Assembly: GCA_029263395.1 (NCBI GenBank)
Contig: JAJCXO010000266.1
Location: 1 to 51,216, forward strand
DNA from: Acidobacteriota bacterium
Lineage (GTDB): Bacteria > Acidobacteriota > Thermoanaerobaculia > Multivoradales > J023
Direction of reading: 5' to 3'
DNA: 51,216 nt
In this document: piece by piece, positions 1-51,216 of the stretch
How positions within the stretch are numbered: the stretch's first letter is position 1
Layout: every line of letters starts with the position of its first letter
Made by a program: the position numbers and the translations under genes
Notes under the pieces: model-generated
Told to the model about the DNA's origin: nothing
Seen by the model: the letters and a program-made list of their open reading frames with translations, nothing else
Database searches by the model: none

Positions 1-293
1 AGGACCGAGTCCGGCAGCAGTGGTCACAGATTCGGGAGATCGATATCGAGGCACTGTCGCGCAATCAGCTTGAAGCGACCCGTGGCTGGCAGCTGCCAGC
101 CGACCCTGGAGAGTGGGTAGGCCAGGTAATGGCCCATGAGGATGGACTCTGGTATCTCGAACTGCGCGGTCCTCGGCTGCCGGCTCGATTCGACATCGTC
201 CACCGTTATCTTCATGTTTATGCCAGCTTTGATCCGGTGAGTGGTGCCGTCGACGACCTGACCGTGACCATCCGAGGCTGGGTACTCGAATGA
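1..293 (+). CDS. C-terminal part of an unknown protein (5' end outside window)
   Basis: A reading frame is open from the window edge (first full codon at base 3) to a TGA at 291-293 and gives about 96 residues. The tail is rich in Trp, Arg and Leu and ends RGWVLE. I recognise no domain. The stop overlaps the ATG of the next gene in an ATGA arrangement, so the two genes are probably co-transcribed and translationally coupled. Codon use matches the neighbouring real genes. No function can be given. Confidence 0.6.
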   Translation, partial: DRVRQQWSQIREIDIEALSRNQLEATRGWQLPADPGEWVGQVMAHEDGLWYLELRGPRLPARFDIVHRYLHVYASFDPVSGAVDDLTVTIRGWVLE

Positions 294-1828
294 GACAGTT
301 CAAGACGTTCAGTGTGATGGCAGGCTTGGGTGTCGTGGTGTTTTTGGCTGCGCCCGCCTTGGCGGCGCCATTTGCCTACCATGACTACAACAGCATGGTG
401 ACCGAGCTCGAAGGTTTTGCGACGGCTTTCCCTGGCCTCGCCGAACATTGGACAGCACAGGATCTTTACGGTCTACCGACAGTGCCCGATGGCGCCGTCG
501 AGCTCGAACATCATATTCTGCGGATCACCAACGAGTCCCTCGGCTTCGACAAACCGGAAGTGCTGATGGTCGGGGTTCAGCATGGTGACGAGATCGTCAG
601 CCTGGAAGTCTGTCTCGAACTCGCCCGACTCCTGCTCGAAAGCTACGGCACAGATCCATGGCTGACCGAATTGGTCGATCGGCGCGAGATCTACTTCATG
701 CCACTGGTCAATCCTCATGGCTTCAACCACGGGGTCCGGGCCAGTCCCGGAACTGAGGGCAGCGAGGATATGAACCGCGATCACATCTACGATCGCTGCG
801 ATCCCGGCTTCTGTGGTGACGATGTAAGTCTTTCGACTGTCGGGGCCCGGGCCATTCACGAAGTGGCGCGACGGCACCTGTTCCGAGTGTTGCTCGATTA
901 CCACGGTGGCATTGAGATCATCATTCATCCGTGGGGCTCGCCGCTGCACGATATGGGTAATACCGAGAGCCCCGACGACCGTATCCACAACCGATTGGGG
1001 CTTCGAATGCAGAGCTTCGGTGGCCCCTACAACGGGTTGTCGCCAGTCGGTACGTCAACCGATCTCCTCGGGGCGGTGCACGGTCCTCTGGACGATAGCG
1101 CCTATGCCAGCAGCTGGGACGTGGCGAACGCCGATGCCACCTGGCCGACCGATGGCTGGCGTGCAGCGGCCTACACCATTGAGATCTCGAACCAAAAGAT
1201 GCCACCGGTTGCGACCTTGGGTGGAGATGCCGATCTGCTGACGCCGGGTGGCTCCGAAGATGGCTATGTTCCCAAGAATCTGCGGGTTGGATTGGCTGCG
1301 ATCGACATTGCCGAGCCTTATCTGATGTGGACTAATCGAGACTCGATTCCGACCACGATCACGGCGTCCGAAACAGTGACCGTCGAGTGGCAGGTGCGGG
1401 GTTGTTTCGAAGTGGACGAGACCCGGGTCCGTTTTGGCAATGATGTTGATCCGTTGAATACATTCAGTGGCCAGACTGCTGCTCAGCAACAGATCGCTGG
1501 CACGCCGTGTTTCGGTTCGCCGACGACGTTCTCGGCTAGCGTGACCTTCCCGTCTGAAGGGACGTATTACTTGACCCCGGCAGCACGGGTCGACTCCAGC
1601 CTACTCACTCAGAACAACCCGGTACCACCCGGTACATCACCACAAAGCTGGTTGGTTCGGTCGCGAACTGAGGACGGAGTCTTGGCGATGAACGCCGTCG
1701 AGCCGACCGAGATCAATACGATCACCGGCCAGCAGTTTTGGGGTACGGAAGCCTTGGAGATTACCGTCGGTGAACCCGGCTTGATCTTTGCGGACGGTTT
1801 CGAGTCCGGTGATACCTCCGCCTGGTAA
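290..1828 (+). CDS. Secreted M14-family zinc carboxypeptidase
   Basis: A 512-residue exported metallopeptidase. A signal peptide covers about residues 1-25 (cut near APALA). The M14 catalytic set is visible: zinc ligands H98 and E101 in VQHGDE, R163 in DMNRD, third zinc ligand H205 in DYHGG, and catalytic E298 in YTIEIS. The catalytic domain spans about 28-345. A beta-rich C-terminal region follows, and the protein ends FADGFESGDTSAW, a tail I associate with secreted proteins of Thermoanaerobaculia-like bacteria and some gammaproteobacteria, where it may act in sorting. The family removes C-terminal residues from peptides; the substrate is not predictable here. It overlaps the preceding partial gene by 4 nt. 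The next gene, tauA, starts 57 nt downstream, so peptide or amino-acid scavenging beside taurine uptake is possible but unproven. Confidence 0.85.
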   Translation: MRQFKTFSVMAGLGVVVFLAAPALAAPFAYHDYNSMVTELEGFATAFPGLAEHWTAQDLYGLPTVPDGAVELEHHILRITNESLGFDKPEVLMVGVQHGDEIVSLEVCLELARLLLESYGTDPWLTELVDRREIYFMPLVNPHGFNHGVRASPGTEGSEDMNRDHIYDRCDPGFCGDDVSLSTVGARAIHEVARRHLFRVLLDYHGGIEIIIHPWGSPLHDMGNTESPDDRIHNRLGLRMQSFGGPYNGLSPVGTSTDLLGAVHGPLDDSAYASSWDVANADATWPTDGWRAAAYTIEISNQKMPPVATLGGDADLLTPGGSEDGYVPKNLRVGLAAIDIAEPYLMWTNRDSIPTTITASETVTVEWQVRGCFEVDETRVRFGNDVDPLNTFSGQTAAQQQIAGTPCFGSPTTFSASVTFPSEGTYYLTPAARVDSSLLTQNNPVPPGTSPQSWLVRSRTEDGVLAMNAVEPTEINTITGQQFWGTEALEITVGEPGLIFADGFESGDTSAW

Positions 1829-1885
1829 ACGCTTAGTTCCGCGGTTCGATCACCGTTTTTCATTACAATTCGAGATCATCAACGT

Positions 1886-2893
1886 ATGCGATATTCACTG
1901 TGTGCCTTCCTTGTTCTCTTCTGTCTGCTGCCTGGATCGGTGCAAGCAGACACCGTAACCGTCGGCTACCAGCTGATCTACAATCCATGGAAAGTGGCGA
2001 TTGCAACCGAGGCTTTCGAGCGAGCAACCGGTCGCGAAATCGATTTCCGGAAGTTCGACGCGCCAGGCAAGGTGCTGGCTGCTATGGCTTCCGGCGATGT
2101 TGACATTGCCCTTGCAGGCTCGAGTCCGATTGCCGCGGGTGTCAGTCGGGGTATCGACATGCAACTGTTTTGGATTGCCGAGGACATCGGTGCTGCCGAG
2201 GCGCTGGTGGTGCGCGACGGGTCCGGAATCGACGTCCCGCAGGATCTGGTAGGCAAGAAGTTGGCGGTGCCGTTTGCTTCGACCACTCATTATCACGCCC
2301 TGTTCGCTCTCGAGCACTATGGGATTGATCCTTCGACGGTCGAGATTCTCAACATGCAACCAAATCAGATCGCGGCGGCGTGGCTGCGTCGGCAAATCGA
2401 CGCCGCCTTCGTGTGGGATCCGGCCCTCGGGCGCATCCAGAAGACCGGCAAGGTGTTGGTCACTTCCGGTGACCTCAGCAAGCTCGGCCGTCCGACCTTT
2501 GATGGATTGGTGGTGCTACGTGACTTTGCTGAGGCCAACAAGGTGTTCATGCGCCAATTTGTCGAGGTTTTGGCCGCAACCGATGCGTCGTACCGTGACC
2601 GTCCGGAGGCTTGGACGCCGGATTCTGCCGAGGTAAAAGCGATTGTTCGTACTGTTGGTGGTGAGCCGAAGGATGTGCCCCGGGTGTTGGCGTTGTACAA
2701 TTTCTTGCCGCTCGAGACGCAGGCTTCAGAGCAGTGGTTGGGCGGAGCATCGAAAAGCGGTGCAGCCCAGGCCCTGCGCGATACCGCGGATTTCCTGCGT
2801 CAACAGAAAAAGATCCCGGACCTGGCGGCCGACTATGGTCGATTTGTCACCTCGGAGTATGTCGAGGCGGCGCTGGCGGCGCGGGCGGAGTAG
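1886..2893 (+). CDS. tauA: Taurine ABC transporter, periplasmic substrate-binding protein
   Basis: A 335-residue periplasmic binding protein of the TauA/SsuA/NrtA family. The signal peptide is residues 1-21 (PGSVQA cut). From memory it aligns along its whole length with E. coli TauA. Shared blocks include VGYQ near the mature N-terminus, RKFD, ASGDVDIALAGSSPIA, EALVV, AVPFASTTHYH, LNMQPNQIAAAW and FVWDPAL, which line the sulfonate pocket. The role is capture of taurine, or a related small sulfonate, for the TauBC importer. It leads a tight three-gene set (tauA-tauB-tauC). A nearby specificity variant, such as another sulfonate or an amine, cannot be excluded from sequence alone. Confidence 0.88.
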   Translation: MRYSLCAFLVLFCLLPGSVQADTVTVGYQLIYNPWKVAIATEAFERATGREIDFRKFDAPGKVLAAMASGDVDIALAGSSPIAAGVSRGIDMQLFWIAEDIGAAEALVVRDGSGIDVPQDLVGKKLAVPFASTTHYHALFALEHYGIDPSTVEILNMQPNQIAAAWLRRQIDAAFVWDPALGRIQKTGKVLVTSGDLSKLGRPTFDGLVVLRDFAEANKVFMRQFVEVLAATDASYRDRPEAWTPDSAEVKAIVRTVGGEPKDVPRVLALYNFLPLETQASEQWLGGASKSGAAQALRDTADFLRQQKKIPDLAADYGRFVTSEYVEAALAARAE

Positions 2894-2911
2894 GCTGACC
2901 GCCGGTTGGTT

Positions 2912-3736
2912 ATGAGCACGCTCGCCATTGAGGGCGTGTCGATGACTTTTCCCGGCCGTAGGCCAGGAGAGGACGTGACGGCGCTGTCTGATGTTGATCT
3001 CACGTTGGCATCTGGCGACTTTGTGGTTGTGGTCGGCGAGTCGGGCTGTGGCAAAACAACTCTGCTCAACTTGATGGCCGGATTCTCGAGGCCAACATCC
3101 GGCCGTTTGCTGCTCAATGGTGAGGAGATTGTCGGGCCAGGAGCCGATCGCGGTGTGGTTTTCCAGCGTAACGCTCTGATGCCTTGGCTCGATGTACTCG
3201 CGAATGTCGAGCTCGGTCTCAAATTACAGGGAGTGTCGGCAACCGAGCGGCGCGCGGCTGCGGTGCGCAATCTAGCTAGTGTCGGACTGCAAGACTTTCA
3301 TCATCACCCGGTTTATCAGCTGTCCGGTGGCATGCAACAGCGGGTCGGTATGGCGCGAGCGCTGACCAGCGACCCGGAGATGCTGTTGATGGACGAGCCC
3401 CTGGGTGCTCTCGACGCCCTGACCCGCGAGACATCGCAAGAGCTGATTCTCGACCTCTGGCAGGCGAGTGGTAAAACGGTGTTTTTCATCACCCACAGCG
3501 TCGAGGAAGCGCTGTTCATGGCTACTCGGTTGCTTGTGATGTCACCGCGTCCCGGTCGGCTGGCGGCATCCTATGATGTCGACTTTTCACGCCGATTCCT
3601 CGCTGAGCGCGATGCGCGGGCGGTGAAATCTGACGCCGAGTTCATCGCCCTGCGTGAACGTGTCCTCGAACATATTCGTTCCGGTCATGTCCGCGACGCG
3701 ACCGATGTTGGGCTTCGGGGAGGCCAGGATGGCTGA
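2912..3736 (+). CDS. tauB: Taurine ABC transporter, ATP-binding protein
   Basis: ABC ATPase of about 274 residues. The Walker A GESGCGKTT lies near residue 50, the Q-loop is VVFQRN, the signature is LSGGMQQR, Walker B is MLLMDEPLGALD and the switch His is in FITHS. The C-terminal part (RPGRL, then FSRRFLAERDARAVKSDAEFIALRE) closely resembles TauB rather than generic nitrate/sulfonate ATPases. I chose the ATG at 2912; an in-frame TTG at 2906 would add two residues. It starts 18 nt after tauA and its 3' end overlaps tauC by 8 nt. It powers import through TauC. Confidence 0.88.
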   Translation: MSTLAIEGVSMTFPGRRPGEDVTALSDVDLTLASGDFVVVVGESGCGKTTLLNLMAGFSRPTSGRLLLNGEEIVGPGADRGVVFQRNALMPWLDVLANVELGLKLQGVSATERRAAAVRNLASVGLQDFHHHPVYQLSGGMQQRVGMARALTSDPEMLLMDEPLGALDALTRETSQELILDLWQASGKTVFFITHSVEEALFMATRLLVMSPRPGRLAASYDVDFSRRFLAERDARAVKSDAEFIALRERVLEHIRSGHVRDATDVGLRGGQDG

Positions 3737-4523
3737 TAGCTACGGCGCTCCTGGAGGCGGTGGTAGTAGCCGTGGTCTCAGCTTGGCGACAACGGCGGCA
3801 CTGTTTCTCGCGTGGTGGGGCGTCACCGCAGCGGGCTGGGTGGAGCCGTTGTTCTTGCCAGGTCCTGGAGCGGTACTCGATCGGTTTCTCGAGGTTGTCG
3901 AGGAGGGATTCGGCGGCGCCACCATGGTGGAGCACATCTGGGCTAGCTTATCGCGGGTGGGTTTGGCTTTTCTGCTCGCTGTAGCGACGGCAGTACCGGT
4001 CGGTGTGTTGATGGGCATGAGTCGGGTAGCACGGGGCATTCTGGATCCACCGTTAGAATTCTATCGACCGATCCCACCGCTCGCCTATTTGCCCTTGATG
4101 GTGATTTGGTTTGGTATTGGCGAACTCACCAAGATTGTCGTCATCTACCTGGCAATTTTTGCACCGATGGCACTCAATGCCCGTGCTGGGGTGCGCTCGG
4201 TGCCGATCGAGCAGATCCACGCCGCTTACTCGATGGGGGCGTCGCGGTTGCAGGTGGTCTGGCACGTGATCTTGCGGGGCGCCATGCCGGAGATCCTTAC
4301 CGGTATGCGTATCGGTCTCGGGTTCGGCTGGACAACCTTGGTAGCTGCCGAATTGATTGCGGCCCAAGCTGGTCTCGGCGCCATGATTCAGCAGGCTTCA
4401 GATTTTTTGGTGTCCGATGTGGTGATCATGGGGATTGTCGTGATCGGCACCATCGCCTATTTATCCGACCTTGCGATGCGTTATCTGGAACGAGTGTTGA
4501 CACCTTGGAAGGGTAAGGTCTGA
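3729..4523 (+). CDS. tauC: Taurine ABC transporter, permease
   Basis: Inner-membrane permease of about 264 residues with six predicted hydrophobic segments. The ATPase-docking EAA-type loop is seen at AAYSMGASRLQVVWHVILRG, followed by GLGFGWTTLVAAELIAA, typical of TauC/SsuC. I start it at the ATG at 3729, which overlaps the tauB stop by 8 nt. A GTG-initiated extension from 3654 would lie wholly inside tauB and adds a non-hydrophobic leader, so I rejected it. No tauD-like dioxygenase follows. The downstream gene is a PLP decarboxylase 19 nt away, so this uptake system is not in a classical taurine-desulfonation operon. Confidence 0.88.
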   Translation: MADSYGAPGGGGSSRGLSLATTAALFLAWWGVTAAGWVEPLFLPGPGAVLDRFLEVVEEGFGGATMVEHIWASLSRVGLAFLLAVATAVPVGVLMGMSRVARGILDPPLEFYRPIPPLAYLPLMVIWFGIGELTKIVVIYLAIFAPMALNARAGVRSVPIEQIHAAYSMGASRLQVVWHVILRGAMPEILTGMRIGLGFGWTTLVAAELIAAQAGLGAMIQQASDFLVSDVVIMGIVVIGTIAYLSDLAMRYLERVLTPWKGKV

Positions 4524-4542
4524 GTACGGGAGTGAAGCGATC

Positions 4543-5946
4543 GTGAGGAAGGAAGATTTGAAGACCGCATTCGATCTAGCGAGTGAGTTGCTGGATCACG
4601 AAGAGAAGTCTCCGGTCAGGCCGTATATCGAGCCCGATGAACTCGCCAGTCAGCTCGATTTGACCTTGGGAACTGAAGGCCAAGCGATGGCACCGCTACT
4701 CGCCACGCTGCGGCAACTCTGGGATGCCACGCCGCGTATCGCCAGCCGGCGCTTTTTCAATCAGCTTTTTGCCGGTCGTGATGCTGTCGCCACCCTGGCC
4801 GAGATCATGTCGGTACTCGCCAACACCCCAATGCATACGTTTAAGGCGGCTGGCGCCCAGGTGCTGGTGGAGCGGGAAGTGCTCGCTCACATGGCAGCGT
4901 TAGTCGGCTTTACAGACGGCGAGGGAATGTTTACGGCTGGGGGATCTCTATCCAACCTGACAGCCATGATCCTGGCCCGCAACGAGGCACTCCCTGACGT
5001 TCGCAACCAGGGTCTTACGTCCGCTGCTGGTCGTTGCCTGGTCTACACCTCGGCTGAGGGACATTTTTCGATTTCCAGAGCACTGGGGATCACTGGGCTC
5101 GGCCGCCACAACGCACGCAAAGTACCGATCGACGGCTGTGGTCGAATGGATGTTGCTGCCCTCGCTCGCATGATCGAGGCGGATCGAAACGAAGGCGCCA
5201 CTCCGTTGATGATCAACGCCACCGCGGGTACTACTGTCTTGGGTGCTTTTGATCCCTTGCGTGAGTTGGCTTCGGTTGCGTCAGAGCACGGCCTGTGGTT
5301 ACACGTCGATGGTGCATATGGCGGCTCTGTCCTGCTGTCACGCCAGCATCGCCACCACCTCGATGGCTGCGAGCTCGCCGACTCCTTCAGTTGGGACGCG
5401 CACAAGGCCCAGGGAGTGCCCCTCAGTTGTTCGGTGTTGCTGGTACGGCGCCGTGGGTTGCTCGAGAAACATTTCGGTGAAGAAGCAGAGTATCTTTTTC
5501 AGACCCACAGCGATTACAACCCCGCGCAGCGCTCCATGCAATGTGCTCGTCGTAATGACGCGCTCAAACTGTGGGCAGCGTGGAAGCATCATGGAGATGC
5601 TGGCTACGCCCGCCGCATCGATCGGCTGTTCGCCCTTGCCGGTCGTGCCGCCGAGCAGGTGACGGCGGATCCCGAGTTGCTGTTGTGTGACCTACAGCGG
5701 TCCCAGCCGCCAGCGTCATTCAACGTCTGTTTCAGTGTTGCGGGTTGTTCGAGTGTTGAGATCTGTGAGCAGCTCGAGCGTGAGTCCCGGCTGGTCGTCA
5801 GCCACGTGCGGGTCGGCGGTCGGCGCTGGATCCGTCTGGTCTGTATTCATCCGGATCTAACCGAGGCGGACCTCGACATCTTTTTTCGTGAAGTCAAGAC
5901 CGTAGCGCGAGCCATCACTGGGGCTCCACAAGGCTCCCATCCCTGA
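4543..5946 (+). CDS. PLP-dependent decarboxylase, cysteine sulfinate/glutamate decarboxylase-like
   Basis: A 467-residue group II decarboxylase. The expected PLP residues are present: H174 (stacks on the cofactor), D256 in HVDGAYGG (pyridine nitrogen) and Schiff-base K288 in WDAHK. Long blocks (FNQLFAG, GGSLSNL, ATAGTTVLGAFDPL, HGLWLHVDGAYGGSVLLS) resemble animal CSAD/GAD enzymes more than bacterial GadB. Candidate reactions are cysteine sulfinate to hypotaurine, cysteate to taurine, or glutamate to GABA. The start is a GTG 19 nt after tauC with a modest GGAG upstream. Position directly behind tauABC favours a taurine-related substrate, which is inference from context; sequence alone does not separate CSAD from GAD or aspartate decarboxylase. 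Confidence 0.8.
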   Translation: MRKEDLKTAFDLASELLDHEEKSPVRPYIEPDELASQLDLTLGTEGQAMAPLLATLRQLWDATPRIASRRFFNQLFAGRDAVATLAEIMSVLANTPMHTFKAAGAQVLVEREVLAHMAALVGFTDGEGMFTAGGSLSNLTAMILARNEALPDVRNQGLTSAAGRCLVYTSAEGHFSISRALGITGLGRHNARKVPIDGCGRMDVAALARMIEADRNEGATPLMINATAGTTVLGAFDPLRELASVASEHGLWLHVDGAYGGSVLLSRQHRHHLDGCELADSFSWDAHKAQGVPLSCSVLLVRRRGLLEKHFGEEAEYLFQTHSDYNPAQRSMQCARRNDALKLWAAWKHHGDAGYARRIDRLFALAGRAAEQVTADPELLLCDLQRSQPPASFNVCFSVAGCSSVEICEQLERESRLVVSHVRVGGRRWIRLVCIHPDLTEADLDIFFREVKTVARAITGAPQGSHP

Positions 5947-5975
5947 CCTGAAAACGGCAAGGTAGGATCTCTTAG

Positions 5976-7988
5976 CTACAGTGCTGCAATCTCGACTCGA
6001 GCGTCGTTGAAGCAGGCGCCGCCGGCCAAGTCGGTGAGAGTGTCTGGGGCAAGGGCGTTGGGAGTTGCACCGTTGAGGGTGTTGTGAGACCACAGGCCCT
6101 TGGGCATCATCGCCACGCCGGGCTGCAGATCCCGACTGATTTGCAGCTTACATTGGACCTCACCCGAAGCATTGAACACCCGAACCGAGTCGCCGTTGTT
6201 TAGGCCGCGGGCCTGAGCGTCGTTCGGGTTCATCTCAACGGCAACTTGTCGCCGCACCAACTGGCCGAAGGTGGAGCTGATTGTGCGACTGGTCGACGGT
6301 GAGATCAAGGCTAACGGCGCCTGCTGGTTGCCGGGATCGTCCTGATAAGTGTAGAGACCGTGGGTCGCTTCGCGATCGAGGGCTTCCGAGAGCAGATGGA
6401 TCTTGCCGTCGCTGGTGCCTGGGAATAGATCGACAAACTGCACCGGGTTCTGGCCAGTTTCGGGAAAGGCAATGCCAGGATCATCGAGGGCGGTGCGCAA
6501 TTCGTCGCCGCGATCGCTTTGAGCCAGCAAACTTGCCACCAGCTCTTGCGGCGACTCCGGCTCGCCTTCGCGCCCAAGATCGAGACGATGGCACAGCTCA
6601 CCGAACACCTGGTAGTTGGGGCGCGACTCACCGACCGGTGCGATCACCGGTTGTCCTTCGAGCAGGGCATACGTGCCGTAACCGCGTCGCAGCTCGTGGT
6701 GTTCTAGGAAGGTTGTCGCCGGCAACACAACATCGGCGTAACGAGCGGTATCAGTCATCACTTGTTCGAAGACAACGGTGAACAGATCTTTGCGCTCGAG
6801 TCCAACGCGGACTTTCTCTTGTTCTGGGAGGGTCGCAAGCGGATTGGCGTTGTAGACGAAGAGGTGGTGGATCGGTGGCTCGCCGTGGAGCAACATCTCA
6901 CCGACATGATTCATGTTGACCGCTCGAGTCGCCGGCTCGTCTTCGTTCGCTAGGGCTGCCGAATTGAGGTGCCAGGCGCCAGAGTTGGAGAGGGTATAAC
7001 CTCCGCCGCGCTGCCCGAACTTGCCGGCCACGGCCGGTAAGGCGAGGATCGCGGCAATTGCCGAGCCGCCGTTGCGATTGCGCTCCGGTCCCCAGCCGCA
7101 ACGGATGACGGCAGGGGTGGTCGCCGCGTAAAGGCGGCCGAAGGTCTCGAGGTCTTCAACCGGCACCCCTGAGACTTCGGCGACACGCTCGAAGGTCCAG
7201 GTCGACGCTCTGGTGCGAAGCTCTTCGCTGCCTGTGGCGTGTTGTGCCATGAACTCTAAATCGGCCGCGCCCGACTCGAACAGCCAGCGGATGAGACTCA
7301 GCGCCACCGGTAGATCGGTCCCTGGGCGGGGCGCCAGGTGTAGATCCGCCTTCTTCGCCAACGGCGTGCGTCGAGGATCAACCACCACCAACTTGGCGCC
7401 CGCTTGCTGCGCCTGTTGGATAATCGGCACGAGATGGATACCAGCGACAGATGGATTGGCGCCCCAGACCACAATCAGGCGGGCATATCGGTAGTCGTCG
7501 AACGCCACGCCAGGCATCTTGCCGTAGAGCCCGGCTAAAGCACGACTGGTAGCCGCCGCACAGACGGTGCGCTCGAGCCGTGAGGCGCCGAGGCGGCGAA
7601 ACAGTCGTGCGTCGAGGGTGTCCTGAGTCAAATAGCCATTTGAGCCGCCGTAACACAGCGGCAGGATCGCTTCACCACCATGTTGCTCGCGGGTAGTGCG
7701 CAGGTTCTTGGCGATGAGCTCTAGAGCCGAGTCCCAATCAATGCGCTCAAATTCACCACGACCTTTTGTTCCCGTGCGTACTAGAGGGTAGCGCAACCGT
7801 TCATCACCGTAGAGGTGGCGCCCGAAGCGACGAACTTTGGAGCAAATGAAACCCTCGGTCAGAGGATTGAGTCGCGAACCTTCCAGCTTCTGGACCTTGC
7901 CATCAGTGACCGTAATCTCGAGACTGCACGTATCTGGGCAATCGAGAGGGCAAGCACTGGGAAGAATCTCGGTGTCCGTGGATCGCAT
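5976..7988 (-). CDS. Molybdopterin-dependent oxidoreductase (DMSO reductase superfamily)
   Basis: About 670 residues. The N-terminus carries a 4Fe-4S motif, C-x3-C-x3-C in ACPLDCPDTC plus a fourth Cys in GFICSK about 27 residues on. A catalytic alpha-subunit body follows (GANPSVAGIHLVP, VVVDPRRTPLAKKADLHL, YNANPLATLP, FTDTARYADVVLPATTFLEH-like blocks) and a C-terminal molydopterin dinucleotide-binding domain (NPNDAQARGLNNGDSVRVFN). I place the start at the ATG at 7986-7988 because a perfect AAGGAG (complement of 7995-8000) lies 6 nt upstream; the frame could extend to 8090. No twin-arginine signal and no electron-transfer or membrane subunit is adjacent, so a soluble cytoplasmic enzyme is likely. 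Substrate is unknown. It converges on the decarboxylase, 29 nt apart. Confidence 0.85.
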   Translation of the reverse strand: MRSTDTEILPSACPLDCPDTCSLEITVTDGKVQKLEGSRLNPLTEGFICSKVRRFGRHLYGDERLRYPLVRTGTKGRGEFERIDWDSALELIAKNLRTTREQHGGEAILPLCYGGSNGYLTQDTLDARLFRRLGASRLERTVCAAATSRALAGLYGKMPGVAFDDYRYARLIVVWGANPSVAGIHLVPIIQQAQQAGAKLVVVDPRRTPLAKKADLHLAPRPGTDLPVALSLIRWLFESGAADLEFMAQHATGSEELRTRASTWTFERVAEVSGVPVEDLETFGRLYAATTPAVIRCGWGPERNRNGGSAIAAILALPAVAGKFGQRGGGYTLSNSGAWHLNSAALANEDEPATRAVNMNHVGEMLLHGEPPIHHLFVYNANPLATLPEQEKVRVGLERKDLFTVVFEQVMTDTARYADVVLPATTFLEHHELRRGYGTYALLEGQPVIAPVGESRPNYQVFGELCHRLDLGREGEPESPQELVASLLAQSDRGDELRTALDDPGIAFPETGQNPVQFVDLFPGTSDGKIHLLSEALDREATHGLYTYQDDPGNQQAPLALISPSTSRTISSTFGQLVRRQVAVEMNPNDAQARGLNNGDSVRVFNASGEVQCKLQISRDLQPGVAMMPKGLWSHNTLNGATPNALAPDTLTDLAGGACFNDARVEIAAL

Positions 7989-8156
7989 CTTCTGCTCCTT
8001 GGGAAGACGAAGGCTTGACAGAACAAAGCGTATCTCGCGATGCGTGGGCACGCGAGACCCATTATGCGTCGATTCATGGGTACCAATCACATCTTTGGAG
8101 CACGCCCTGGTGTGTTGGTAAGCTGGCCTTCTCGAAGCGGAACAATTGAAGTGTGT

Positions 8157-8192
8157 CCAGCCGGTGCCATCTCATGATGGGCCTGGTTTTTT
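8157..8192 (+). terminator. Hairpin plus T-run upstream of the BON-OmpA gene
   Basis: CCAG (8157-8160) can pair with CTGG (8183-8186), and CCATC (8167-8171) with GATGG (8176-8180) around a TCAT loop. Six Ts follow at 8187-8192. It looks like an intrinsic terminator, yet no plus-strand gene lies upstream, so it would sit in the 5' leader of the next gene, 30 nt before its ATG. It could be an attenuator or block read-through from antisense transcription. Confidence 0.4.
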
Positions 8193-8222
8193 ATAGTGTT
8201 TTTCTTGGAAAGGGGCTCGTTT

Positions 8223-9176
8223 ATGCAGCGAATCCTCATACCAATCCTGAGCTTGATTGGGCTGGCTATTCTGTGTCTCGTGTGTTTGCAGTGCCATGCT
8301 CCACATATCGAAGCTGAGCTCAACAGCCACGGTCAGCAGGCTTTGACCGCTGCTGGTCTGGATCCGGCGATGCTGACCATCGAGGGGCGTGACGCGACGC
8401 TGACGGGTAGCGTGGTGTCGGACGCCGTGCGTAACCGAGCCGGCGAGCTCGTTGCGCAGCTGCGTGGCATTCGTGTCGTCGACAATCGTTTGACCTTCAG
8501 CGATTCGGCGGCCACTTCCGGCACCGCGCAGAACCCCGATGCCAGCTCGATTGACCGATCAGGGTCAGCGACAGAGTCCTCGTCGGGCGCTGGAGGGGTT
8601 ACCGGCGAACCGACGTCGAGTGAAGAACCAGGGTCTGACGTTGAACCAGGGTCTACTGGAGAAGCAGAGTCTGGGATTGAACCAGGGTCTGACGTTGAAC
8701 CAGGGTCTGGCGTTGAACCAGGGTTTAGTGGAAAACCAGGGTCAGGGATTGAACCAGGGTCAGGGGTTGAACCAGAGTCTGGAATTGAGCCAGAGTCTGA
8801 TGACCGCACACTGCAATCCTCGCTCGATGCTGTCTTACGCGACAGTGTCGTCGAATTCGCCACCAACAGCGACAACCTGACGACAAAGGGTCGAGCAACT
8901 CTCGATCGGGTCTATGTTCTGTTGGCAGCACAACCGGGGGGCGGCCGTATCGCAATTTCAGGCCATACCGACTTGACAGGCAGCCAGCAGTTCAACGCTG
9001 ACCTCAGCAAGCTTCGAGCCCAAGCAGCAGTCGCCTACTTGGTCAGCAAGGGGCTGCCTGCCGAGCGATTCGCGACCGAAGGTTATGGCGCAACTCGCCC
9101 GATCGCCGACAACGATACCGAAGAAGGTCGACAGAAGAACCGCAGGATCGAGATTCAAGTAGTGGAGGATGGCTGA
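8223..9176 (+). CDS. Envelope protein with BON and OmpA-like peptidoglycan-binding domains
   Basis: 317 residues from the ATG at 8223, chosen over an in-frame GTG at 8196 because GAAAGGGG (8208-8215) sits 7 nt upstream. Order of parts: N-terminal hydrophobic helix (about residues 3-23), a BON domain (about 27-92), a low-complexity region with ten Glu/Pro/Gly/Ser hexads (about 135-193), then an OmpA/MotB-type domain (about 205-315) with FATNSDNLT, SGHTDLTGS, NADLSKLRAQAAVAYLVSKG and NRRIEI. BON plus OmpA resembles mycobacterial ArfA/OmpATb. The likely role is anchoring the membrane to peptidoglycan, with BON binding lipid. Its stop overlaps the next start (TGATG), which suggests coupling. Confidence 0.82.
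   Translation: MQRILIPILSLIGLAILCLVCLQCHAPHIEAELNSHGQQALTAAGLDPAMLTIEGRDATLTGSVVSDAVRNRAGELVAQLRGIRVVDNRLTFSDSAATSGTAQNPDASSIDRSGSATESSSGAGGVTGEPTSSEEPGSDVEPGSTGEAESGIEPGSDVEPGSGVEPGFSGKPGSGIEPGSGVEPESGIEPESDDRTLQSSLDAVLRDSVVEFATNSDNLTTKGRATLDRVYVLLAAQPGGGRIAISGHTDLTGSQQFNADLSKLRAQAAVAYLVSKGLPAERFATEGYGATRPIADNDTEEGRQKNRRIEIQVVEDG
8622..8802 (+). repeat. Ten 18-bp coding repeats (EPGSxV hexapeptides)
   Basis: An 18-bp unit encoding Glu-Pro-Gly-Ser-x-Val/Ile is repeated ten times with substitutions inside the BON-OmpA gene. Some units are degenerate (EAESG, EPGFS, KPGSG). The tract forms an acidic, flexible spacer between the BON and OmpA domains and is a likely site of length variation between strains. 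Confidence 0.85.
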
Positions 9177-9901
9177 TGACTTATCTGATGATGCAGATGC
9201 TGTTGTGCTTGCTGATCGCGTTTCTGCTAGGTGCGGTGTTGGGTTGGTGGCTTGGGCGGCGTGGTTTTCAAGAACAAGTCCGAGAGATCGAGGATCGTGG
9301 CCAGCGGCGGCATGACGAGTGTCGCAACGAGCTCGAATCCTGTCGCAAGGAGCGGGACCTCTGTGGTGACGAGCGGGCCTCCCTGCGTGAAGAGCTGGCG
9401 GTGTGCCAGTTAGATCTCGAAGCATGTCTCAATCAGCCGGCGTTGCCCGACGCTGCTGCAACCTCCCCGGTTGCCCTCGCGGACCTCGGGACACCGGCGG
9501 CGCCAGTTACTGGGGAGCCGGCTGGCACTGTGCAGACAGCGACCACCGTGCCACCAGCGACCACCGTGTCACCAGCTAGCAAAGTGCCACCAGCGACCAC
9601 GGTGCCGCTGGCTGCCGCCATTCCAGCAGCGGCGGCTCCAACCAAAAAAGATGATCTCAAGAAGATCGAAGGCATCGGCCCGAAAATCGAGAGCCTGCTG
9701 AATGCCAAAGGGATCGAGACTTGGGAGCAACTGGCTGGGGCCGACGTCTCGTTCCTACGCTCGGTGCTCGACGAGGCCGGACCGCGTTTTCGCATGCACG
9801 ATCCTGGGTCCTGGCCGCGTCAGGGCGGGCTGGCCAGCAAGGGTGAGTGGGCCGAGCTCGAGGCCTTGCAGGGGAGGCTCAAAGGGGGCCGCGAAGCTTA
9901 G
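9176..9901 (+). CDS. Membrane-anchored coiled-coil protein with C-terminal HhH-type domain
   Basis: 241 residues. A single N-terminal membrane helix (about 5-26) is followed by a charged helical region (about 30-86), a Thr/Pro/Ala linker with short TTVPPA repeats (about 90-155) and a C-terminal helix-hairpin-helix-like domain (about 158-230: KKIEGIGPKIESLLNAKGIETWEQLAGAD). That domain type is found in several envelope or ribosomal-protein-associated proteins of unknown role. Cysteines fall at 49, 56, 63, 77 and 84, all in one heptad register. The ATG overlaps the stop of the BON-OmpA gene, so the pair probably works together in the envelope. No enzymatic function is visible. Confidence 0.75.
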   Translation: MTYLMMQMLLCLLIAFLLGAVLGWWLGRRGFQEQVREIEDRGQRRHDECRNELESCRKERDLCGDERASLREELAVCQLDLEACLNQPALPDAAATSPVALADLGTPAAPVTGEPAGTVQTATTVPPATTVSPASKVPPATTVPLAAAIPAAAAPTKKDDLKKIEGIGPKIESLLNAKGIETWEQLAGADVSFLRSVLDEAGPRFRMHDPGSWPRQGGLASKGEWAELEALQGRLKGGREA

Positions 9902-9961
9902 CCGCCTCACCTCATCTCGTGGACCGTTGGCGTCGGTGCCTAGGCGTTGGCGGCAACTTAG

Positions 9962-10032
9962 TTGGCAGTGCCAAGTGGGCAGATCTAAGGGTTGAGTCGG
10001 GGTGCTGTGGCAAACTGCCAACAGAATTGGCA
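9962..10032. promoter_or_regulatory. Cluster of TTGGCA-type inverted repeats
   Basis: TTGGCA-G-TGCCAA is a perfect palindrome at 9962-9974. TGGCA-AAC-TGCCAA follows at 10008-10021 and a further TTGGCA half-site at 10027-10032. Three related elements within 71 nt look like a multi-site operator, but the gene controlled is unclear because the next supported start is at 10669. Confidence 0.3.
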
Positions 10033-10455
10033 TTCATTGCCTGATTCTTGTGCAGAAGCGCTGATTTGCCCGGCGCAGACAGATCTGGCGTTACGGTCAG
10101 GTGTCTTTAAGAGTTTATCTTGAGATCATTAACTAACTGTCCTGAATAGACTTGTTGGAATTCTTTGAGCCTGTGAAGGTGGCGTCCGGAGCGAGTGGCA
10201 CGCCCTGTGCAAAAGAAAATCTCGTCGCCGAGAAGCCTACTGGTGGGTTCTCAGGTGATCGGAATCATCTGTAAGGGTGAAACCAAACCGTTTAAACAGC
10301 CTCAGCCAGATGAGGAACGAGCCATGACCTGGTTTCAGTTAGTCGAGCATCAAAACCCTGAGCCATATCCTTCTCAAAGGTTGGTGCCGAATAGTGCGTT
10401 CTTCCTCAATCCCGCCATCACTGCGAAACCCCAGCATGAGCCTGTCCCCGTGCAA

Positions 10456-10495
10456 CCGCAGCTCAGGTTGCTGCACTTAGTGCATTGAGCTGCGG
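10456..10495. other. Composite stem-loop in intergenic DNA
   Basis: A perfect 10-bp stem (CCGCAGCTCA at 10456-10465 with TGAGCTGCGG at 10486-10495) encloses a second hairpin, TGCAC-TTA-GTGCA (10472-10484). A perfect 9-bp hairpin with a 7-nt loop follows at 10511-10535. There is no T-run, so a simple intrinsic terminator is unlikely; a structured leader or small RNA is possible. Confidence 0.4.
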
Positions 10496-10510
10496 ATCGG
10501 GCTTGTGCGC

Positions 10511-10535
10511 GGGGCTGCTTTTGGCGAGCAGCCCC
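10511..10535. other. GC-rich 9-bp hairpin
   Basis: GGGGCTGCT (10511-10519) pairs perfectly with AGCAGCCCC (10527-10535) across a 7-nt loop. It lies 16 nt after the composite stem-loop and 134 nt before the AfsA-like gene. It is followed by GGGGTCCCCCC rather than Ts. Confidence 0.4.
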
Positions 10536-10668
10536 GGGGTCCCCCCTCTCCGCTGGTTGACCGTGTCCGGTCCGGCCATTAGAGTATCTCGCTGCAAGTC
10601 AGGTATTCGACGAGAGTGATGACGGCGGAGCCGTCTTTGCGGGCATCGCCCGAGAGGAAAGGGACTCG

Positions 10669-11220
10669 ATGGTTGTGCTAGCTGAAGTGTTGGATCGGCT
10701 TCGGGCTTGGGACGAGGAGACACGGACCGGCAATATGCCGATCATGGACAAAGGCCTAGTCCACAAGGACCACCAAGAGAACGCCTTCATTTCGCGGGTG
10801 GAACCGGTGGGTGAGGATTATCCTGACGAGTTTATCGGTCAGCTCGCGCTGTCCGATGATCACCCTTTCTTTTTCGAGCATCCCCTCGATCACTATCCTG
10901 GACTGATGATGGTCGAGGCTGGCCGTCAGCTCGGCACTGCCGTTGCGCATATCTCTTACGGCGTGCCGCGGGACTGGAGCTTCGTCCTCAACGGAATGAC
11001 GGTTGATTTCACAACCTTCGCCGAACTCGGAACGCCGGTTTATGTCAACAGCACGGTGAGTGACAAGAAATACAAGCGCGACAAGTTGATCGGCATGTTT
11101 TATGAGGGCCATTTCGTCCAGAACGAGGCTGAGATTGGCTACATGTCGGGACGCTGGAGCATCTATCCCAAGCGGGCGATCGAGCGCATGCGTCGTGCGG
11201 CGTTGAAGGCCAAGGGCTGA
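10669..11220 (+). CDS. AfsA-like hotdog-fold protein
   Basis: 183 residues with an AfsA-type hotdog domain. The block DHPFFFEHPLDHYPGLMMVEAGRQ followed by a YGVP loop matches the pattern of the A-factor biosynthesis repeat family, and the C-terminal basic helix is typical of small hotdog enzymes. In Streptomyces, AfsA condenses a beta-ketoacyl-ACP with dihydroxyacetone phosphate; other hotdog relatives are dehydratases or thioesterases. The ATG has a GAGGAAAGGGA region just upstream. It opens a plus-strand run of lipid genes (amidohydrolase, PlsC, SDR, PlsC). A single AfsA unit rather than the two tandem units of true AfsA argues for a different acyl-thioester role. The substrate is not predictable. 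Confidence 0.72.
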   Translation: MVVLAEVLDRLRAWDEETRTGNMPIMDKGLVHKDHQENAFISRVEPVGEDYPDEFIGQLALSDDHPFFFEHPLDHYPGLMMVEAGRQLGTAVAHISYGVPRDWSFVLNGMTVDFTTFAELGTPVYVNSTVSDKKYKRDKLIGMFYEGHFVQNEAEIGYMSGRWSIYPKRAIERMRRAALKAKG

Positions 11221-11309
11221 ACCGAGAACTTGAGGGCACCACGCCCAGTAGACCAGCCGAGCGGTATCCGCTACTCGCGAGACCCGCTAGGCGCGCCAAG
11301 CTAGCGATT

Positions 11310-11495
11310 CACTGTCTTTCAAAAGGCACCGTCTTCGAAAGGCACCGTCTTAGATTCACCGTCGTTAAAGGCGCAACCTTCGAGGCGCTGTCTCAATAGA
11401 CACGAGATCCAGCCTCAAAGGCTCCGTCTTCGATCAACTCCGTCTTCGATCAACTCCGTCTTCGAGATAACACTGTCTTCGATAACACCGTCGAG
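11310..11495. repeat. Degenerate 14-17 bp direct repeats
   Basis: About ten imperfect copies of a unit close to CACCGTCTTCGAAAAG occupy the gap before the amidohydrolase gene. Two copies at 11423-11454 are identical 16-mers (CTCCGTCTTCGATCAA) and the next begins identically; others vary between 14 and 17 nt. No ORF spans them convincingly. They may be slipped-strand expansions or a multi-site binding array. Confidence 0.6.
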
Positions 11496-11508
11496 CGAGC
11501 ACCACACT

Positions 11509-12435
11509 ATGCGGTTATGTGAGTACACCTACTGTCGTGCGCCCCTCGAAGCGGCGGCCGAAGTTTGCCCAGTTTGTAGTTTCCCTCGGGATCGAGCACG
11601 ACTCATGGATCTCCGTTTCTTGGCGTCCATCACGGTTGATGACAAGCCGGAACGGATTATCGACATGCACCAGATCTTGCCCGCCATCGACGGCGTCCTC
11701 GAGATGCAGCTGGCGGCGATGCAAGGTTTTGGCGTCGAGCGTGTGCTGCTGCAATCAGCGCCACCGCAAGCCACCTCGTTGTGGGGCAACGAAAAACTCC
11801 TGGCCCTCGCTGAGCAGCATGGAGATCGGTTCTGGGCATCACAATTCGTGGATCCTCGCATGCCACAGGCAGTGGCGGCCCTCGAAAGCTTTGCGGCTAA
11901 TGGTGCCAGAGTTGTCAAGTTGTTGCCGGTCGCAGGTTACGAAGGCGACGACCCAGCTCTTGACGAGTTTTGGGGCACCATGGAGCGGTTGCAATTGGTG
12001 GCCATGATCCACACCGGTTTCATCACCGCCCGCCACAAGGCGGAAGAGGCGAAAGCCGGGCTGTTCATGAGCTCACGGTACGCCAACCCTCTGTTCTACG
12101 ATCTCACCGCCCGCAAATTCCCGCAGCTCCAGTTCATTCTGTGTCACCTCGGGGGCGCGGTCTGGCACGAGGAAGCGGCACAAATGGTGACCCAACACGA
12201 CAACGTGTGGGCCGACATCAGCGGCTTTGGACTGTTCGCTCTGCGCCGCTTGTTGGGTGCCGAGGCTACCGTTGATTGGACGAAGGTGTTTTGGGGTAAC
12301 GACTCGGCGCCGTTCGCCTATCCCTTCAATCTGCGGTTACATTTGGCGACGTTGCGGCAGGCCGGGGCGATGGACCTAGCGCCCTTGCTATTCCACGACA
12401 ACGCGCAACGCTTCAGCGAACGCTTTCTTGGATGA
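11509..12435 (+). CDS. Amidohydrolase-family (amidohydrolase_2) protein with Cys-rich N-terminus
   Basis: 308 residues. Residues 50-308 fit the metal-dependent TIM-barrel hydrolases/decarboxylases of the amidohydrolase_2 group: H54 in IDMHQI, K137 in RVVKLLP, H168 in MIHTG, H213 in LCHLGG and D265 in WGNDSAPF. The usual second His of the DxHxH motif is Ile here, so one metal ligand is missing. Residues 4-23 contain C4, C9, C20 and C23, a possible small zinc-binding knuckle. If that part is not translated, the ATG at 11605 would be the start; neither has a strong ribosome site. It overlaps the following acyltransferase gene by 4 nt. The role in the lipid cluster is unknown. Confidence 0.7.
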   Translation: MRLCEYTYCRAPLEAAAEVCPVCSFPRDRARLMDLRFLASITVDDKPERIIDMHQILPAIDGVLEMQLAAMQGFGVERVLLQSAPPQATSLWGNEKLLALAEQHGDRFWASQFVDPRMPQAVAALESFAANGARVVKLLPVAGYEGDDPALDEFWGTMERLQLVAMIHTGFITARHKAEEAKAGLFMSSRYANPLFYDLTARKFPQLQFILCHLGGAVWHEEAAQMVTQHDNVWADISGFGLFALRRLLGAEATVDWTKVFWGNDSAPFAYPFNLRLHLATLRQAGAMDLAPLLFHDNAQRFSERFLG

Positions 12436-13031
12436 TTGTCAACCGGCCGCTTTTCCTGGCTCTGCGTGCGATCCTGAGGCTCCTGCTCAAGGGTCCGGTC
12501 TACCTGCTCAAGGGTTTTCGGGTGGAGCATGGCGAGCGTCTTCCACGGCAGCGCTCAGCGATGATCTTGGCCTGCAATCATGCAGCGTTCATTGATTCGG
12601 TGTATCTGATCCTGGCCGCGCCCAGTCGCTTCACCATTTGCGGTGCCAAACCACGACTCTTCCGAAGTGCCTTGAGGCGCTTCGCGATGGCTTTGGCCAA
12701 CATCTTGAAAGTTGAGAGTCGTGAACAGTTCCTGGCAGATACTGGAGTTTTGCTGGCTGCCGGTGAGACCTTGCTAATCTACCCCGAGATGGGGCGCTTT
12801 CCAGACGCCCTCGGTGAGTTCAAGACCTGGGCGGCTGAAGTGGCAATCGCCAATCAAGCACCCATGCTGCCGTGTTACCTTTACGGCACAACTCGCGGTC
12901 ATCATGGAGCGCCACGACTTGTGGTCGGCGAAGCGCTGCCGCCGACCGGTACCGCTGATCAGTTGACCCGTCGGTTGCGCGAGGCCATCGAGGCTTTGAT
13001 GCCGGCTTCACCAGCATTGGACAACGGATGA
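12432..13031 (+). CDS. PlsC-type acyltransferase (first copy)
   Basis: 199 residues of the lysophospholipid acyltransferase (LPLAT) family. The catalytic NH-x4-D motif is NHAAFID (residues 49-55) and the acyl-acceptor motif is YPEMGRFPD in place of the usual FPEGTRS. A hydrophobic N-terminal helix suggests peripheral membrane attachment. It would acylate a lysophospholipid or another hydroxyl or amine acceptor. Both ends overlap neighbours by 4 nt (ATGA), so it lies within a coupled operon with the amidohydrolase and SDR. It is short for PlsC, and with two such enzymes in one cluster a specialised acceptor is likely rather than bulk membrane synthesis. Confidence 0.8.
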   Translation: MIVNRPLFLALRAILRLLLKGPVYLLKGFRVEHGERLPRQRSAMILACNHAAFIDSVYLILAAPSRFTICGAKPRLFRSALRRFAMALANILKVESREQFLADTGVLLAAGETLLIYPEMGRFPDALGEFKTWAAEVAIANQAPMLPCYLYGTTRGHHGAPRLVVGEALPPTGTADQLTRRLREAIEALMPASPALDNG

Positions 13032-14011
13032 TTCTGGTCACTGGTGCCAACGGTTTTATTGCCCGCCACGTGGTGCAGGCGCTGGCTGAGGTGAGCTTGC
13101 CGGTCCGCGCCTTCGACATTCGGTTTAGTGACGATTTTTCCGCGTCGTATCCCGGCATCGAGGCCGTGCAAGGCGATTTGGGTGATCCGGCAACCCTAGA
13201 CCGAGTCACCCAGGGTGTGCGTGCGGTCGTCCACCTCGCCTCCAAGCACGTGGATCACGACGGCTCGGGTTTCGAGAAGATCAATATTGAGGGCACACAA
13301 ACCCTGTGTCGCGCTGCGGCGGAGGTTGGGGTCGAGCGGTTGATCTATCTCAGCTCGGTGGGGATTTACGGCCACGGAGTGCACCGCAACGCCGACGAAG
13401 CCACGCCAGTACGTCCTGATACGCCGTTCTCGCGCTCCAAGGCAGCTGCTGAGAAGATTGTTCTCGACCATAGTCGAGACCGCGACTTTCAAGGCGTGAT
13501 ATTGCGCCACCGGTTCGTTTATGGCGACGGTGACGGCGCGGTGTTGCCACGATTGATCAAAGCGGCTCGTAGTTATCCCTTCTGGCTGAGCGGTGGCCGT
13601 GCCCGTATGTCGTTGATCTGGGCGCCGGACTTGGCCGAGATCATCCGACGTCTGGTCGACCCTGAGGCGGTTGCCATCGACACCGCGGATCCGGTGTATC
13701 ACGTCACCGACGGTGAGCCGATCAGTTACCGACAAGTGATCACCACCATCTGTCGTGCCTTCGATTACAAGCCGCCTCGCGTCAGCATCCCTTATCGCCT
13801 GCTTTATGCGCCGGTGCGACTGCGTGAACTGCTGCTCGGGATTGATCCCGAAGTTGCAGCCTCGTCAGTGACGTCGATTCGTCTCAAGCTGGTTGCCCAG
13901 GACAACGATTTTTCCAACCGAAAGTTGGCTGCCTTGTTGCCCGACCTCGAGCCGACCTCTTTCGAAGACGGCTTTCGGCAGTCCTTGGATTTCTACTCTC
14001 AGTATCGTTAG
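13028..14011 (+). CDS. Extended SDR (NAD-dependent epimerase/dehydratase family)
   Basis: 327 residues. The Rossmann motif TGANGFIA (residues 5-12) and the SDR serine in YLSSVGIYG (about S110) are clear. The catalytic YxxxK is altered: F134 replaces Tyr while K138 is kept (PFSRSK). Relatives include sterol-dehydrogenase-like and nucleotide-sugar SDRs that reduce, epimerise or dehydrate. The Tyr to Phe change should weaken classical oxidoreduction, so another chemistry or a binding role is possible. The ATG overlaps the preceding acyltransferase stop by 4 nt. It is the last gene of the coupled block; the second acyltransferase starts 59 nt later. Confidence 0.78.
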   Translation: MILVTGANGFIARHVVQALAEVSLPVRAFDIRFSDDFSASYPGIEAVQGDLGDPATLDRVTQGVRAVVHLASKHVDHDGSGFEKINIEGTQTLCRAAAEVGVERLIYLSSVGIYGHGVHRNADEATPVRPDTPFSRSKAAAEKIVLDHSRDRDFQGVILRHRFVYGDGDGAVLPRLIKAARSYPFWLSGGRARMSLIWAPDLAEIIRRLVDPEAVAIDTADPVYHVTDGEPISYRQVITTICRAFDYKPPRVSIPYRLLYAPVRLRELLLGIDPEVAASSVTSIRLKLVAQDNDFSNRKLAALLPDLEPTSFEDGFRQSLDFYSQYR

Positions 14012-14070
14012 CGCGGTATCGCTGACACGATATTGCTCAAAGTTCTATCGAACTGAGCGAGCCTATTTCC

Positions 14071-14733
14071 ATGCTCAAACGCACTCTGGTTCCCATTTTT
14101 CTGCAAATTCAGCGGGTGGTGATCTTCCTAGTCTTCAAGACGGTGTACTTCTTGAAGGTCCGGAACGCGACGTACATCCCGCGCTCTGGCCCGGCGATCA
14201 TCGCGCCCAATCATCAAACCCGGTTCGACGCCTTGCCGATCGGGTACCGTGTGCCGCAACCGGTATTCTGCGCCGTCGATCGGGAGTACTTCCAAAAGCC
14301 GGCAATCGGTTGGTGGTTACGCACCTTCCGCGGCGTACCACTCGGGGAGCGTCGGGATCGTGATGGATATCAGCAATGTCTCAAAGTGCTTCGCGATGGC
14401 CACCGCCTGATCCTCTTCCCTGAAGGCTCCCTCAGTCGCGATGGCAAGCTGCGTAAGATTCAATCTGGAGCTGCCCGTGCTGCCCTCACCTGTGGCGTCG
14501 ACATCGTACCCGCCACCATCGTCGGCGCCTTCGAGGTCTGGCCCCGTCATCGCCCGTATCCGCGGCTGTTCAAGCCGATGATCGTCAAGTTCTACCCACC
14601 GATTCGCTGCGAGAAGGTCGGCGACAAAGTAGAGCTCAAGCAGCGGATCGCCGAGGTCAACGAACAGCTCGAACGCATCATGAAGCGCCGTCTCGAAGCC
14701 TGGCGCCGTCTCCAAGCGCGCAAAGCGAATTAG
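14071..14733 (+). CDS. PlsC-type acyltransferase (second copy)
   Basis: 220 residues, LPLAT family, with complete motifs: NHQTRFD (catalytic His/Asp, about 49-55), an Arg/Lys-rich middle block and FPEGSLSRDG (acceptor binding, about 115-124), then IVPATIVGAF. The N-terminal membrane helix is followed by YFLKVRNATYIP, typical of 1-acyl-glycerol-3-phosphate acyltransferases. The C-terminus is a basic helix. It is more canonical than the first copy. It is probably transcribed with the upstream genes, though 59 nt separate it from the SDR. It could attach the unusual acyl chains made by the cluster to a phospholipid. Confidence 0.83.
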   Translation: MLKRTLVPIFLQIQRVVIFLVFKTVYFLKVRNATYIPRSGPAIIAPNHQTRFDALPIGYRVPQPVFCAVDREYFQKPAIGWWLRTFRGVPLGERRDRDGYQQCLKVLRDGHRLILFPEGSLSRDGKLRKIQSGAARAALTCGVDIVPATIVGAFEVWPRHRPYPRLFKPMIVKFYPPIRCEKVGDKVELKQRIAEVNEQLERIMKRRLEAWRRLQARKAN

Positions 14734-14754
14734 GCTAGCGATCCCGTCCGATGG

Positions 14755-14969
14755 CACAAGACCTCCCTCACTGAGCCGAAAATGGCAAACCGAGAGTTCG
14801 GTCGATCTTGTGGGCTGCGCCGCCGCTCCAGAACTCGCCGGATCTCTTGTAGTATGCCTAAGTTATTGTGGTGCCATCGGATACGAGATGCCAACAGGTG
14901 CGAAGCTCAAACATGCTCGCTGCTTGCTCGCTCCACAAGACCTCCCTCACTGAGCCGAAAATGGCAAAC
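14755..14969. repeat. Pair of 36-nt perfect direct repeats flanking 143 nt
   Basis: Bases 14755-14790 and 14934-14969 are identical over 36 nt (starting CACAAGACCTCC and ending AATGGCAAAC). A TCTTGTG at 14806-14812 is the inverse of the first bases of the repeat. The intervening 143 nt carry no gene. The pair sits between the convergent second acyltransferase and FAAL genes. It may be a mobile-element footprint or a duplicated 3' processing element. Confidence 0.8.
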
Positions 14970-14979
14970 TGGACGGGAT

Positions 14980-16788
14980 CTAGCTTGTTCGATGCGGCGG
15001 TTTGATGTCGATTCGCAAGAGGCTGTCTTGCAAGACCCCGTCGAGGTAGGCCTGGCGGCAGGCTTGACGGCGGACTTTGCCACTGGTGGTCTTGAGGATG
15101 GCCCCAGGTGGCGCAACCAGGATGGCGTCGCAGGAGATACCGTGGTCATGCTGGACGCTGGAGCGAGCGGCGTGTACGACGTCGTCGAGCTGGTCGGAGG
15201 TGAGTTTCTTGTTCAGGACCTCGGTTAGCACCACAATTTGTTCGCGTTCGTTACCGGTGCCAGCACTGCCACCACTGTCGGACGGCGGGGCAGAGAAGGC
15301 GACGGCGCGACCTGGGCGAATCAGGGCATGACTGGAGAAGACAGATTCTTCGAGATCCTGTGGATAGAGATTGCGGCCGCGGAGGATGATCAGGTCCTTG
15401 ATACGACCGGTGACGAAAACCTCACCCTCGAACACGAAACCGAGGTCGCCGGTCCGTAGGTAGCCGTTACTGCTGGCACCGTCGGCAGCCTCGGCCAAGC
15501 GAGCACAAAAGGCCTGTTCTGAGAGTTCGTCCAGGCCGTAGTAGCCAAGGGCCTTGCTGGGCGAGTCGACCCAGATTTCGCCGATAGCTTCGCCATGCAA
15601 CTCGAGGTGAGTTTTAGGATCGACGATACGCACGTCAACGCCCTCGGACGGTGGGCCGCAACCGAACAAAGTCAGGGCGTCACGGTTGTCATCGGTGGCG
15701 ACGACAACGGTGCGATGGTGCTCGAGCTGATCACGATCGACGCGCAAGCGCTTGCGGCCGAATACCGAGACGCCGACCGTATGTTCGGCCAATCCGTAAG
15801 CGGGGCAAAAAGCGTCGGACGAAAACTTCGACACTGCAAAGGCGTCGACAAACGCGTCGACGGTCGAAGCACGAATCGGTTCGGCAGCGCTCATCGCTAC
15901 CTCGACGGTGCTCAGATCCCAGCCTTGGCGCTGCTCGGGGGTCGTCTTGCGCACCGCTAGTCGGTAAGCAAAATCGGGTGCCGCTGTGTGGGTGGCCTGG
16001 ATTCGCGACATCACGTCGAACCAAAGATAGGGCCGCCGCAGGAAGCTGATCGGCGACATTATGTATAGGGCACCGTTGCCGTAAAGTGCGCTCAGGATGC
16101 CGCTGACCAGGCCAAAATCGTGAAAGTGCGGTACCCACATCACCGAGCGCGATGTCGACCTGAGACCCAGGTCGGCGGAGTTGATGGCAAGCTGATGCAG
16201 GATGTTGCCATGGGAGATCATCACTCCCTTGGGGCTCGAAGTAGAGCCGGAGGTGTACTGCAAGAAGGCAGTATCGTCGAGGTCCGGCACGTGAACCGGG
16301 AAGTCCTTCGATGCGCCTCGAAGTCGATCGGTACGATGCCAGGGGAGTGCCGACCAGGCGCCTTCTCGGCGCGCAAAAAGATCCTTCGCTGCGGCCAAAC
16401 GCTTGGCGCGCAGATAGCTGCCGTCGGTCAAGATCACACGGCTGCCGCTGTTGGTGGCCACTGCCTCGAACGCCTTGAGGTCGGCGGTCAATTTCATCGG
16501 ATTGGGCGGCGCCACCGGCACTGGCATGATGCCGGCAACCATACAGCCGACAAATGCGGTCACGAAGTCTAGGGACGGCGGATAAACCAGCAGTGCCCGA
16601 TCACCCTTGTGCAGCCCCAAATCCTCGGTGAGGAACGTCGCCAGCCTACTGGTGGCCTCGCCGAATTGACGATAGGTGAAACTGGCCTGATCGCGCCCTT
16701 TGGCGTCGATAAAGACGTAAAGACTTTGATCTGGGCGATCTTGGACGTGCTGCTCGAAGCGTTGGAGAACAGACAGATTGGGTGTCAT
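14980..16788 (-). CDS. Fatty acyl-AMP ligase (FAAL)
   Basis: 602 residues of the adenylate-forming superfamily, FAAL branch. Visible motifs: YTSGSTSSPKG (ATP P-loop, 178-188), WVPHFHDFGLVSGIL (FAAL-typical), AEPI in the middle, GYLRTGDLGF (ribose-binding Asp), ILRGRNLYPQDLEES (hinge) and a catalytic Lys in KTTSGKVRR near the C-terminus. FAALs activate a fatty acid as acyl-AMP and load it on an acyl carrier protein instead of CoA. No stand-alone carrier is encoded nearby, so the acceptor is probably elsewhere. It is transcribed divergently from the phosphopantetheinyl transferase, 39 nt away, so both may share a regulatory gap. Confidence 0.88.
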   Translation of the reverse strand: MTPNLSVLQRFEQHVQDRPDQSLYVFIDAKGRDQASFTYRQFGEATSRLATFLTEDLGLHKGDRALLVYPPSLDFVTAFVGCMVAGIMPVPVAPPNPMKLTADLKAFEAVATNSGSRVILTDGSYLRAKRLAAAKDLFARREGAWSALPWHRTDRLRGASKDFPVHVPDLDDTAFLQYTSGSTSSPKGVMISHGNILHQLAINSADLGLRSTSRSVMWVPHFHDFGLVSGILSALYGNGALYIMSPISFLRRPYLWFDVMSRIQATHTAAPDFAYRLAVRKTTPEQRQGWDLSTVEVAMSAAEPIRASTVDAFVDAFAVSKFSSDAFCPAYGLAEHTVGVSVFGRKRLRVDRDQLEHHRTVVVATDDNRDALTLFGCGPPSEGVDVRIVDPKTHLELHGEAIGEIWVDSPSKALGYYGLDELSEQAFCARLAEAADGASSNGYLRTGDLGFVFEGEVFVTGRIKDLIILRGRNLYPQDLEESVFSSHALIRPGRAVAFSAPPSDSGGSAGTGNEREQIVVLTEVLNKKLTSDQLDDVVHAARSSVQHDHGISCDAILVAPPGAILKTTSGKVRRQACRQAYLDGVLQDSLLRIDIKPPHRTS

Positions 16789-16827
16789 CGGTTGGAACTA
16801 CCGTGGTGCTAACTTACAATCAGTAGG

Positions 16828-17613
16828 ATGTCGACGTTATCTAACCAGTCTATCGCGCTCGACCAGTTTCCGACCGCGACGAGGGTCGATACCCCTCCCC
16901 GCACCAGAGAAGTCCATCTGTGGAGTGTCGATCTGTATCCGTCGGCGGACAAGGTAGCGGCGTTTCGCCAGCTGCTGACACCGGAGGAGATCCAGCGCTC
17001 CGAGCGATTCAAATTTGATCGTCATCGCCGCCGGTTCATCGTTCGCCGCGGTGCCCTGCGTCGACTGGTGGGGGCCTATCTCGATCAAGATCCTACCGTC
17101 GTGCAATTTGCGGAAGGCGACAAGGGCAAACCGTTTGTACCTCAAGCCGACACGCCAGCAGCGGAGACGCTACATTTCAACCTCACCGACTCCAAAGACT
17201 TGGCGATTTACGCTTTCACTCGCGGAGCCGAGCTTGGGGTTGACGTTGAGGTCCTGCGTCCGATGCCTGATGCCTTGGACATCTCCGAACACTTTTTTGC
17301 CGCCGAAGAACGGGATGACTTGCGCCGAGTGGCCGAGGCCGATCGGGCGGTCGCGTTCTTCAATTGCTGGACCCGCAAAGAGGCTTACATCAAAGCGATT
17401 GGTGAAGGCCTTTCCGAACCCTTGGACCGTTTCTGTGTGTCCCTCATTCCGGAGCAACCCGCACGATTCATTCATCTCGGGGGGGATCCACAACGCGCTG
17501 CCGATTGGACGTTGTACCACATGCTGCCCGAGGCTGGAGCGGTGGGGGCATTGGCCCTTGAAGGTGGTGGCTGGCAAGTGACCCGTTGCTGCCGCTACGC
17601 TTTGGATGACTGA
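16828..17613 (+). CDS. 4'-phosphopantetheinyl transferase, Sfp type
   Basis: 261 residues. Signature residues are D139 and E141 in GVDVEVLR (magnesium and CoA) and W181-K184-E185-K189 in FNCWTRKEAYIKAIGEGL. The N-terminal half has the usual RRFIVRRGALRRLVGAYL and HFNLTDSKDLAIYA blocks. Sfp-type enzymes transfer phosphopantetheine from CoA to carrier domains of polyketide, peptide or PUFA synthases. Its presence beside FAAL supports secondary acyl chemistry. The multi-domain synthase at the end of the window probably has carrier domains on a partner subunit and could be a client; that link is inferred. Confidence 0.9.
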   Translation: MSTLSNQSIALDQFPTATRVDTPPRTREVHLWSVDLYPSADKVAAFRQLLTPEEIQRSERFKFDRHRRRFIVRRGALRRLVGAYLDQDPTVVQFAEGDKGKPFVPQADTPAAETLHFNLTDSKDLAIYAFTRGAELGVDVEVLRPMPDALDISEHFFAAEERDDLRRVAEADRAVAFFNCWTRKEAYIKAIGEGLSEPLDRFCVSLIPEQPARFIHLGGDPQRAADWTLYHMLPEAGAVGALALEGGGWQVTRCCRYALDD

Positions 17614-17667
17614 GTCATCAATCGGTGGCTTTTGAATATTGCCCCAGTGTGAACCGTAGAGGCTCTT

Positions 17668-18024
17668 ATGTTCAGCTTATTAATCAAATTCATCGTCTTC
17701 ACGGCCATTGCGGCGATCAGTCCGCAAGTTTCGTCTGGGATCAAAGTTCGAGGCACCGGCGCTGCCGCCGCTGTCGCGCTGGTTTTTGGATTGTGTAACG
17801 TCCTCATCGGCTGGTTGCTGGGCTGGGTTCTGGCCATCCTCACCTGGCCCCTGAATTGGCTGACCCTGGGTCTGTTCGGGATTGTTGTCACCACCGCCAT
17901 CAATGCCATTTTGCTCAAGATCACCGACCTTGTCTTGGAACCCTTCGAACTCGACGGCTGGGGACCTGCCTTTGTGATGGGTTTCTTGTTTGCGCTCGGC
18001 GGCCTGCTCACCAACTGGCTGTAA
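17668..18024 (+). CDS. Small membrane protein, phage holin 4_2 superfamily (DUF, PF04020-like)
   Basis: 118 residues with about four hydrophobic segments and no charged catalytic motif. The middle LGLFGIVVTTAINAILLKITDLVLEPFELDGWGPAF and the last segment follow the pattern of the PF04020 family, widespread in bacteria and often called mycobacterial holin-like, though most members are not lytic. A GTAGAGG ribosome site lies upstream of the ATG. It is separated from PPTase by 54 nt and followed by a strong hairpin, so it probably ends that transcript. Confidence 0.75.
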   Translation: MFSLLIKFIVFTAIAAISPQVSSGIKVRGTGAAAAVALVFGLCNVLIGWLLGWVLAILTWPLNWLTLGLFGIVVTTAINAILLKITDLVLEPFELDGWGPAFVMGFLFALGGLLTNWL

Positions 18025-18042
18025 CCCTCGAAAAAACCTAAG

Positions 18043-18080
18043 TCTCGAGAGGTAGATCTTTCGAGATCTACCTCTTGAGA
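18043..18080 (+). terminator. 17-bp hairpin with UUCG tetraloop
   Basis: TCTCGAGAGGTAGATCT (18043-18059) pairs with AGATCTACCTCTTGAGA (18064-18080); the only imperfection is one G-U pair. The loop is TTCG, an exceptionally stable RNA tetraloop. No T-run follows; an A6 tract (18031-18036) precedes, which would read as a T-run on the minus strand. It separates the small membrane protein from the AlgI-like gene and probably ends transcription or stabilises a 3' end. Confidence 0.6.
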
Positions 18081-18134
18081 GACCGTGACTCTCAGGCCAG
18101 ATCCCGCTAGCATCAGCGCACCTCGCGCCGATTG

Positions 18135-19589
18135 ATGTCCCGCCTTCCGGGGTCTGTGATGGTTTTCTCGTCCATCGAATTTCTATTTCTCTTTCTGCCC
18201 ATCTTGCTTGGGCTGTATCGCCTCGTACCGCGGCGTTTCGAAAACAGTGTGCTGCTGTTGGCGTCAGTGCTCTTCTACACCTGGAGTGGGGGAGCCTTTA
18301 TCGCCATTCTGGCGGTGTCGATTGTGGTCGACTACTTTGCCGGCTGGCTGGTGGCGCGGGCTCGCGACCAAGGACGACGCCGCACGATGCGGCTGGGCAT
18401 CGGTCTGTCAGTGGGGGTCAACCTGGGGCTTCTGGCCTACTTCAAATACGCCAACTTCGTCGTCCGGGAGCTCAATGACCTCGGCGCTGCGCTCGACCTC
18501 GGCACCATCGCCTGGACCACAATTGGGCTGCCGATAGGCATCTCGTTTTTTACCTTCCAGAGCATGTCCTACACCATCGACCTGGCTCGAGGACGTGCGG
18601 AACACCTGCGCAACCCGCTCGACTTTGCACTTTACGTAGCGCTCTTTCCGCAGTTGATTTGCGGCCCGATCGTGCGGTATCACGAGATCTCGGCCCAGAT
18701 CCGCGAGCGCCACACACGGCTCGACGATATGGCTGACGGTGTGGTTCGTTTTGTACACGGTCTGGTCAAGAAGGTGGTTGTCGCGGACGCTGCCGGTGCC
18801 CTCGCCGACGCGACCTTCGCCTTACCCGGTGATCAGCTCAACACTGCCACCGCGTGGCTCGGCGTCGGTGCTTACACCCTGCAGATCTACTTCGACTTCT
18901 CGGGTTATTCGGACATGGCGATTGGCCTCGGTCGAATGTTTGGCTTCACGTTTCCCGAGAACTTCCGACGTCCATATTCCGCGATCTCGATCACCGACTT
19001 TTGGCGTCGCTGGCATATCACTCTGTCGAGTTGGTTGCGCGACTACCTCTACATTCCCCTGGGTGGCAGCCGCGGGGGACTCGGGGCAACCTACCGCAAC
19101 CTGGTGATCGTCTTTCTGCTGACCGGCATTTGGCATGGTGCCAATTGGACCTTTCTACTCTGGGGCGTTTTCCACGGTGTCCTGTTGGTGGTCGAACGCA
19201 TCACCGGTCAACGGCCGACCGACGGTTCGTCGTTGGAAGGGCTGCGACGGCTGATGGTGCTGCTGCTGGTCATGCTCGGCTGGGTTGTTTTTCGCGCTGA
19301 CTCTGTGACCCATGCCGCCGAGATTTATGCCGCGATGTTCTCTTTCTCCGGCTTTGCCTTGGCACCTGAAGTGGCCATGGCGATGACTCATCGGGTCGCG
19401 TTGGTCACCGCACTTGCAGCTCTGGTCGTGTTCTTGCCGCGGGACTTTGTTGCCGGTCCACAGCTCGTCGAGAGTCACGGAAGCTTCGCAACACTCGGCC
19501 GACTGGTGTGGCTGGGCGGTGGTGCAGTGGTCGCCACGACCCTGATTGCCAGCGGTAACTTCAGCCCGTTCCTCTATTTTCAGTTCTGA
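18135..19589 (+). CDS. MBOAT O-acyltransferase, AlgI-like
   Basis: About 484 residues, a polytopic membrane enzyme of the MBOAT family. Motifs: SIEFLFLFLPI at the N-terminus, GISFFTFQSMSYTID, FPQLICGPIVRY, YFDFSGYSDMAIGL, WRRWHITLSSWLRDYLYIPLGG and the catalytic His in TGIWHGANWTF (about residue 334). AlgI/PatA/DltB relatives pass acetyl groups across the membrane for O-acetylation of exopolysaccharide or cell-wall sugars. The start could equally be the ATG at 18159, closer to the usual family N-terminus. It is coupled by TGATG to an AlgJ/AlgX-like gene, the usual partner. The polymer acetylated is unknown. Confidence 0.87.
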   Translation: MSRLPGSVMVFSSIEFLFLFLPILLGLYRLVPRRFENSVLLLASVLFYTWSGGAFIAILAVSIVVDYFAGWLVARARDQGRRRTMRLGIGLSVGVNLGLLAYFKYANFVVRELNDLGAALDLGTIAWTTIGLPIGISFFTFQSMSYTIDLARGRAEHLRNPLDFALYVALFPQLICGPIVRYHEISAQIRERHTRLDDMADGVVRFVHGLVKKVVVADAAGALADATFALPGDQLNTATAWLGVGAYTLQIYFDFSGYSDMAIGLGRMFGFTFPENFRRPYSAISITDFWRRWHITLSSWLRDYLYIPLGGSRGGLGATYRNLVIVFLLTGIWHGANWTFLLWGVFHGVLLVVERITGQRPTDGSSLEGLRRLMVLLLVMLGWVVFRADSVTHAAEIYAAMFSFSGFALAPEVAMAMTHRVALVTALAALVVFLPRDFVAGPQLVESHGSFATLGRLVWLGGGAVVATTLIASGNFSPFLYFQF

Positions 19590-21049
19590 TGACCCGTCGT
19601 AGCCAGATGGTGGTTGTGGCGGCTTTTGCCGTTTGGTTGACGGTGCCGTTGGTGCTGGCAGCGTTTGGCGTCGGAAGTAACTTTAGTGAGCTCGAAGAGC
19701 GCCACCTGACGGCCTTGCCAGCCTGGTCTGTCGACCGCCTGATCGACTCCGAGCTGTATAAGGATCTCGCCAGGGCCTTCGGGGACCGCGTACCGCTGCG
19801 GGTCTCAGCCCTCAGCCTCGACGCCTGGATCGACCTCGCAGTGTTTGGCGACAGCCCCAATCCTGACGTATTGATCGGCCGCGACGGCTGGCTGTTCGAT
19901 CGGTGGTCGGTAGTGGGCGTTGGTGAGGCGACAACAGTGCCGCAAGATGAGGTGGCGACCACACCGCGAGACATTGTCTCGCAGTTGACCGAGATGTCGC
20001 GGATTCTGGACGCCTCGGGGCGTCGGTTGATCGTGTTGATCGTTCCCGACAAAGAATCCATCTACCCCGAGCTCCTGGGGCCGATCGATTCTGTGGCCAA
20101 GACCTCACGAGCGTGGCGGCAAGAGCTGCAGGCCGCATTTGCAGACGCCAACCTGCCGGGTTACATCGACGGGTGGCAGGCGATGGAAGCGCTGAAGGCC
20201 CGTTCAGATGAGGATATCTATTGGCCCAATGATACGCATTGGACGAGCGGCGGTGCCCTCGAAGCCACCCGGCAAATTGTTGACCGGTTAGACCCTACCT
20301 TGTGGGACGAAAGTGCCGTGAAGAGCCGACCCGGAGGCCATCACGGCGACTTGGCCAAGCTCATCGGCTTGCCGACTTGGATCGAGAGTACCGAGTATTG
20401 GCTCAAGCGCAATGTCCGAGTCAAGATTGTGGCCCAGGAGAAAAGTCGACGGCGCATGGTGGCGCTCAACAAGCGGACGCGGCGATTCATGCCACAGGTG
20501 CTGTCGATTCATGATTCCTTTGGTGCCCGATATCTCAGCATGCTGCCCCAGTATCTCGCGAAGAGCACGTGGATCAGTTGGATCCGTGGGATACCGGACG
20601 GCAAACTGGTCAGCATCGTGGATGAATTTGCCCGTGCCGATGTGATCATTCTCGAGTCCGTCGAACGTTTGTTGGCCAGTCGACTTCCCGGCAACACGGG
20701 ATATCTTCCAGCCCATCTCCTCGGAACCTTATTCGACGATCTACCACGGATCGAGCTCGGTCCGGTGGGTGGATCTCAGAGCGACCGGATCGATTTGCCG
20801 CCGGCCGAGAGTGACACCAGTCGCTACTTCGTGTTCGATATCGGGCCTACTGTCAAAGAGGCTACCGTGCTCGGGATCCGGACCGACGTCATGGTTGGGG
20901 ACATGACCTGGACCAAAGCCGCAGTCCATGTCGTGAGGTCATCCGACGGGGGCCGTCGCGTTGTGGCCCGCCTGCCAGCGGATGCTGTCGCGGTGAAGAT
21001 CCGGCCGTCGAAGTTCGAGGTGGATGTCGTCAGCTTAGTCGACGTTTAG
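19589..21049 (+). CDS. AlgJ/AlgX-like SGNH acetyltransferase
   Basis: 486 residues. An N-terminal membrane anchor (about 8-28) is followed by an SGNH-like periplasmic domain. The AlgX/AlgJ catalytic residues are recognisable: D215 and H217 in NDTHWTSGG and Ser310 in IHDSFG, with GRDGWLF (98-104) as the usual early block. A C-terminal beta-rich part of about 90 residues follows and may bind the polysaccharide. It would receive acetyl groups exported by the AlgI-like protein and place them on an extracellular glycan. No polymerase or glycosyltransferase genes are adjacent, so the pair may act on a polymer made elsewhere. Confidence 0.82.
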   Translation: MTRRSQMVVVAAFAVWLTVPLVLAAFGVGSNFSELEERHLTALPAWSVDRLIDSELYKDLARAFGDRVPLRVSALSLDAWIDLAVFGDSPNPDVLIGRDGWLFDRWSVVGVGEATTVPQDEVATTPRDIVSQLTEMSRILDASGRRLIVLIVPDKESIYPELLGPIDSVAKTSRAWRQELQAAFADANLPGYIDGWQAMEALKARSDEDIYWPNDTHWTSGGALEATRQIVDRLDPTLWDESAVKSRPGGHHGDLAKLIGLPTWIESTEYWLKRNVRVKIVAQEKSRRRMVALNKRTRRFMPQVLSIHDSFGARYLSMLPQYLAKSTWISWIRGIPDGKLVSIVDEFARADVIILESVERLLASRLPGNTGYLPAHLLGTLFDDLPRIELGPVGGSQSDRIDLPPAESDTSRYFVFDIGPTVKEATVLGIRTDVMVGDMTWTKAAVHVVRSSDGGRRVVARLPADAVAVKIRPSKFEVDVVSLVDV

Positions 21050-21066
21050 GGATCGGTCAGCTTAAT

Positions 21067-21082
21067 GCAACCTTTGAGTTGC
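21067..21082. promoter_or_regulatory. Candidate ArsR operator, distal site
   Basis: GCAAC-N6-GTTGC is a perfect inverted repeat. An identical-architecture site lies 45 bp downstream. It is positioned just upstream of the likely -35 of the SRPBCC-arsR pair. Confidence 0.5.
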
Positions 21083-21104
21083 GCTTCTGGTTGACGTATG
21101 GCAC

Positions 21105-21110
21105 TATAAG
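21105..21110 (+). promoter_or_regulatory. Candidate -10 element (TATAAG)
   Basis: TATAAG lies between the two GCAAC-N6-GTTGC sites and 20 nt before the start codon of the SRPBCC gene. A matching -35 about 17 nt upstream is weak (near 21082-21087), as expected for a regulated promoter. Confidence 0.3.
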
Positions 21111-21111
21111 C

Positions 21112-21127
21112 GCAACTAGGAGGTTGC
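21112..21127. promoter_or_regulatory. Candidate ArsR operator, proximal site, covering the ribosome site
   Basis: GCAAC-TAGGAG-GTTGC, extendable by one base pair on each side. It contains the AGGAGG ribosome-binding sequence (21118-21123) of the SRPBCC gene, so a bound repressor would cover the transcription start, and in RNA the same repeat could hide the ribosome site. Confidence 0.5.
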
Positions 21128-21130
21128 GTT

Positions 21131-21604
21131 ATGGACAACAGCATCGAAGATCGTATTGAGGATCGGATCGAGAGACGCATCGAGTTGAAGGCCCCGATTG
21201 CCCGCGTTTGGCGAGCGGTGACCGACCATCAAGAATTCGGTGAGTGGTTTCGCGTCAAGTTGGAGGGACCGTTTGTGGTGGGGGAGGTTTCGCTCGGGTG
21301 GATCACCTACCCGGGGCATGAGCACTTGAGGTGGGAGGCGACCGTCGAAGCGATGGAGCCTGAAACCTACTTCTCGTTCAGATGGTGCCCCTATGGTGGC
21401 GATTCCGACGTCGATTATTCAGATGAGCCAAAAACCCTGGTCGAGTTCAAGCTAGAGCCGACGGCTACCGGCACCCGTCTGGTGATCTCGGAGTCCGGCT
21501 TCAGGGCGTTGCCAGACGACTCACGCCGGCTAGATGCCCTGCGTGAAAACGCACAAGGGTGGGACATTCAAACCGAGAACATTACCGCCCATGTCGAATC
21601 CTGA
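21131..21604 (+). CDS. SRPBCC-domain protein (AHSA1-like)
   Basis: 157 residues, one START/SRPBCC domain. Typical blocks are RRIELKAPIARVWRAVTDHQEFGEWF at the N-terminus, the mid PETYFSFRWCPY and a C-terminal helix after TRLVISESGF. These proteins bind hydrophobic ligands in a deep cavity and are often encoded with an ArsR regulator. A perfect AGGAGG lies 7 nt before the ATG. The 3' end overlaps the ArsR gene by 14 nt. The ligand is unknown. Confidence 0.83.
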   Translation: MDNSIEDRIEDRIERRIELKAPIARVWRAVTDHQEFGEWFRVKLEGPFVVGEVSLGWITYPGHEHLRWEATVEAMEPETYFSFRWCPYGGDSDVDYSDEPKTLVEFKLEPTATGTRLVISESGFRALPDDSRRLDALRENAQGWDIQTENITAHVES

Positions 21605-21929
21605 GCCCAGTCCCCCGTCAACCCACCCCGCGCCGGTGTTCGCGGCGTTGGGCGACGCCACCCGCCTCGAACTGGTCGCTCGCCTCGGTGACGGGCAGGC
21701 GCATTCCATCGCTCAATTGACCGACGGCCTGAGCCTGACGCGTCAGGGAGTTACCAAACATCTGCGTGTGCTGGAGCAGGCGGGGCTCGTCAAATCCAGC
21801 CGAGTTGGCCGCGAGAACCAGTTCAGCTTCGCGCCGGAGCCGATCAAACTCGCCCGGTCGTACCTCGATACGGTAGCCGAGCAATGGGATAGCGCCCTGT
21901 CGAGGTTGAAGGCCTTCGTCGAGGCGTGA
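21591..21929 (+). CDS. ArsR-family winged-helix regulator
   Basis: 112 residues from the ATG at 21591; an upstream in-frame ATG at 21534 would lie inside the SRPBCC gene. Winged-helix features are ALGDATRLELVARL, the recognition helix LTRQGVTKHLRVLEQAGLV and the wing SSRVGRENQFSF. No CxC metal site is present, so it is of the non-metal type that pairs with SRPBCC proteins. It is likely to repress its own operon through the two GCAAC-N6-GTTGC sites at 21067 and 21112. Confidence 0.85.
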   Translation: MSNPEPSPPSTHPAPVFAALGDATRLELVARLGDGQAHSIAQLTDGLSLTRQGVTKHLRVLEQAGLVKSSRVGRENQFSFAPEPIKLARSYLDTVAEQWDSALSRLKAFVEA

Positions 21930-21991
21930 AGGGCTCTCCGTCAACGCTGGGCGCCCGCAATTGTGCCTGGATCACTCCTTCGGTTTGCCCT

Positions 21992-22477
21992 CTAGTCAAA
22001 AACTACAACACAAGTCGAACCACAACCAGGAAAGCAAGACAGGCACCTGTGAGAACAGGTTCCGTTTGGGAACGGTCTGACATAGGCATTACAGGCGCCG
22101 CCGGTCGAGGAGGTGCACACGCAACGATGACTCTCACCGGTCGCCGGACACGTTGCAACGTCGGAACAGGCCAAACCGGCGGATTGCGCCGCAGCCAGCT
22201 CCGCAACAACGAAACCAGGAGATGTCCAGTCAATAGCTGTCGACGCTCGTGAAGAGCTTTTTTGAGGGGCGACTCGCTCCGAGCTAGGAGTCCCAGCAGA
22301 ACCAACCAAGCGCGGATCGCGCTCTAAGTTTGATTCGGTATCTAGGGAAGCGGCTACCCAATCGTTTGTGAGTCCAGCGAGAGCGCCCGTCTGATTGACC
22401 GCATTATCAGGACCAGCGTTGGCCCCTCCAGCAAGCAGGACCATCACAAAAAAGATTAGACCGTTGGTTTTCATCAT
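21992..22477 (-). CDS. Small secreted cysteine-rich protein, unknown function
   Basis: 161 residues from the ATG at 22475-22477 (an adjacent ATG at 22472-22474 is equally possible), with GGAG 7-8 nt upstream. A signal peptide (MMKTNGLIFFVMVLLAGGANA) is clear. The mature part is polar, and its last 60 residues hold ten cysteines, including CVC and CLSC, a pattern suited to disulfide bonds or metal binding. I recognise no family. The DNA around its start (22440-22620) is more AT-rich than the neighbours, suggesting recent acquisition. It is flanked by the ArsR gene and the toxin-antitoxin pair. Confidence 0.6.
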   Translation of the reverse strand: MMKTNGLIFFVMVLLAGGANAGPDNAVNQTGALAGLTNDWVAASLDTESNLERDPRLVGSAGTPSSERVAPQKSSSRASTAIDWTSPGFVVAELAAAQSAGLACSDVATCPATGESHRCVCTSSTGGACNAYVRPFPNGTCSHRCLSCFPGCGSTCVVVFD

Positions 22478-22776
22478 CAATCTCCGTGAGCAAAAATTAG
22501 TAGATCTCGATCCGCCAGCCTCGCCGAGAGGCCATTGCAAGCGCATATTCCTATGTTTGCATATAAACGCCAAAACTGGCAGGGAAACTGCTCAATTTTC
22601 GTCAAACTTCTTTTGAGGGTTTAGAAGTCGACCCTCTGCCACCCGAGGTTCTGTTTCTTTCCCCCCGTTGAGACGCGCAGCCGGCGAGACGTTGCCCGGC
22701 ACCACTACGCTGAGGAAATGGGTAATGGGACTTGTAGGCCGATATCGCGTATCCTAGAGAAGTCTGGAGGACTTGT

Positions 22777-23046
22777 ATGGCGACGATGATCCAATGCGAG
22801 CTACCGGCTGGGGCCTTCTCGGCATTGAGAATGGCTCCTGAAGATTTCGCGTGCGAGATGAAACTCGCGGCCTGCGTCCAATGGTATCGCCAGGGGATCT
22901 TGTCCCAGAGTAAGGCGTCCGAGATCGCGGGGCTGAGCCGAGCGGGGTTCCTTGCCGAACTGAGTCGGCGGAAGGAGCCGATCCTGCAGGTGACGGAGGA
23001 TGAGCTGGCTGGAGAGCTGGAGCATATCCGTGAAGCTCGTCGTTAA
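22777..23046 (+). CDS. UPF0175-family antitoxin
   Basis: 89 residues. The family pattern is visible: AAcVQWYRQGILSQSKASEIAGLSRAGFLAELSRRKEP, a helix-turn-helix-like segment that binds DNA. A GGAGG ribosome site is 9 nt before the ATG. Its 3' end overlaps the PIN-like toxin gene, the standard arrangement for this type II pair. It should neutralise the toxin and repress the operon. A possible promoter lies in the preceding GATATCGCGTATCC region. Confidence 0.8.
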   Translation: MATMIQCELPAGAFSALRMAPEDFACEMKLAACVQWYRQGILSQSKASEIAGLSRAGFLAELSRRKEPILQVTEDELAGELEHIREARR

Positions 23047-23509
23047 CGCATCCCCGCTTATTCTCCTGGCCGCCGCACAACAACTCTCCTTACTACGAGA
23101 GCTGGCCGAAGAAGTAGTGGTGCCAGCAGCGGTGCTGGGTGAGCTGGAAGCAGGCGAGGCGCGAGATCAGACCGCCGCCGCCGTTCGGGCAGCAGACTGG
23201 GTGACCTTTGGAGATCCTTCCTCTGTAGGCCAAGCGATCGCCGCTTGGGATCTAGGCGCGGGCGAAAGCGCAGTGTTGAGTTGGGCCAAGGAGCAGCCAG
23301 GCTTTACTTGTGTCCTCGACGACCGGGCCGCCCGTAATTGTGCCCGGGTCGTTGGCCTCCCCTGTGTCGGTACCCTCGGCCTCGTTCTCGCTGGCAAGGA
23401 AGCTGGTCTTATTCCGGCAGCTAGGCCAGTTCTGGAAGAAATGATGCGTGCGGGCTTGTACCTGGCGGGGGAAATCTTGGAGAGATCCTTGCGCGGCGCC
23501 GGTGAGTAG
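23030..23509 (+). CDS. PIN-like toxin, DUF3368 family
   Basis: 159 residues from the GTG at 23030, which overlaps the antitoxin by 17 nt; an in-frame ATG at 23000 would give an unusual leader. The PIN-fold pattern is VVNASPLILL (the first acidic residue is Asn, as in many DUF3368 members), ELEAGEARD, LGAGESAVLSWAKE and CVLDDRAARNCARVVGLPCVGTLGLVL. PIN proteins cut RNA. The pair is likely a plasmid- or island-derived stabilisation module. Confidence 0.8.
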   Translation: MKLVVNASPLILLAAAQQLSLLRELAEEVVVPAAVLGELEAGEARDQTAAAVRAADWVTFGDPSSVGQAIAAWDLGAGESAVLSWAKEQPGFTCVLDDRAARNCARVVGLPCVGTLGLVLAGKEAGLIPAARPVLEEMMRAGLYLAGEILERSLRGAGE

Positions 23510-23562
23510 AAGCTACGTCTCGAGTTTAGCCCTGCCTTCTCTCCGAGTGGGTGACCTTCGTT

Positions 23563-23655
23563 TGCCCTGGCGCAGGGCAGCGATGTAGAACGATAAGGCG
23601 GAGGGCTGAACCTGAAAATCAGGGTGTCGGTGGTTCAATCCGACCTAGGGCACCA
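23563..23655 (+). pseudogene. tRNA-like remnant (tRNA-Phe-like 3' half)
   Basis: From 23612 to 23655 the sequence looks like the 3' half of a tRNA-Phe: CTGAAAA (GAA anticodon loop), GTGTC, then GGTGGTTCAATC as T-arm, and an end GGGCACCA. TGCCCTG at 23563-23569 can pair with TAGGGCA at 23646-23652. The total of 93 nt is too long, the D-arm is not recognisable, the anticodon stem does not close properly and the T-stem has a mismatch. It is probably a decayed or rearranged tRNA, perhaps an old integration site next to the toxin-antitoxin pair. Confidence 0.4.
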
Positions 23656-23870
23656 CTCCCAGGGCCCCGCCCGATGGGCCCTTCCGGCCCCCAGCCCCTT
23701 CCACGATCAGTTGCAGCCAGGCGGGCGAGCAGCGGGGAGCTAGCTTGAGAAGAACGCCGTGAGTCAGCTTCAAGCCTCTCTGGTTCATCTGCAGGGGGTT
23801 CAAAGGAAACAGGGTGAGCGCTCGCCATTCGGTGAAGATCCCGGTCAGGGAGACTGAACGGTTGCGTTGC

Positions 23871-24875
23871 TCAACCCGTAGGTTTTCGGCATCGACCGAC
23901 GATCCGGTTGCTCAGCTTCTTTGGATCGTTGATCTCGCGGTAAAAGCGAGTGATGTATTTCCAGGCGTTGGCTCGCATTGCTGCGTGGGGTAATGAGGGA
24001 TCGGCGAAAAGCGATTCGAGCTCCGCATGCTGCGTGTTGAAGGTTGTGATGGCCGCGATTAGCTCGTTGTTGTGGGCGCAGAAGCCGCGATACTTGCGCT
24101 GAGTGACATCGCGGAGCCCGAGTGTTTTGGCTGGCACCGCATAGGGAGTGTTGATCAGGCCGGATTGATCGAAGTCGTAGGGTAGGAGAACGTGCGGCCC
24201 TGGCTGCCCGTTGCTTACGACGGCGGCGTTGTGGCAGCAGCGCTCGCCTGGGGGACCGCTTAGGGCGGACCAGTCGGTGTTGCCGGCCATGTATTGGAAC
24301 AGGCCGACTAGCGCAGTGTGGGTGGCGTCGAGGTCGGCCAGCCGCAGACGTTGGATATCCAACCACGAGGATCCGCTGCGTTCCGCGGCGACGCCGATAT
24401 CCTCGATGAAGTAGCCGAGGGCCTCGATGTCGCGACTGCTGCCATCGGTCTCTTGGTAGCGAAAATTGGCGAGGCGGACACGGAGGGCGGGTTCCGCGAG
24501 GTGGGTGTAGGCTCTGTAAAGTAGATACTCGAGCAGCACATGTCCCTCGAGCTCGGGGGACCGACAGTGGGTCACAATTCGCAGCGGCCCCGCCCCCTCG
24601 AAGGGCGTACCGAGGGCTGAGTCCAGCTCGATATCCAGCTTCAACGGCGGCAAGTCGCACTCCCGCCTTCGGCTCTTGCCATACGTTTTTAGCTTGATCG
24701 CGACGCTTCGGCCGTCCTCGAACGCGACGGTGGCGCTGACTCCATTGTCCTCGCCTGCGCCTTCGAGCAAGGTCATCAGTGGTGCTGAGATGGTCAGCTG
24801 GAGCATCTCGTGGCTATCGTAGAGGCCGGGCATTTCGGCTGCTGGTCCGGCCGCGGCGCTGGGTGCAGGTGTCAT
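23871..24875 (-). CDS. CotH-kinase-like hypothetical protein
   Basis: 334 residues from the ATG at 24875. Features recall CotH-type atypical kinases: a basic block AIKLKTYGKSRRRECDLPPLKLDI (59-82), EYLLYRAYTHLAEPALRVRLANFRY (116-140), a putative catalytic-loop N/D in GNTDWS (198-203) and a DFD metal motif in LPYDFDQSGL (231-240). CotH proteins phosphorylate surface proteins from outside the cell. Directly before the ATG the same frame reads LRRYLSVLAILGIVPC, a likely signal peptide, but no ATG, GTG or TTG precedes it before an in-frame stop; a CTG start is possible. The overlapping frame 23845-24660 is a shadow. Confidence 0.6.
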   Translation of the reverse strand: MTPAPSAAAGPAAEMPGLYDSHEMLQLTISAPLMTLLEGAGEDNGVSATVAFEDGRSVAIKLKTYGKSRRRECDLPPLKLDIELDSALGTPFEGAGPLRIVTHCRSPELEGHVLLEYLLYRAYTHLAEPALRVRLANFRYQETDGSSRDIEALGYFIEDIGVAAERSGSSWLDIQRLRLADLDATHTALVGLFQYMAGNTDWSALSGPPGERCCHNAAVVSNGQPGPHVLLPYDFDQSGLINTPYAVPAKTLGLRDVTQRKYRGFCAHNNELIAAITTFNTQHAELESLFADPSLPHAAMRANAWKYITRFYREINDPKKLSNRIVGRCRKPTG

Positions 24876-24998
24876 GCAGGGGACGATCCCAAGGATGGCT
24901 AAAACGGAGAGGTAGCGACGCAGTCTAGGTGCTCTGATATGACACAGCCTTCCGAAGTGTTGTTGGGGTGCGAGCTCGGGCCGCTCAGGGCGGATCGC

Positions 24999-26228
24999 TT
25001 AGGGAGTAGAAGGTTCTGGCCACAGCTGTTCGCTGTCGTCGACGTAGATCGCCCGCAGCTGATCTCCCCGGATCTCCAGGGCCGAGGCTTGGCCACTCTC
25101 ATAGACACTGGACAACATACCGGTATCGATGAAGAACACCTGACCATCGAAGCGGTCTCGAATCCGCCCCTTCGCCATAGTGGTGTGGCCAACCACCAGC
25201 CGTTTGGCGCCCCAGCCTTCGAGTACTCGAGTCAGGTCCGCGAGTGCTTCATCGTTCTTGGAGGTTGCGTGTCCACGGAAGAAGTGAGGCCCGCGATTGT
25301 TGGTGAGCAGCCAGCTGTTGTAGTCCGAAACACACGCGTAGATCCGACTTTGCTGCTGACGGTGGCTCCGTTCCAAGGTCGCGTTTCGGTTGCCACCGAA
25401 TTGTTCGATTTTCGCGAGCTCGGCCTGCAGCCAGCTGAGCCGGGCGGCACTCATCTTGACCATGTCGCGTGTGGTGGTCGTCGGCAGAATCAATCCGTCA
25501 CTAATCAGCATCGCCCGGCATCGATCGAGGCGTTCGAGCTCTTCGTTGATCTGCTGGTTGATGGTGGCTTCGTTGGACTCGGCGAACTCGGGGGCCAGAC
25601 CGCCATGCATGAACAGTATGTCGTCGATCCTGGCGATCGTCGGCAGCGACCGGAGCCAAGGTCCGTAGTGACCCTCGGGGCCGAGCGCCTCCTGATATTC
25701 CAGTCGGCCGACGGGGTGGCTTTCGAGCCACTCCGCCTCGGATTCCGCCGTGAGGCCGGCAGCGGTCAGCAGACTTTCCTGGCGCTTCGCCCAGCGCGCG
25801 TACTCTTTGTAGGCTTTCTGGCGGCGTTTCTCTGAGCCATCATCGACGAACGCATCGAAAACCTTCGGCGTGACGTCGGCTAGATCACCTCTCAAGTTGA
25901 AAACTTCGTGATTACCCAGCAGCACAAGCGCTCGGCCTCCCTGTTCAGTCGCCTGGTCTTGGAGCGACATCAACAGGTCCATGACCTCACGCAATTGAAC
26001 TCCACGATCGAGCAAGTCGCCGGTCTGCACCAACGTGCTAGCGCCGCCTATCCACCGGTTTTCGGCGTCGATCAACTCGGCAGTGCGGAGGATCGAAACC
26101 AATCCGTCGTAGGCTCCGTGAATGTCCCCAATCGCCACGATCCGCTTCTCGTCGAGGGCACGGACTGAGGATAGGGAGCCTGTGCCCATCAGGGCGAGCA
26201 GCATCAAGCTTATGATCGGTCGCTTCAT
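24999..26228 (-). CDS. Secreted PPP-type metallophosphoesterase (Shewanella-like phosphatase group)
   Basis: 409 residues with a signal peptide (about 1-24). The PPP signature is complete: GDIHG (34-38), GDLLDRG (70-76), GNHE (105-108), then MHGG and VGHT. These residues bind two metals and hydrolyse phosphoesters. The order and spacing suit the bacterial Shewanella-like PPP group, which act on phosphotyrosine or phosphoserine/threonine in related proteins. Secretion together with the adjacent CotH-like kinase candidate 123 nt downstream would make an extracytoplasmic kinase/phosphatase pair; that is inference. Confidence 0.82.
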   Translation of the reverse strand: MKRPIISLMLLALMGTGSLSSVRALDEKRIVAIGDIHGAYDGLVSILRTAELIDAENRWIGGASTLVQTGDLLDRGVQLREVMDLLMSLQDQATEQGGRALVLLGNHEVFNLRGDLADVTPKVFDAFVDDGSEKRRQKAYKEYARWAKRQESLLTAAGLTAESEAEWLESHPVGRLEYQEALGPEGHYGPWLRSLPTIARIDDILFMHGGLAPEFAESNEATINQQINEELERLDRCRAMLISDGLILPTTTTRDMVKMSAARLSWLQAELAKIEQFGGNRNATLERSHRQQQSRIYACVSDYNSWLLTNNRGPHFFRGHATSKNDEALADLTRVLEGWGAKRLVVGHTTMAKGRIRDRFDGQVFFIDTGMLSSVYESGQASALEIRGDQLRAIYVDDSEQLWPEPSTP

Positions 26229-26496
26229 CGTTCGTTTCCCCGATCAAGATGTTGGGATGCTGTTTGGTTGTTCATGGTCGCTCGTTTCGGGAGCTGTCGG
26301 GTTCAAGGTTGTTGGCTTGGCTGGCGGGCGTTCCGGTGAACTCGGGAGGCCCGCAGTGTATACCGCTGTTGCATTCTAGGTTCCGGCTATAGACTTGACT
26401 GGGACCCTAAGCTGGGGTGCTGCTTTTGGCAGCAACAAGGCCCTCGGGCGGAAAACGATCTGGACCGGCTACCCGGAAACAATGGAGGTCTGAACC

Positions 26497-26730
26497 ATGC
26501 CAGTACATCGTTGGGATGAGCTGAAGCGAGAGAGGCTCAACGAGCATCGTCTGCAAGAGATCGAGGACCAGGTTGCTGGTGAGGTGTACGAGATGAATCT
26601 CGCTCCGGTTCGCGATGTCCTTGACAAGACCCAGGTGGAGGTCGGCGAGGAGACAGGAGCGAGCTAGTCGGAAGTCCCGCGTTCCGAACGCCGCTCGCAC
26701 CACCTAGTGTCGAAACTCCGCTTGGTCTAA
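26497..26730 (+). pseudogene. XRE/HigA-like antitoxin broken by an in-frame TAG
   Basis: From the ATG at 26497 (GGAGG 8 nt upstream) the frame reads like the N-terminus of HigA-type XRE antitoxins: RWDELKRERLNEHRLQEIEDQV, then EMNLAPVRDVLDKTQVEVGEETGAS, and stops at TAG 26665-26667 after 56 codons. The same frame continues SEVPRSERRSHHLVSKLRL to TAA 26728-26730, matching the expected recognition helix and following segment of the family. TAG stands where most relatives have Gln, so a CAG to TAG change is likely. No toxin gene is recognisable upstream in 26229-26496. Confidence 0.65.
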
Positions 26731-27017
26731 CTTTGGCAGTCCGGCAGTGCAGAGAGCCAGTCCGCAGCCGAGTAGTTCTCGATCAGCATGTACTGAGAGA
26801 TCAGGCCATCAAGTCGTCCGGTCAGGGCTTCGAATGGGACATAGCCAGCGCCGAAGACGCAGTACGGCTCTTGTAGCAGGACATCGATCGCTTCCGACCT
26901 GCCCTGACGACCGAAGATCCAGCCGAGGCGAACGGTGTAGGTGGCGACGGAGGAACGACAGCTCTTTTCAGCCGCCGCGACGAGATCACCTTCTGGCGGA
27001 CCGAGGGCCAGCAGCAT
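26727..27017 (-). CDS. Hypothetical protein, possibly a truncated remnant
   Basis: 96 codons with protein-like composition (LALGPPEGDLVAAAEKSC, RLDGLISQYMLIENYSAADWL). A stop lies nine codons upstream of the ATG and there is no good ribosome site. Its 3' end meets the end of the broken antitoxin gene, and a 42-bp repeat array lies upstream. I recognise no family. It may be what remains of a longer gene. Confidence 0.35.
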   Translation of the reverse strand: MLLALGPPEGDLVAAAEKSCRSSVATYTVRLGWIFGRQGRSEAIDVLLQEPYCVFGAGYVPFEALTGRLDGLISQYMLIENYSAADWLSALPDCQS

Positions 27018-27080
27018 TTCGGCGATTGCGGCGCCTTATCAGGTCTGGAACTTTCAGTGAAATCTGTCCATCCCCCAAAC

Positions 27081-27308
27081 CCACGATCGAACGTCAATCG
27101 CACGTCCCTCACCGTCAGGAGAGTGCAATCCAGCGTAAATCGTGGTCTCTTCACCGTTGGGAACGTGCGATCGAGCGTGAATCGTGGTCTCCTCGCCGTG
27201 AGGATTGTGCGATCAACGCTCGATTGCGGTCTCTGCAGGCTCAGGATCGTAGGATTTACGCTCGATTGCGGTTTCTGGACGGTTGGGACCGTGCGATCGA
27301 CGCTCGAG
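27081..27308. repeat. 42-bp degenerate tandem repeat, about 5.4 copies
   Basis: Units begin at 27081, 27123, 27165, 27207, 27249 and, partially, 27291. Each starts near GTGCGATCGA, has ATCG or ATTGCGGTCTC in the middle and ends GG followed by two to four bases. The spacing is exactly 42 bp throughout although the units differ at many positions. It ends 9 nt before the secDF stop codon. Because 42 is divisible by three, all frames show 14-residue periodicity, which creates spurious ORFs. Confidence 0.8.
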
Positions 27309-27316
27309 CGGTCAAG

Positions 27317-29794
27317 TTATGGGCTCGTTACGGTCGCCTGGACGGCTGGGACGGATCCCCTGGTCTCACGTTCCAACGCTCGTACTGCCATCCCGCCGAC
27401 CACAAACAACGACGACAGAGTGCCGGCGATAGTGCCGACGATCATCACCCAGGCAAACCCTTCGAGGGGACGCAGGCCGACGATGAGGATGGCGATGGCG
27501 GGCACCATGGTCGACAGGCTGGTCAGGCAGGCTCGACTGAGGATGTCATCAACGCTGTCGCTGACCAAGTCGCGGATCGGCTGGCCTCGCTCGGCTGTGC
27601 GGTGGCGGTTGCGGACGTGGCTCCACAGCACCACAGAGTCGTTCACCGAATAGCCGATGACGGTCAGTAGGGCGGCCACGATGGGTAGGTCAATGGCGAA
27701 GTGGGTGTGGGCCAGGAATATTGCGATCACCACGATGTCGAGTACGACCGCCAACAGGATGCCGGTGAAGATCAGGCCGCGGGAACCGGCGGAGAGCGGC
27801 CGGGCCTTGCTAGTGGTGAGGGCGCCGTTGATCGGCCCTTGTAACACCACAAAGTAGAGGGCGAGCAGGAAGAACGACAGGATGAAAACCGACAGGCTGC
27901 GCAATAGACGCTGACTCGATACCCGGCTGTCGATCGAGGTGGCGCTTTCGAGGGTGACGGATTCGGCGGCCATCAGCTCGATGAGCTCTTTGACGGACAG
28001 CGGTCCCCAAGTTTCGGCGGTTGCGGAGTCGGCTGTTGTGGTTGGATCGAGATTGGCGTGTTCGTCACCTTGTAGAGCCACACCCAGGGTGACGAGGGAG
28101 CGGCCGTCAACGGGTTCGCCCAGCGTCTGGTGGCGAATGTCGACTCCCGGTAGACGGTCTTGGAGCCTGCGCAGTGCCGCGTCGGTGCTGGTGCCTTCTG
28201 TGCTGGCACTGCCGGTGTTGGCACTGCCGGTGCTGGTGAGGATCAACTGGGTGCCGGCTTCGAAGTCGCTGCCGAGCTCGAGCGCAGGAGCGCTAGCGGT
28301 GGGGCCAGCAACCGCCATCACCAGGGTGATCACAAGGCCCAGCGTCACCGCCGCACCGTACAGTCGACGCCCACGCAGGATGCCTGGACGGCGGCCACGA
28401 ATCCAGCCCAGCAGGTCGATGTTGGTGTCGGGTAACAGGCCGTGGGTGCGCTTCAGGATCTCGCGGGTGGTGAAGATGGTCAGCACCGAAGCGGCAATAC
28501 CGACAAAGATGAAGAGGGCAAACGAGCGCAGGCGTTCCCCGGTCAACAGCAACATCATCACCAGGGCGGTGGTGGCGTTGGCGTGGAACAGGACCCGGCC
28601 TTCCTGGGAGAACGAGTAGAGCCGGCCGATCCATCGACTCGGGCTGCCCTGAAGCTCGTCCGAGCTAGAGTCTCGAGCTGTTGACTTCCGGGAAGCGGAC
28701 CGAGCGAGCTTACGGTCCAAGGCTTCGAAAATCAGGATGAAAGCGTCCATACCCATACCGACGGACAACACCAGTCCGGCAATCCCCGCCATGTCCAGGG
28801 TGAGACCAAAAGCCGCCACCAAACCGCCGACGGCAAGCAACAGGAAGCCGAGGGAGAGGGTGCCCGCCAACAGGAACCAGCTGCGGTGGAAGTAGGCGAT
28901 GAGCAGCACTCCAATCAGCATCGCCAAGGACAGCAGCAGGGCCGAGAGCCCGAGGTCTTGGACTTCCTGACCGAGACTCGGTCCAATCGCGGCGAGGCTC
29001 TCCATGTTGAGTGAAATCGGCAGGGAACCGGAGCGCAACATACGAGCCAGGTTGTTGGCCTCTTCGACGGTGTAGGCGCCTTGCAACACCCCGTTGCCGC
29101 GAATCTGGCTTTCGATACGACCCGACCATTCGACGTGGTCGTCGAGCAAAATCGCCATTTCGCGCCCGACGTTGTCAGCGGTGAATTGGCCAAAAGCCTC
29201 GTCGTGGGGTGGTCGGAAGCGAAACGCGACCCGTGGAGCATCACCGGCCGGGTTGAAGTCGCCCGTCGGTCCGGTCTCGACCCGCAAATATCGAGCGTCG
29301 AGCATGTCGCCCGAAAAGATCGCCGGTTCGAGCTGGAGGGTGCGACCGGCATAGGCGTAGGCGTTGTCGGCAGCTGTACCGGCGGTATCGGCACGGAGAG
29401 CTGTACCCGTGTCGGTTTGGTCTACCAGCCGAAACGTCAGATGGTACGTTTTGCCGACTAATTCCAAGACTTGACGATGATCTTGGACGCCCGGGATCGA
29501 CACCACAATCGTTTCGTCGCCGCGCACCACCACGTCCGGTACGGTGCTCAGGGATCGGTAGAGGCGGCTGGCCAGCGTCTCCTTGGCGAGCTCGAGTAGC
29601 TCGCTACGCGGCACCGTGGCGTGGGTGTCGAGTCGACTGTCGAAGTCGGGGCGGTAGGTGACGGTGACGCCGCCCGCCAGATCGAGCCCGAGGTCAATTG
29701 GGGTCTCGCCGCGCATTACAGGGAGTACCAGAGCCGTCACCAAAGCGGCAGCAATCAACATCAACGTGAACGGGGGTCTTCTTTTCATTGCCAT
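27317..29794 (-). CDS. secDF: Fused SecD-SecF protein-export subunit, divergent
   Basis: 825 residues with about twelve membrane segments. The SecD half starts with GLDLAGG (36-42), has the P1 periplasmic domain, and in TM4 keeps D350 (GIAGLVLSVGMGMDAFILIFE). The SecF half (from about 465) has a diverged GSDFEAGT block and VIGYSVNDSVVLWSHVRN, where the usual Asp of VFDRIRE is Ser. SecDF uses the proton gradient to pull exported proteins through SecYEG. A cytoplasmic insertion (about 365-385, Ser/Arg rich) is unusual. No yajC is adjacent. This looks like an accessory or fast-evolving copy; a second, canonical SecDF probably exists elsewhere. Confidence 0.83.
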   Translation of the reverse strand: MAMKRRPPFTLMLIAAALVTALVLPVMRGETPIDLGLDLAGGVTVTYRPDFDSRLDTHATVPRSELLELAKETLASRLYRSLSTVPDVVVRGDETIVVSIPGVQDHRQVLELVGKTYHLTFRLVDQTDTGTALRADTAGTAADNAYAYAGRTLQLEPAIFSGDMLDARYLRVETGPTGDFNPAGDAPRVAFRFRPPHDEAFGQFTADNVGREMAILLDDHVEWSGRIESQIRGNGVLQGAYTVEEANNLARMLRSGSLPISLNMESLAAIGPSLGQEVQDLGLSALLLSLAMLIGVLLIAYFHRSWFLLAGTLSLGFLLLAVGGLVAAFGLTLDMAGIAGLVLSVGMGMDAFILIFEALDRKLARSASRKSTARDSSSDELQGSPSRWIGRLYSFSQEGRVLFHANATTALVMMLLLTGERLRSFALFIFVGIAASVLTIFTTREILKRTHGLLPDTNIDLLGWIRGRRPGILRGRRLYGAAVTLGLVITLVMAVAGPTASAPALELGSDFEAGTQLILTSTGSANTGSASTEGTSTDAALRRLQDRLPGVDIRHQTLGEPVDGRSLVTLGVALQGDEHANLDPTTTADSATAETWGPLSVKELIELMAAESVTLESATSIDSRVSSQRLLRSLSVFILSFFLLALYFVVLQGPINGALTTSKARPLSAGSRGLIFTGILLAVVLDIVVIAIFLAHTHFAIDLPIVAALLTVIGYSVNDSVVLWSHVRNRHRTAERGQPIRDLVSDSVDDILSRACLTSLSTMVPAIAILIVGLRPLEGFAWVMIVGTIAGTLSSLFVVGGMAVRALERETRGSVPAVQATVTSP

Positions 29795-29980
29795 GGCCTA
29801 TCTCCTCACGGGGATGGGAGTCCCCGGTTTGATCGGTGGATCACCGGCGCACGTCACGGCGTGCGGGTGTGTCGAATCCAGCCTCGGGAGGCCGCGAGCC
29901 GTGCGAAGCCGTAGGCGGCTTCTACGCTGCGGCGGTCGTAGCCTGGAGCGCCCCGAGCATCGGGCTCCAGGCAGAGGCGA

Positions 29981-30355
29981 TCAACAGAGAAAGGCGCAGT
30001 GGCTGAGATAAAGCGGTGTCGAGCGTGCCGTCGGTGCTGCCCGGCGTGCGATCCTAGCCGCAGCTGCGAGGCGAAACGAATGGACCCTAGGCGCGGTGTC
30101 GAAGACCGCCGAAGTGGACCGTTCACCCTTACCAACAACCGCTAGCGGCGAGACAATTTCGGGCGGTATTCCATCGCCAGACAAGCCGCCGGGAGCTTCG
30201 TTCTGTGGCGCGTCGAAGTGCGCTGCTTGCTGGACTCTGGCATCCACCTCTGCGTCGATCGCAGAGGCTTTGGCGTCACCGGTCAGCGCGCTGCTCAACA
30301 GCACGATCGCCAACAGGCCAGTCAAGAGGCCGGGTAACAGGGTCTTCACTCGCAT
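29981..30355 (-). CDS. Small secreted protein of unknown function
   Basis: 124 residues starting at the ATG at 30353-30355, preceded by GGAAAG at a suitable distance; in-frame ATG at 30364 and further upstream starts are less well placed. A signal peptide (MRVKTLLPGLLTGLLAIVLLSSALTGDAKA) is clear. The mature part is hydrophilic and ends TPLYLSHCAFLC, with two Cys in the last five residues. It precedes secDF by 186 nt on the same strand. No family recognised. Confidence 0.5.
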   Translation of the reverse strand: MRVKTLLPGLLTGLLAIVLLSSALTGDAKASAIDAEVDARVQQAAHFDAPQNEAPGGLSGDGIPPEIVSPLAVVGKGERSTSAVFDTAPRVHSFRLAAAARIARRAAPTARSTPLYLSHCAFLC

Positions 30356-30514
30356 CCTTGCCATCTTTCCAGGGTACGGCGAGGTGGGAGTAGTTGTCAA
30401 CTCACTGCGCACGACAACTCAGTGGGCACAACGTGCCTCTGACTAGGGCTGGACAGCACGGTCGGTGGGATGAGCCAGCGCCTTCAACTCGGGTCAAAGT
30501 GTTACAAATAAAGG

Positions 30515-32653
30515 ATGAACACGGGGGCAACGGGCCGGGCCGTAGAACCGGTGACGCAGAGACGACGGCAGGGGAGTTGGTTGACGCTGATCATGGTCGG
30601 GCTGCACCTCATGACGGGGATGGTGGGAACGGCTCACGGTGCTGGCAAGGGTGCTGACGCAGGTGCGGACACTGGTGCTGACGCAGGTGCCGACGCTGGT
30701 GATGGCCGGCTCGACGTGACCGTGGTACCTCGCCCAGACTTTGGCGATACGGATCCGGTGATCCGACGGGAGTTGGAGCAATGGCACTCCGCGTTCGACT
30801 CTGCACGAGAGCGTTGGCGTCAGCAACCTTCAACCCTCCAGCCGGAGGAACTGGCGATAGCCAGCGGCCAACTCGGGGAGCTTTACCACGCCCACCAGTT
30901 CCATCTTGCTGCCGAGGTGGCCTACCAGAACGCTCGACGGCTGGCTCCGAGCGAGGCGCGTTGGGCCTATGACGCTGGAATCTTGCACCAGGATCTAGGC
31001 GCCCTCGAGGCATCTCTAGCGAGTTTTGCCGACGTACTGGCCAGCGAGCCGAGTGATCTGCCGAGTCTGATTCGCTCCGGTGAGCTGTTGTTGCAACTCG
31101 ATCGACCCCGGGAAGCCGGGCAGCACTTCGAGCTGGTCCTCGAGCCGTCGCCAGTCTCAGCCGCGGCGCTCGCAGGGCTGGGTAAAGTGGCGTCGGCCGA
31201 GGCTGAGTTCGAGGCTGCGGTGAAGTACTTTCGGCAGGCACTCGAGATACAACCGCAGGCGACGGCTATCCACTATCCATTGGCGGTGGCGTTGCGCCAG
31301 CTTGGCGACCTCGAGGGCGCCAAACGGCACCTCGAACTGCGCGGCGAGGTTGACGTTGCCTTCCAAGATCCGCGGCTCGATCACTTGGCGCGCATCGCCA
31401 AGGTATCCGCCGCCAACGTATTGTTGGCCCAGGTCGAATCAGCGGACGTTAGCCCACGGGAACTGTTGGGGTTTGCCGTCGCTCACCTCGGCGAGACGCC
31501 GGGAGCAGCCGAGTTTCTGACCACTGCTTTCAAGAAGCTCGAGACCGAGAGGGGAGGGCTGAGCCTGACCACCTGGGCGCGATTCCACTACGTTACGGGC
31601 GGTTTGTTGATCGTCCAGGAGTCCGATGAAGAGGCCCTCCGGCACTTACAGGCCGCCCTCGAGCTGCCGTCCGGCAACGAGCCTGTGGTTATGGCGGCAC
31701 TTTTTGACGCTGCCGGTGTGTTGGTGCGGCGCGGTCGTCGTGAGGAGGCTGTCGAGTACTACAACCAGGTGCTGGCCAAGCGGCCGGACAGTACCCAGGC
31801 CCTCACCGGTCGGGCGATGGCTCGCATCCAGCTCGGTCGCGAGACAGAGGCGATTCCCGACCTTCGTCGGTTGGCTGCCCTCGAACCGGATCGCGGCGCT
31901 CCTCGGCTACATCTCGGCATGGTGCACCAGCGTCTCGGGCGACCTGCCGAGGCCTTCGAACACTACCGTGCCGCACTTGATTTGCAACTCGACGCGACGG
32001 AGCAGGCGCTGGTGCGGGGTAATCTAGCGACCCTGGCGATCGATCGCGGCGAGTTCACGGTGGCGGTGGAAGAGCTCGAGCAGGCGGTTGCTCTCGATCC
32101 AGACGCCACAACGCTCACCTTGCGGCTGGCGGATACCCTCGGCTTGGCCAACCGTTTCGCCGAGGCTACCCGCCACTATGCGGCTGTCGTCGAGCGACTG
32201 CCGAACCACCCCGAGGCTCGGGTTGGGGAGGTCAGCGCGCTGATCTTCGACCAGCGGTACGAAGAGGCTGGCACCCGACTCGAGGCGGCAGTTGTGGCAT
32301 TACCGGACAACCGCCAGCTGAAACTGCTGTTGGCGCGTTTTTTGGCGGTCTCGCCGGTGGATACCCTGCGTGACGGCAAACGGTCTCTTGATCTGGCCCG
32401 AGATCTCTTCAAGTGGCGCCAAACGGTGCTCCATGGTGAGACGTTGGCAATGGCGTTGGCCCAAGTCGGCCGCTTCTTGGAGGCGGTCGACATACAAAGT
32501 GGCCTGCTGCAGGCGACGGAACAGCGCGGCTCACCCCGGGCAGCCGAACGTTTGCGGGGCAATCTCGAACGGTATCGCGCTGGCCGCCGTTGTTGTGCCC
32601 AGGATGTTTATGTGGTGTTGCTGCCCACCCCCGAGCCCACCCTTGACTCGTGA
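30515..32653 (+). CDS. Exported TPR-repeat protein
   Basis: 712 residues. An N-terminal basic stretch and hydrophobic helix (about 18-42) act as signal or anchor, followed by a small GADAGADT repeat. From about residue 110 to 690 the chain is made of tetratricopeptide repeats (for example AAEVAYQNARRLAPSEARWAYDAGILHQDLGALEASLASF and RPAEAFEHYRAALDLQ). TPR arrays bind partner proteins or peptides. A sulfatase-like TPR protein starts 25 nt downstream; a TTG start inside this gene would make them overlap. The two probably form one operon and may act in one complex. No catalytic domain is visible. Confidence 0.8.
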   Translation: MNTGATGRAVEPVTQRRRQGSWLTLIMVGLHLMTGMVGTAHGAGKGADAGADTGADAGADAGDGRLDVTVVPRPDFGDTDPVIRRELEQWHSAFDSARERWRQQPSTLQPEELAIASGQLGELYHAHQFHLAAEVAYQNARRLAPSEARWAYDAGILHQDLGALEASLASFADVLASEPSDLPSLIRSGELLLQLDRPREAGQHFELVLEPSPVSAAALAGLGKVASAEAEFEAAVKYFRQALEIQPQATAIHYPLAVALRQLGDLEGAKRHLELRGEVDVAFQDPRLDHLARIAKVSAANVLLAQVESADVSPRELLGFAVAHLGETPGAAEFLTTAFKKLETERGGLSLTTWARFHYVTGGLLIVQESDEEALRHLQAALELPSGNEPVVMAALFDAAGVLVRRGRREEAVEYYNQVLAKRPDSTQALTGRAMARIQLGRETEAIPDLRRLAALEPDRGAPRLHLGMVHQRLGRPAEAFEHYRAALDLQLDATEQALVRGNLATLAIDRGEFTVAVEELEQAVALDPDATTLTLRLADTLGLANRFAEATRHYAAVVERLPNHPEARVGEVSALIFDQRYEEAGTRLEAAVVALPDNRQLKLLLARFLAVSPVDTLRDGKRSLDLARDLFKWRQTVLHGETLAMALAQVGRFLEAVDIQSGLLQATEQRGSPRAAERLRGNLERYRAGRRCCAQDVYVVLLPTPEPTLDS

Positions 32654-32678
32654 TCGTCGGCGGGGCCGCGGTCCGGTC

Positions 32679-35237
32679 ATGGCTTCGACTGCGCTGGCTT
32701 GGAGTGTGGTCTCGATTCTGACGGCCTGCGCTGCACCCGAACCCGAACCCGAACCCAAACCACCCGCACCGTCCTTCCTGCTCGTCACGCTCGATACTAC
32801 CCGCGCCGATCATCTCGAACCTTACGGCGCCGATGGCGTCGAAACGCCGGTCTTGCAGAGCCTGGCGCAGGGTGGGGTGGTCTTCGAACGGGCCTACGCC
32901 GTAACTCCGGTGACGTTGCCGTCGCATGCCAGCCTTTTCACCGGTCTCGATCCGCCGTCCCATGGGGTGCGCAACAACGGCATTCACAGCCTGGGGTCGT
33001 CGACGACCACGTTGGCTGAGGTTTTGTTGGGAGAGGGTTATCGGACCGCGGCGTTTGTGTCAGCAGCGGTACTCGAACGGCGCTACGGCCTTGATCAAGG
33101 CTTCGAAGTGTATGACGACGATTTGGCTGCTGGTCGTCCGAAAGCACCGCGGATGGTTGCCGAGCGGCCGGCGGAAGTCACAGTGGATGCGGCTCATGCG
33201 TGGCTTAATACTCTGGGTCAAGAGCAGACGTTCTTTCTCTGGGTGCATCTCTTTGATCCCCATGCGGTTTACGCACCGCCGGAACCGTTTGCGTCGCGCT
33301 TTCGGGAGCAGCCCTACGACGGTGAGATCGCCTACGTCGATGCGCAGCTGGGGCGTCTGTTGGAGCACTCGCGGTTGAGCGTTGACGATTTGATGGTGAT
33401 GGTGATTGCCGATCACGGTGAAAGCCTGGGTGAACACGGTGAAGCCAGTCACGGCATGTTGGCTTACGACGCGACATTACGAATCCCCTGGATCGTGCGT
33501 CCACCGGGTGGCGGTGGGACGGCGGCTCCTTTGCGACTGCGCCACGAGGTCAGTCAGGTCGACTTGTTGCCGACCGCCCTCGATTTGCTCGGGCTCGAAG
33601 ACGCTCTTGAGGCCTTGCGTGCCGATCGGCCCCTCGACGGCTCGAGCCAGGGGCCAGCGATACGGTCGCAAGGGGCGGAGGGAGTCGAAGCACGGATCCT
33701 CTACGCTGAAACCTTGGTGCCGTTTCATACCTACGGCTGGGCACGCATACGCAGCGTGCGTCGTGCGGGTTGGAAGTGGATCGATGCGCCTGCGCCCGAG
33801 CTTTACCATCTGCCGGCGGATCCTGGCGAGCGGCACAATCTGTTGCTCACCAAGGGGGAGCGGGCGCGCGAGTTGCGTGACGACCTGGCACGACGTGCCA
33901 ATGATGCGGAACAGCACAACGAGCTGCCGGTAGACGCCGCCACGCAGGAGAAGCTGCGCAGCCTCGGCTATTTGACAGCTCGCGGATCGCCGGACCGACG
34001 CCAGCGGCCGGACCCCAAGTTGATGATCGAGGTCCATCGAGCCATCGAACGGGCCCAAGCAGCCCTCTACCGGCATGATTTTGAGCACGCCGGCAATGAA
34101 CTGCGCCAGGTGCTGGAGCGGGATCCGGAAAACCTGACCGCGTTGGCGGATCTCGCCAAAGCACTGGCAGAACAAGGTGAGCTCGACGAGGCGATCGAGT
34201 TGGCGCGGCGTGCCCTCGAGCTCGATCCCGACAACGCCAGCTTGGTCCTCGGACTGGCGGTGTTACTCGGCCGTGCTGGTGACGACCCATCGGCCTTGGA
34301 AGCGTTGGAGGCGGCACTGGCCATCGATCCAAACTCGCTCGACGCGGGGCTCGAGAAGGTGCGCGCTCTGGTTCGCCTGGACCGCCCCGACGACGCCGTC
34401 GACTTGCTGCAATTGCTGGCTGCCGAGCACCCAGGGCAGCCGCGGATCGATATCGGTGTTGCCGAATTGGTGGAAGGTCCGGCTGGCGAGATTCAGGCAG
34501 CGGAGGCGCGACTGCGCCGTGCTGTCGAACGTGAGCCCTACTTGGTTCACGGCTGGCGAGCCCTCGGCAGTCTGCTGGCGGAGGATCGGCCTGAGGATGC
34601 GGTGGCGGTTTATCGCCAGGCGCTGGCTTTCCAGCCTCGGGATGGCACCTTACGAGCCCGTCTCGGCGTGTTGCTCGCCCGTCAGGGGGTGCCAGAAGCA
34701 GAGGAACATCTGCGCGCTGCCGTCGCCGCCCTGCGTCCACCTTCGGCAGAGGTGCACAACGCTCTCGCCGCGCTCGAGCTGCGCCGTGCGCGGTGGTCGG
34801 ATGCCGAAAGCCAGGCCCGCCGCGTCGTCGCGATCGAGCCTGACCATGCGGAGGGCTGGAACCACCTCGCCATTGCTCTCGAAGAGCAGGGGCGGCCCGA
34901 GCCCGCCCTTGCCGCTTACCAGCGGGCGTTGGTCGTCGAACCCGGGCATTGGCGGGCGCGGTTCAACCAGGGGCTGCTCTTGAAGAAGCTCGGGCGCCCC
35001 GGCGACGCTGCCTCAGCGTTCCGCACCGTGCTCAAGGATCAACCGTCTCACGCCAAGTCACATTATGAGCTCGGCGTTCTTTATGGCGGCTCACTCGCCG
35101 ATCCCCGGCGTGCTGTCGAGCACCTACAGACGGCGGTGCGGCTCGAACCAGGGCATCCACGGGTCGAGCTCGTGCGCCGGCTATTGGGGCAGCTGACCAG
35201 AGGCGAGCCCGACGCTTTCGAAGCCCTCAGACCATAG
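32679..35237 (+). CDS. Sulfatase-like (alkaline phosphatase superfamily) lipoprotein with C-terminal TPRs
   Basis: About 852 residues. The N-terminus (SVVSILTACAAPEPEPE) looks like a lipoprotein signal with lipobox LTAC. The hydrolase domain (about 30-400) has LVTLDTTRADHLEPYG (metal Asp residues), VTLPSHASLFTG at the nucleophile position, HLFDPHAVY and IADHGESLGEHGE. The sulfatase CxPxR is replaced by TLPSH, so formylglycine formation is not expected; a threonine nucleophile as in phosphotransferases is more likely. Residues about 450-850 are TPRs. I start at the ATG at 32679; an in-frame TTG at 32643 would add twelve residues and overlap the preceding gene. Substrate unknown. Confidence 0.8.
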   Translation: MASTALAWSVVSILTACAAPEPEPEPKPPAPSFLLVTLDTTRADHLEPYGADGVETPVLQSLAQGGVVFERAYAVTPVTLPSHASLFTGLDPPSHGVRNNGIHSLGSSTTTLAEVLLGEGYRTAAFVSAAVLERRYGLDQGFEVYDDDLAAGRPKAPRMVAERPAEVTVDAAHAWLNTLGQEQTFFLWVHLFDPHAVYAPPEPFASRFREQPYDGEIAYVDAQLGRLLEHSRLSVDDLMVMVIADHGESLGEHGEASHGMLAYDATLRIPWIVRPPGGGGTAAPLRLRHEVSQVDLLPTALDLLGLEDALEALRADRPLDGSSQGPAIRSQGAEGVEARILYAETLVPFHTYGWARIRSVRRAGWKWIDAPAPELYHLPADPGERHNLLLTKGERARELRDDLARRANDAEQHNELPVDAATQEKLRSLGYLTARGSPDRRQRPDPKLMIEVHRAIERAQAALYRHDFEHAGNELRQVLERDPENLTALADLAKALAEQGELDEAIELARRALELDPDNASLVLGLAVLLGRAGDDPSALEALEAALAIDPNSLDAGLEKVRALVRLDRPDDAVDLLQLLAAEHPGQPRIDIGVAELVEGPAGEIQAAEARLRRAVEREPYLVHGWRALGSLLAEDRPEDAVAVYRQALAFQPRDGTLRARLGVLLARQGVPEAEEHLRAAVAALRPPSAEVHNALAALELRRARWSDAESQARRVVAIEPDHAEGWNHLAIALEEQGRPEPALAAYQRALVVEPGHWRARFNQGLLLKKLGRPGDAASAFRTVLKDQPSHAKSHYELGVLYGGSLADPRRAVEHLQTAVRLEPGHPRVELVRRLLGQLTRGEPDAFEALRP

Positions 35238-35475
35238 AATCGTAGCTCTTCCCCTGGTGGCGCAAGGCGTCGACGAGGGTGGCGATGGCCGGGCGGCGGC
35301 TGGCGTCTTTTCGCCACACGGCAAAAACCTGGCGCTCCAGGGCTGGGGATCCGGGACGATGTGGACACCTTCTGGCAAAGGGCCGCGGCCGAGCCGGGGG
35401 AGCACGGCGGCGCCCAGGCCGGCTTCTACGAGAGCGACTTGGGTCGCGTGTTCTAGATGATGATCGCACTGGTTG
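35227..35475 (-). pseudogene. LysR-family regulator, 3' fragment with a frameshift
   Basis: On the minus strand a frame reads HHLEHATQVALVEAGLGAAVLPRLGRGPLPEGVHIVPD, the typical late part of a LysR effector domain. Near 35345 the match passes to the next frame (ALERQVFAVWRKDASRRPAIATLVDALR) and ends at 35227. So only the last 80 or so residues remain and these are frameshifted. Upstream, the frame is cut off at about 35470, where an EamA fragment begins on the other strand. It overlaps the end of the sulfatase-like gene by 11 nt. Confidence 0.75.
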
Positions 35476-35690
35476 GACGGGTCGGGAGCACCCGTGGGTC
35501 AGTGCCCCTCTACCTGGGAGCCCCCGTCGCCGTGGCCCTCGGCGTCGTAGTTCTTGGAGAGACGGTGCACCCAGCGGCGATCGTAGGTACGGCTCTGGTC
35601 ATCATGGGCGCCTGGTTGACGTCGCGTAGTGAGGCGAGGCAGCAACCCAACATCAATTCTGAAGATGCGGAAGGGGCCTCCTTGGCTTGA
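35457..35690 (+). pseudogene. EamA/DMT-family transporter, 3' fragment
   Basis: The frame encodes GRVGSTRGSVPLYLGAPVAVALGVVVLGETVHPAAIVGTALVIMGAWLTSR, matching the last two membrane helices of EamA permeases, with a short polar tail. A full protein has about 290 residues; only about 70 remain. The 5' edge coincides with the cut edge of the LysR fragment. No start signal is convincing. Confidence 0.75.
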
Positions 35691-35730
35691 GACGTGCCTG
35701 GACGACTGCCCAAAAGAAGCTCAGTCAGCT

Positions 35731-36978
35731 TCAGAGCACGTCGAACTCGATGTCTACGGGTGACGAACCCAAACGCTCGAACCAGGCGATCTGTTCGGCA
35801 ACAAGATCAAACCGCAGCTGGATCTTTCCAGGCCGAGGGATTGGCACCGTCGTCTGGAGCGTGACCTGTTCACCGGCGGCGATGGAACGTCCGAGAGGTT
35901 GCCGATGATGGTCATCGTCGACGGTGTTGCGTTCAGGGTCGACGAGTTGGACCCCGAGCTGGACCACGCCGATCATGTCGCGGCTTTGGTCGAGCCAACG
36001 GGCAGTGCCAGTGTTGGTGACGGTAACGCTGAGCTCGATTGACTCGCCGGCAGAGGCTGACGCCGGGATGGGGCCGAGCTCGAGGTGATGGCTGAGCCCT
36101 TCGGGGCTGCGGCTGTCTGGCACAAACGGACCGTTGTGGAAGAAGAAGACCGGGCCGTCGGTCATACCCTGGCGCACCATCTCTCGCACGGTGCGCGCCA
36201 GTGGTCGGGGCCAGACGTGTCGACGCCACCAGGTGCGCAGACTCCTCAGCTTGCCGAGGCCCACCGCTGGGGCAGCAACCCGCAGGTAGTCGGCGAGGGA
36301 GAAGAGGGTGGGTTGAGGGATGCCTTGCGTGCAAGCGAAATCGGTGAAGCCGGCGTCCTGGGCAAGGGCGAAGATGTGTTCCAGGCGGATATCGTTTTCG
36401 AGAGTGATGGTCTTGGCCATCTCCAGCTGCGCCGGTGCGGTGCGGGAATGCCGTCGACCCGGTTCAGCAAAACCAGCGATACCACCGGGACGCAGGACCC
36501 GTTGCATCTCGCCGAGGGCTTCGCGTTGATTCGGGATGTGGTGAAAAGCGTCGAAGCAGATCACACGATCCACCGAGGCGTCGGGCCAGTTCAAGCGCCG
36601 GCCATCGAAGGGGAGGAAATGGGCCGGTGCGCGCTGCTCGCCAACATAGTGGCGATCGAAGGCTTGGCGGCCGAGGCGCAGAGCCGTGGTCGAGACGTCG
36701 ACGGTGACGGTCTCACAACCGAGTTGGTTGAGGTAACGTGACAGCCAGCCCAAGCCGCCGCCAAAGTCCATCACCGTCATACCCTGGCCCAACCGCAGAC
36801 CACCGAGCAGCAGCCCGAGTTTGTGCAGACTCTGAGGTGCCTCGAGCAGGTTGGCAAACGGCTTGCGGGCCTCGTGGACGATCAACGCTTCGCCGTCCAA
36901 CCGTGCAAAATAACTCTCGGCGGTGGCGCACAACTCCTCAACGCTATGTTCGCGGAGAAAGGTTTCGACGTCGATCAA
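35731..36978 (-). CDS. SAM-dependent methyltransferase with C-terminal beta-sandwich domain
   Basis: 415 residues. A class I methyltransferase domain (about 55-200) has VMDFGGGLGWLSRY for SAM binding, an acidic beta-2 end (VTVDVS), ICFDAFHHIPNQREALGEMQRVLRPGG and AEPG. A C-terminal region (about 295-415) looks like an Ig-like or carbohydrate-associated fold (SIELSVTVTNTGTARWL, then WFERLGSSPVDIEFDVL). That fusion recalls enzymes acting on cell-surface glycans. It starts with TTG at 36978, overlapping the stop of the M23 peptidase gene by 4 nt, so the two are co-transcribed. The substrate is unknown. Confidence 0.75.
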   Translation of the reverse strand: MIDVETFLREHSVEELCATAESYFARLDGEALIVHEARKPFANLLEAPQSLHKLGLLLGGLRLGQGMTVMDFGGGLGWLSRYLNQLGCETVTVDVSTTALRLGRQAFDRHYVGEQRAPAHFLPFDGRRLNWPDASVDRVICFDAFHHIPNQREALGEMQRVLRPGGIAGFAEPGRRHSRTAPAQLEMAKTITLENDIRLEHIFALAQDAGFTDFACTQGIPQPTLFSLADYLRVAAPAVGLGKLRSLRTWWRRHVWPRPLARTVREMVRQGMTDGPVFFFHNGPFVPDSRSPEGLSHHLELGPIPASASAGESIELSVTVTNTGTARWLDQSRDMIGVVQLGVQLVDPERNTVDDDHHRQPLGRSIAAGEQVTLQTTVPIPRPGKIQLRFDLVAEQIAWFERLGSSPVDIEFDVL

Positions 36979-39092
36979 GGGTGGGCCGCTCCGAGGTCAG
37001 GATTCGGTCGGGTCGTTCCAGGTGGTGGGTTTACCTGGCAGGTGGCGAAGGCGTCGGTGTTGGTGACTGCTGAAGCTGCGCGGCCGAGCGGATTGAAGGT
37101 TGAGGACACTACGCCGGTGAAGCTGTCGGTGACCCGTAGGGTGAACTCGACATCGGTGGTGGCAGCAGCAAAAACCCAGAAGCGATCGTTGATTGCGCAG
37201 CCATCGAGCACCTTGACCAGCATCTCCCAGTTGGCGTCGTCAAAGAACCACAACAGTCCCGAGTCGGAGGCAGAAACCACTTTGCGGGCGTCTCCGGTTT
37301 GATCCTGGTGGTCCCGAAACGACACCTCAACCTTGAAGCGTCCAGCGAGCAAACACAACGTGGTGTCGTCCTCGACGCACGGCTCGGGCTCACCTTGGAA
37401 CGTCGTCGCGGTGGCCGTATTGGAATAGCCCGAGTTGCCGGTTTGGCTGGTGGCCAGCACTCGAAAAGTGTAGGTGGTCTGGGGCTCGAGGCCGGTGAGG
37501 GTTACTTGAGTGCTGTTGGCGGCGACGGATTGCAGCCGGCTGTAAGCACCGGTAGTCCTGGCTTCGATCTCGAAGCTGGTTTCGTTTGTCGAGTTGTCGC
37601 GCCACGAGAGCGTGATGTCCGACGCTGACAGCGGGGTGGCGCTGAGTTGCGTCGGCGCGCCTGGGCCCTCGGTGGTTGCGCTGGCGGTGTTGGTCCAGGG
37701 TGACGAGCCGCCGGCGCTCTGGGCGCTGACTCGGTAGCTGTAGGTTGTACCCAGCGCCAGGTTTGAATCGACGTAGCGGGTTGAGTTGGCAGCCACCGTG
37801 GCGAGGGTGGCGAAGCTGCCGGCCGAGCGTTGAATCTCGAAGCCCGATTCGTCGGCGGAGTTGTCATTCCAAGTCAGCTCGATCCGTCGATCGCCGAGGC
37901 TTCTGGCGCCGAGGCTGCTCGGTGCCGCGGGCGGCCTGAGAGGCCCCGGATTGGTCAATCCGCTCCAGGCGCACAAGCGGACCCCGTCGCGCTCGAGCCA
38001 GAAGAAGTTACAGTCGGTCTGGTAGTCAAAGTTGCCGGGATGGACCACAAAGCCGCTCAGCGAAACGCCAGCCAGCGACGTAAACTCACCGTTGCGGCGC
38101 AGCGAAAAATGGATGTGGGGACCGGTCGAGCTGCCACCGCCACAAAGAGCTTGGGCTTGGTTGTTGGCATAGTTGGCCACCCGTTGATTACCTTGAACGG
38201 TTTGACCATTGCCAACGGCGATGTTGTCGAGGTGGTAATACGAGGTCGACCAGCCTCCAGCGCCGATCACCTCGGCGAAACAGCTCGAGTGGATGATGAC
38301 CGTGCCGCCATGCGCGGCAACCACCCAATCGTTCGAAGTGTTGGCGCCCCAGCCAGGCCAGTTGCGACTGAAGTCGAGTGACGACGGTGGTCCCTGGTTG
38401 TTGCCGATGAACGTGTGAGAGCCGTTGAAGATCCAGCTCAATCCGATGCCGTAGGGCAGCTGCAGGAAGTTGGGCGCCGGTGCCGTTGCCTTGTCATGAA
38501 AGCGTGCGCCAGGGGTGGGTTGTGAGAGGTCTGGTGCGTTCGGGAACAGGTCCGAATAAACGGTGAGCAACCTCGCCAGGGCATCGGGCGAGCCGAGCAG
38601 CTCGATCAACGCTGCGGTGGCGGCACCTGCGTCGCGACCGCGGAGCGGCAAGTCGTCTGTGTTAGTTGGATAGGCGTAGAACGAGCCAGCGAGCTGACTC
38701 AAGCCGTCTCGCAGTTGGTCCGAGAATCCGGCCTTTGCGATCAATGCACCCAAGGGGCGTTTCGAATCGTCTGGATCAGAAACCGTCGACTCTAGCTTGG
38801 TCGGGTCGCTGATCATCTTGCTCTGCATTTCGACCAGAGAGAGCACGATCTTGGGGCTGATGCTCGCATAGGCGGACCAATGGGAGAGGGTCTCGCGATA
38901 GGGGGCAAGATGGGGCGCCGAACGTTCGATGAACCGGTCGAGATCGAGGTTGATCATTTCCTCAGGCGAGTAAACCAGGCGACTATTGTCGACTGCGGGC
39001 GGCTCCGAACCGTAACTCGAGCCGAGGTTGACCGCGAGGGTCGCCAAGAGGATCGTCGCACAACGAAACAGGTTCGAACGGGTTGGCGTCAT
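36975..39092 (-). CDS. Secreted M23 (LasA/beta-lytic type) peptidase with two FN3 domains
   Basis: 705 residues. A signal peptide covers about 1-28. The catalytic region (about 215-345) has H226 in GSHTFIG, D240 in SSLDFS, H287 in YYHLDN and the HxH pair H326/H328 in TGPHIHFSL, the zinc and catalytic set of M23 endopeptidases. Two fibronectin type III domains follow (about 390-475 and 480-570). The C-terminal domain (CLLAGRFKVEVSFRDHQDQTGDARKV to DGCAINDRFWVFAAATTDVEFTLRVTD) is one I associate with exported proteins of Thermoanaerobaculia-like Acidobacteriota. It probably lyses peptidoglycan cross-links or elastin-like proteins of other organisms. It is followed by the methyltransferase, overlapping by 4 nt. 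Confidence 0.83.
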   Translation of the reverse strand: MTPTRSNLFRCATILLATLAVNLGSSYGSEPPAVDNSRLVYSPEEMINLDLDRFIERSAPHLAPYRETLSHWSAYASISPKIVLSLVEMQSKMISDPTKLESTVSDPDDSKRPLGALIAKAGFSDQLRDGLSQLAGSFYAYPTNTDDLPLRGRDAGAATAALIELLGSPDALARLLTVYSDLFPNAPDLSQPTPGARFHDKATAPAPNFLQLPYGIGLSWIFNGSHTFIGNNQGPPSSLDFSRNWPGWGANTSNDWVVAAHGGTVIIHSSCFAEVIGAGGWSTSYYHLDNIAVGNGQTVQGNQRVANYANNQAQALCGGGSSTGPHIHFSLRRNGEFTSLAGVSLSGFVVHPGNFDYQTDCNFFWLERDGVRLCAWSGLTNPGPLRPPAAPSSLGARSLGDRRIELTWNDNSADESGFEIQRSAGSFATLATVAANSTRYVDSNLALGTTYSYRVSAQSAGGSSPWTNTASATTEGPGAPTQLSATPLSASDITLSWRDNSTNETSFEIEARTTGAYSRLQSVAANSTQVTLTGLEPQTTYTFRVLATSQTGNSGYSNTATATTFQGEPEPCVEDDTTLCLLAGRFKVEVSFRDHQDQTGDARKVVSASDSGLLWFFDDANWEMLVKVLDGCAINDRFWVFAAATTDVEFTLRVTDSFTGVVSSTFNPLGRAASAVTNTDAFATCQVNPPPGTTRPNPDLGAAHP

Positions 39093-39225
39093 CAGGGTTC
39101 TCGGGTGGCAAGAGCGGTGTTGGGGCTCAGCCCGTAGGCCGCTTGGAGGTTACCAGAGGTTGTAAGTCGGAACGTGGTCTTACTCTGTGGTGCCCTGGCC
39201 AGCGCGTCGCCTCCGAACAGGCCAA

Positions 39226-39248
39226 GGCCCCGGCCAAAGGCCGGGGCC
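39226..39248 (-). terminator. Perfect 10-bp GC hairpin downstream of the TonB-receptor-like gene
   Basis: GGCCCCGGCC (39226-39235) and GGCCGGGGCC (39239-39248) pair around a 3-nt loop. It lies 66 nt after the stop of the minus-strand receptor gene. There is no T-run, common for terminators in GC-rich genomes. It may equally shape the 5' leader of the M23 peptidase gene. Confidence 0.5.
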
Positions 39249-39313
39249 AGAAATGGGCGATAGATGGAGCGGTGTCGGTAGAAGAGTGGTATCGCTAAAA
39301 GAGCGGTACCGAT

Positions 39314-42265
39314 CTAGAACCGGAAGCCGGCGGACACGCGGAAGGTCCGCGGGCGCTGGTAGTCAGTGTCGCGCACGGGTTGGCCGAAGTTGGAGCCCAG
39401 ATCCCAGTGCACACCTTGGATCGGGGTTTCGGTGAACGGATTGAAGGCTTCGAAGTCGGCCGAGTTGGTGGCGTCGAGGACGGAGGTGTTGACCGCCAGG
39501 GCCCCGGACTCGTCGAAGACGTTCAATATTTCGGGTTGTAAGAAGATCTCGAAACGTTTACCGCCGAGGTTCCACATGAAGGCGTAGTTGACGGCGAGGT
39601 CGGTGCTGGTGATGTCGTCGCTGGTGAAGGCATCCCGACCGGTGAACCAATAGTTGACGGAGCGAGGGGGTGTCAGGTAACCCGGATTAGCGATGAAGTT
39701 GGGGCTGTTGACCGCACCGCGGGCGCCGAACGGAGTCCCGGAAGAGAAGCTCTGCAACAGGCTCAAGCTGAGGTTGTGATGGTCGTTTTGTAGCAGGTCG
39801 TAGACTGCCCATAAGCGTACCTTGTGGGTTGAGTCGATCGACAGGCTACCCCGTGGTTGATGTTGGTCGAAGGCTTTGTACTCCGGGTACTCACCAGCGG
39901 AGCCGGTGAGTGGGCCAGAGTCACGATTCTCACCCTCGAAGTTGCCGCGGGCGTGGGACCAGGTCCAGTTGCCAGCAACGTTGAAGCGATCGGTCACCCG
40001 ATACGAGAATTGGGTGTGGAGGCCGTCGTAGACCCGTTCCAGGAACGAGTCGTCATTGACGATCAAGCCGAGATCGAAGTCACCAAGCTCTTCGGTGCTG
40101 GTCTGGCCGGTGGAGAGGTCGCGCCGTTCGAAGTAGAAGTCACCGTAGTCGCGATGCACGTAGTCGGCACGGACCAGGCCACGACTTCCCAGCTTTTTGG
40201 TGACGCCGAAGGTCGCCTCGGTGGCGGTAGGTGAGGACAGGGAGTCGCGAATGATGGTGTTGGCGCCGGGGACGTCGGCGAAAAACAGCAGCTCCGTGTT
40301 GGACGTTCCACCAACGCTGTCGAACCAGTCGAAAACTCGACGGATGGCTTCGTCCTGCCCGATCAGGCTGGCGGTTGGCGCATTGGGGTCGCCGTTGATT
40401 GCCGGCCCTTGATAGTCCCACTCGAAATCGGCAGTGGAGCCAGCAACCGAGGTGCTGTCGGCGACGCCGAAGTTGAGCGCCGCAACGTACTGACCATAGG
40501 AGGTGTGAAACACCAGGTCGCCGTCACCTCTGAGGTCATAGGTGGCCCCCAGCCGAGGACTGATGTTGGAGTCGTTGGCTACCGTGGCACCACCGGAATT
40601 GCTGCCGTCGTTTTCGTCGTACCGGACGCCGAGGTTGAAGGACCACTTGTCGTTGAGTTGCCAGTTGTCGTTGGCGAAGATGGAGTTGATGGTGAAATCA
40701 GCACCTTCGGTGGGATTGAAAATTGGCCACCACTGGACGTACGCGACACCGGGGGTGATCACCGGAAAGAGCTCAGGGGCACCGTCACGCTCGATGGTTG
40801 TGTCGGTCCAGACCTGGAAGGCGGTTGGCGATTGGTGGTTCTCCGAGGCAGTCAGGTCGCTGAACGAGTCGTATCCCAGCACGATGTCGTGGGAGCCTGC
40901 CTTCTGAGTCGAGGCGAAGTAGGAGCCTTTGATCAGCATCGCCTCGTTGTTGCGCTCGTTGTCTCGGCAGCTACCGCAAAAGTAGGGCGTGTGATAGGTC
41001 GCGGCGCTGTTCTGAATATCGATCAGGGTGGTCCCGCCGACGAAGTCGGTGGCCGTGCTGCCGCTGCCTTGAGCGATGATGAACTCACGCTCGGAGTATT
41101 GGGCCTCGAGAAAGAGGTTCGGCGTTGCGATGCCAGTGTAATTGAAGGCGGTCAAGGTCTGAGGGTCGGCGCGATCGGTCAGGGCCTTGGTCTCGAGCAC
41201 AATGCCGAACGGATCGTTGTTGGTGGTCTGGCTGTCGATATCGATGATCGAGCCGAGCAGCGAATGACTTTGCGTGAGGGCCAAGGTCAATTTACCTTCG
41301 AGCCGATCCTCGCTGCGGCCGCGGGTGTAAGGGACGTTGGTGATGAAGGTCTGCTCCGCCGACTCGCGATCGAAGGTACGGCCGGCGGTGAAGAACCACA
41401 GTCGATCCTTGAGGATGAAGCCGCCGAGCGTCGCCTCGAAGGTGTCCTTGATTGAATCGTCCTGCGCGACTGTGATGGGAGTTGGTTCCTCCCAGTCCTC
41501 GTTCTCGAGGCTGACCCGCAGTGAACCGGAGATCTCGTTGCCACCGGAGCGGGTGATGGCGTTGACCACACCGCCGGTGAAGCGTCCGTATTCAGCCGAA
41601 ATTGCCGACGTCGAGGTGGTGGTTTCCTGGATCGCGTCCTCGATGAACAAGTCGAGAGATTGACCGCGTAGGTTCTCGTTGACTACCACGCCATTGATCA
41701 AGAACAGGTTCTCGAACGACTGGGCGCCGGCAATGGTGATGGTGTTGCGATCTTGATTGGCACCCGGGCCACTGTTCTGGACGCCGGGAGTGAGCAGTAC
41801 GGTGGAATCGAGGTCACGGGCGACAGCCAGCTTCTCGATCATGCTGGAGTGGTAGGTCGTGTCCGCCGAGCCGGTGGCCGAAAAAGTCTCGGTATTGCCG
41901 GTGACGATGATGGTCTCGGTGACCTCCGAGACCGACATTTCGGTGTCGAACTGTTTGGTCTGTGCTGCGGCGATCAAGATCTCCGCGGTCTGAGTCTGCA
42001 TGCCTTCGAGGGTGAAGACGGCTTGGTAGGTACCCGGCGGCAGGATGGCAAAAATGTAGGTTCCGCTGCCAGCTGTGATGTTGGTGCGAGAGCCTTGCAG
42101 ATTGGGCGACGTGATGGTGACGGTGACCCCAGGAAGGCCCGCGCCGTCGGCGGTCACTTTGCCCGTCAGCTTGCCGGTGGGATTACCTTGAGCGAGGGCA
42201 GGTCCGGTGATCAACCCGATGGCGACCGTGGTGCAGAGCAGCACGAGTAGGTGTTTCTTCAACAT
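39314..42265 (-). CDS. TonB-dependent-receptor-like protein with carboxypeptidase-regulatory domain
   Basis: 983 residues. A signal peptide (1-25) is followed by a carboxypeptidase-regulatory-like beta-sandwich (about 28-100: GKVTADGAGLPGVTVTITSPNLQG), then a plug-like part (about 110-230: VTETIIVTGNTE, TPGVQNSGPGANQDRNTITIAG, SAEYGRFTGGVVNAITRSGGNE) and an outer-membrane beta-barrel ending in the aromatic FRVSAGFRF. Acidobacteria encode many such proteins, thought to import or bind glycans, peptides or metal complexes. The start has AAGGAG 5 nt upstream. No TonB or lipoprotein partner is adjacent. The ligand is unknown. Confidence 0.87.
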   Translation of the reverse strand: MLKKHLLVLLCTTVAIGLITGPALAQGNPTGKLTGKVTADGAGLPGVTVTITSPNLQGSRTNITAGSGTYIFAILPPGTYQAVFTLEGMQTQTAEILIAAAQTKQFDTEMSVSEVTETIIVTGNTETFSATGSADTTYHSSMIEKLAVARDLDSTVLLTPGVQNSGPGANQDRNTITIAGAQSFENLFLINGVVVNENLRGQSLDLFIEDAIQETTTSTSAISAEYGRFTGGVVNAITRSGGNEISGSLRVSLENEDWEEPTPITVAQDDSIKDTFEATLGGFILKDRLWFFTAGRTFDRESAEQTFITNVPYTRGRSEDRLEGKLTLALTQSHSLLGSIIDIDSQTTNNDPFGIVLETKALTDRADPQTLTAFNYTGIATPNLFLEAQYSEREFIIAQGSGSTATDFVGGTTLIDIQNSAATYHTPYFCGSCRDNERNNEAMLIKGSYFASTQKAGSHDIVLGYDSFSDLTASENHQSPTAFQVWTDTTIERDGAPELFPVITPGVAYVQWWPIFNPTEGADFTINSIFANDNWQLNDKWSFNLGVRYDENDGSNSGGATVANDSNISPRLGATYDLRGDGDLVFHTSYGQYVAALNFGVADSTSVAGSTADFEWDYQGPAINGDPNAPTASLIGQDEAIRRVFDWFDSVGGTSNTELLFFADVPGANTIIRDSLSSPTATEATFGVTKKLGSRGLVRADYVHRDYGDFYFERRDLSTGQTSTEELGDFDLGLIVNDDSFLERVYDGLHTQFSYRVTDRFNVAGNWTWSHARGNFEGENRDSGPLTGSAGEYPEYKAFDQHQPRGSLSIDSTHKVRLWAVYDLLQNDHHNLSLSLLQSFSSGTPFGARGAVNSPNFIANPGYLTPPRSVNYWFTGRDAFTSDDITSTDLAVNYAFMWNLGGKRFEIFLQPEILNVFDESGALAVNTSVLDATNSADFEAFNPFTETPIQGVHWDLGSNFGQPVRDTDYQRPRTFRVSAGFRF

Positions 42266-42704
42266 ACGCTCTCCTTTGTCGACGGAGACGCGGTGTTGAT
42301 AGTGCGGATAGGGTGCCGTGATCCAGGGACCTAGATCGCGACGGGTCGCGCCTCCTCAGTCGCTGTTAGACATAGCAATCGACGCGCCGCTTGCGGCTCG
42401 ATCGAGATTCCTAACCGGCTATCAGCGGACGATCGGTGGCGGAAGGAGCGCGGCGTTGATCAGGATCCTGGGATGGGTGGATGGTCACGAAAGTCCAATG
42501 GAGGGATTTTGTGGACCGTTGTGCTGGTTGATGATCGAAGGCCACCCCAGAAAGTTTTTTAATATATTTTGTGGGCCCTGTTGGTGTCCCCCAGATGTTA
42601 GGAGTCGGCATGATGAAATCTTCAAGGGCTTGAATTTTCCCTCTCGACGGCTCAAACATTTGAAGTGAGCCACATGTCCCACGTGGGCCAGGCGTCGAGG
42701 CGCT
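42266..42704. other. Intergenic region with an AT-rich core
   Basis: No gene with supporting features is seen. An AT-rich stretch at about 42550-42572 (TTTTTTAATATATTTTGTGG region) stands out and could hold the promoter of the minus-strand receptor gene. The frames on either strand (for example 42318-42668) have no domain. Confidence 0.5.
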
Positions 42705-44267
42705 TCAGTTGATGGCTGGCCCGAGCGTTAGATAGTTTTGCAATTCGGGATAGGTAGCCTGCAGACGCTCTTCGAAGCCAGCCGCGTTGTTGCCTTCCAC
42801 ACCCCAGCCTTGCCAACGTCCCCACAGCATCGGACCGTGGGACAGCATTAGGGTAGCCAAGAGCAGCAGGTAGGCGGTGAGTGGCAAGGTGGCGACCAAG
42901 CGGCTCGAATTGCCCAGGCGAGCCGCGTCCCGGGATCGCAGCCAGGAGGCAATGGCACTTACCGCTGCGACACCGGCGACGATCACAACCGCTCGCAACC
43001 CGAGCTGGCGTCCGTCGAAGGTCCACGATGCCCAAGACGTCATCGAGGTGATCCCAGCGAGGTAGAGCCCAACAGCACCGACGGTCAGGCTGCCGGTCCG
43101 GCGCTGCATCGACGATTCCGAAACCAGCCATCGGCCGGTGGTGGCAATGGCGAGGCCAACAGCAAGGGCAAACGGGACCTGGTAGAGCAGGGTGAAGCGG
43201 CCGCCTTCGTAACCCCGCAGCAGCAGGTAAAGGAATGGGGCGAATCCCATGGTCGGCAGCGCTAGCAGCAAGGCTCGTGCTCTAGGGCATGGCTCTCGGC
43301 CGAGGCGTCGTATTCCGATGGCTAGGCCGATTAAAGCCCAGGGCGCCATCAAGGTGCTCGTTGGCCAGGCGGCAAGATGGGTGTAGACGATTAGCATCGT
43401 ACGCCAGTTGCCGTGCAGAAACTCCCTTTGTTCGAAGTAGCCGAAGGTGGTCTTCTGCACTTGCTCGAAGAGCGAGTGGATCGGCCCGAGATCGCCGGTG
43501 AGCACGATGCCGCTGGCTCGCAGCATCTCCAGGTGGAGATGAGCGGCGATCAACCAGAGTAGGGTCGGGAGCAACGATGCGGCCAGGATCATCAGTCGCC
43601 GGCTGAGATCACGCACGACCAAGCGGCGGGACTGGTGCGAAGTCGACAGTCGTTCAGCGGCGATGGCCATCAACCACAGGCCAACAAACGCATAAAGGAA
43701 CAGCCCTTTGCCGAGATAGGTCAACGGTGCCAAACTCAGGATCATTGCACCGGTAGTGAAGCGGCGCAGGTCTTGGTGGAGCATCCACCCCATGGCTGCC
43801 AGTACCACCACCAACAGCAGCGGCTCGGTAAACTCGGATTTGGCGCCGGTCCACAGGCAGAGGTCCGACAAGGCGAAGGCCAAGCCAGTGAGGGTGGCGA
43901 CGGCGAGCCCAAATCGGGGGCGGGTCAGGCGAAACGCCAGCACAACCGCGAGCAAGGAGAAGATGACAGCCGGCAAGCGTGTCCAAGCGGGATGATCTGG
44001 TGTCAGATGAGCATTTGAGGCCTGGATCCAGAGCCACAGTGGGGTGACGGCATTGGAGCTGGTCAACGGCAGGTCGAAAACGACGTGGCTGATCGGCCCG
44101 TGCAGCGGCGGCGCCTGCACCTGACGCAAAGCTCGCTGGATCACTTGGACTTCGTCGTGGGTGTAAAGGAACGTCAGTGCGCCGAGCAGATGCAGCACCG
44201 CGGTCAACAGCACAAGACCACCGACGATCCACCGGCTGTGGCGCGTCGTCTGACGGTCGGATGTCAT
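42705..44267 (-). CDS. GT39/ArnT-like membrane glycosyltransferase
   Basis: 520 residues with about 11-12 membrane segments. The acidic pair D38-E39 in the first periplasmic loop (FLYTHDEVQV) and the following PLHGPISH, ASNAHLTPDHPAWTRLPAV resemble polyisoprenyl-phosphate-sugar transferases of the GT39/GT83 type. These enzymes move a sugar from an undecaprenyl- or dolichyl-phosphate carrier to lipid or protein outside the membrane. The ATG is only 9 nt after the stop of the giant lipid synthase gene on the same strand, so the two are very likely co-transcribed, and a glycosylated lipid product is plausible. Confidence 0.75.
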   Translation of the reverse strand: MTSDRQTTRHSRWIVGGLVLLTAVLHLLGALTFLYTHDEVQVIQRALRQVQAPPLHGPISHVVFDLPLTSSNAVTPLWLWIQASNAHLTPDHPAWTRLPAVIFSLLAVVLAFRLTRPRFGLAVATLTGLAFALSDLCLWTGAKSEFTEPLLLVVVLAAMGWMLHQDLRRFTTGAMILSLAPLTYLGKGLFLYAFVGLWLMAIAAERLSTSHQSRRLVVRDLSRRLMILAASLLPTLLWLIAAHLHLEMLRASGIVLTGDLGPIHSLFEQVQKTTFGYFEQREFLHGNWRTMLIVYTHLAAWPTSTLMAPWALIGLAIGIRRLGREPCPRARALLLALPTMGFAPFLYLLLRGYEGGRFTLLYQVPFALAVGLAIATTGRWLVSESSMQRRTGSLTVGAVGLYLAGITSMTSWASWTFDGRQLGLRAVVIVAGVAAVSAIASWLRSRDAARLGNSSRLVATLPLTAYLLLLATLMLSHGPMLWGRWQGWGVEGNNAAGFEERLQATYPELQNYLTLGPAIN

Positions 44268-44276
44268 CAGCAGCCC

Positions 44277-47200
44277 TTACGATCGGGTCACGACGCTTGG
44301 CCCTCGGTCACCGAACAGGCGTCGGGCGAACTCTGCCAGCCATTGGTCGGTCGGCGACTTGTCCAGCAGCAAGCGACCGTTGGGCACCGCCGCCAGCAGT
44401 CGTTGGATCTCGCGGCTTGGATTCCGCGAGTGCTCCAAGGTCTTGTAGATTGTGGCATGTTCGTGAGTGGCGCCGGTGTTGGCAACCCACTCGTCGACTT
44501 CGGCGGCAAACTCGGGATTAGGTGGTAACGGTGCCTCTTCGTCGTGACTCGGCCCGAGAGCATTGATCGCCTCCATCACAACTTGACGACGGTCCTTGTA
44601 ACGCAGGGTTTCGAGCTCTTCGGGTAACATTGGCGCGCCGAGCCAATAGTCCTGTTGGCCATGACCGAGGGGAAATTCAATCCGCTGCTCGAGAGGTTCG
44701 GCCGGCAGGCCACCGATGAAGCGCACCGGCACGATCGCGGCGCCGTTCTTCACCGCCATATCGACGAACGAGCCGCTGAGTGAAGTCACCGGCTGGCGGC
44801 AGGTGAGGGAGCGGGTGCCTTCGCAATGCACGGCAACTGACCGTGGCTCATCGCGCATTCTCTTGCCGAGTTTGCGGATGATCAGTGGCAGCGAACGCAT
44901 GTTCTCGCGCTCGAAGAAGGTGATCACCTCGGGGTCGACCACGCCGGGATAGGAGAAACAGTGGGCGATCAATTGTCCTAGCCACGAGGTGCGATGTTCC
45001 GCTTTGGCCAGGGTAACAGTCGGGGTGCCGGCGAGCGCCGAAGCCAGCATCGAAAACAACAGGGATTCGACACCAACCTGATGGTTGGCGAGGAACAGCG
45101 TGCTGCGACCCTGGATCGCACGCAGGCCCGCTGGATCGACAACCACCACTCGTCGCACGAAGCGTTCGACGAGCCCGTAATAGACATCTTCGACTGGCCA
45201 ATCGGAAATACCCAAGTGGTTGGACCAGTAGCTGCGCAGAGGCCCAAGATCGACTTGCGGCGCGCCACGATCGGTGATCGTGACCTCGCCACCGTGGGCG
45301 GTCTCGAGAGCCACAGGGAAGGAGGTCAAGGGATAACGATCCGATATGGCGGTACCAATCTCGCCGACGCCAGAATCGTGCGCCTCAGCGTCGAACGCAA
45401 AGCTGACGCTTGCCGGGTGTACCTCGGCGCGGTAGGCAACGTGATCCTTGACTGCGACCTCGCGGGTCATCAAGGCACGGTTGCGCGCAGCCTCCGGGGA
45501 GACACCATAAGCATGGGCGACGGTACCTGGTAGCCAGTCACTGGCTACGATGTCCGCTTCACTCAGCTGAGTCTGTTCGGGCTCGAAACGGGACAAGCCG
45601 AGCCCTGGTACCGGCAGGTGATCGCGGAGGAAGGCACGTCGCTCGAGGGCTGGAGCCGAGCCTAGCGGACCTTTGGGCAACAGCACCTCGTGGAGCCGGA
45701 GATCAGCCCAGGGCAGATCGTCGACCAGCATCTGAAGGTGGAAGACCGCCTCTCGGTGTGGTGGATCGTAGCTTTCGAAACGAGCTTCACAGCGCACGGT
45801 ACCGGATGCCGGTGGTCGGGCATAGAAGCGAACTTCGCTCAGCCGTTGCGGGTAGGCGACAACATCTTGCGGAATATCGGCGCACCAGAGATGTAACGCA
45901 GCGTGGGGAATGCCGTGGGTGGCGGCGTCGAGTAAGGCCGGATGGAGCGTTGCTAGCGGCACTGAGCCGGCGCCGGCATCAAGCTCGGAGCTCGACCCGG
46001 CTTGGCCCATCGATAGCCGCTGCAAGAGATGGAAAGCGGGGCCATGAAAGAGCTCGCCAGCAGCATAAGGATCTTCCTGCTGGACCGCGTCCTCGAGCGG
46101 CGGTAGGGGCTTGGGCGGCGAGCAGAAGCTGCGTGCCATCAGCACACGGCCGGTAGCGGCAACCTCAAAGCGTGACAGGGCTGGGTTGGCCGCGTCACGC
46201 CACGCCAACAGACGGACGTCGATAGCTCCCATTTCCGAGCCACGATGCTCCTCGGACATGACCTCTGTCTTGAGCCGCCGGGCACCCTTTGGGAAGGATA
46301 CCCAACGTTGCACTCGTACGTCTTCGAAGCCGATCACTCGCAAATCGGAGCGACGCTCGTGGGCAGCAGCTGCTAGTCGGTCGACCAGGGTCATCATGGG
46401 CAGAGCCGGTATCGTCCAGGTGGGTTGGTGGTCGACGATCCAAGTGTCGTGGGCTGGGTCGAGAATCTCTTCGCCATCAATCGCAGTAACCGACGCCGGC
46501 ACCTCGTCAGCAGCCACCGGTTCAGAGCCAGGGGTAGTTGCCGGGTCAGAGGTGGCTGTATCGATGCTGGGCTGCGCGGCATCGACTGCCCTGACGTCAC
46601 CCCCGACCTCGACGGGCTCGCTTGCAGGCTCAGTCGAAGCCTCTTTGCCGGCCAGTGTCTCAGCCTGATCCGATGGTCCCGACACGATGCGCATGCCGAG
46701 GCCAGTCGCCGAGTAAATACGTTTGCCATCAACCCACAGATAGGCCTCAGCAATCGCAAAAGCGCCGCGGTCATCGCGACCCACTTCGACGATCTCCAGC
46801 TCAGTAGTGATGACACCGTTGGTCGGCAGCACCTGTCCACGGTACTTCCAGGTCAACGGTTGATCGACACCGATGGGCTCGAATCGAGGCCGCTCAATCC
46901 CTTCGCCGAGTCCGCAGTGAATCATGGCGAACTGCAACGCTTGGATCATCGCCTCGATCCCGAGCGAGCCGGGTTGTACGGAATCCTGGAAGAAGTGGGC
47001 TTTGAAGAACCACTCCCCAGGATCGACGGTTTTTTCGGCGCGCAGCCGTCCGAGGCCGGCTTTGCCAGCCTCAGGCCAGAAGCCGGTGATGCGGTCGAGC
47101 ATCAGCAACTGGCGCTCGGCGAGACGAAGTGTGCCGGAGCAGTAAGCCTCAGGGCGGGCCGTGAGGTCGAGTTGAAAGTCGGATGGCTCAGTGAGCCAAG

Positions 47201-50200
47201 CGCGTTCGGCGTCACTCGACGGCAGACCAACTTGGTTCTGCATCGCTGCGGCCGGGAAGAAGCCGAACGCGGTGGACATCTCGAAAATCGGCTGGTGGTC
47301 GTCGCGCATCGCAACCTCGAACCGCACAATCAGCACCCCCGCCGAGCTCGAGGTGGCGGTCAGCTTGACGTGACTGGTCAGGATGCCGCTGGTCGGTAAC
47401 ACCTCGGCGGTCAAGGTGCCGGTGCCATCGAGGTTGCGGAACTGTAAATCGGTGTCGGTGGTCAAAGCACTGCCGATGTACGAGGCTAGCCAACCACAAG
47501 GTTGCAGACCAGCTTCCATCAAGACCGCAAACGGCATCGTTGGGGCGCCGTTTTCGGCGAAGTACCACGCTTCGGGGGGCACGTCGTACTCCGCTTCCAG
47601 GATCGCGCCGGGCTCGAACCGTCCCATCGCACCATCGATCGAGGCGATGCGCGACATGAAGTGGTAGGGCGGACCGGGCAACCGTGCCACGCTGCGCGGA
47701 CTGTCGAAGACGCGGTACATTTCGCCGAAGGCTTCGGACGGTCGACCCCAGGCACAGGCCAACAGAGACGAGTAGTCGAAACGAAACCCGTCATTCTCTG
47801 CGATCGGTCTGCCGGTGGGGCGTTCGCCACCCGGAAACGGTTGATCGAGCATGCTGGGATCGATGCTGAGTGGCCAGTCCGGCACCAGGTGCAGGCCGAG
47901 GCGTTGCGCATGGAACGCCTTGAGGCCATCCACGGTGACCAACAAGTCGGCGCGGACCGTGGGCTGCGGACCGGCGATGACTTCGTGGACAAAAACCTCG
48001 TAGACCAGCTCGCGTGAGCTCGGAATCGCCTGGCCGCGGCAGCGCATGAGGTAGGTCTCGTCGGGTACCGGTTCAAAACGCCAGCCATCGCGCTCGAGGG
48101 TGAAGCCACACGCCGTGAGATAAAAGCTCAAAGCTTGAAAACAACCTTCGAGCATCAGCGTCCCAGGCATACAAAGGTCGTTCTTGAAATGACCATCGTA
48201 GATCCAAGACTCGGCGCTAATGGCGGTGACAGCCCGCAAATAGCCACGTTGCCAAGGGCCGCCTGCGGGATCAAACTGGGTCACCTGGTCGAGCAACAGC
48301 ATACGACCGCTCTGAACTGCCGGGGTCAAGGTGTGGGCGGCTGCCAGCTCGAAGCCCGGACCCATGCAGTCCATCACGCGACCCTCGGAGAAGGCCACCA
48401 TCTGGTCGTGGGAGAACTGACGGTGGTGGGGCAAGGCTCGCGGTGGATCGAGCTGGCCGGTCGGTGGGGTTTCGGTGGCAGGATCCCACAACACACCGGC
48501 GGAGCCGGCGAGCTCCTCGTCGGTGAAAAACCCAGCTTGGCCGTGGCGCACCTCGAGGCGGACTTCATCGTTGATCCGGCAGTCGTAATGGAAGAAGAAC
48601 AGCCGAACGTCGCCCTGTTTGGCGTGCCCGTCGATGTGGATGTCGTAGGCCAGGGTGTCGCCGGGACTAGGCAGGCCGCCGCGGTAGGTCAGTTCACAGC
48701 CCAGCAGTCGATAGACCCGTTCACTCTGGTTGAGGAAGTCGACACCGAGCCAGGAGATCAGGAGCAGGTCGGCTTGGCCGGCTTCGATCATCAACCCGCC
48801 GGGCATATGACCGCGGTGCAAGTACCAGGAGTCGGCTGTGACGTCGGTTTCAGTCCAAATGGTGCCGACACCCATGGTGCCGGGCTCAGCGTCGATACCG
48901 GTGACCCGGTCGGCGAGTAGGAAGGGCGGCTCCGGCATCCGGGTTTGGCGTTCGTAGCCGTCCTGGCGTTCGAACATGGGCCCGAAGATGTCGGAGACCT
49001 TACCGGAAGCCAGCACCTCGAGCTCCTGGCGCGAGATTCTCAGGCCAGGTAGTGTTTTGGGAGGCTGCTGCGTCTGCTGCTGGGGTGCGACGGCAACCTC
49101 GGGCTCCGGCGTGGGTGCTGGCTCGACGGCAGACTTTGGAGTTGATGCTGGAGCCGGTGCCGTTACGGGCGTCGGTTTTGGAGCGACGGGTATCGCAGCG
49201 CGCTTTAGCTCAATCGGGGCCGCTGACTCGGCGGGAGCCTGTTGTTCGACGATGGGTGCCACCACCGAAGCACTTTGAACATCAGCCGGCTCTCCCGCCA
49301 GCCCCACAACCACGTCGGCGGATGCTGCAAAGCGGGTGCGAGCGTGCAGCATGTCGGCGAGCGCTTTTTGACGCAAGGCAAGGAACTGCTGGTGGAGTGT
49401 AGTCTGCGCGCCGAGAAAGCTCTGTTGGTTGGTGGTGATCTGGTCTTGTAGGGCAGTGATGTTGTGGATCACGCCTGGGTTCCAGCGACCCGTGGGCGCG
49501 GCCACTGGAGCCATTTGAGGTACGGGGGTACTCTCCACCGAGGCTGTCGTGACGGATGCCGAGGCGGACACCGCGGCTGGCTGAGCCACCACGGGGGCCA
49601 GCTCGGGGAGGTTCGGTGCCTCGACGCCTGCTGAGCGGCTTGCCGTTGCGATTGTTGCGGCTGGCGCTGTGGCGGACGGAGTTGGATCCGTCACCTGGGG
49701 CGGTGCGACGTGAAAGTCAGGCAGCACGGACGGGAGTGTCGGTGCGGGGGCCATGAATTGAGGCTCTTCGAGGTTACTCATCAGCATGTCGCTCATCGAC
49801 GCCGCAGGGGGTGGCGTCTCAGTCATTGGAGATTCGATAGGAGAAACGGGTTGGCTCGCCGTAACAGTTTGGTGCGCCTTCACAGTTTGGTTCGCCGTGA
49901 CAGTTTGGTTCGCCGTGACAGTGGCCTGGGTTTCGACCGTGGTCACCGTCGTCGACGGGGCGGTTGGTGCAGTGGGAAGCTGCACCCGAGGCCAGTGGGC
50001 GGGGAACGACAAGGCCTTGTCCGATACCGCGGTTCGGCTGTTGCGGTCGGCATGGAACGGTGCCCAGCTCAGATCGACGCCCGCCGCCAGCAGCCGGGCG
50101 GTGGCGTCGACGGCCTGGCGCAGCGAGGCGCCAGGTTTGTCGACGGATCCGGCACGGTCGAGAGGCACCGCGAGATAGCCGCTTGTTGGGATTCCTCGGG

Positions 50201-51216
50201 CGGTGAGGATCTTGCGGATCCATCCGCTGCACAGACCGCGCGGACCATGCTCGAGGAAAATCCGGACGCCATCGTCCCAGGCTTGTCCGATTAGAGCTGG
50301 GAAGTCTAGAGTACGGATCGCCTGACCGAGGATGGCCTGGGCGGCGCTTTCGCGGTCCGGGTGATAGTGGCTCAGGGTCGAGTGGCTGTAGAAGCGCACA
50401 TCGGGCACGTCGGTGGTCGGTCGGCGATGGAGGTCGAGCCACGCCTCGGCTACTTCGCCAACTTCTGGACAATGTACCGCGAGGTCATAACCGAGCGGGA
50501 CCGCTGTGACTCCGAGCCGTTGGATCACCCGTTGGCAAGCCTCGTGGTCACCGCCGATCACCATATCTTCTGGGCTGTTGAGCAGGGTGAGATGCACGCG
50601 TTCTTCATCGGCGAGCACAGCACGCACCTGGTCGACCGGAGCGCTGATCACGAAGTTGGCCCAGGTGCCGTCCTCGAAGCCGGCAGCTTGCCAGGCTCGC
50701 TGAACCGCTGCGAAGTTGCCGCCAAGCTCGTGGGTGAATAGTCCACACTCGATCGTGTCGCGGTTCAGCGCATCGAGATCGTTCCAGGCTCCCATCGCCA
50801 TCAGCGAATTGGACTCACCAGAGGAGTAGCCGATGACGGCTTCGGGGGTGAGGCCGAGCATGCCGCGGCTGAGCTCGGTGTGCGCTTGACAGAGGAAGGA
50901 GCTACCCCACAGCTGTTGCAACGGGGTTAATGGTTCGTCACCCTGCCGGTACACCCAATCGGCAGCGGCTGGCATGTCTTCCATGCGTTGGCCGAGTTGA
51001 TCGAGTAGTGCCGGGAAGGCCAGCAGAAGCTCGCGTCCCATGCCGCGGTAGGCGGCTCCGGCACCGGTGTAGACAAACGCCAACTCGCCAGCCAACGGGG
51101 TGTCGTGGAAATAGACCCCGCGTCGCGGTGGCCGTTTGGCACCTGGATCGATCAGGCCAGCCGGTACACCCAGCAGGCGTTGCGCCTCGTGGCGATGGAT
51201 CGCGAGCTCGGCATCG
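44277..51216 (-). CDS. Pfa3-like PUFA/secondary-lipid synthase, C-terminal part (AT-DH-DH-DH-LPLAT), 5' end outside
   Basis: The frame is open to the window edge; 2,312 residues are visible. Numbering from the TTG at 51095, the AT domain (1-375) has S91 in GYSSGES and H208. It is preceded by a KS-AT linker-like segment (GVYFHDTPLAGELAFVYTG), so a ketosynthase region lies beyond the edge. A Pro/Ala/Gln linker (376-685) includes TANQTV repeats and an ITALQDQITTNQQSFL helix. Then follow two FabA-like double hotdogs: DH1 (686-1075; H969, E983) and DH2 (1100-1475; H1367, E1381), each with one half lacking the standard motif; a PKS-type DH (1540-1810; H1556, D1723); and a PlsC-like domain (1955-2190; NH in FLANHQVGVES, EGTRS). 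This order matches myxobacterial Pfa3. It should make a long, dehydrated acyl chain and pass it to a lysophospholipid. Confidence 0.85.
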   Translation of the reverse strand, partial: DAELAIHRHEAQRLLGVPAGLIDPGAKRPPRRGVYFHDTPLAGELAFVYTGAGAAYRGMGRELLLAFPALLDQLGQRMEDMPAAADWVYRQGDEPLTPLQQLWGSSFLCQAHTELSRGMLGLTPEAVIGYSSGESNSLMAMGAWNDLDALNRDTIECGLFTHELGGNFAAVQRAWQAAGFEDGTWANFVISAPVDQVRAVLADEERVHLTLLNSPEDMVIGGDHEACQRVIQRLGVTAVPLGYDLAVHCPEVGEVAEAWLDLHRRPTTDVPDVRFYSHSTLSHYHPDRESAAQAILGQAIRTLDFPALIGQAWDDGVRIFLEHGPRGLCSGWIRKILTARGIPTSGYLAVPLDRAGSVDKPGASLRQAVDATARLLAAGVDLSWAPFHADRNSRTAVSDKALSFPAHWPRVQLPTAPTAPSTTVTTVETQATVTANQTVTANQTVKAHQTVTASQPVSPIESPMTETPPPAASMSDMLMSNLEEPQFMAPAPTLPSVLPDFHVAPPQVTDPTPSATAPAATIATASRSAGVEAPNLPELAPVVAQPAAVSASASVTTASVESTPVPQMAPVAAPTGRWNPGVIHNITALQDQITTNQQSFLGAQTTLHQQFLALRQKALADMLHARTRFAASADVVVGLAGEPADVQSASVVAPIVEQQAPAESAAPIELKRAAIPVAPKPTPVTAPAPASTPKSAVEPAPTPEPEVAVAPQQQTQQPPKTLPGLRISRQELEVLASGKVSDIFGPMFERQDGYERQTRMPEPPFLLADRVTGIDAEPGTMGVGTIWTETDVTADSWYLHRGHMPGGLMIEAGQADLLLISWLGVDFLNQSERVYRLLGCELTYRGGLPSPGDTLAYDIHIDGHAKQGDVRLFFFHYDCRINDEVRLEVRHGQAGFFTDEELAGSAGVLWDPATETPPTGQLDPPRALPHHRQFSHDQMVAFSEGRVMDCMGPGFELAAAHTLTPAVQSGRMLLLDQVTQFDPAGGPWQRGYLRAVTAISAESWIYDGHFKNDLCMPGTLMLEGCFQALSFYLTACGFTLERDGWRFEPVPDETYLMRCRGQAIPSSRELVYEVFVHEVIAGPQPTVRADLLVTVDGLKAFHAQRLGLHLVPDWPLSIDPSMLDQPFPGGERPTGRPIAENDGFRFDYSSLLACAWGRPSEAFGEMYRVFDSPRSVARLPGPPYHFMSRIASIDGAMGRFEPGAILEAEYDVPPEAWYFAENGAPTMPFAVLMEAGLQPCGWLASYIGSALTTDTDLQFRNLDGTGTLTAEVLPTSGILTSHVKLTATSSSAGVLIVRFEVAMRDDHQPIFEMSTAFGFFPAAAMQNQVGLPSSDAERAWLTEPSDFQLDLTARPEAYCSGTLRLAERQLLMLDRITGFWPEAGKAGLGRLRAEKTVDPGEWFFKAHFFQDSVQPGSLGIEAMIQALQFAMIHCGLGEGIERPRFEPIGVDQPLTWKYRGQVLPTNGVITTELEIVEVGRDDRGAFAIAEAYLWVDGKRIYSATGLGMRIVSGPSDQAETLAGKEASTEPASEPVEVGGDVRAVDAAQPSIDTATSDPATTPGSEPVAADEVPASVTAIDGEEILDPAHDTWIVDHQPTWTIPALPMMTLVDRLAAAAHERRSDLRVIGFEDVRVQRWVSFPKGARRLKTEVMSEEHRGSEMGAIDVRLLAWRDAANPALSRFEVAATGRVLMARSFCSPPKPLPPLEDAVQQEDPYAAGELFHGPAFHLLQRLSMGQAGSSSELDAGAGSVPLATLHPALLDAATHGIPHAALHLWCADIPQDVVAYPQRLSEVRFYARPPASGTVRCEARFESYDPPHREAVFHLQMLVDDLPWADLRLHEVLLPKGPLGSAPALERRAFLRDHLPVPGLGLSRFEPEQTQLSEADIVASDWLPGTVAHAYGVSPEAARNRALMTREVAVKDHVAYRAEVHPASVSFAFDAEAHDSGVGEIGTAISDRYPLTSFPVALETAHGGEVTITDRGAPQVDLGPLRSYWSNHLGISDWPVEDVYYGLVERFVRRVVVVDPAGLRAIQGRSTLFLANHQVGVESLLFSMLASALAGTPTVTLAKAEHRTSWLGQLIAHCFSYPGVVDPEVITFFERENMRSLPLIIRKLGKRMRDEPRSVAVHCEGTRSLTCRQPVTSLSGSFVDMAVKNGAAIVPVRFIGGLPAEPLEQRIEFPLGHGQQDYWLGAPMLPEELETLRYKDRRQVVMEAINALGPSHDEEAPLPPNPEFAAEVDEWVANTGATHEHATIYKTLEHSRNPSREIQRLLAAVPNGRLLLDKSPTDQWLAEFARRLFGDRGPSVVTRS

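Follow-up and report, generated by a model that had tools for sequence, protein, structure and literature searches.

Does the gene that runs off the end of this contig belong to a synthase that makes a polyunsaturated fatty acid (PUFA) and passes it directly to a membrane lipid? The window, that is, the whole stretch of DNA analyzed here, is the entire contig C266 (51,216 bases) of a genome of 10.7 Mb in 291 contigs, 96% complete with 2.06% contamination. Positions 44277..51215 of its minus strand hold the 3′ part of a gene that we designate pfa3, a single ORF of 2312 codons plus stop (2312 aa) that is open at its 5′ end and continues beyond the contig edge. An earlier sequence-only reading had assigned to this frame an AT, two FabA-like double hotdogs, a third PKS-type dehydratase and a PlsC domain, and had taken the host for an Acidobacteriota. 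Pfam returns these domains, all above cut-off, in the order Acyl_transf_1, four FabA stretches (that is, two double hotdogs), PS-DH and Acyltransferase, and NCBIfam likewise matches FabA-type dehydratases; the host phylum agrees with the titles of a genus-mate (G001, "Acidobacteriota bacterium isolate OFTM268") and a family-mate (G006, "Thermoanaerobaculia bacterium isolate Co_bin.310"), and this kinship places the genome in Thermoanaerobaculia. The domain list holds as far as it goes and omits one unit, at 45201-45614, that is visible by fold comparison only. As set out below, the window probably carries the 3′ part of pfa3 in a complete, AGPAT-ended, three-gene PUFA synthase that is split over two contigs.

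The domains nearest the contig edge retain recognizable active sites. AT2 (50067..51092, minus strand, as for all domains of this frame) is a PfaB-type acyltransferase, the pfaB_fam match of NCBIfam scoring 92.5 bits, below the cut-off of 144.3, and carries GYSSGE at 50814-50831. This GYSSG, shared by seven of ten AT rows (the exceptions are GLSSG in L059, GHSFG in L054 and none in L062), is close to the GYSMG of Shewanella PfaB, GYSxG being given as the PfaB form and GHSxG as the malonyl form in available passages of PMC12895367. DH2 (47868..49031) and DH3 (46683..47786) are FabA-like double hotdogs in which the second half would be the active one (H1009...E1023 and H1407...E1421, respectively), with H and E/D occupying the FabA positions and the His conserved in 24/24 and 26/26 rows; the first halves, read from the sequence, appear to be pseudo-domains with no His at the motif spacing, that of DH2 having a His three residues on. 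DH4 (45666..46469) is a PKS-type dehydratase with His1596 and Asp1763 invariant (24/24), and its model resembles PKS dehydratases such as CurF (3kg6; Z 23.9, rmsd 2.9, 246 aligned). For the whole C-terminal model, most of the 50 fold matches listed are to dehydratases or entire PKSs, aligned through the DH region, and are uninformative on the AGPAT. The linker between AT2 and DH2 (49032-50066) holds a stretch, HQQFLALRQKALADM, possibly a docking or dimerising helix, a similar form of which occurs in the linkers of L050, L063 and L036, all without AT.

The remainder of the synthase lies on contig C59 (19380 bases) of the same genome, which supplies the KS-CLF at the 5′ end of the gene, the ACP-bearing partner and the PfaD-like enoyl reductase for which the sequence-only reading had proposed to look. 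One strand of C59 encodes a PfaD-family enoyl reductase (pfa1, 7354-8994; 643 bits against a family cut-off of 449), a PfaA-family protein (pfa2, 9004-16704; 1846 bits against 1010) and, from 16749, an open frame truncated by the contig end that is the 5′ part of pfa3; the order pfa1, pfa2, pfa3 is that of type L (myxobacterial) Pfa synthases. Pfa2 (2566 aa) is KS-AT-ACP-KR-PS-DH by Pfam, with four GIDSIK motifs marking tandem ACPs and a GHSYG motif, the malonyl-AT form, in its AT. KS2 in the tail of C59 has the Cys-His-His triad, and the second KS-like unit carries GGASSSVS in place of the DAACASS of KS2, as expected of a CLF. The solved chain 6riw ("ORF10"), which we take to be Moritella PfaC, covers KS and CLF in a single stretch (E 1.5e-105).

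No overlapping DNA was found between C59 and C266, and the join therefore rests on relatives. The Pfa3 frame of the genus-mate is intact (3258 aa). Its residues 82-955 are matched by the C59 tail and the adjoining residues 961-3257 by the window frame, at 77% each, so that the two pieces are complementary with ≈5 residues missing between them. In the family-mate, Pfa3 is a single frame of 3311 aa preceded by two frames that resemble pfa1 and pfa2 in size and order, the two features compared there. In the host genome, a single AGPAT match reaches E ≤ 1e-30 and one PfaA lies above cut-off. Both relatives offer the gene in one piece and could serve for expression.

Joined in this way, Pfa1 is by its domain matches a PfaD-type enoyl reductase, Pfa2 a KS-AT-4 ACP-KR-PKS-type DH protein, and Pfa3, read from the C59 tail into the window frame, KS-CLF-AT2-DH2-DH3-DH4-AcpS-like domain-AGPAT. 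The candidate PfaE is an Sfp-type 4′-phosphopantetheinyl transferase (PPTase) at 16828..17613 on the plus strand of the window, ≈27 kb from pfa3 and thus at a separate locus; it is one of two PF01648 matches in the genome, the other being AcpS on contig C148. This enzyme would load the four ACPs of Pfa2, after which KS1 and KS2-CLF would extend the chain iteratively with malonyl units and KR would reduce it. The FabA-like DH2 and DH3, with one active site each, are predicted to dehydrate and isomerise, giving cis double bonds, and the PKS-type DH1 and DH4 to form trans double bonds reducible by the enoyl reductase. AT2, as a PfaB-like long-chain acyltransferase, may help fix the end of elongation, and the AGPAT would transfer the acyl chain from the ACP to the 2-position of 1-acylglycerol-3-phosphate, possibly while the AcpS-like fold before it holds the ACP during hand-over. 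A PUFA of C20-C22 carrying four or five double bonds is the probable product, a range that sequence does not narrow further; Thermoanaerobaculia would thereby join the bacteria that probably make PUFAs. The closest culture-based support comes from Acanthopleuribacter and Sulfidibacter, whose EPA-containing cultures carry an AGPAT-ended Pfa3.

The AGPAT domain (44280..45209) departs in one respect from the intact PlsC motifs that had been claimed for it. The acceptor motif EGTR is present (44811-44822); the catalytic motif, NHQVGVE at 45066-45086, is HX4E rather than the canonical NHxxxxD (HX4D) of PlsC. Since NHxxxxE is found in 65 of 66 AGPAT rows (56 different sequences, window included) and NHxxxxD in one, HX4E is a family trait rather than decay; the EGTR pattern occurs in 60 of the 66. 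The expectation that this domain groups with other Pfa3 AGPATs is borne out by the tree. The domain probably moves the finished acyl chain onto a membrane lipid, and direct delivery to phospholipid would presumably hold here as in Minicystis rosea; the AGPAT activity of the Minicystis Pfa3 is itself worded "presumably" in the available text of PMC6731297, and a figure legend of PMC10540379 states AGPAT transfer in a passage that gives no data.

Each part of this assignment has an alternative. The synthase might produce the PUFA and release it through AT2 or a separate thioesterase, the HX4E AGPAT being inactive or a scaffold, a reading compatible with the PUFA part of the main explanation. It draws on the replacement of the HX4D of PlsC by HX4E in 65/66 rows, and on PfaB-type ATs handling long chains as synthesis ends, as passages of PMC12895367 describe; however, NHQVGVE and EGTR are invariant in all 24 rows of alignment A1, and a dead domain would hardly retain both, and the Acanthopleuribacteraceae, which produce EPA according to PMC8841776 as far as available, have an AGPAT and no AT2. 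We regard this reading as unlikely. A Pfa-like synthase of some other lipid, for instance a polyene or hydroxy fatty acid that the AGPAT would likewise place on glycerolipid, would accord with the listing by Shulse and Allen (PMC3098273, in part), in which type L clusters (from Sorangium, Streptomyces, Nakamurella and other hosts) have no product assigned. This is quite unlikely: the PfaA and PfaD models exceed their cut-offs on C59, the layout matches that of the Minicystis Pfa3, which yields n-6 PUFAs in yeast (PMC6731297, in part), and EPA is reported in two acidobacterial carriers of an AGPAT-ended Pfa3 (PMC8841776, in part). Finally, C59 and C266 might not form one gene, or C266 might be binned into the wrong genome, given the lack of overlapping DNA and the number of contigs and level of contamination of the assembly; complementary coverage of the genus-mate's gene at equal identity on either side, and the very presence of that gene in the genus-mate, make this very improbable.

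The preferred reading, a complete AGPAT-ended PUFA synthase, includes a domain between DH4 and AGPAT (45201..45614) that has an AcpS/PPTase fold. Its model has a mean pLDDT of 93.1. Foldseek gave no match at E ≤ 0.001, the best being human PPTase 2byd (E 0.12); 42 of the first 43 rows of the fold aligner are AcpS or other PPTases, 38 of them by title, the other four being 7ed0, 7ed1 and 7ed2 ("Transferase") and 4hc6 ("Rv2523c"), which we take to be AcpS/PPTases. The model aligns to Bacillus subtilis AcpS (1f7l) with Z 9.4, rmsd 2.6 and 99 of 118 residues aligned, and to E. coli AcpS (5vcb) with Z 9.3, against Z 6.5 for the best non-PPTase row. The fold aligner re-examines Foldseek's own candidates, and Z < 8 may reflect a common arrangement; 16 rows reach 8.0 and most lie below. 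Pfam gave nothing useful on the domain, and none of 24 members matched PF01648 at E ≤ 10, a search in which HMMER filters drop most matches above 0.1. The metal site of AcpS comprises an Asp in the first strand and the Glu of the KEA motif. The Asp position corresponds to T1882, where none of 24 rows has Asp, as placed by an aligned range (13..121 to 6..118) that is not residue-wise and leaves the register uncertain; Asp is found nearby in columns 1878 (8/24 rows), 1880 (6/24) and 1885 (5/24). The place of the KEA Glu, 1924, holds E in 16/24 and D in 8/24 rows, with the same uncertainty of register. The modelled domain thus appears to have the ACP synthase fold with its activity probably lost, and a role in ACP binding is a guess from that fold.

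The nearest known pairing that we can name for DH4 and this domain is in the enediyne PKS CalE8, which, in the available passages of PMC3107222, holds DH and PPTase domains in one protein. A rather unlikely extension of the model is that a retired ACP synthase became an ACP docking site, having arrived with DH4 as an enediyne-PKS-like DH-PPTase pair and now presenting the PUFA-loaded ACP of Pfa2 to DH4 and the fused AGPAT. If true, the chain would pass from ACP to lysophosphatidic acid directly, with no free acid or CoA ester, and the docking site would explain how DH4 and AGPAT jointly set the product. According to the accessible text of PMC6731297, the Aetherobacter Pfa3 gives different products once DH4 is added, an effect reversed by an H2270A mutation, and DH4 and AGPAT swaps shift products in PMC13063552 as far as available. 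The AcpS-like unit travels with DH4, which is transferred between synthases in engineering to alter PUFA products, and such swaps may have carried the unit unawares; among titles and abstract openings of the literature searched, none mentions a Pfa3 domain resembling a PPTase.

Among known systems, Minicystis rosea comes closest, as compared by published description, and the proposal of a Pfa3-type synthase with a myxobacterial-style fused acyltransferase is supported. Its published Pfa3 is KS2-CLF-AT2-DH2-DH3-DH4-AGPAT with a PKS-type DH4 (PMC6731297, in part), matching the layout of the joined Pfa3 here; gene order, Pfa2 organization (KS-AT-ACP-KR-DH) and a PPTase at another locus are also shared (PMC6731297 and PMC8436480, in part). 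It differs in host phylum, and the AcpS-like domain is unnamed in the passages available. The Minicystis cluster is itself described as syntenic with those of Streptomyces, Azospirillum and Tahibacter in the accessible part of PMC8436480. Aetherobacter fasciculatus shares the three-gene order and KS-CLF-AT-DH-DH-AGPAT, whereas its Pfa3 is given without DH4 (PMC6731297, in part). The marine PfaA-D systems of Shewanella, Moritella and Photobacterium share the KS-CLF and FabA-like dehydratases of PfaC, the PfaB-type AT and PfaD; their PfaC is without AT, DH4 and AGPAT, PfaB being separate (in part from PMC4882568 and PMC12895367).

The extent of novelty that the sequence-only reading saw in the layout is not upheld, a Pfa3-AGPAT with a third, PKS-type dehydratase having been published for Minicystis, nor is the route as poorly explored in Acidobacteriota as it supposed: PMC8841776, as far as available, reports pfa clusters and measured EPA in that phylum. 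An AGPAT-ended Pfa3 is a known arrangement, published in myxobacteria, common in Myxococcota genomes and found in Acanthopleuribacter and Sulfidibacter. Its presence in Thermoanaerobaculia appears to be unreported, no joint report of this class and polyunsaturated fatty acids having been found in the open-licence literature. Also apparently new, relative to the passages of the literature available, are the AcpS-fold domain between DH4 and AGPAT, HX4E in the AGPAT family, EPA producers with an AT-less Pfa3, and an AGPAT on a PfaA-like subunit in a giant sulfur bacterium.

We surveyed layouts in 34 rows, comprising 32 AGPAT-related loci from named genomes, the window and the C59 tail. DH4 plus a unit of ≈115 aa ("MID," the hidden domain) precedes the AGPAT in 26 of these. 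L058 and L059 have complete DH3 and AGPAT without DH4 or MID, L053-L055 a weak DH4 match only and no MID, and L057 and L060 the AGPAT alone; the C59 tail stops before the AGPAT region. All three Thermoanaerobaculia rows have AT2, as do L037, L042, L048, L056, L059 and L062, whose titles name Myxococcota or Pseudomonadota, whereas the AT of L054 is of PfaA type. AT2 was not found in Acanthopleuribacter (L050), Sulfidibacter (L063) and several myxobacterial rows; the three such rows inspected (L050, L063 and L036) have a Pro/Ala-rich linker in its place. Nor is a close AT2 relative found elsewhere in the Acanthopleuribacter and Sulfidibacter genomes (best E 1e-13 and 4e-13, versus 2e-81 in Enhygromyxa).

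These two organisms, Acanthopleuribacter pedis and Sulfidibacter corallicola, belong to the same phylum as the host and have an AGPAT-ended Pfa3 that includes both DH4 and the AcpS-like unit; they differ in lacking AT from Pfa3 and in an AGPAT only 40-45% identical to that of the window. In the available passages of PMC8841776, EPA makes up 12.2% and 6.2% of their fatty acids, respectively, both have a pfaDAB/C cluster in which the Pfa3 gene is annotated as pfaB/C, and the remaining acidobacterial genomes compared are without pfa genes. Because both acidobacterial EPA producers have a Pfa3 without AT, EPA synthesis as such does not seem to depend on AT2 in Pfa3, and a more distant AT or the AT of Pfa2 may replace it there. 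This calls into question a suggestion in PMC4882568, in the part available, that absence of the AT from Sorangium Pfa3 might explain its lack of EPA or DHA.

At E ≤ 1e-30, the AGPAT profile matches 5 of 396 Acidobacteriota genomes, those of the window and the family-mate at >470 bits and the other three at 181-229 bits; the genus-mate and the Acanthopleuribacteraceae, which should have matched, were not in the sample drawn. The gene is present in 3 of 40 near relatives, the host genome included. In the phylum of Enhygromyxa, 87 of 329 genomes match at the same threshold, 66 at ≥271 bits and 21 at 143-214 bits; in 2016 the AGPAT domain was described, in the accessible text of PMC4882568, only in type L pfa3 of myxobacteria. 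Five viral stretches matched a pattern, none encoding a relative. The lower-scoring PlsC-like matches, in G263, G317 and G416 (L068, L066 and L067; frames of 1434-2799 aa) and in 21 genomes of the phylum of Enhygromyxa, mostly lie in long frames and are perhaps a second class of PlsC-ended megasynthases.

An AGPAT tree made with a quick method unites the three Thermoanaerobaculia rows (99) and nests them in a group of 50 rows, mostly from myxobacteria (93, not starred), to which the Acanthopleuribacteraceae do not belong; without four long rows, 12 other rows and the Acanthopleuribacteraceae split from that group (97). Two acidobacterial origins by horizontal transfer, as indicated by p values of 4e-64 (AU test) for a concatenated tree, 6e-98 for a CLF tree and 1e-24 for a second concatenation, were rejected as a result, since in 8 of 18 rows the CLF profile had picked up the KS domain instead. 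With the CLF taken behind the KS, the data are compatible with a single acidobacterial clade (p 0.51; quick tree of 17 rows and 1780 columns). The same holds for the single-domain tests with CLF (0.145), KS (0.151), DH2+DH3 (0.69) and AGPAT (0.288, with L057, L066, L067 and L068 left out). No valid test rejects a grouping of all six acidobacterial rows, and on these sequence comparisons, transfer of pfa3 from Myxococcota is neither shown nor excluded.

Several further observations concern individual loci. In L054 (3494-18487, Candidatus Parabeggiatoa), the AGPAT ends a PfaA-like protein, KS-AT-ACP-KR-DH-AGPAT, which puts the acyltransferase on the subunit that bears the ACP; neighbouring genes encode a KS-KS-FabA protein and a small FabA protein. 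Thiomargarita rows are perhaps similar, L053 with KR-DH-AGPAT in a shorter frame and L055 with a weak DH and the AGPAT only. L049, titled "Klebsiella pneumoniae" (MAG LH-05nov19-24), carries such a Pfa3 with an AGPAT identical to that of a genome from the phylum of Enhygromyxa and is probably a mislabelled MAG. On the 3′ side of pfa3 in the window (36975-44267) lie genes for a membrane protein that matches PMT_2 at a score under the cut-off, an outer membrane protein of TonB type with CarboxypepD_reg and an M23 peptidase with fn3 domains, for which a domain scan gave no sign of cluster membership. The host genome (G000) is rich in secondary metabolism; large frames resembling PKSs, the longest of 11071 aa, are numerous on contigs C28, C167, C269, C15, C148, C221 and others, and C28 also encodes a second PfaD-like protein that scores under the cut-off.
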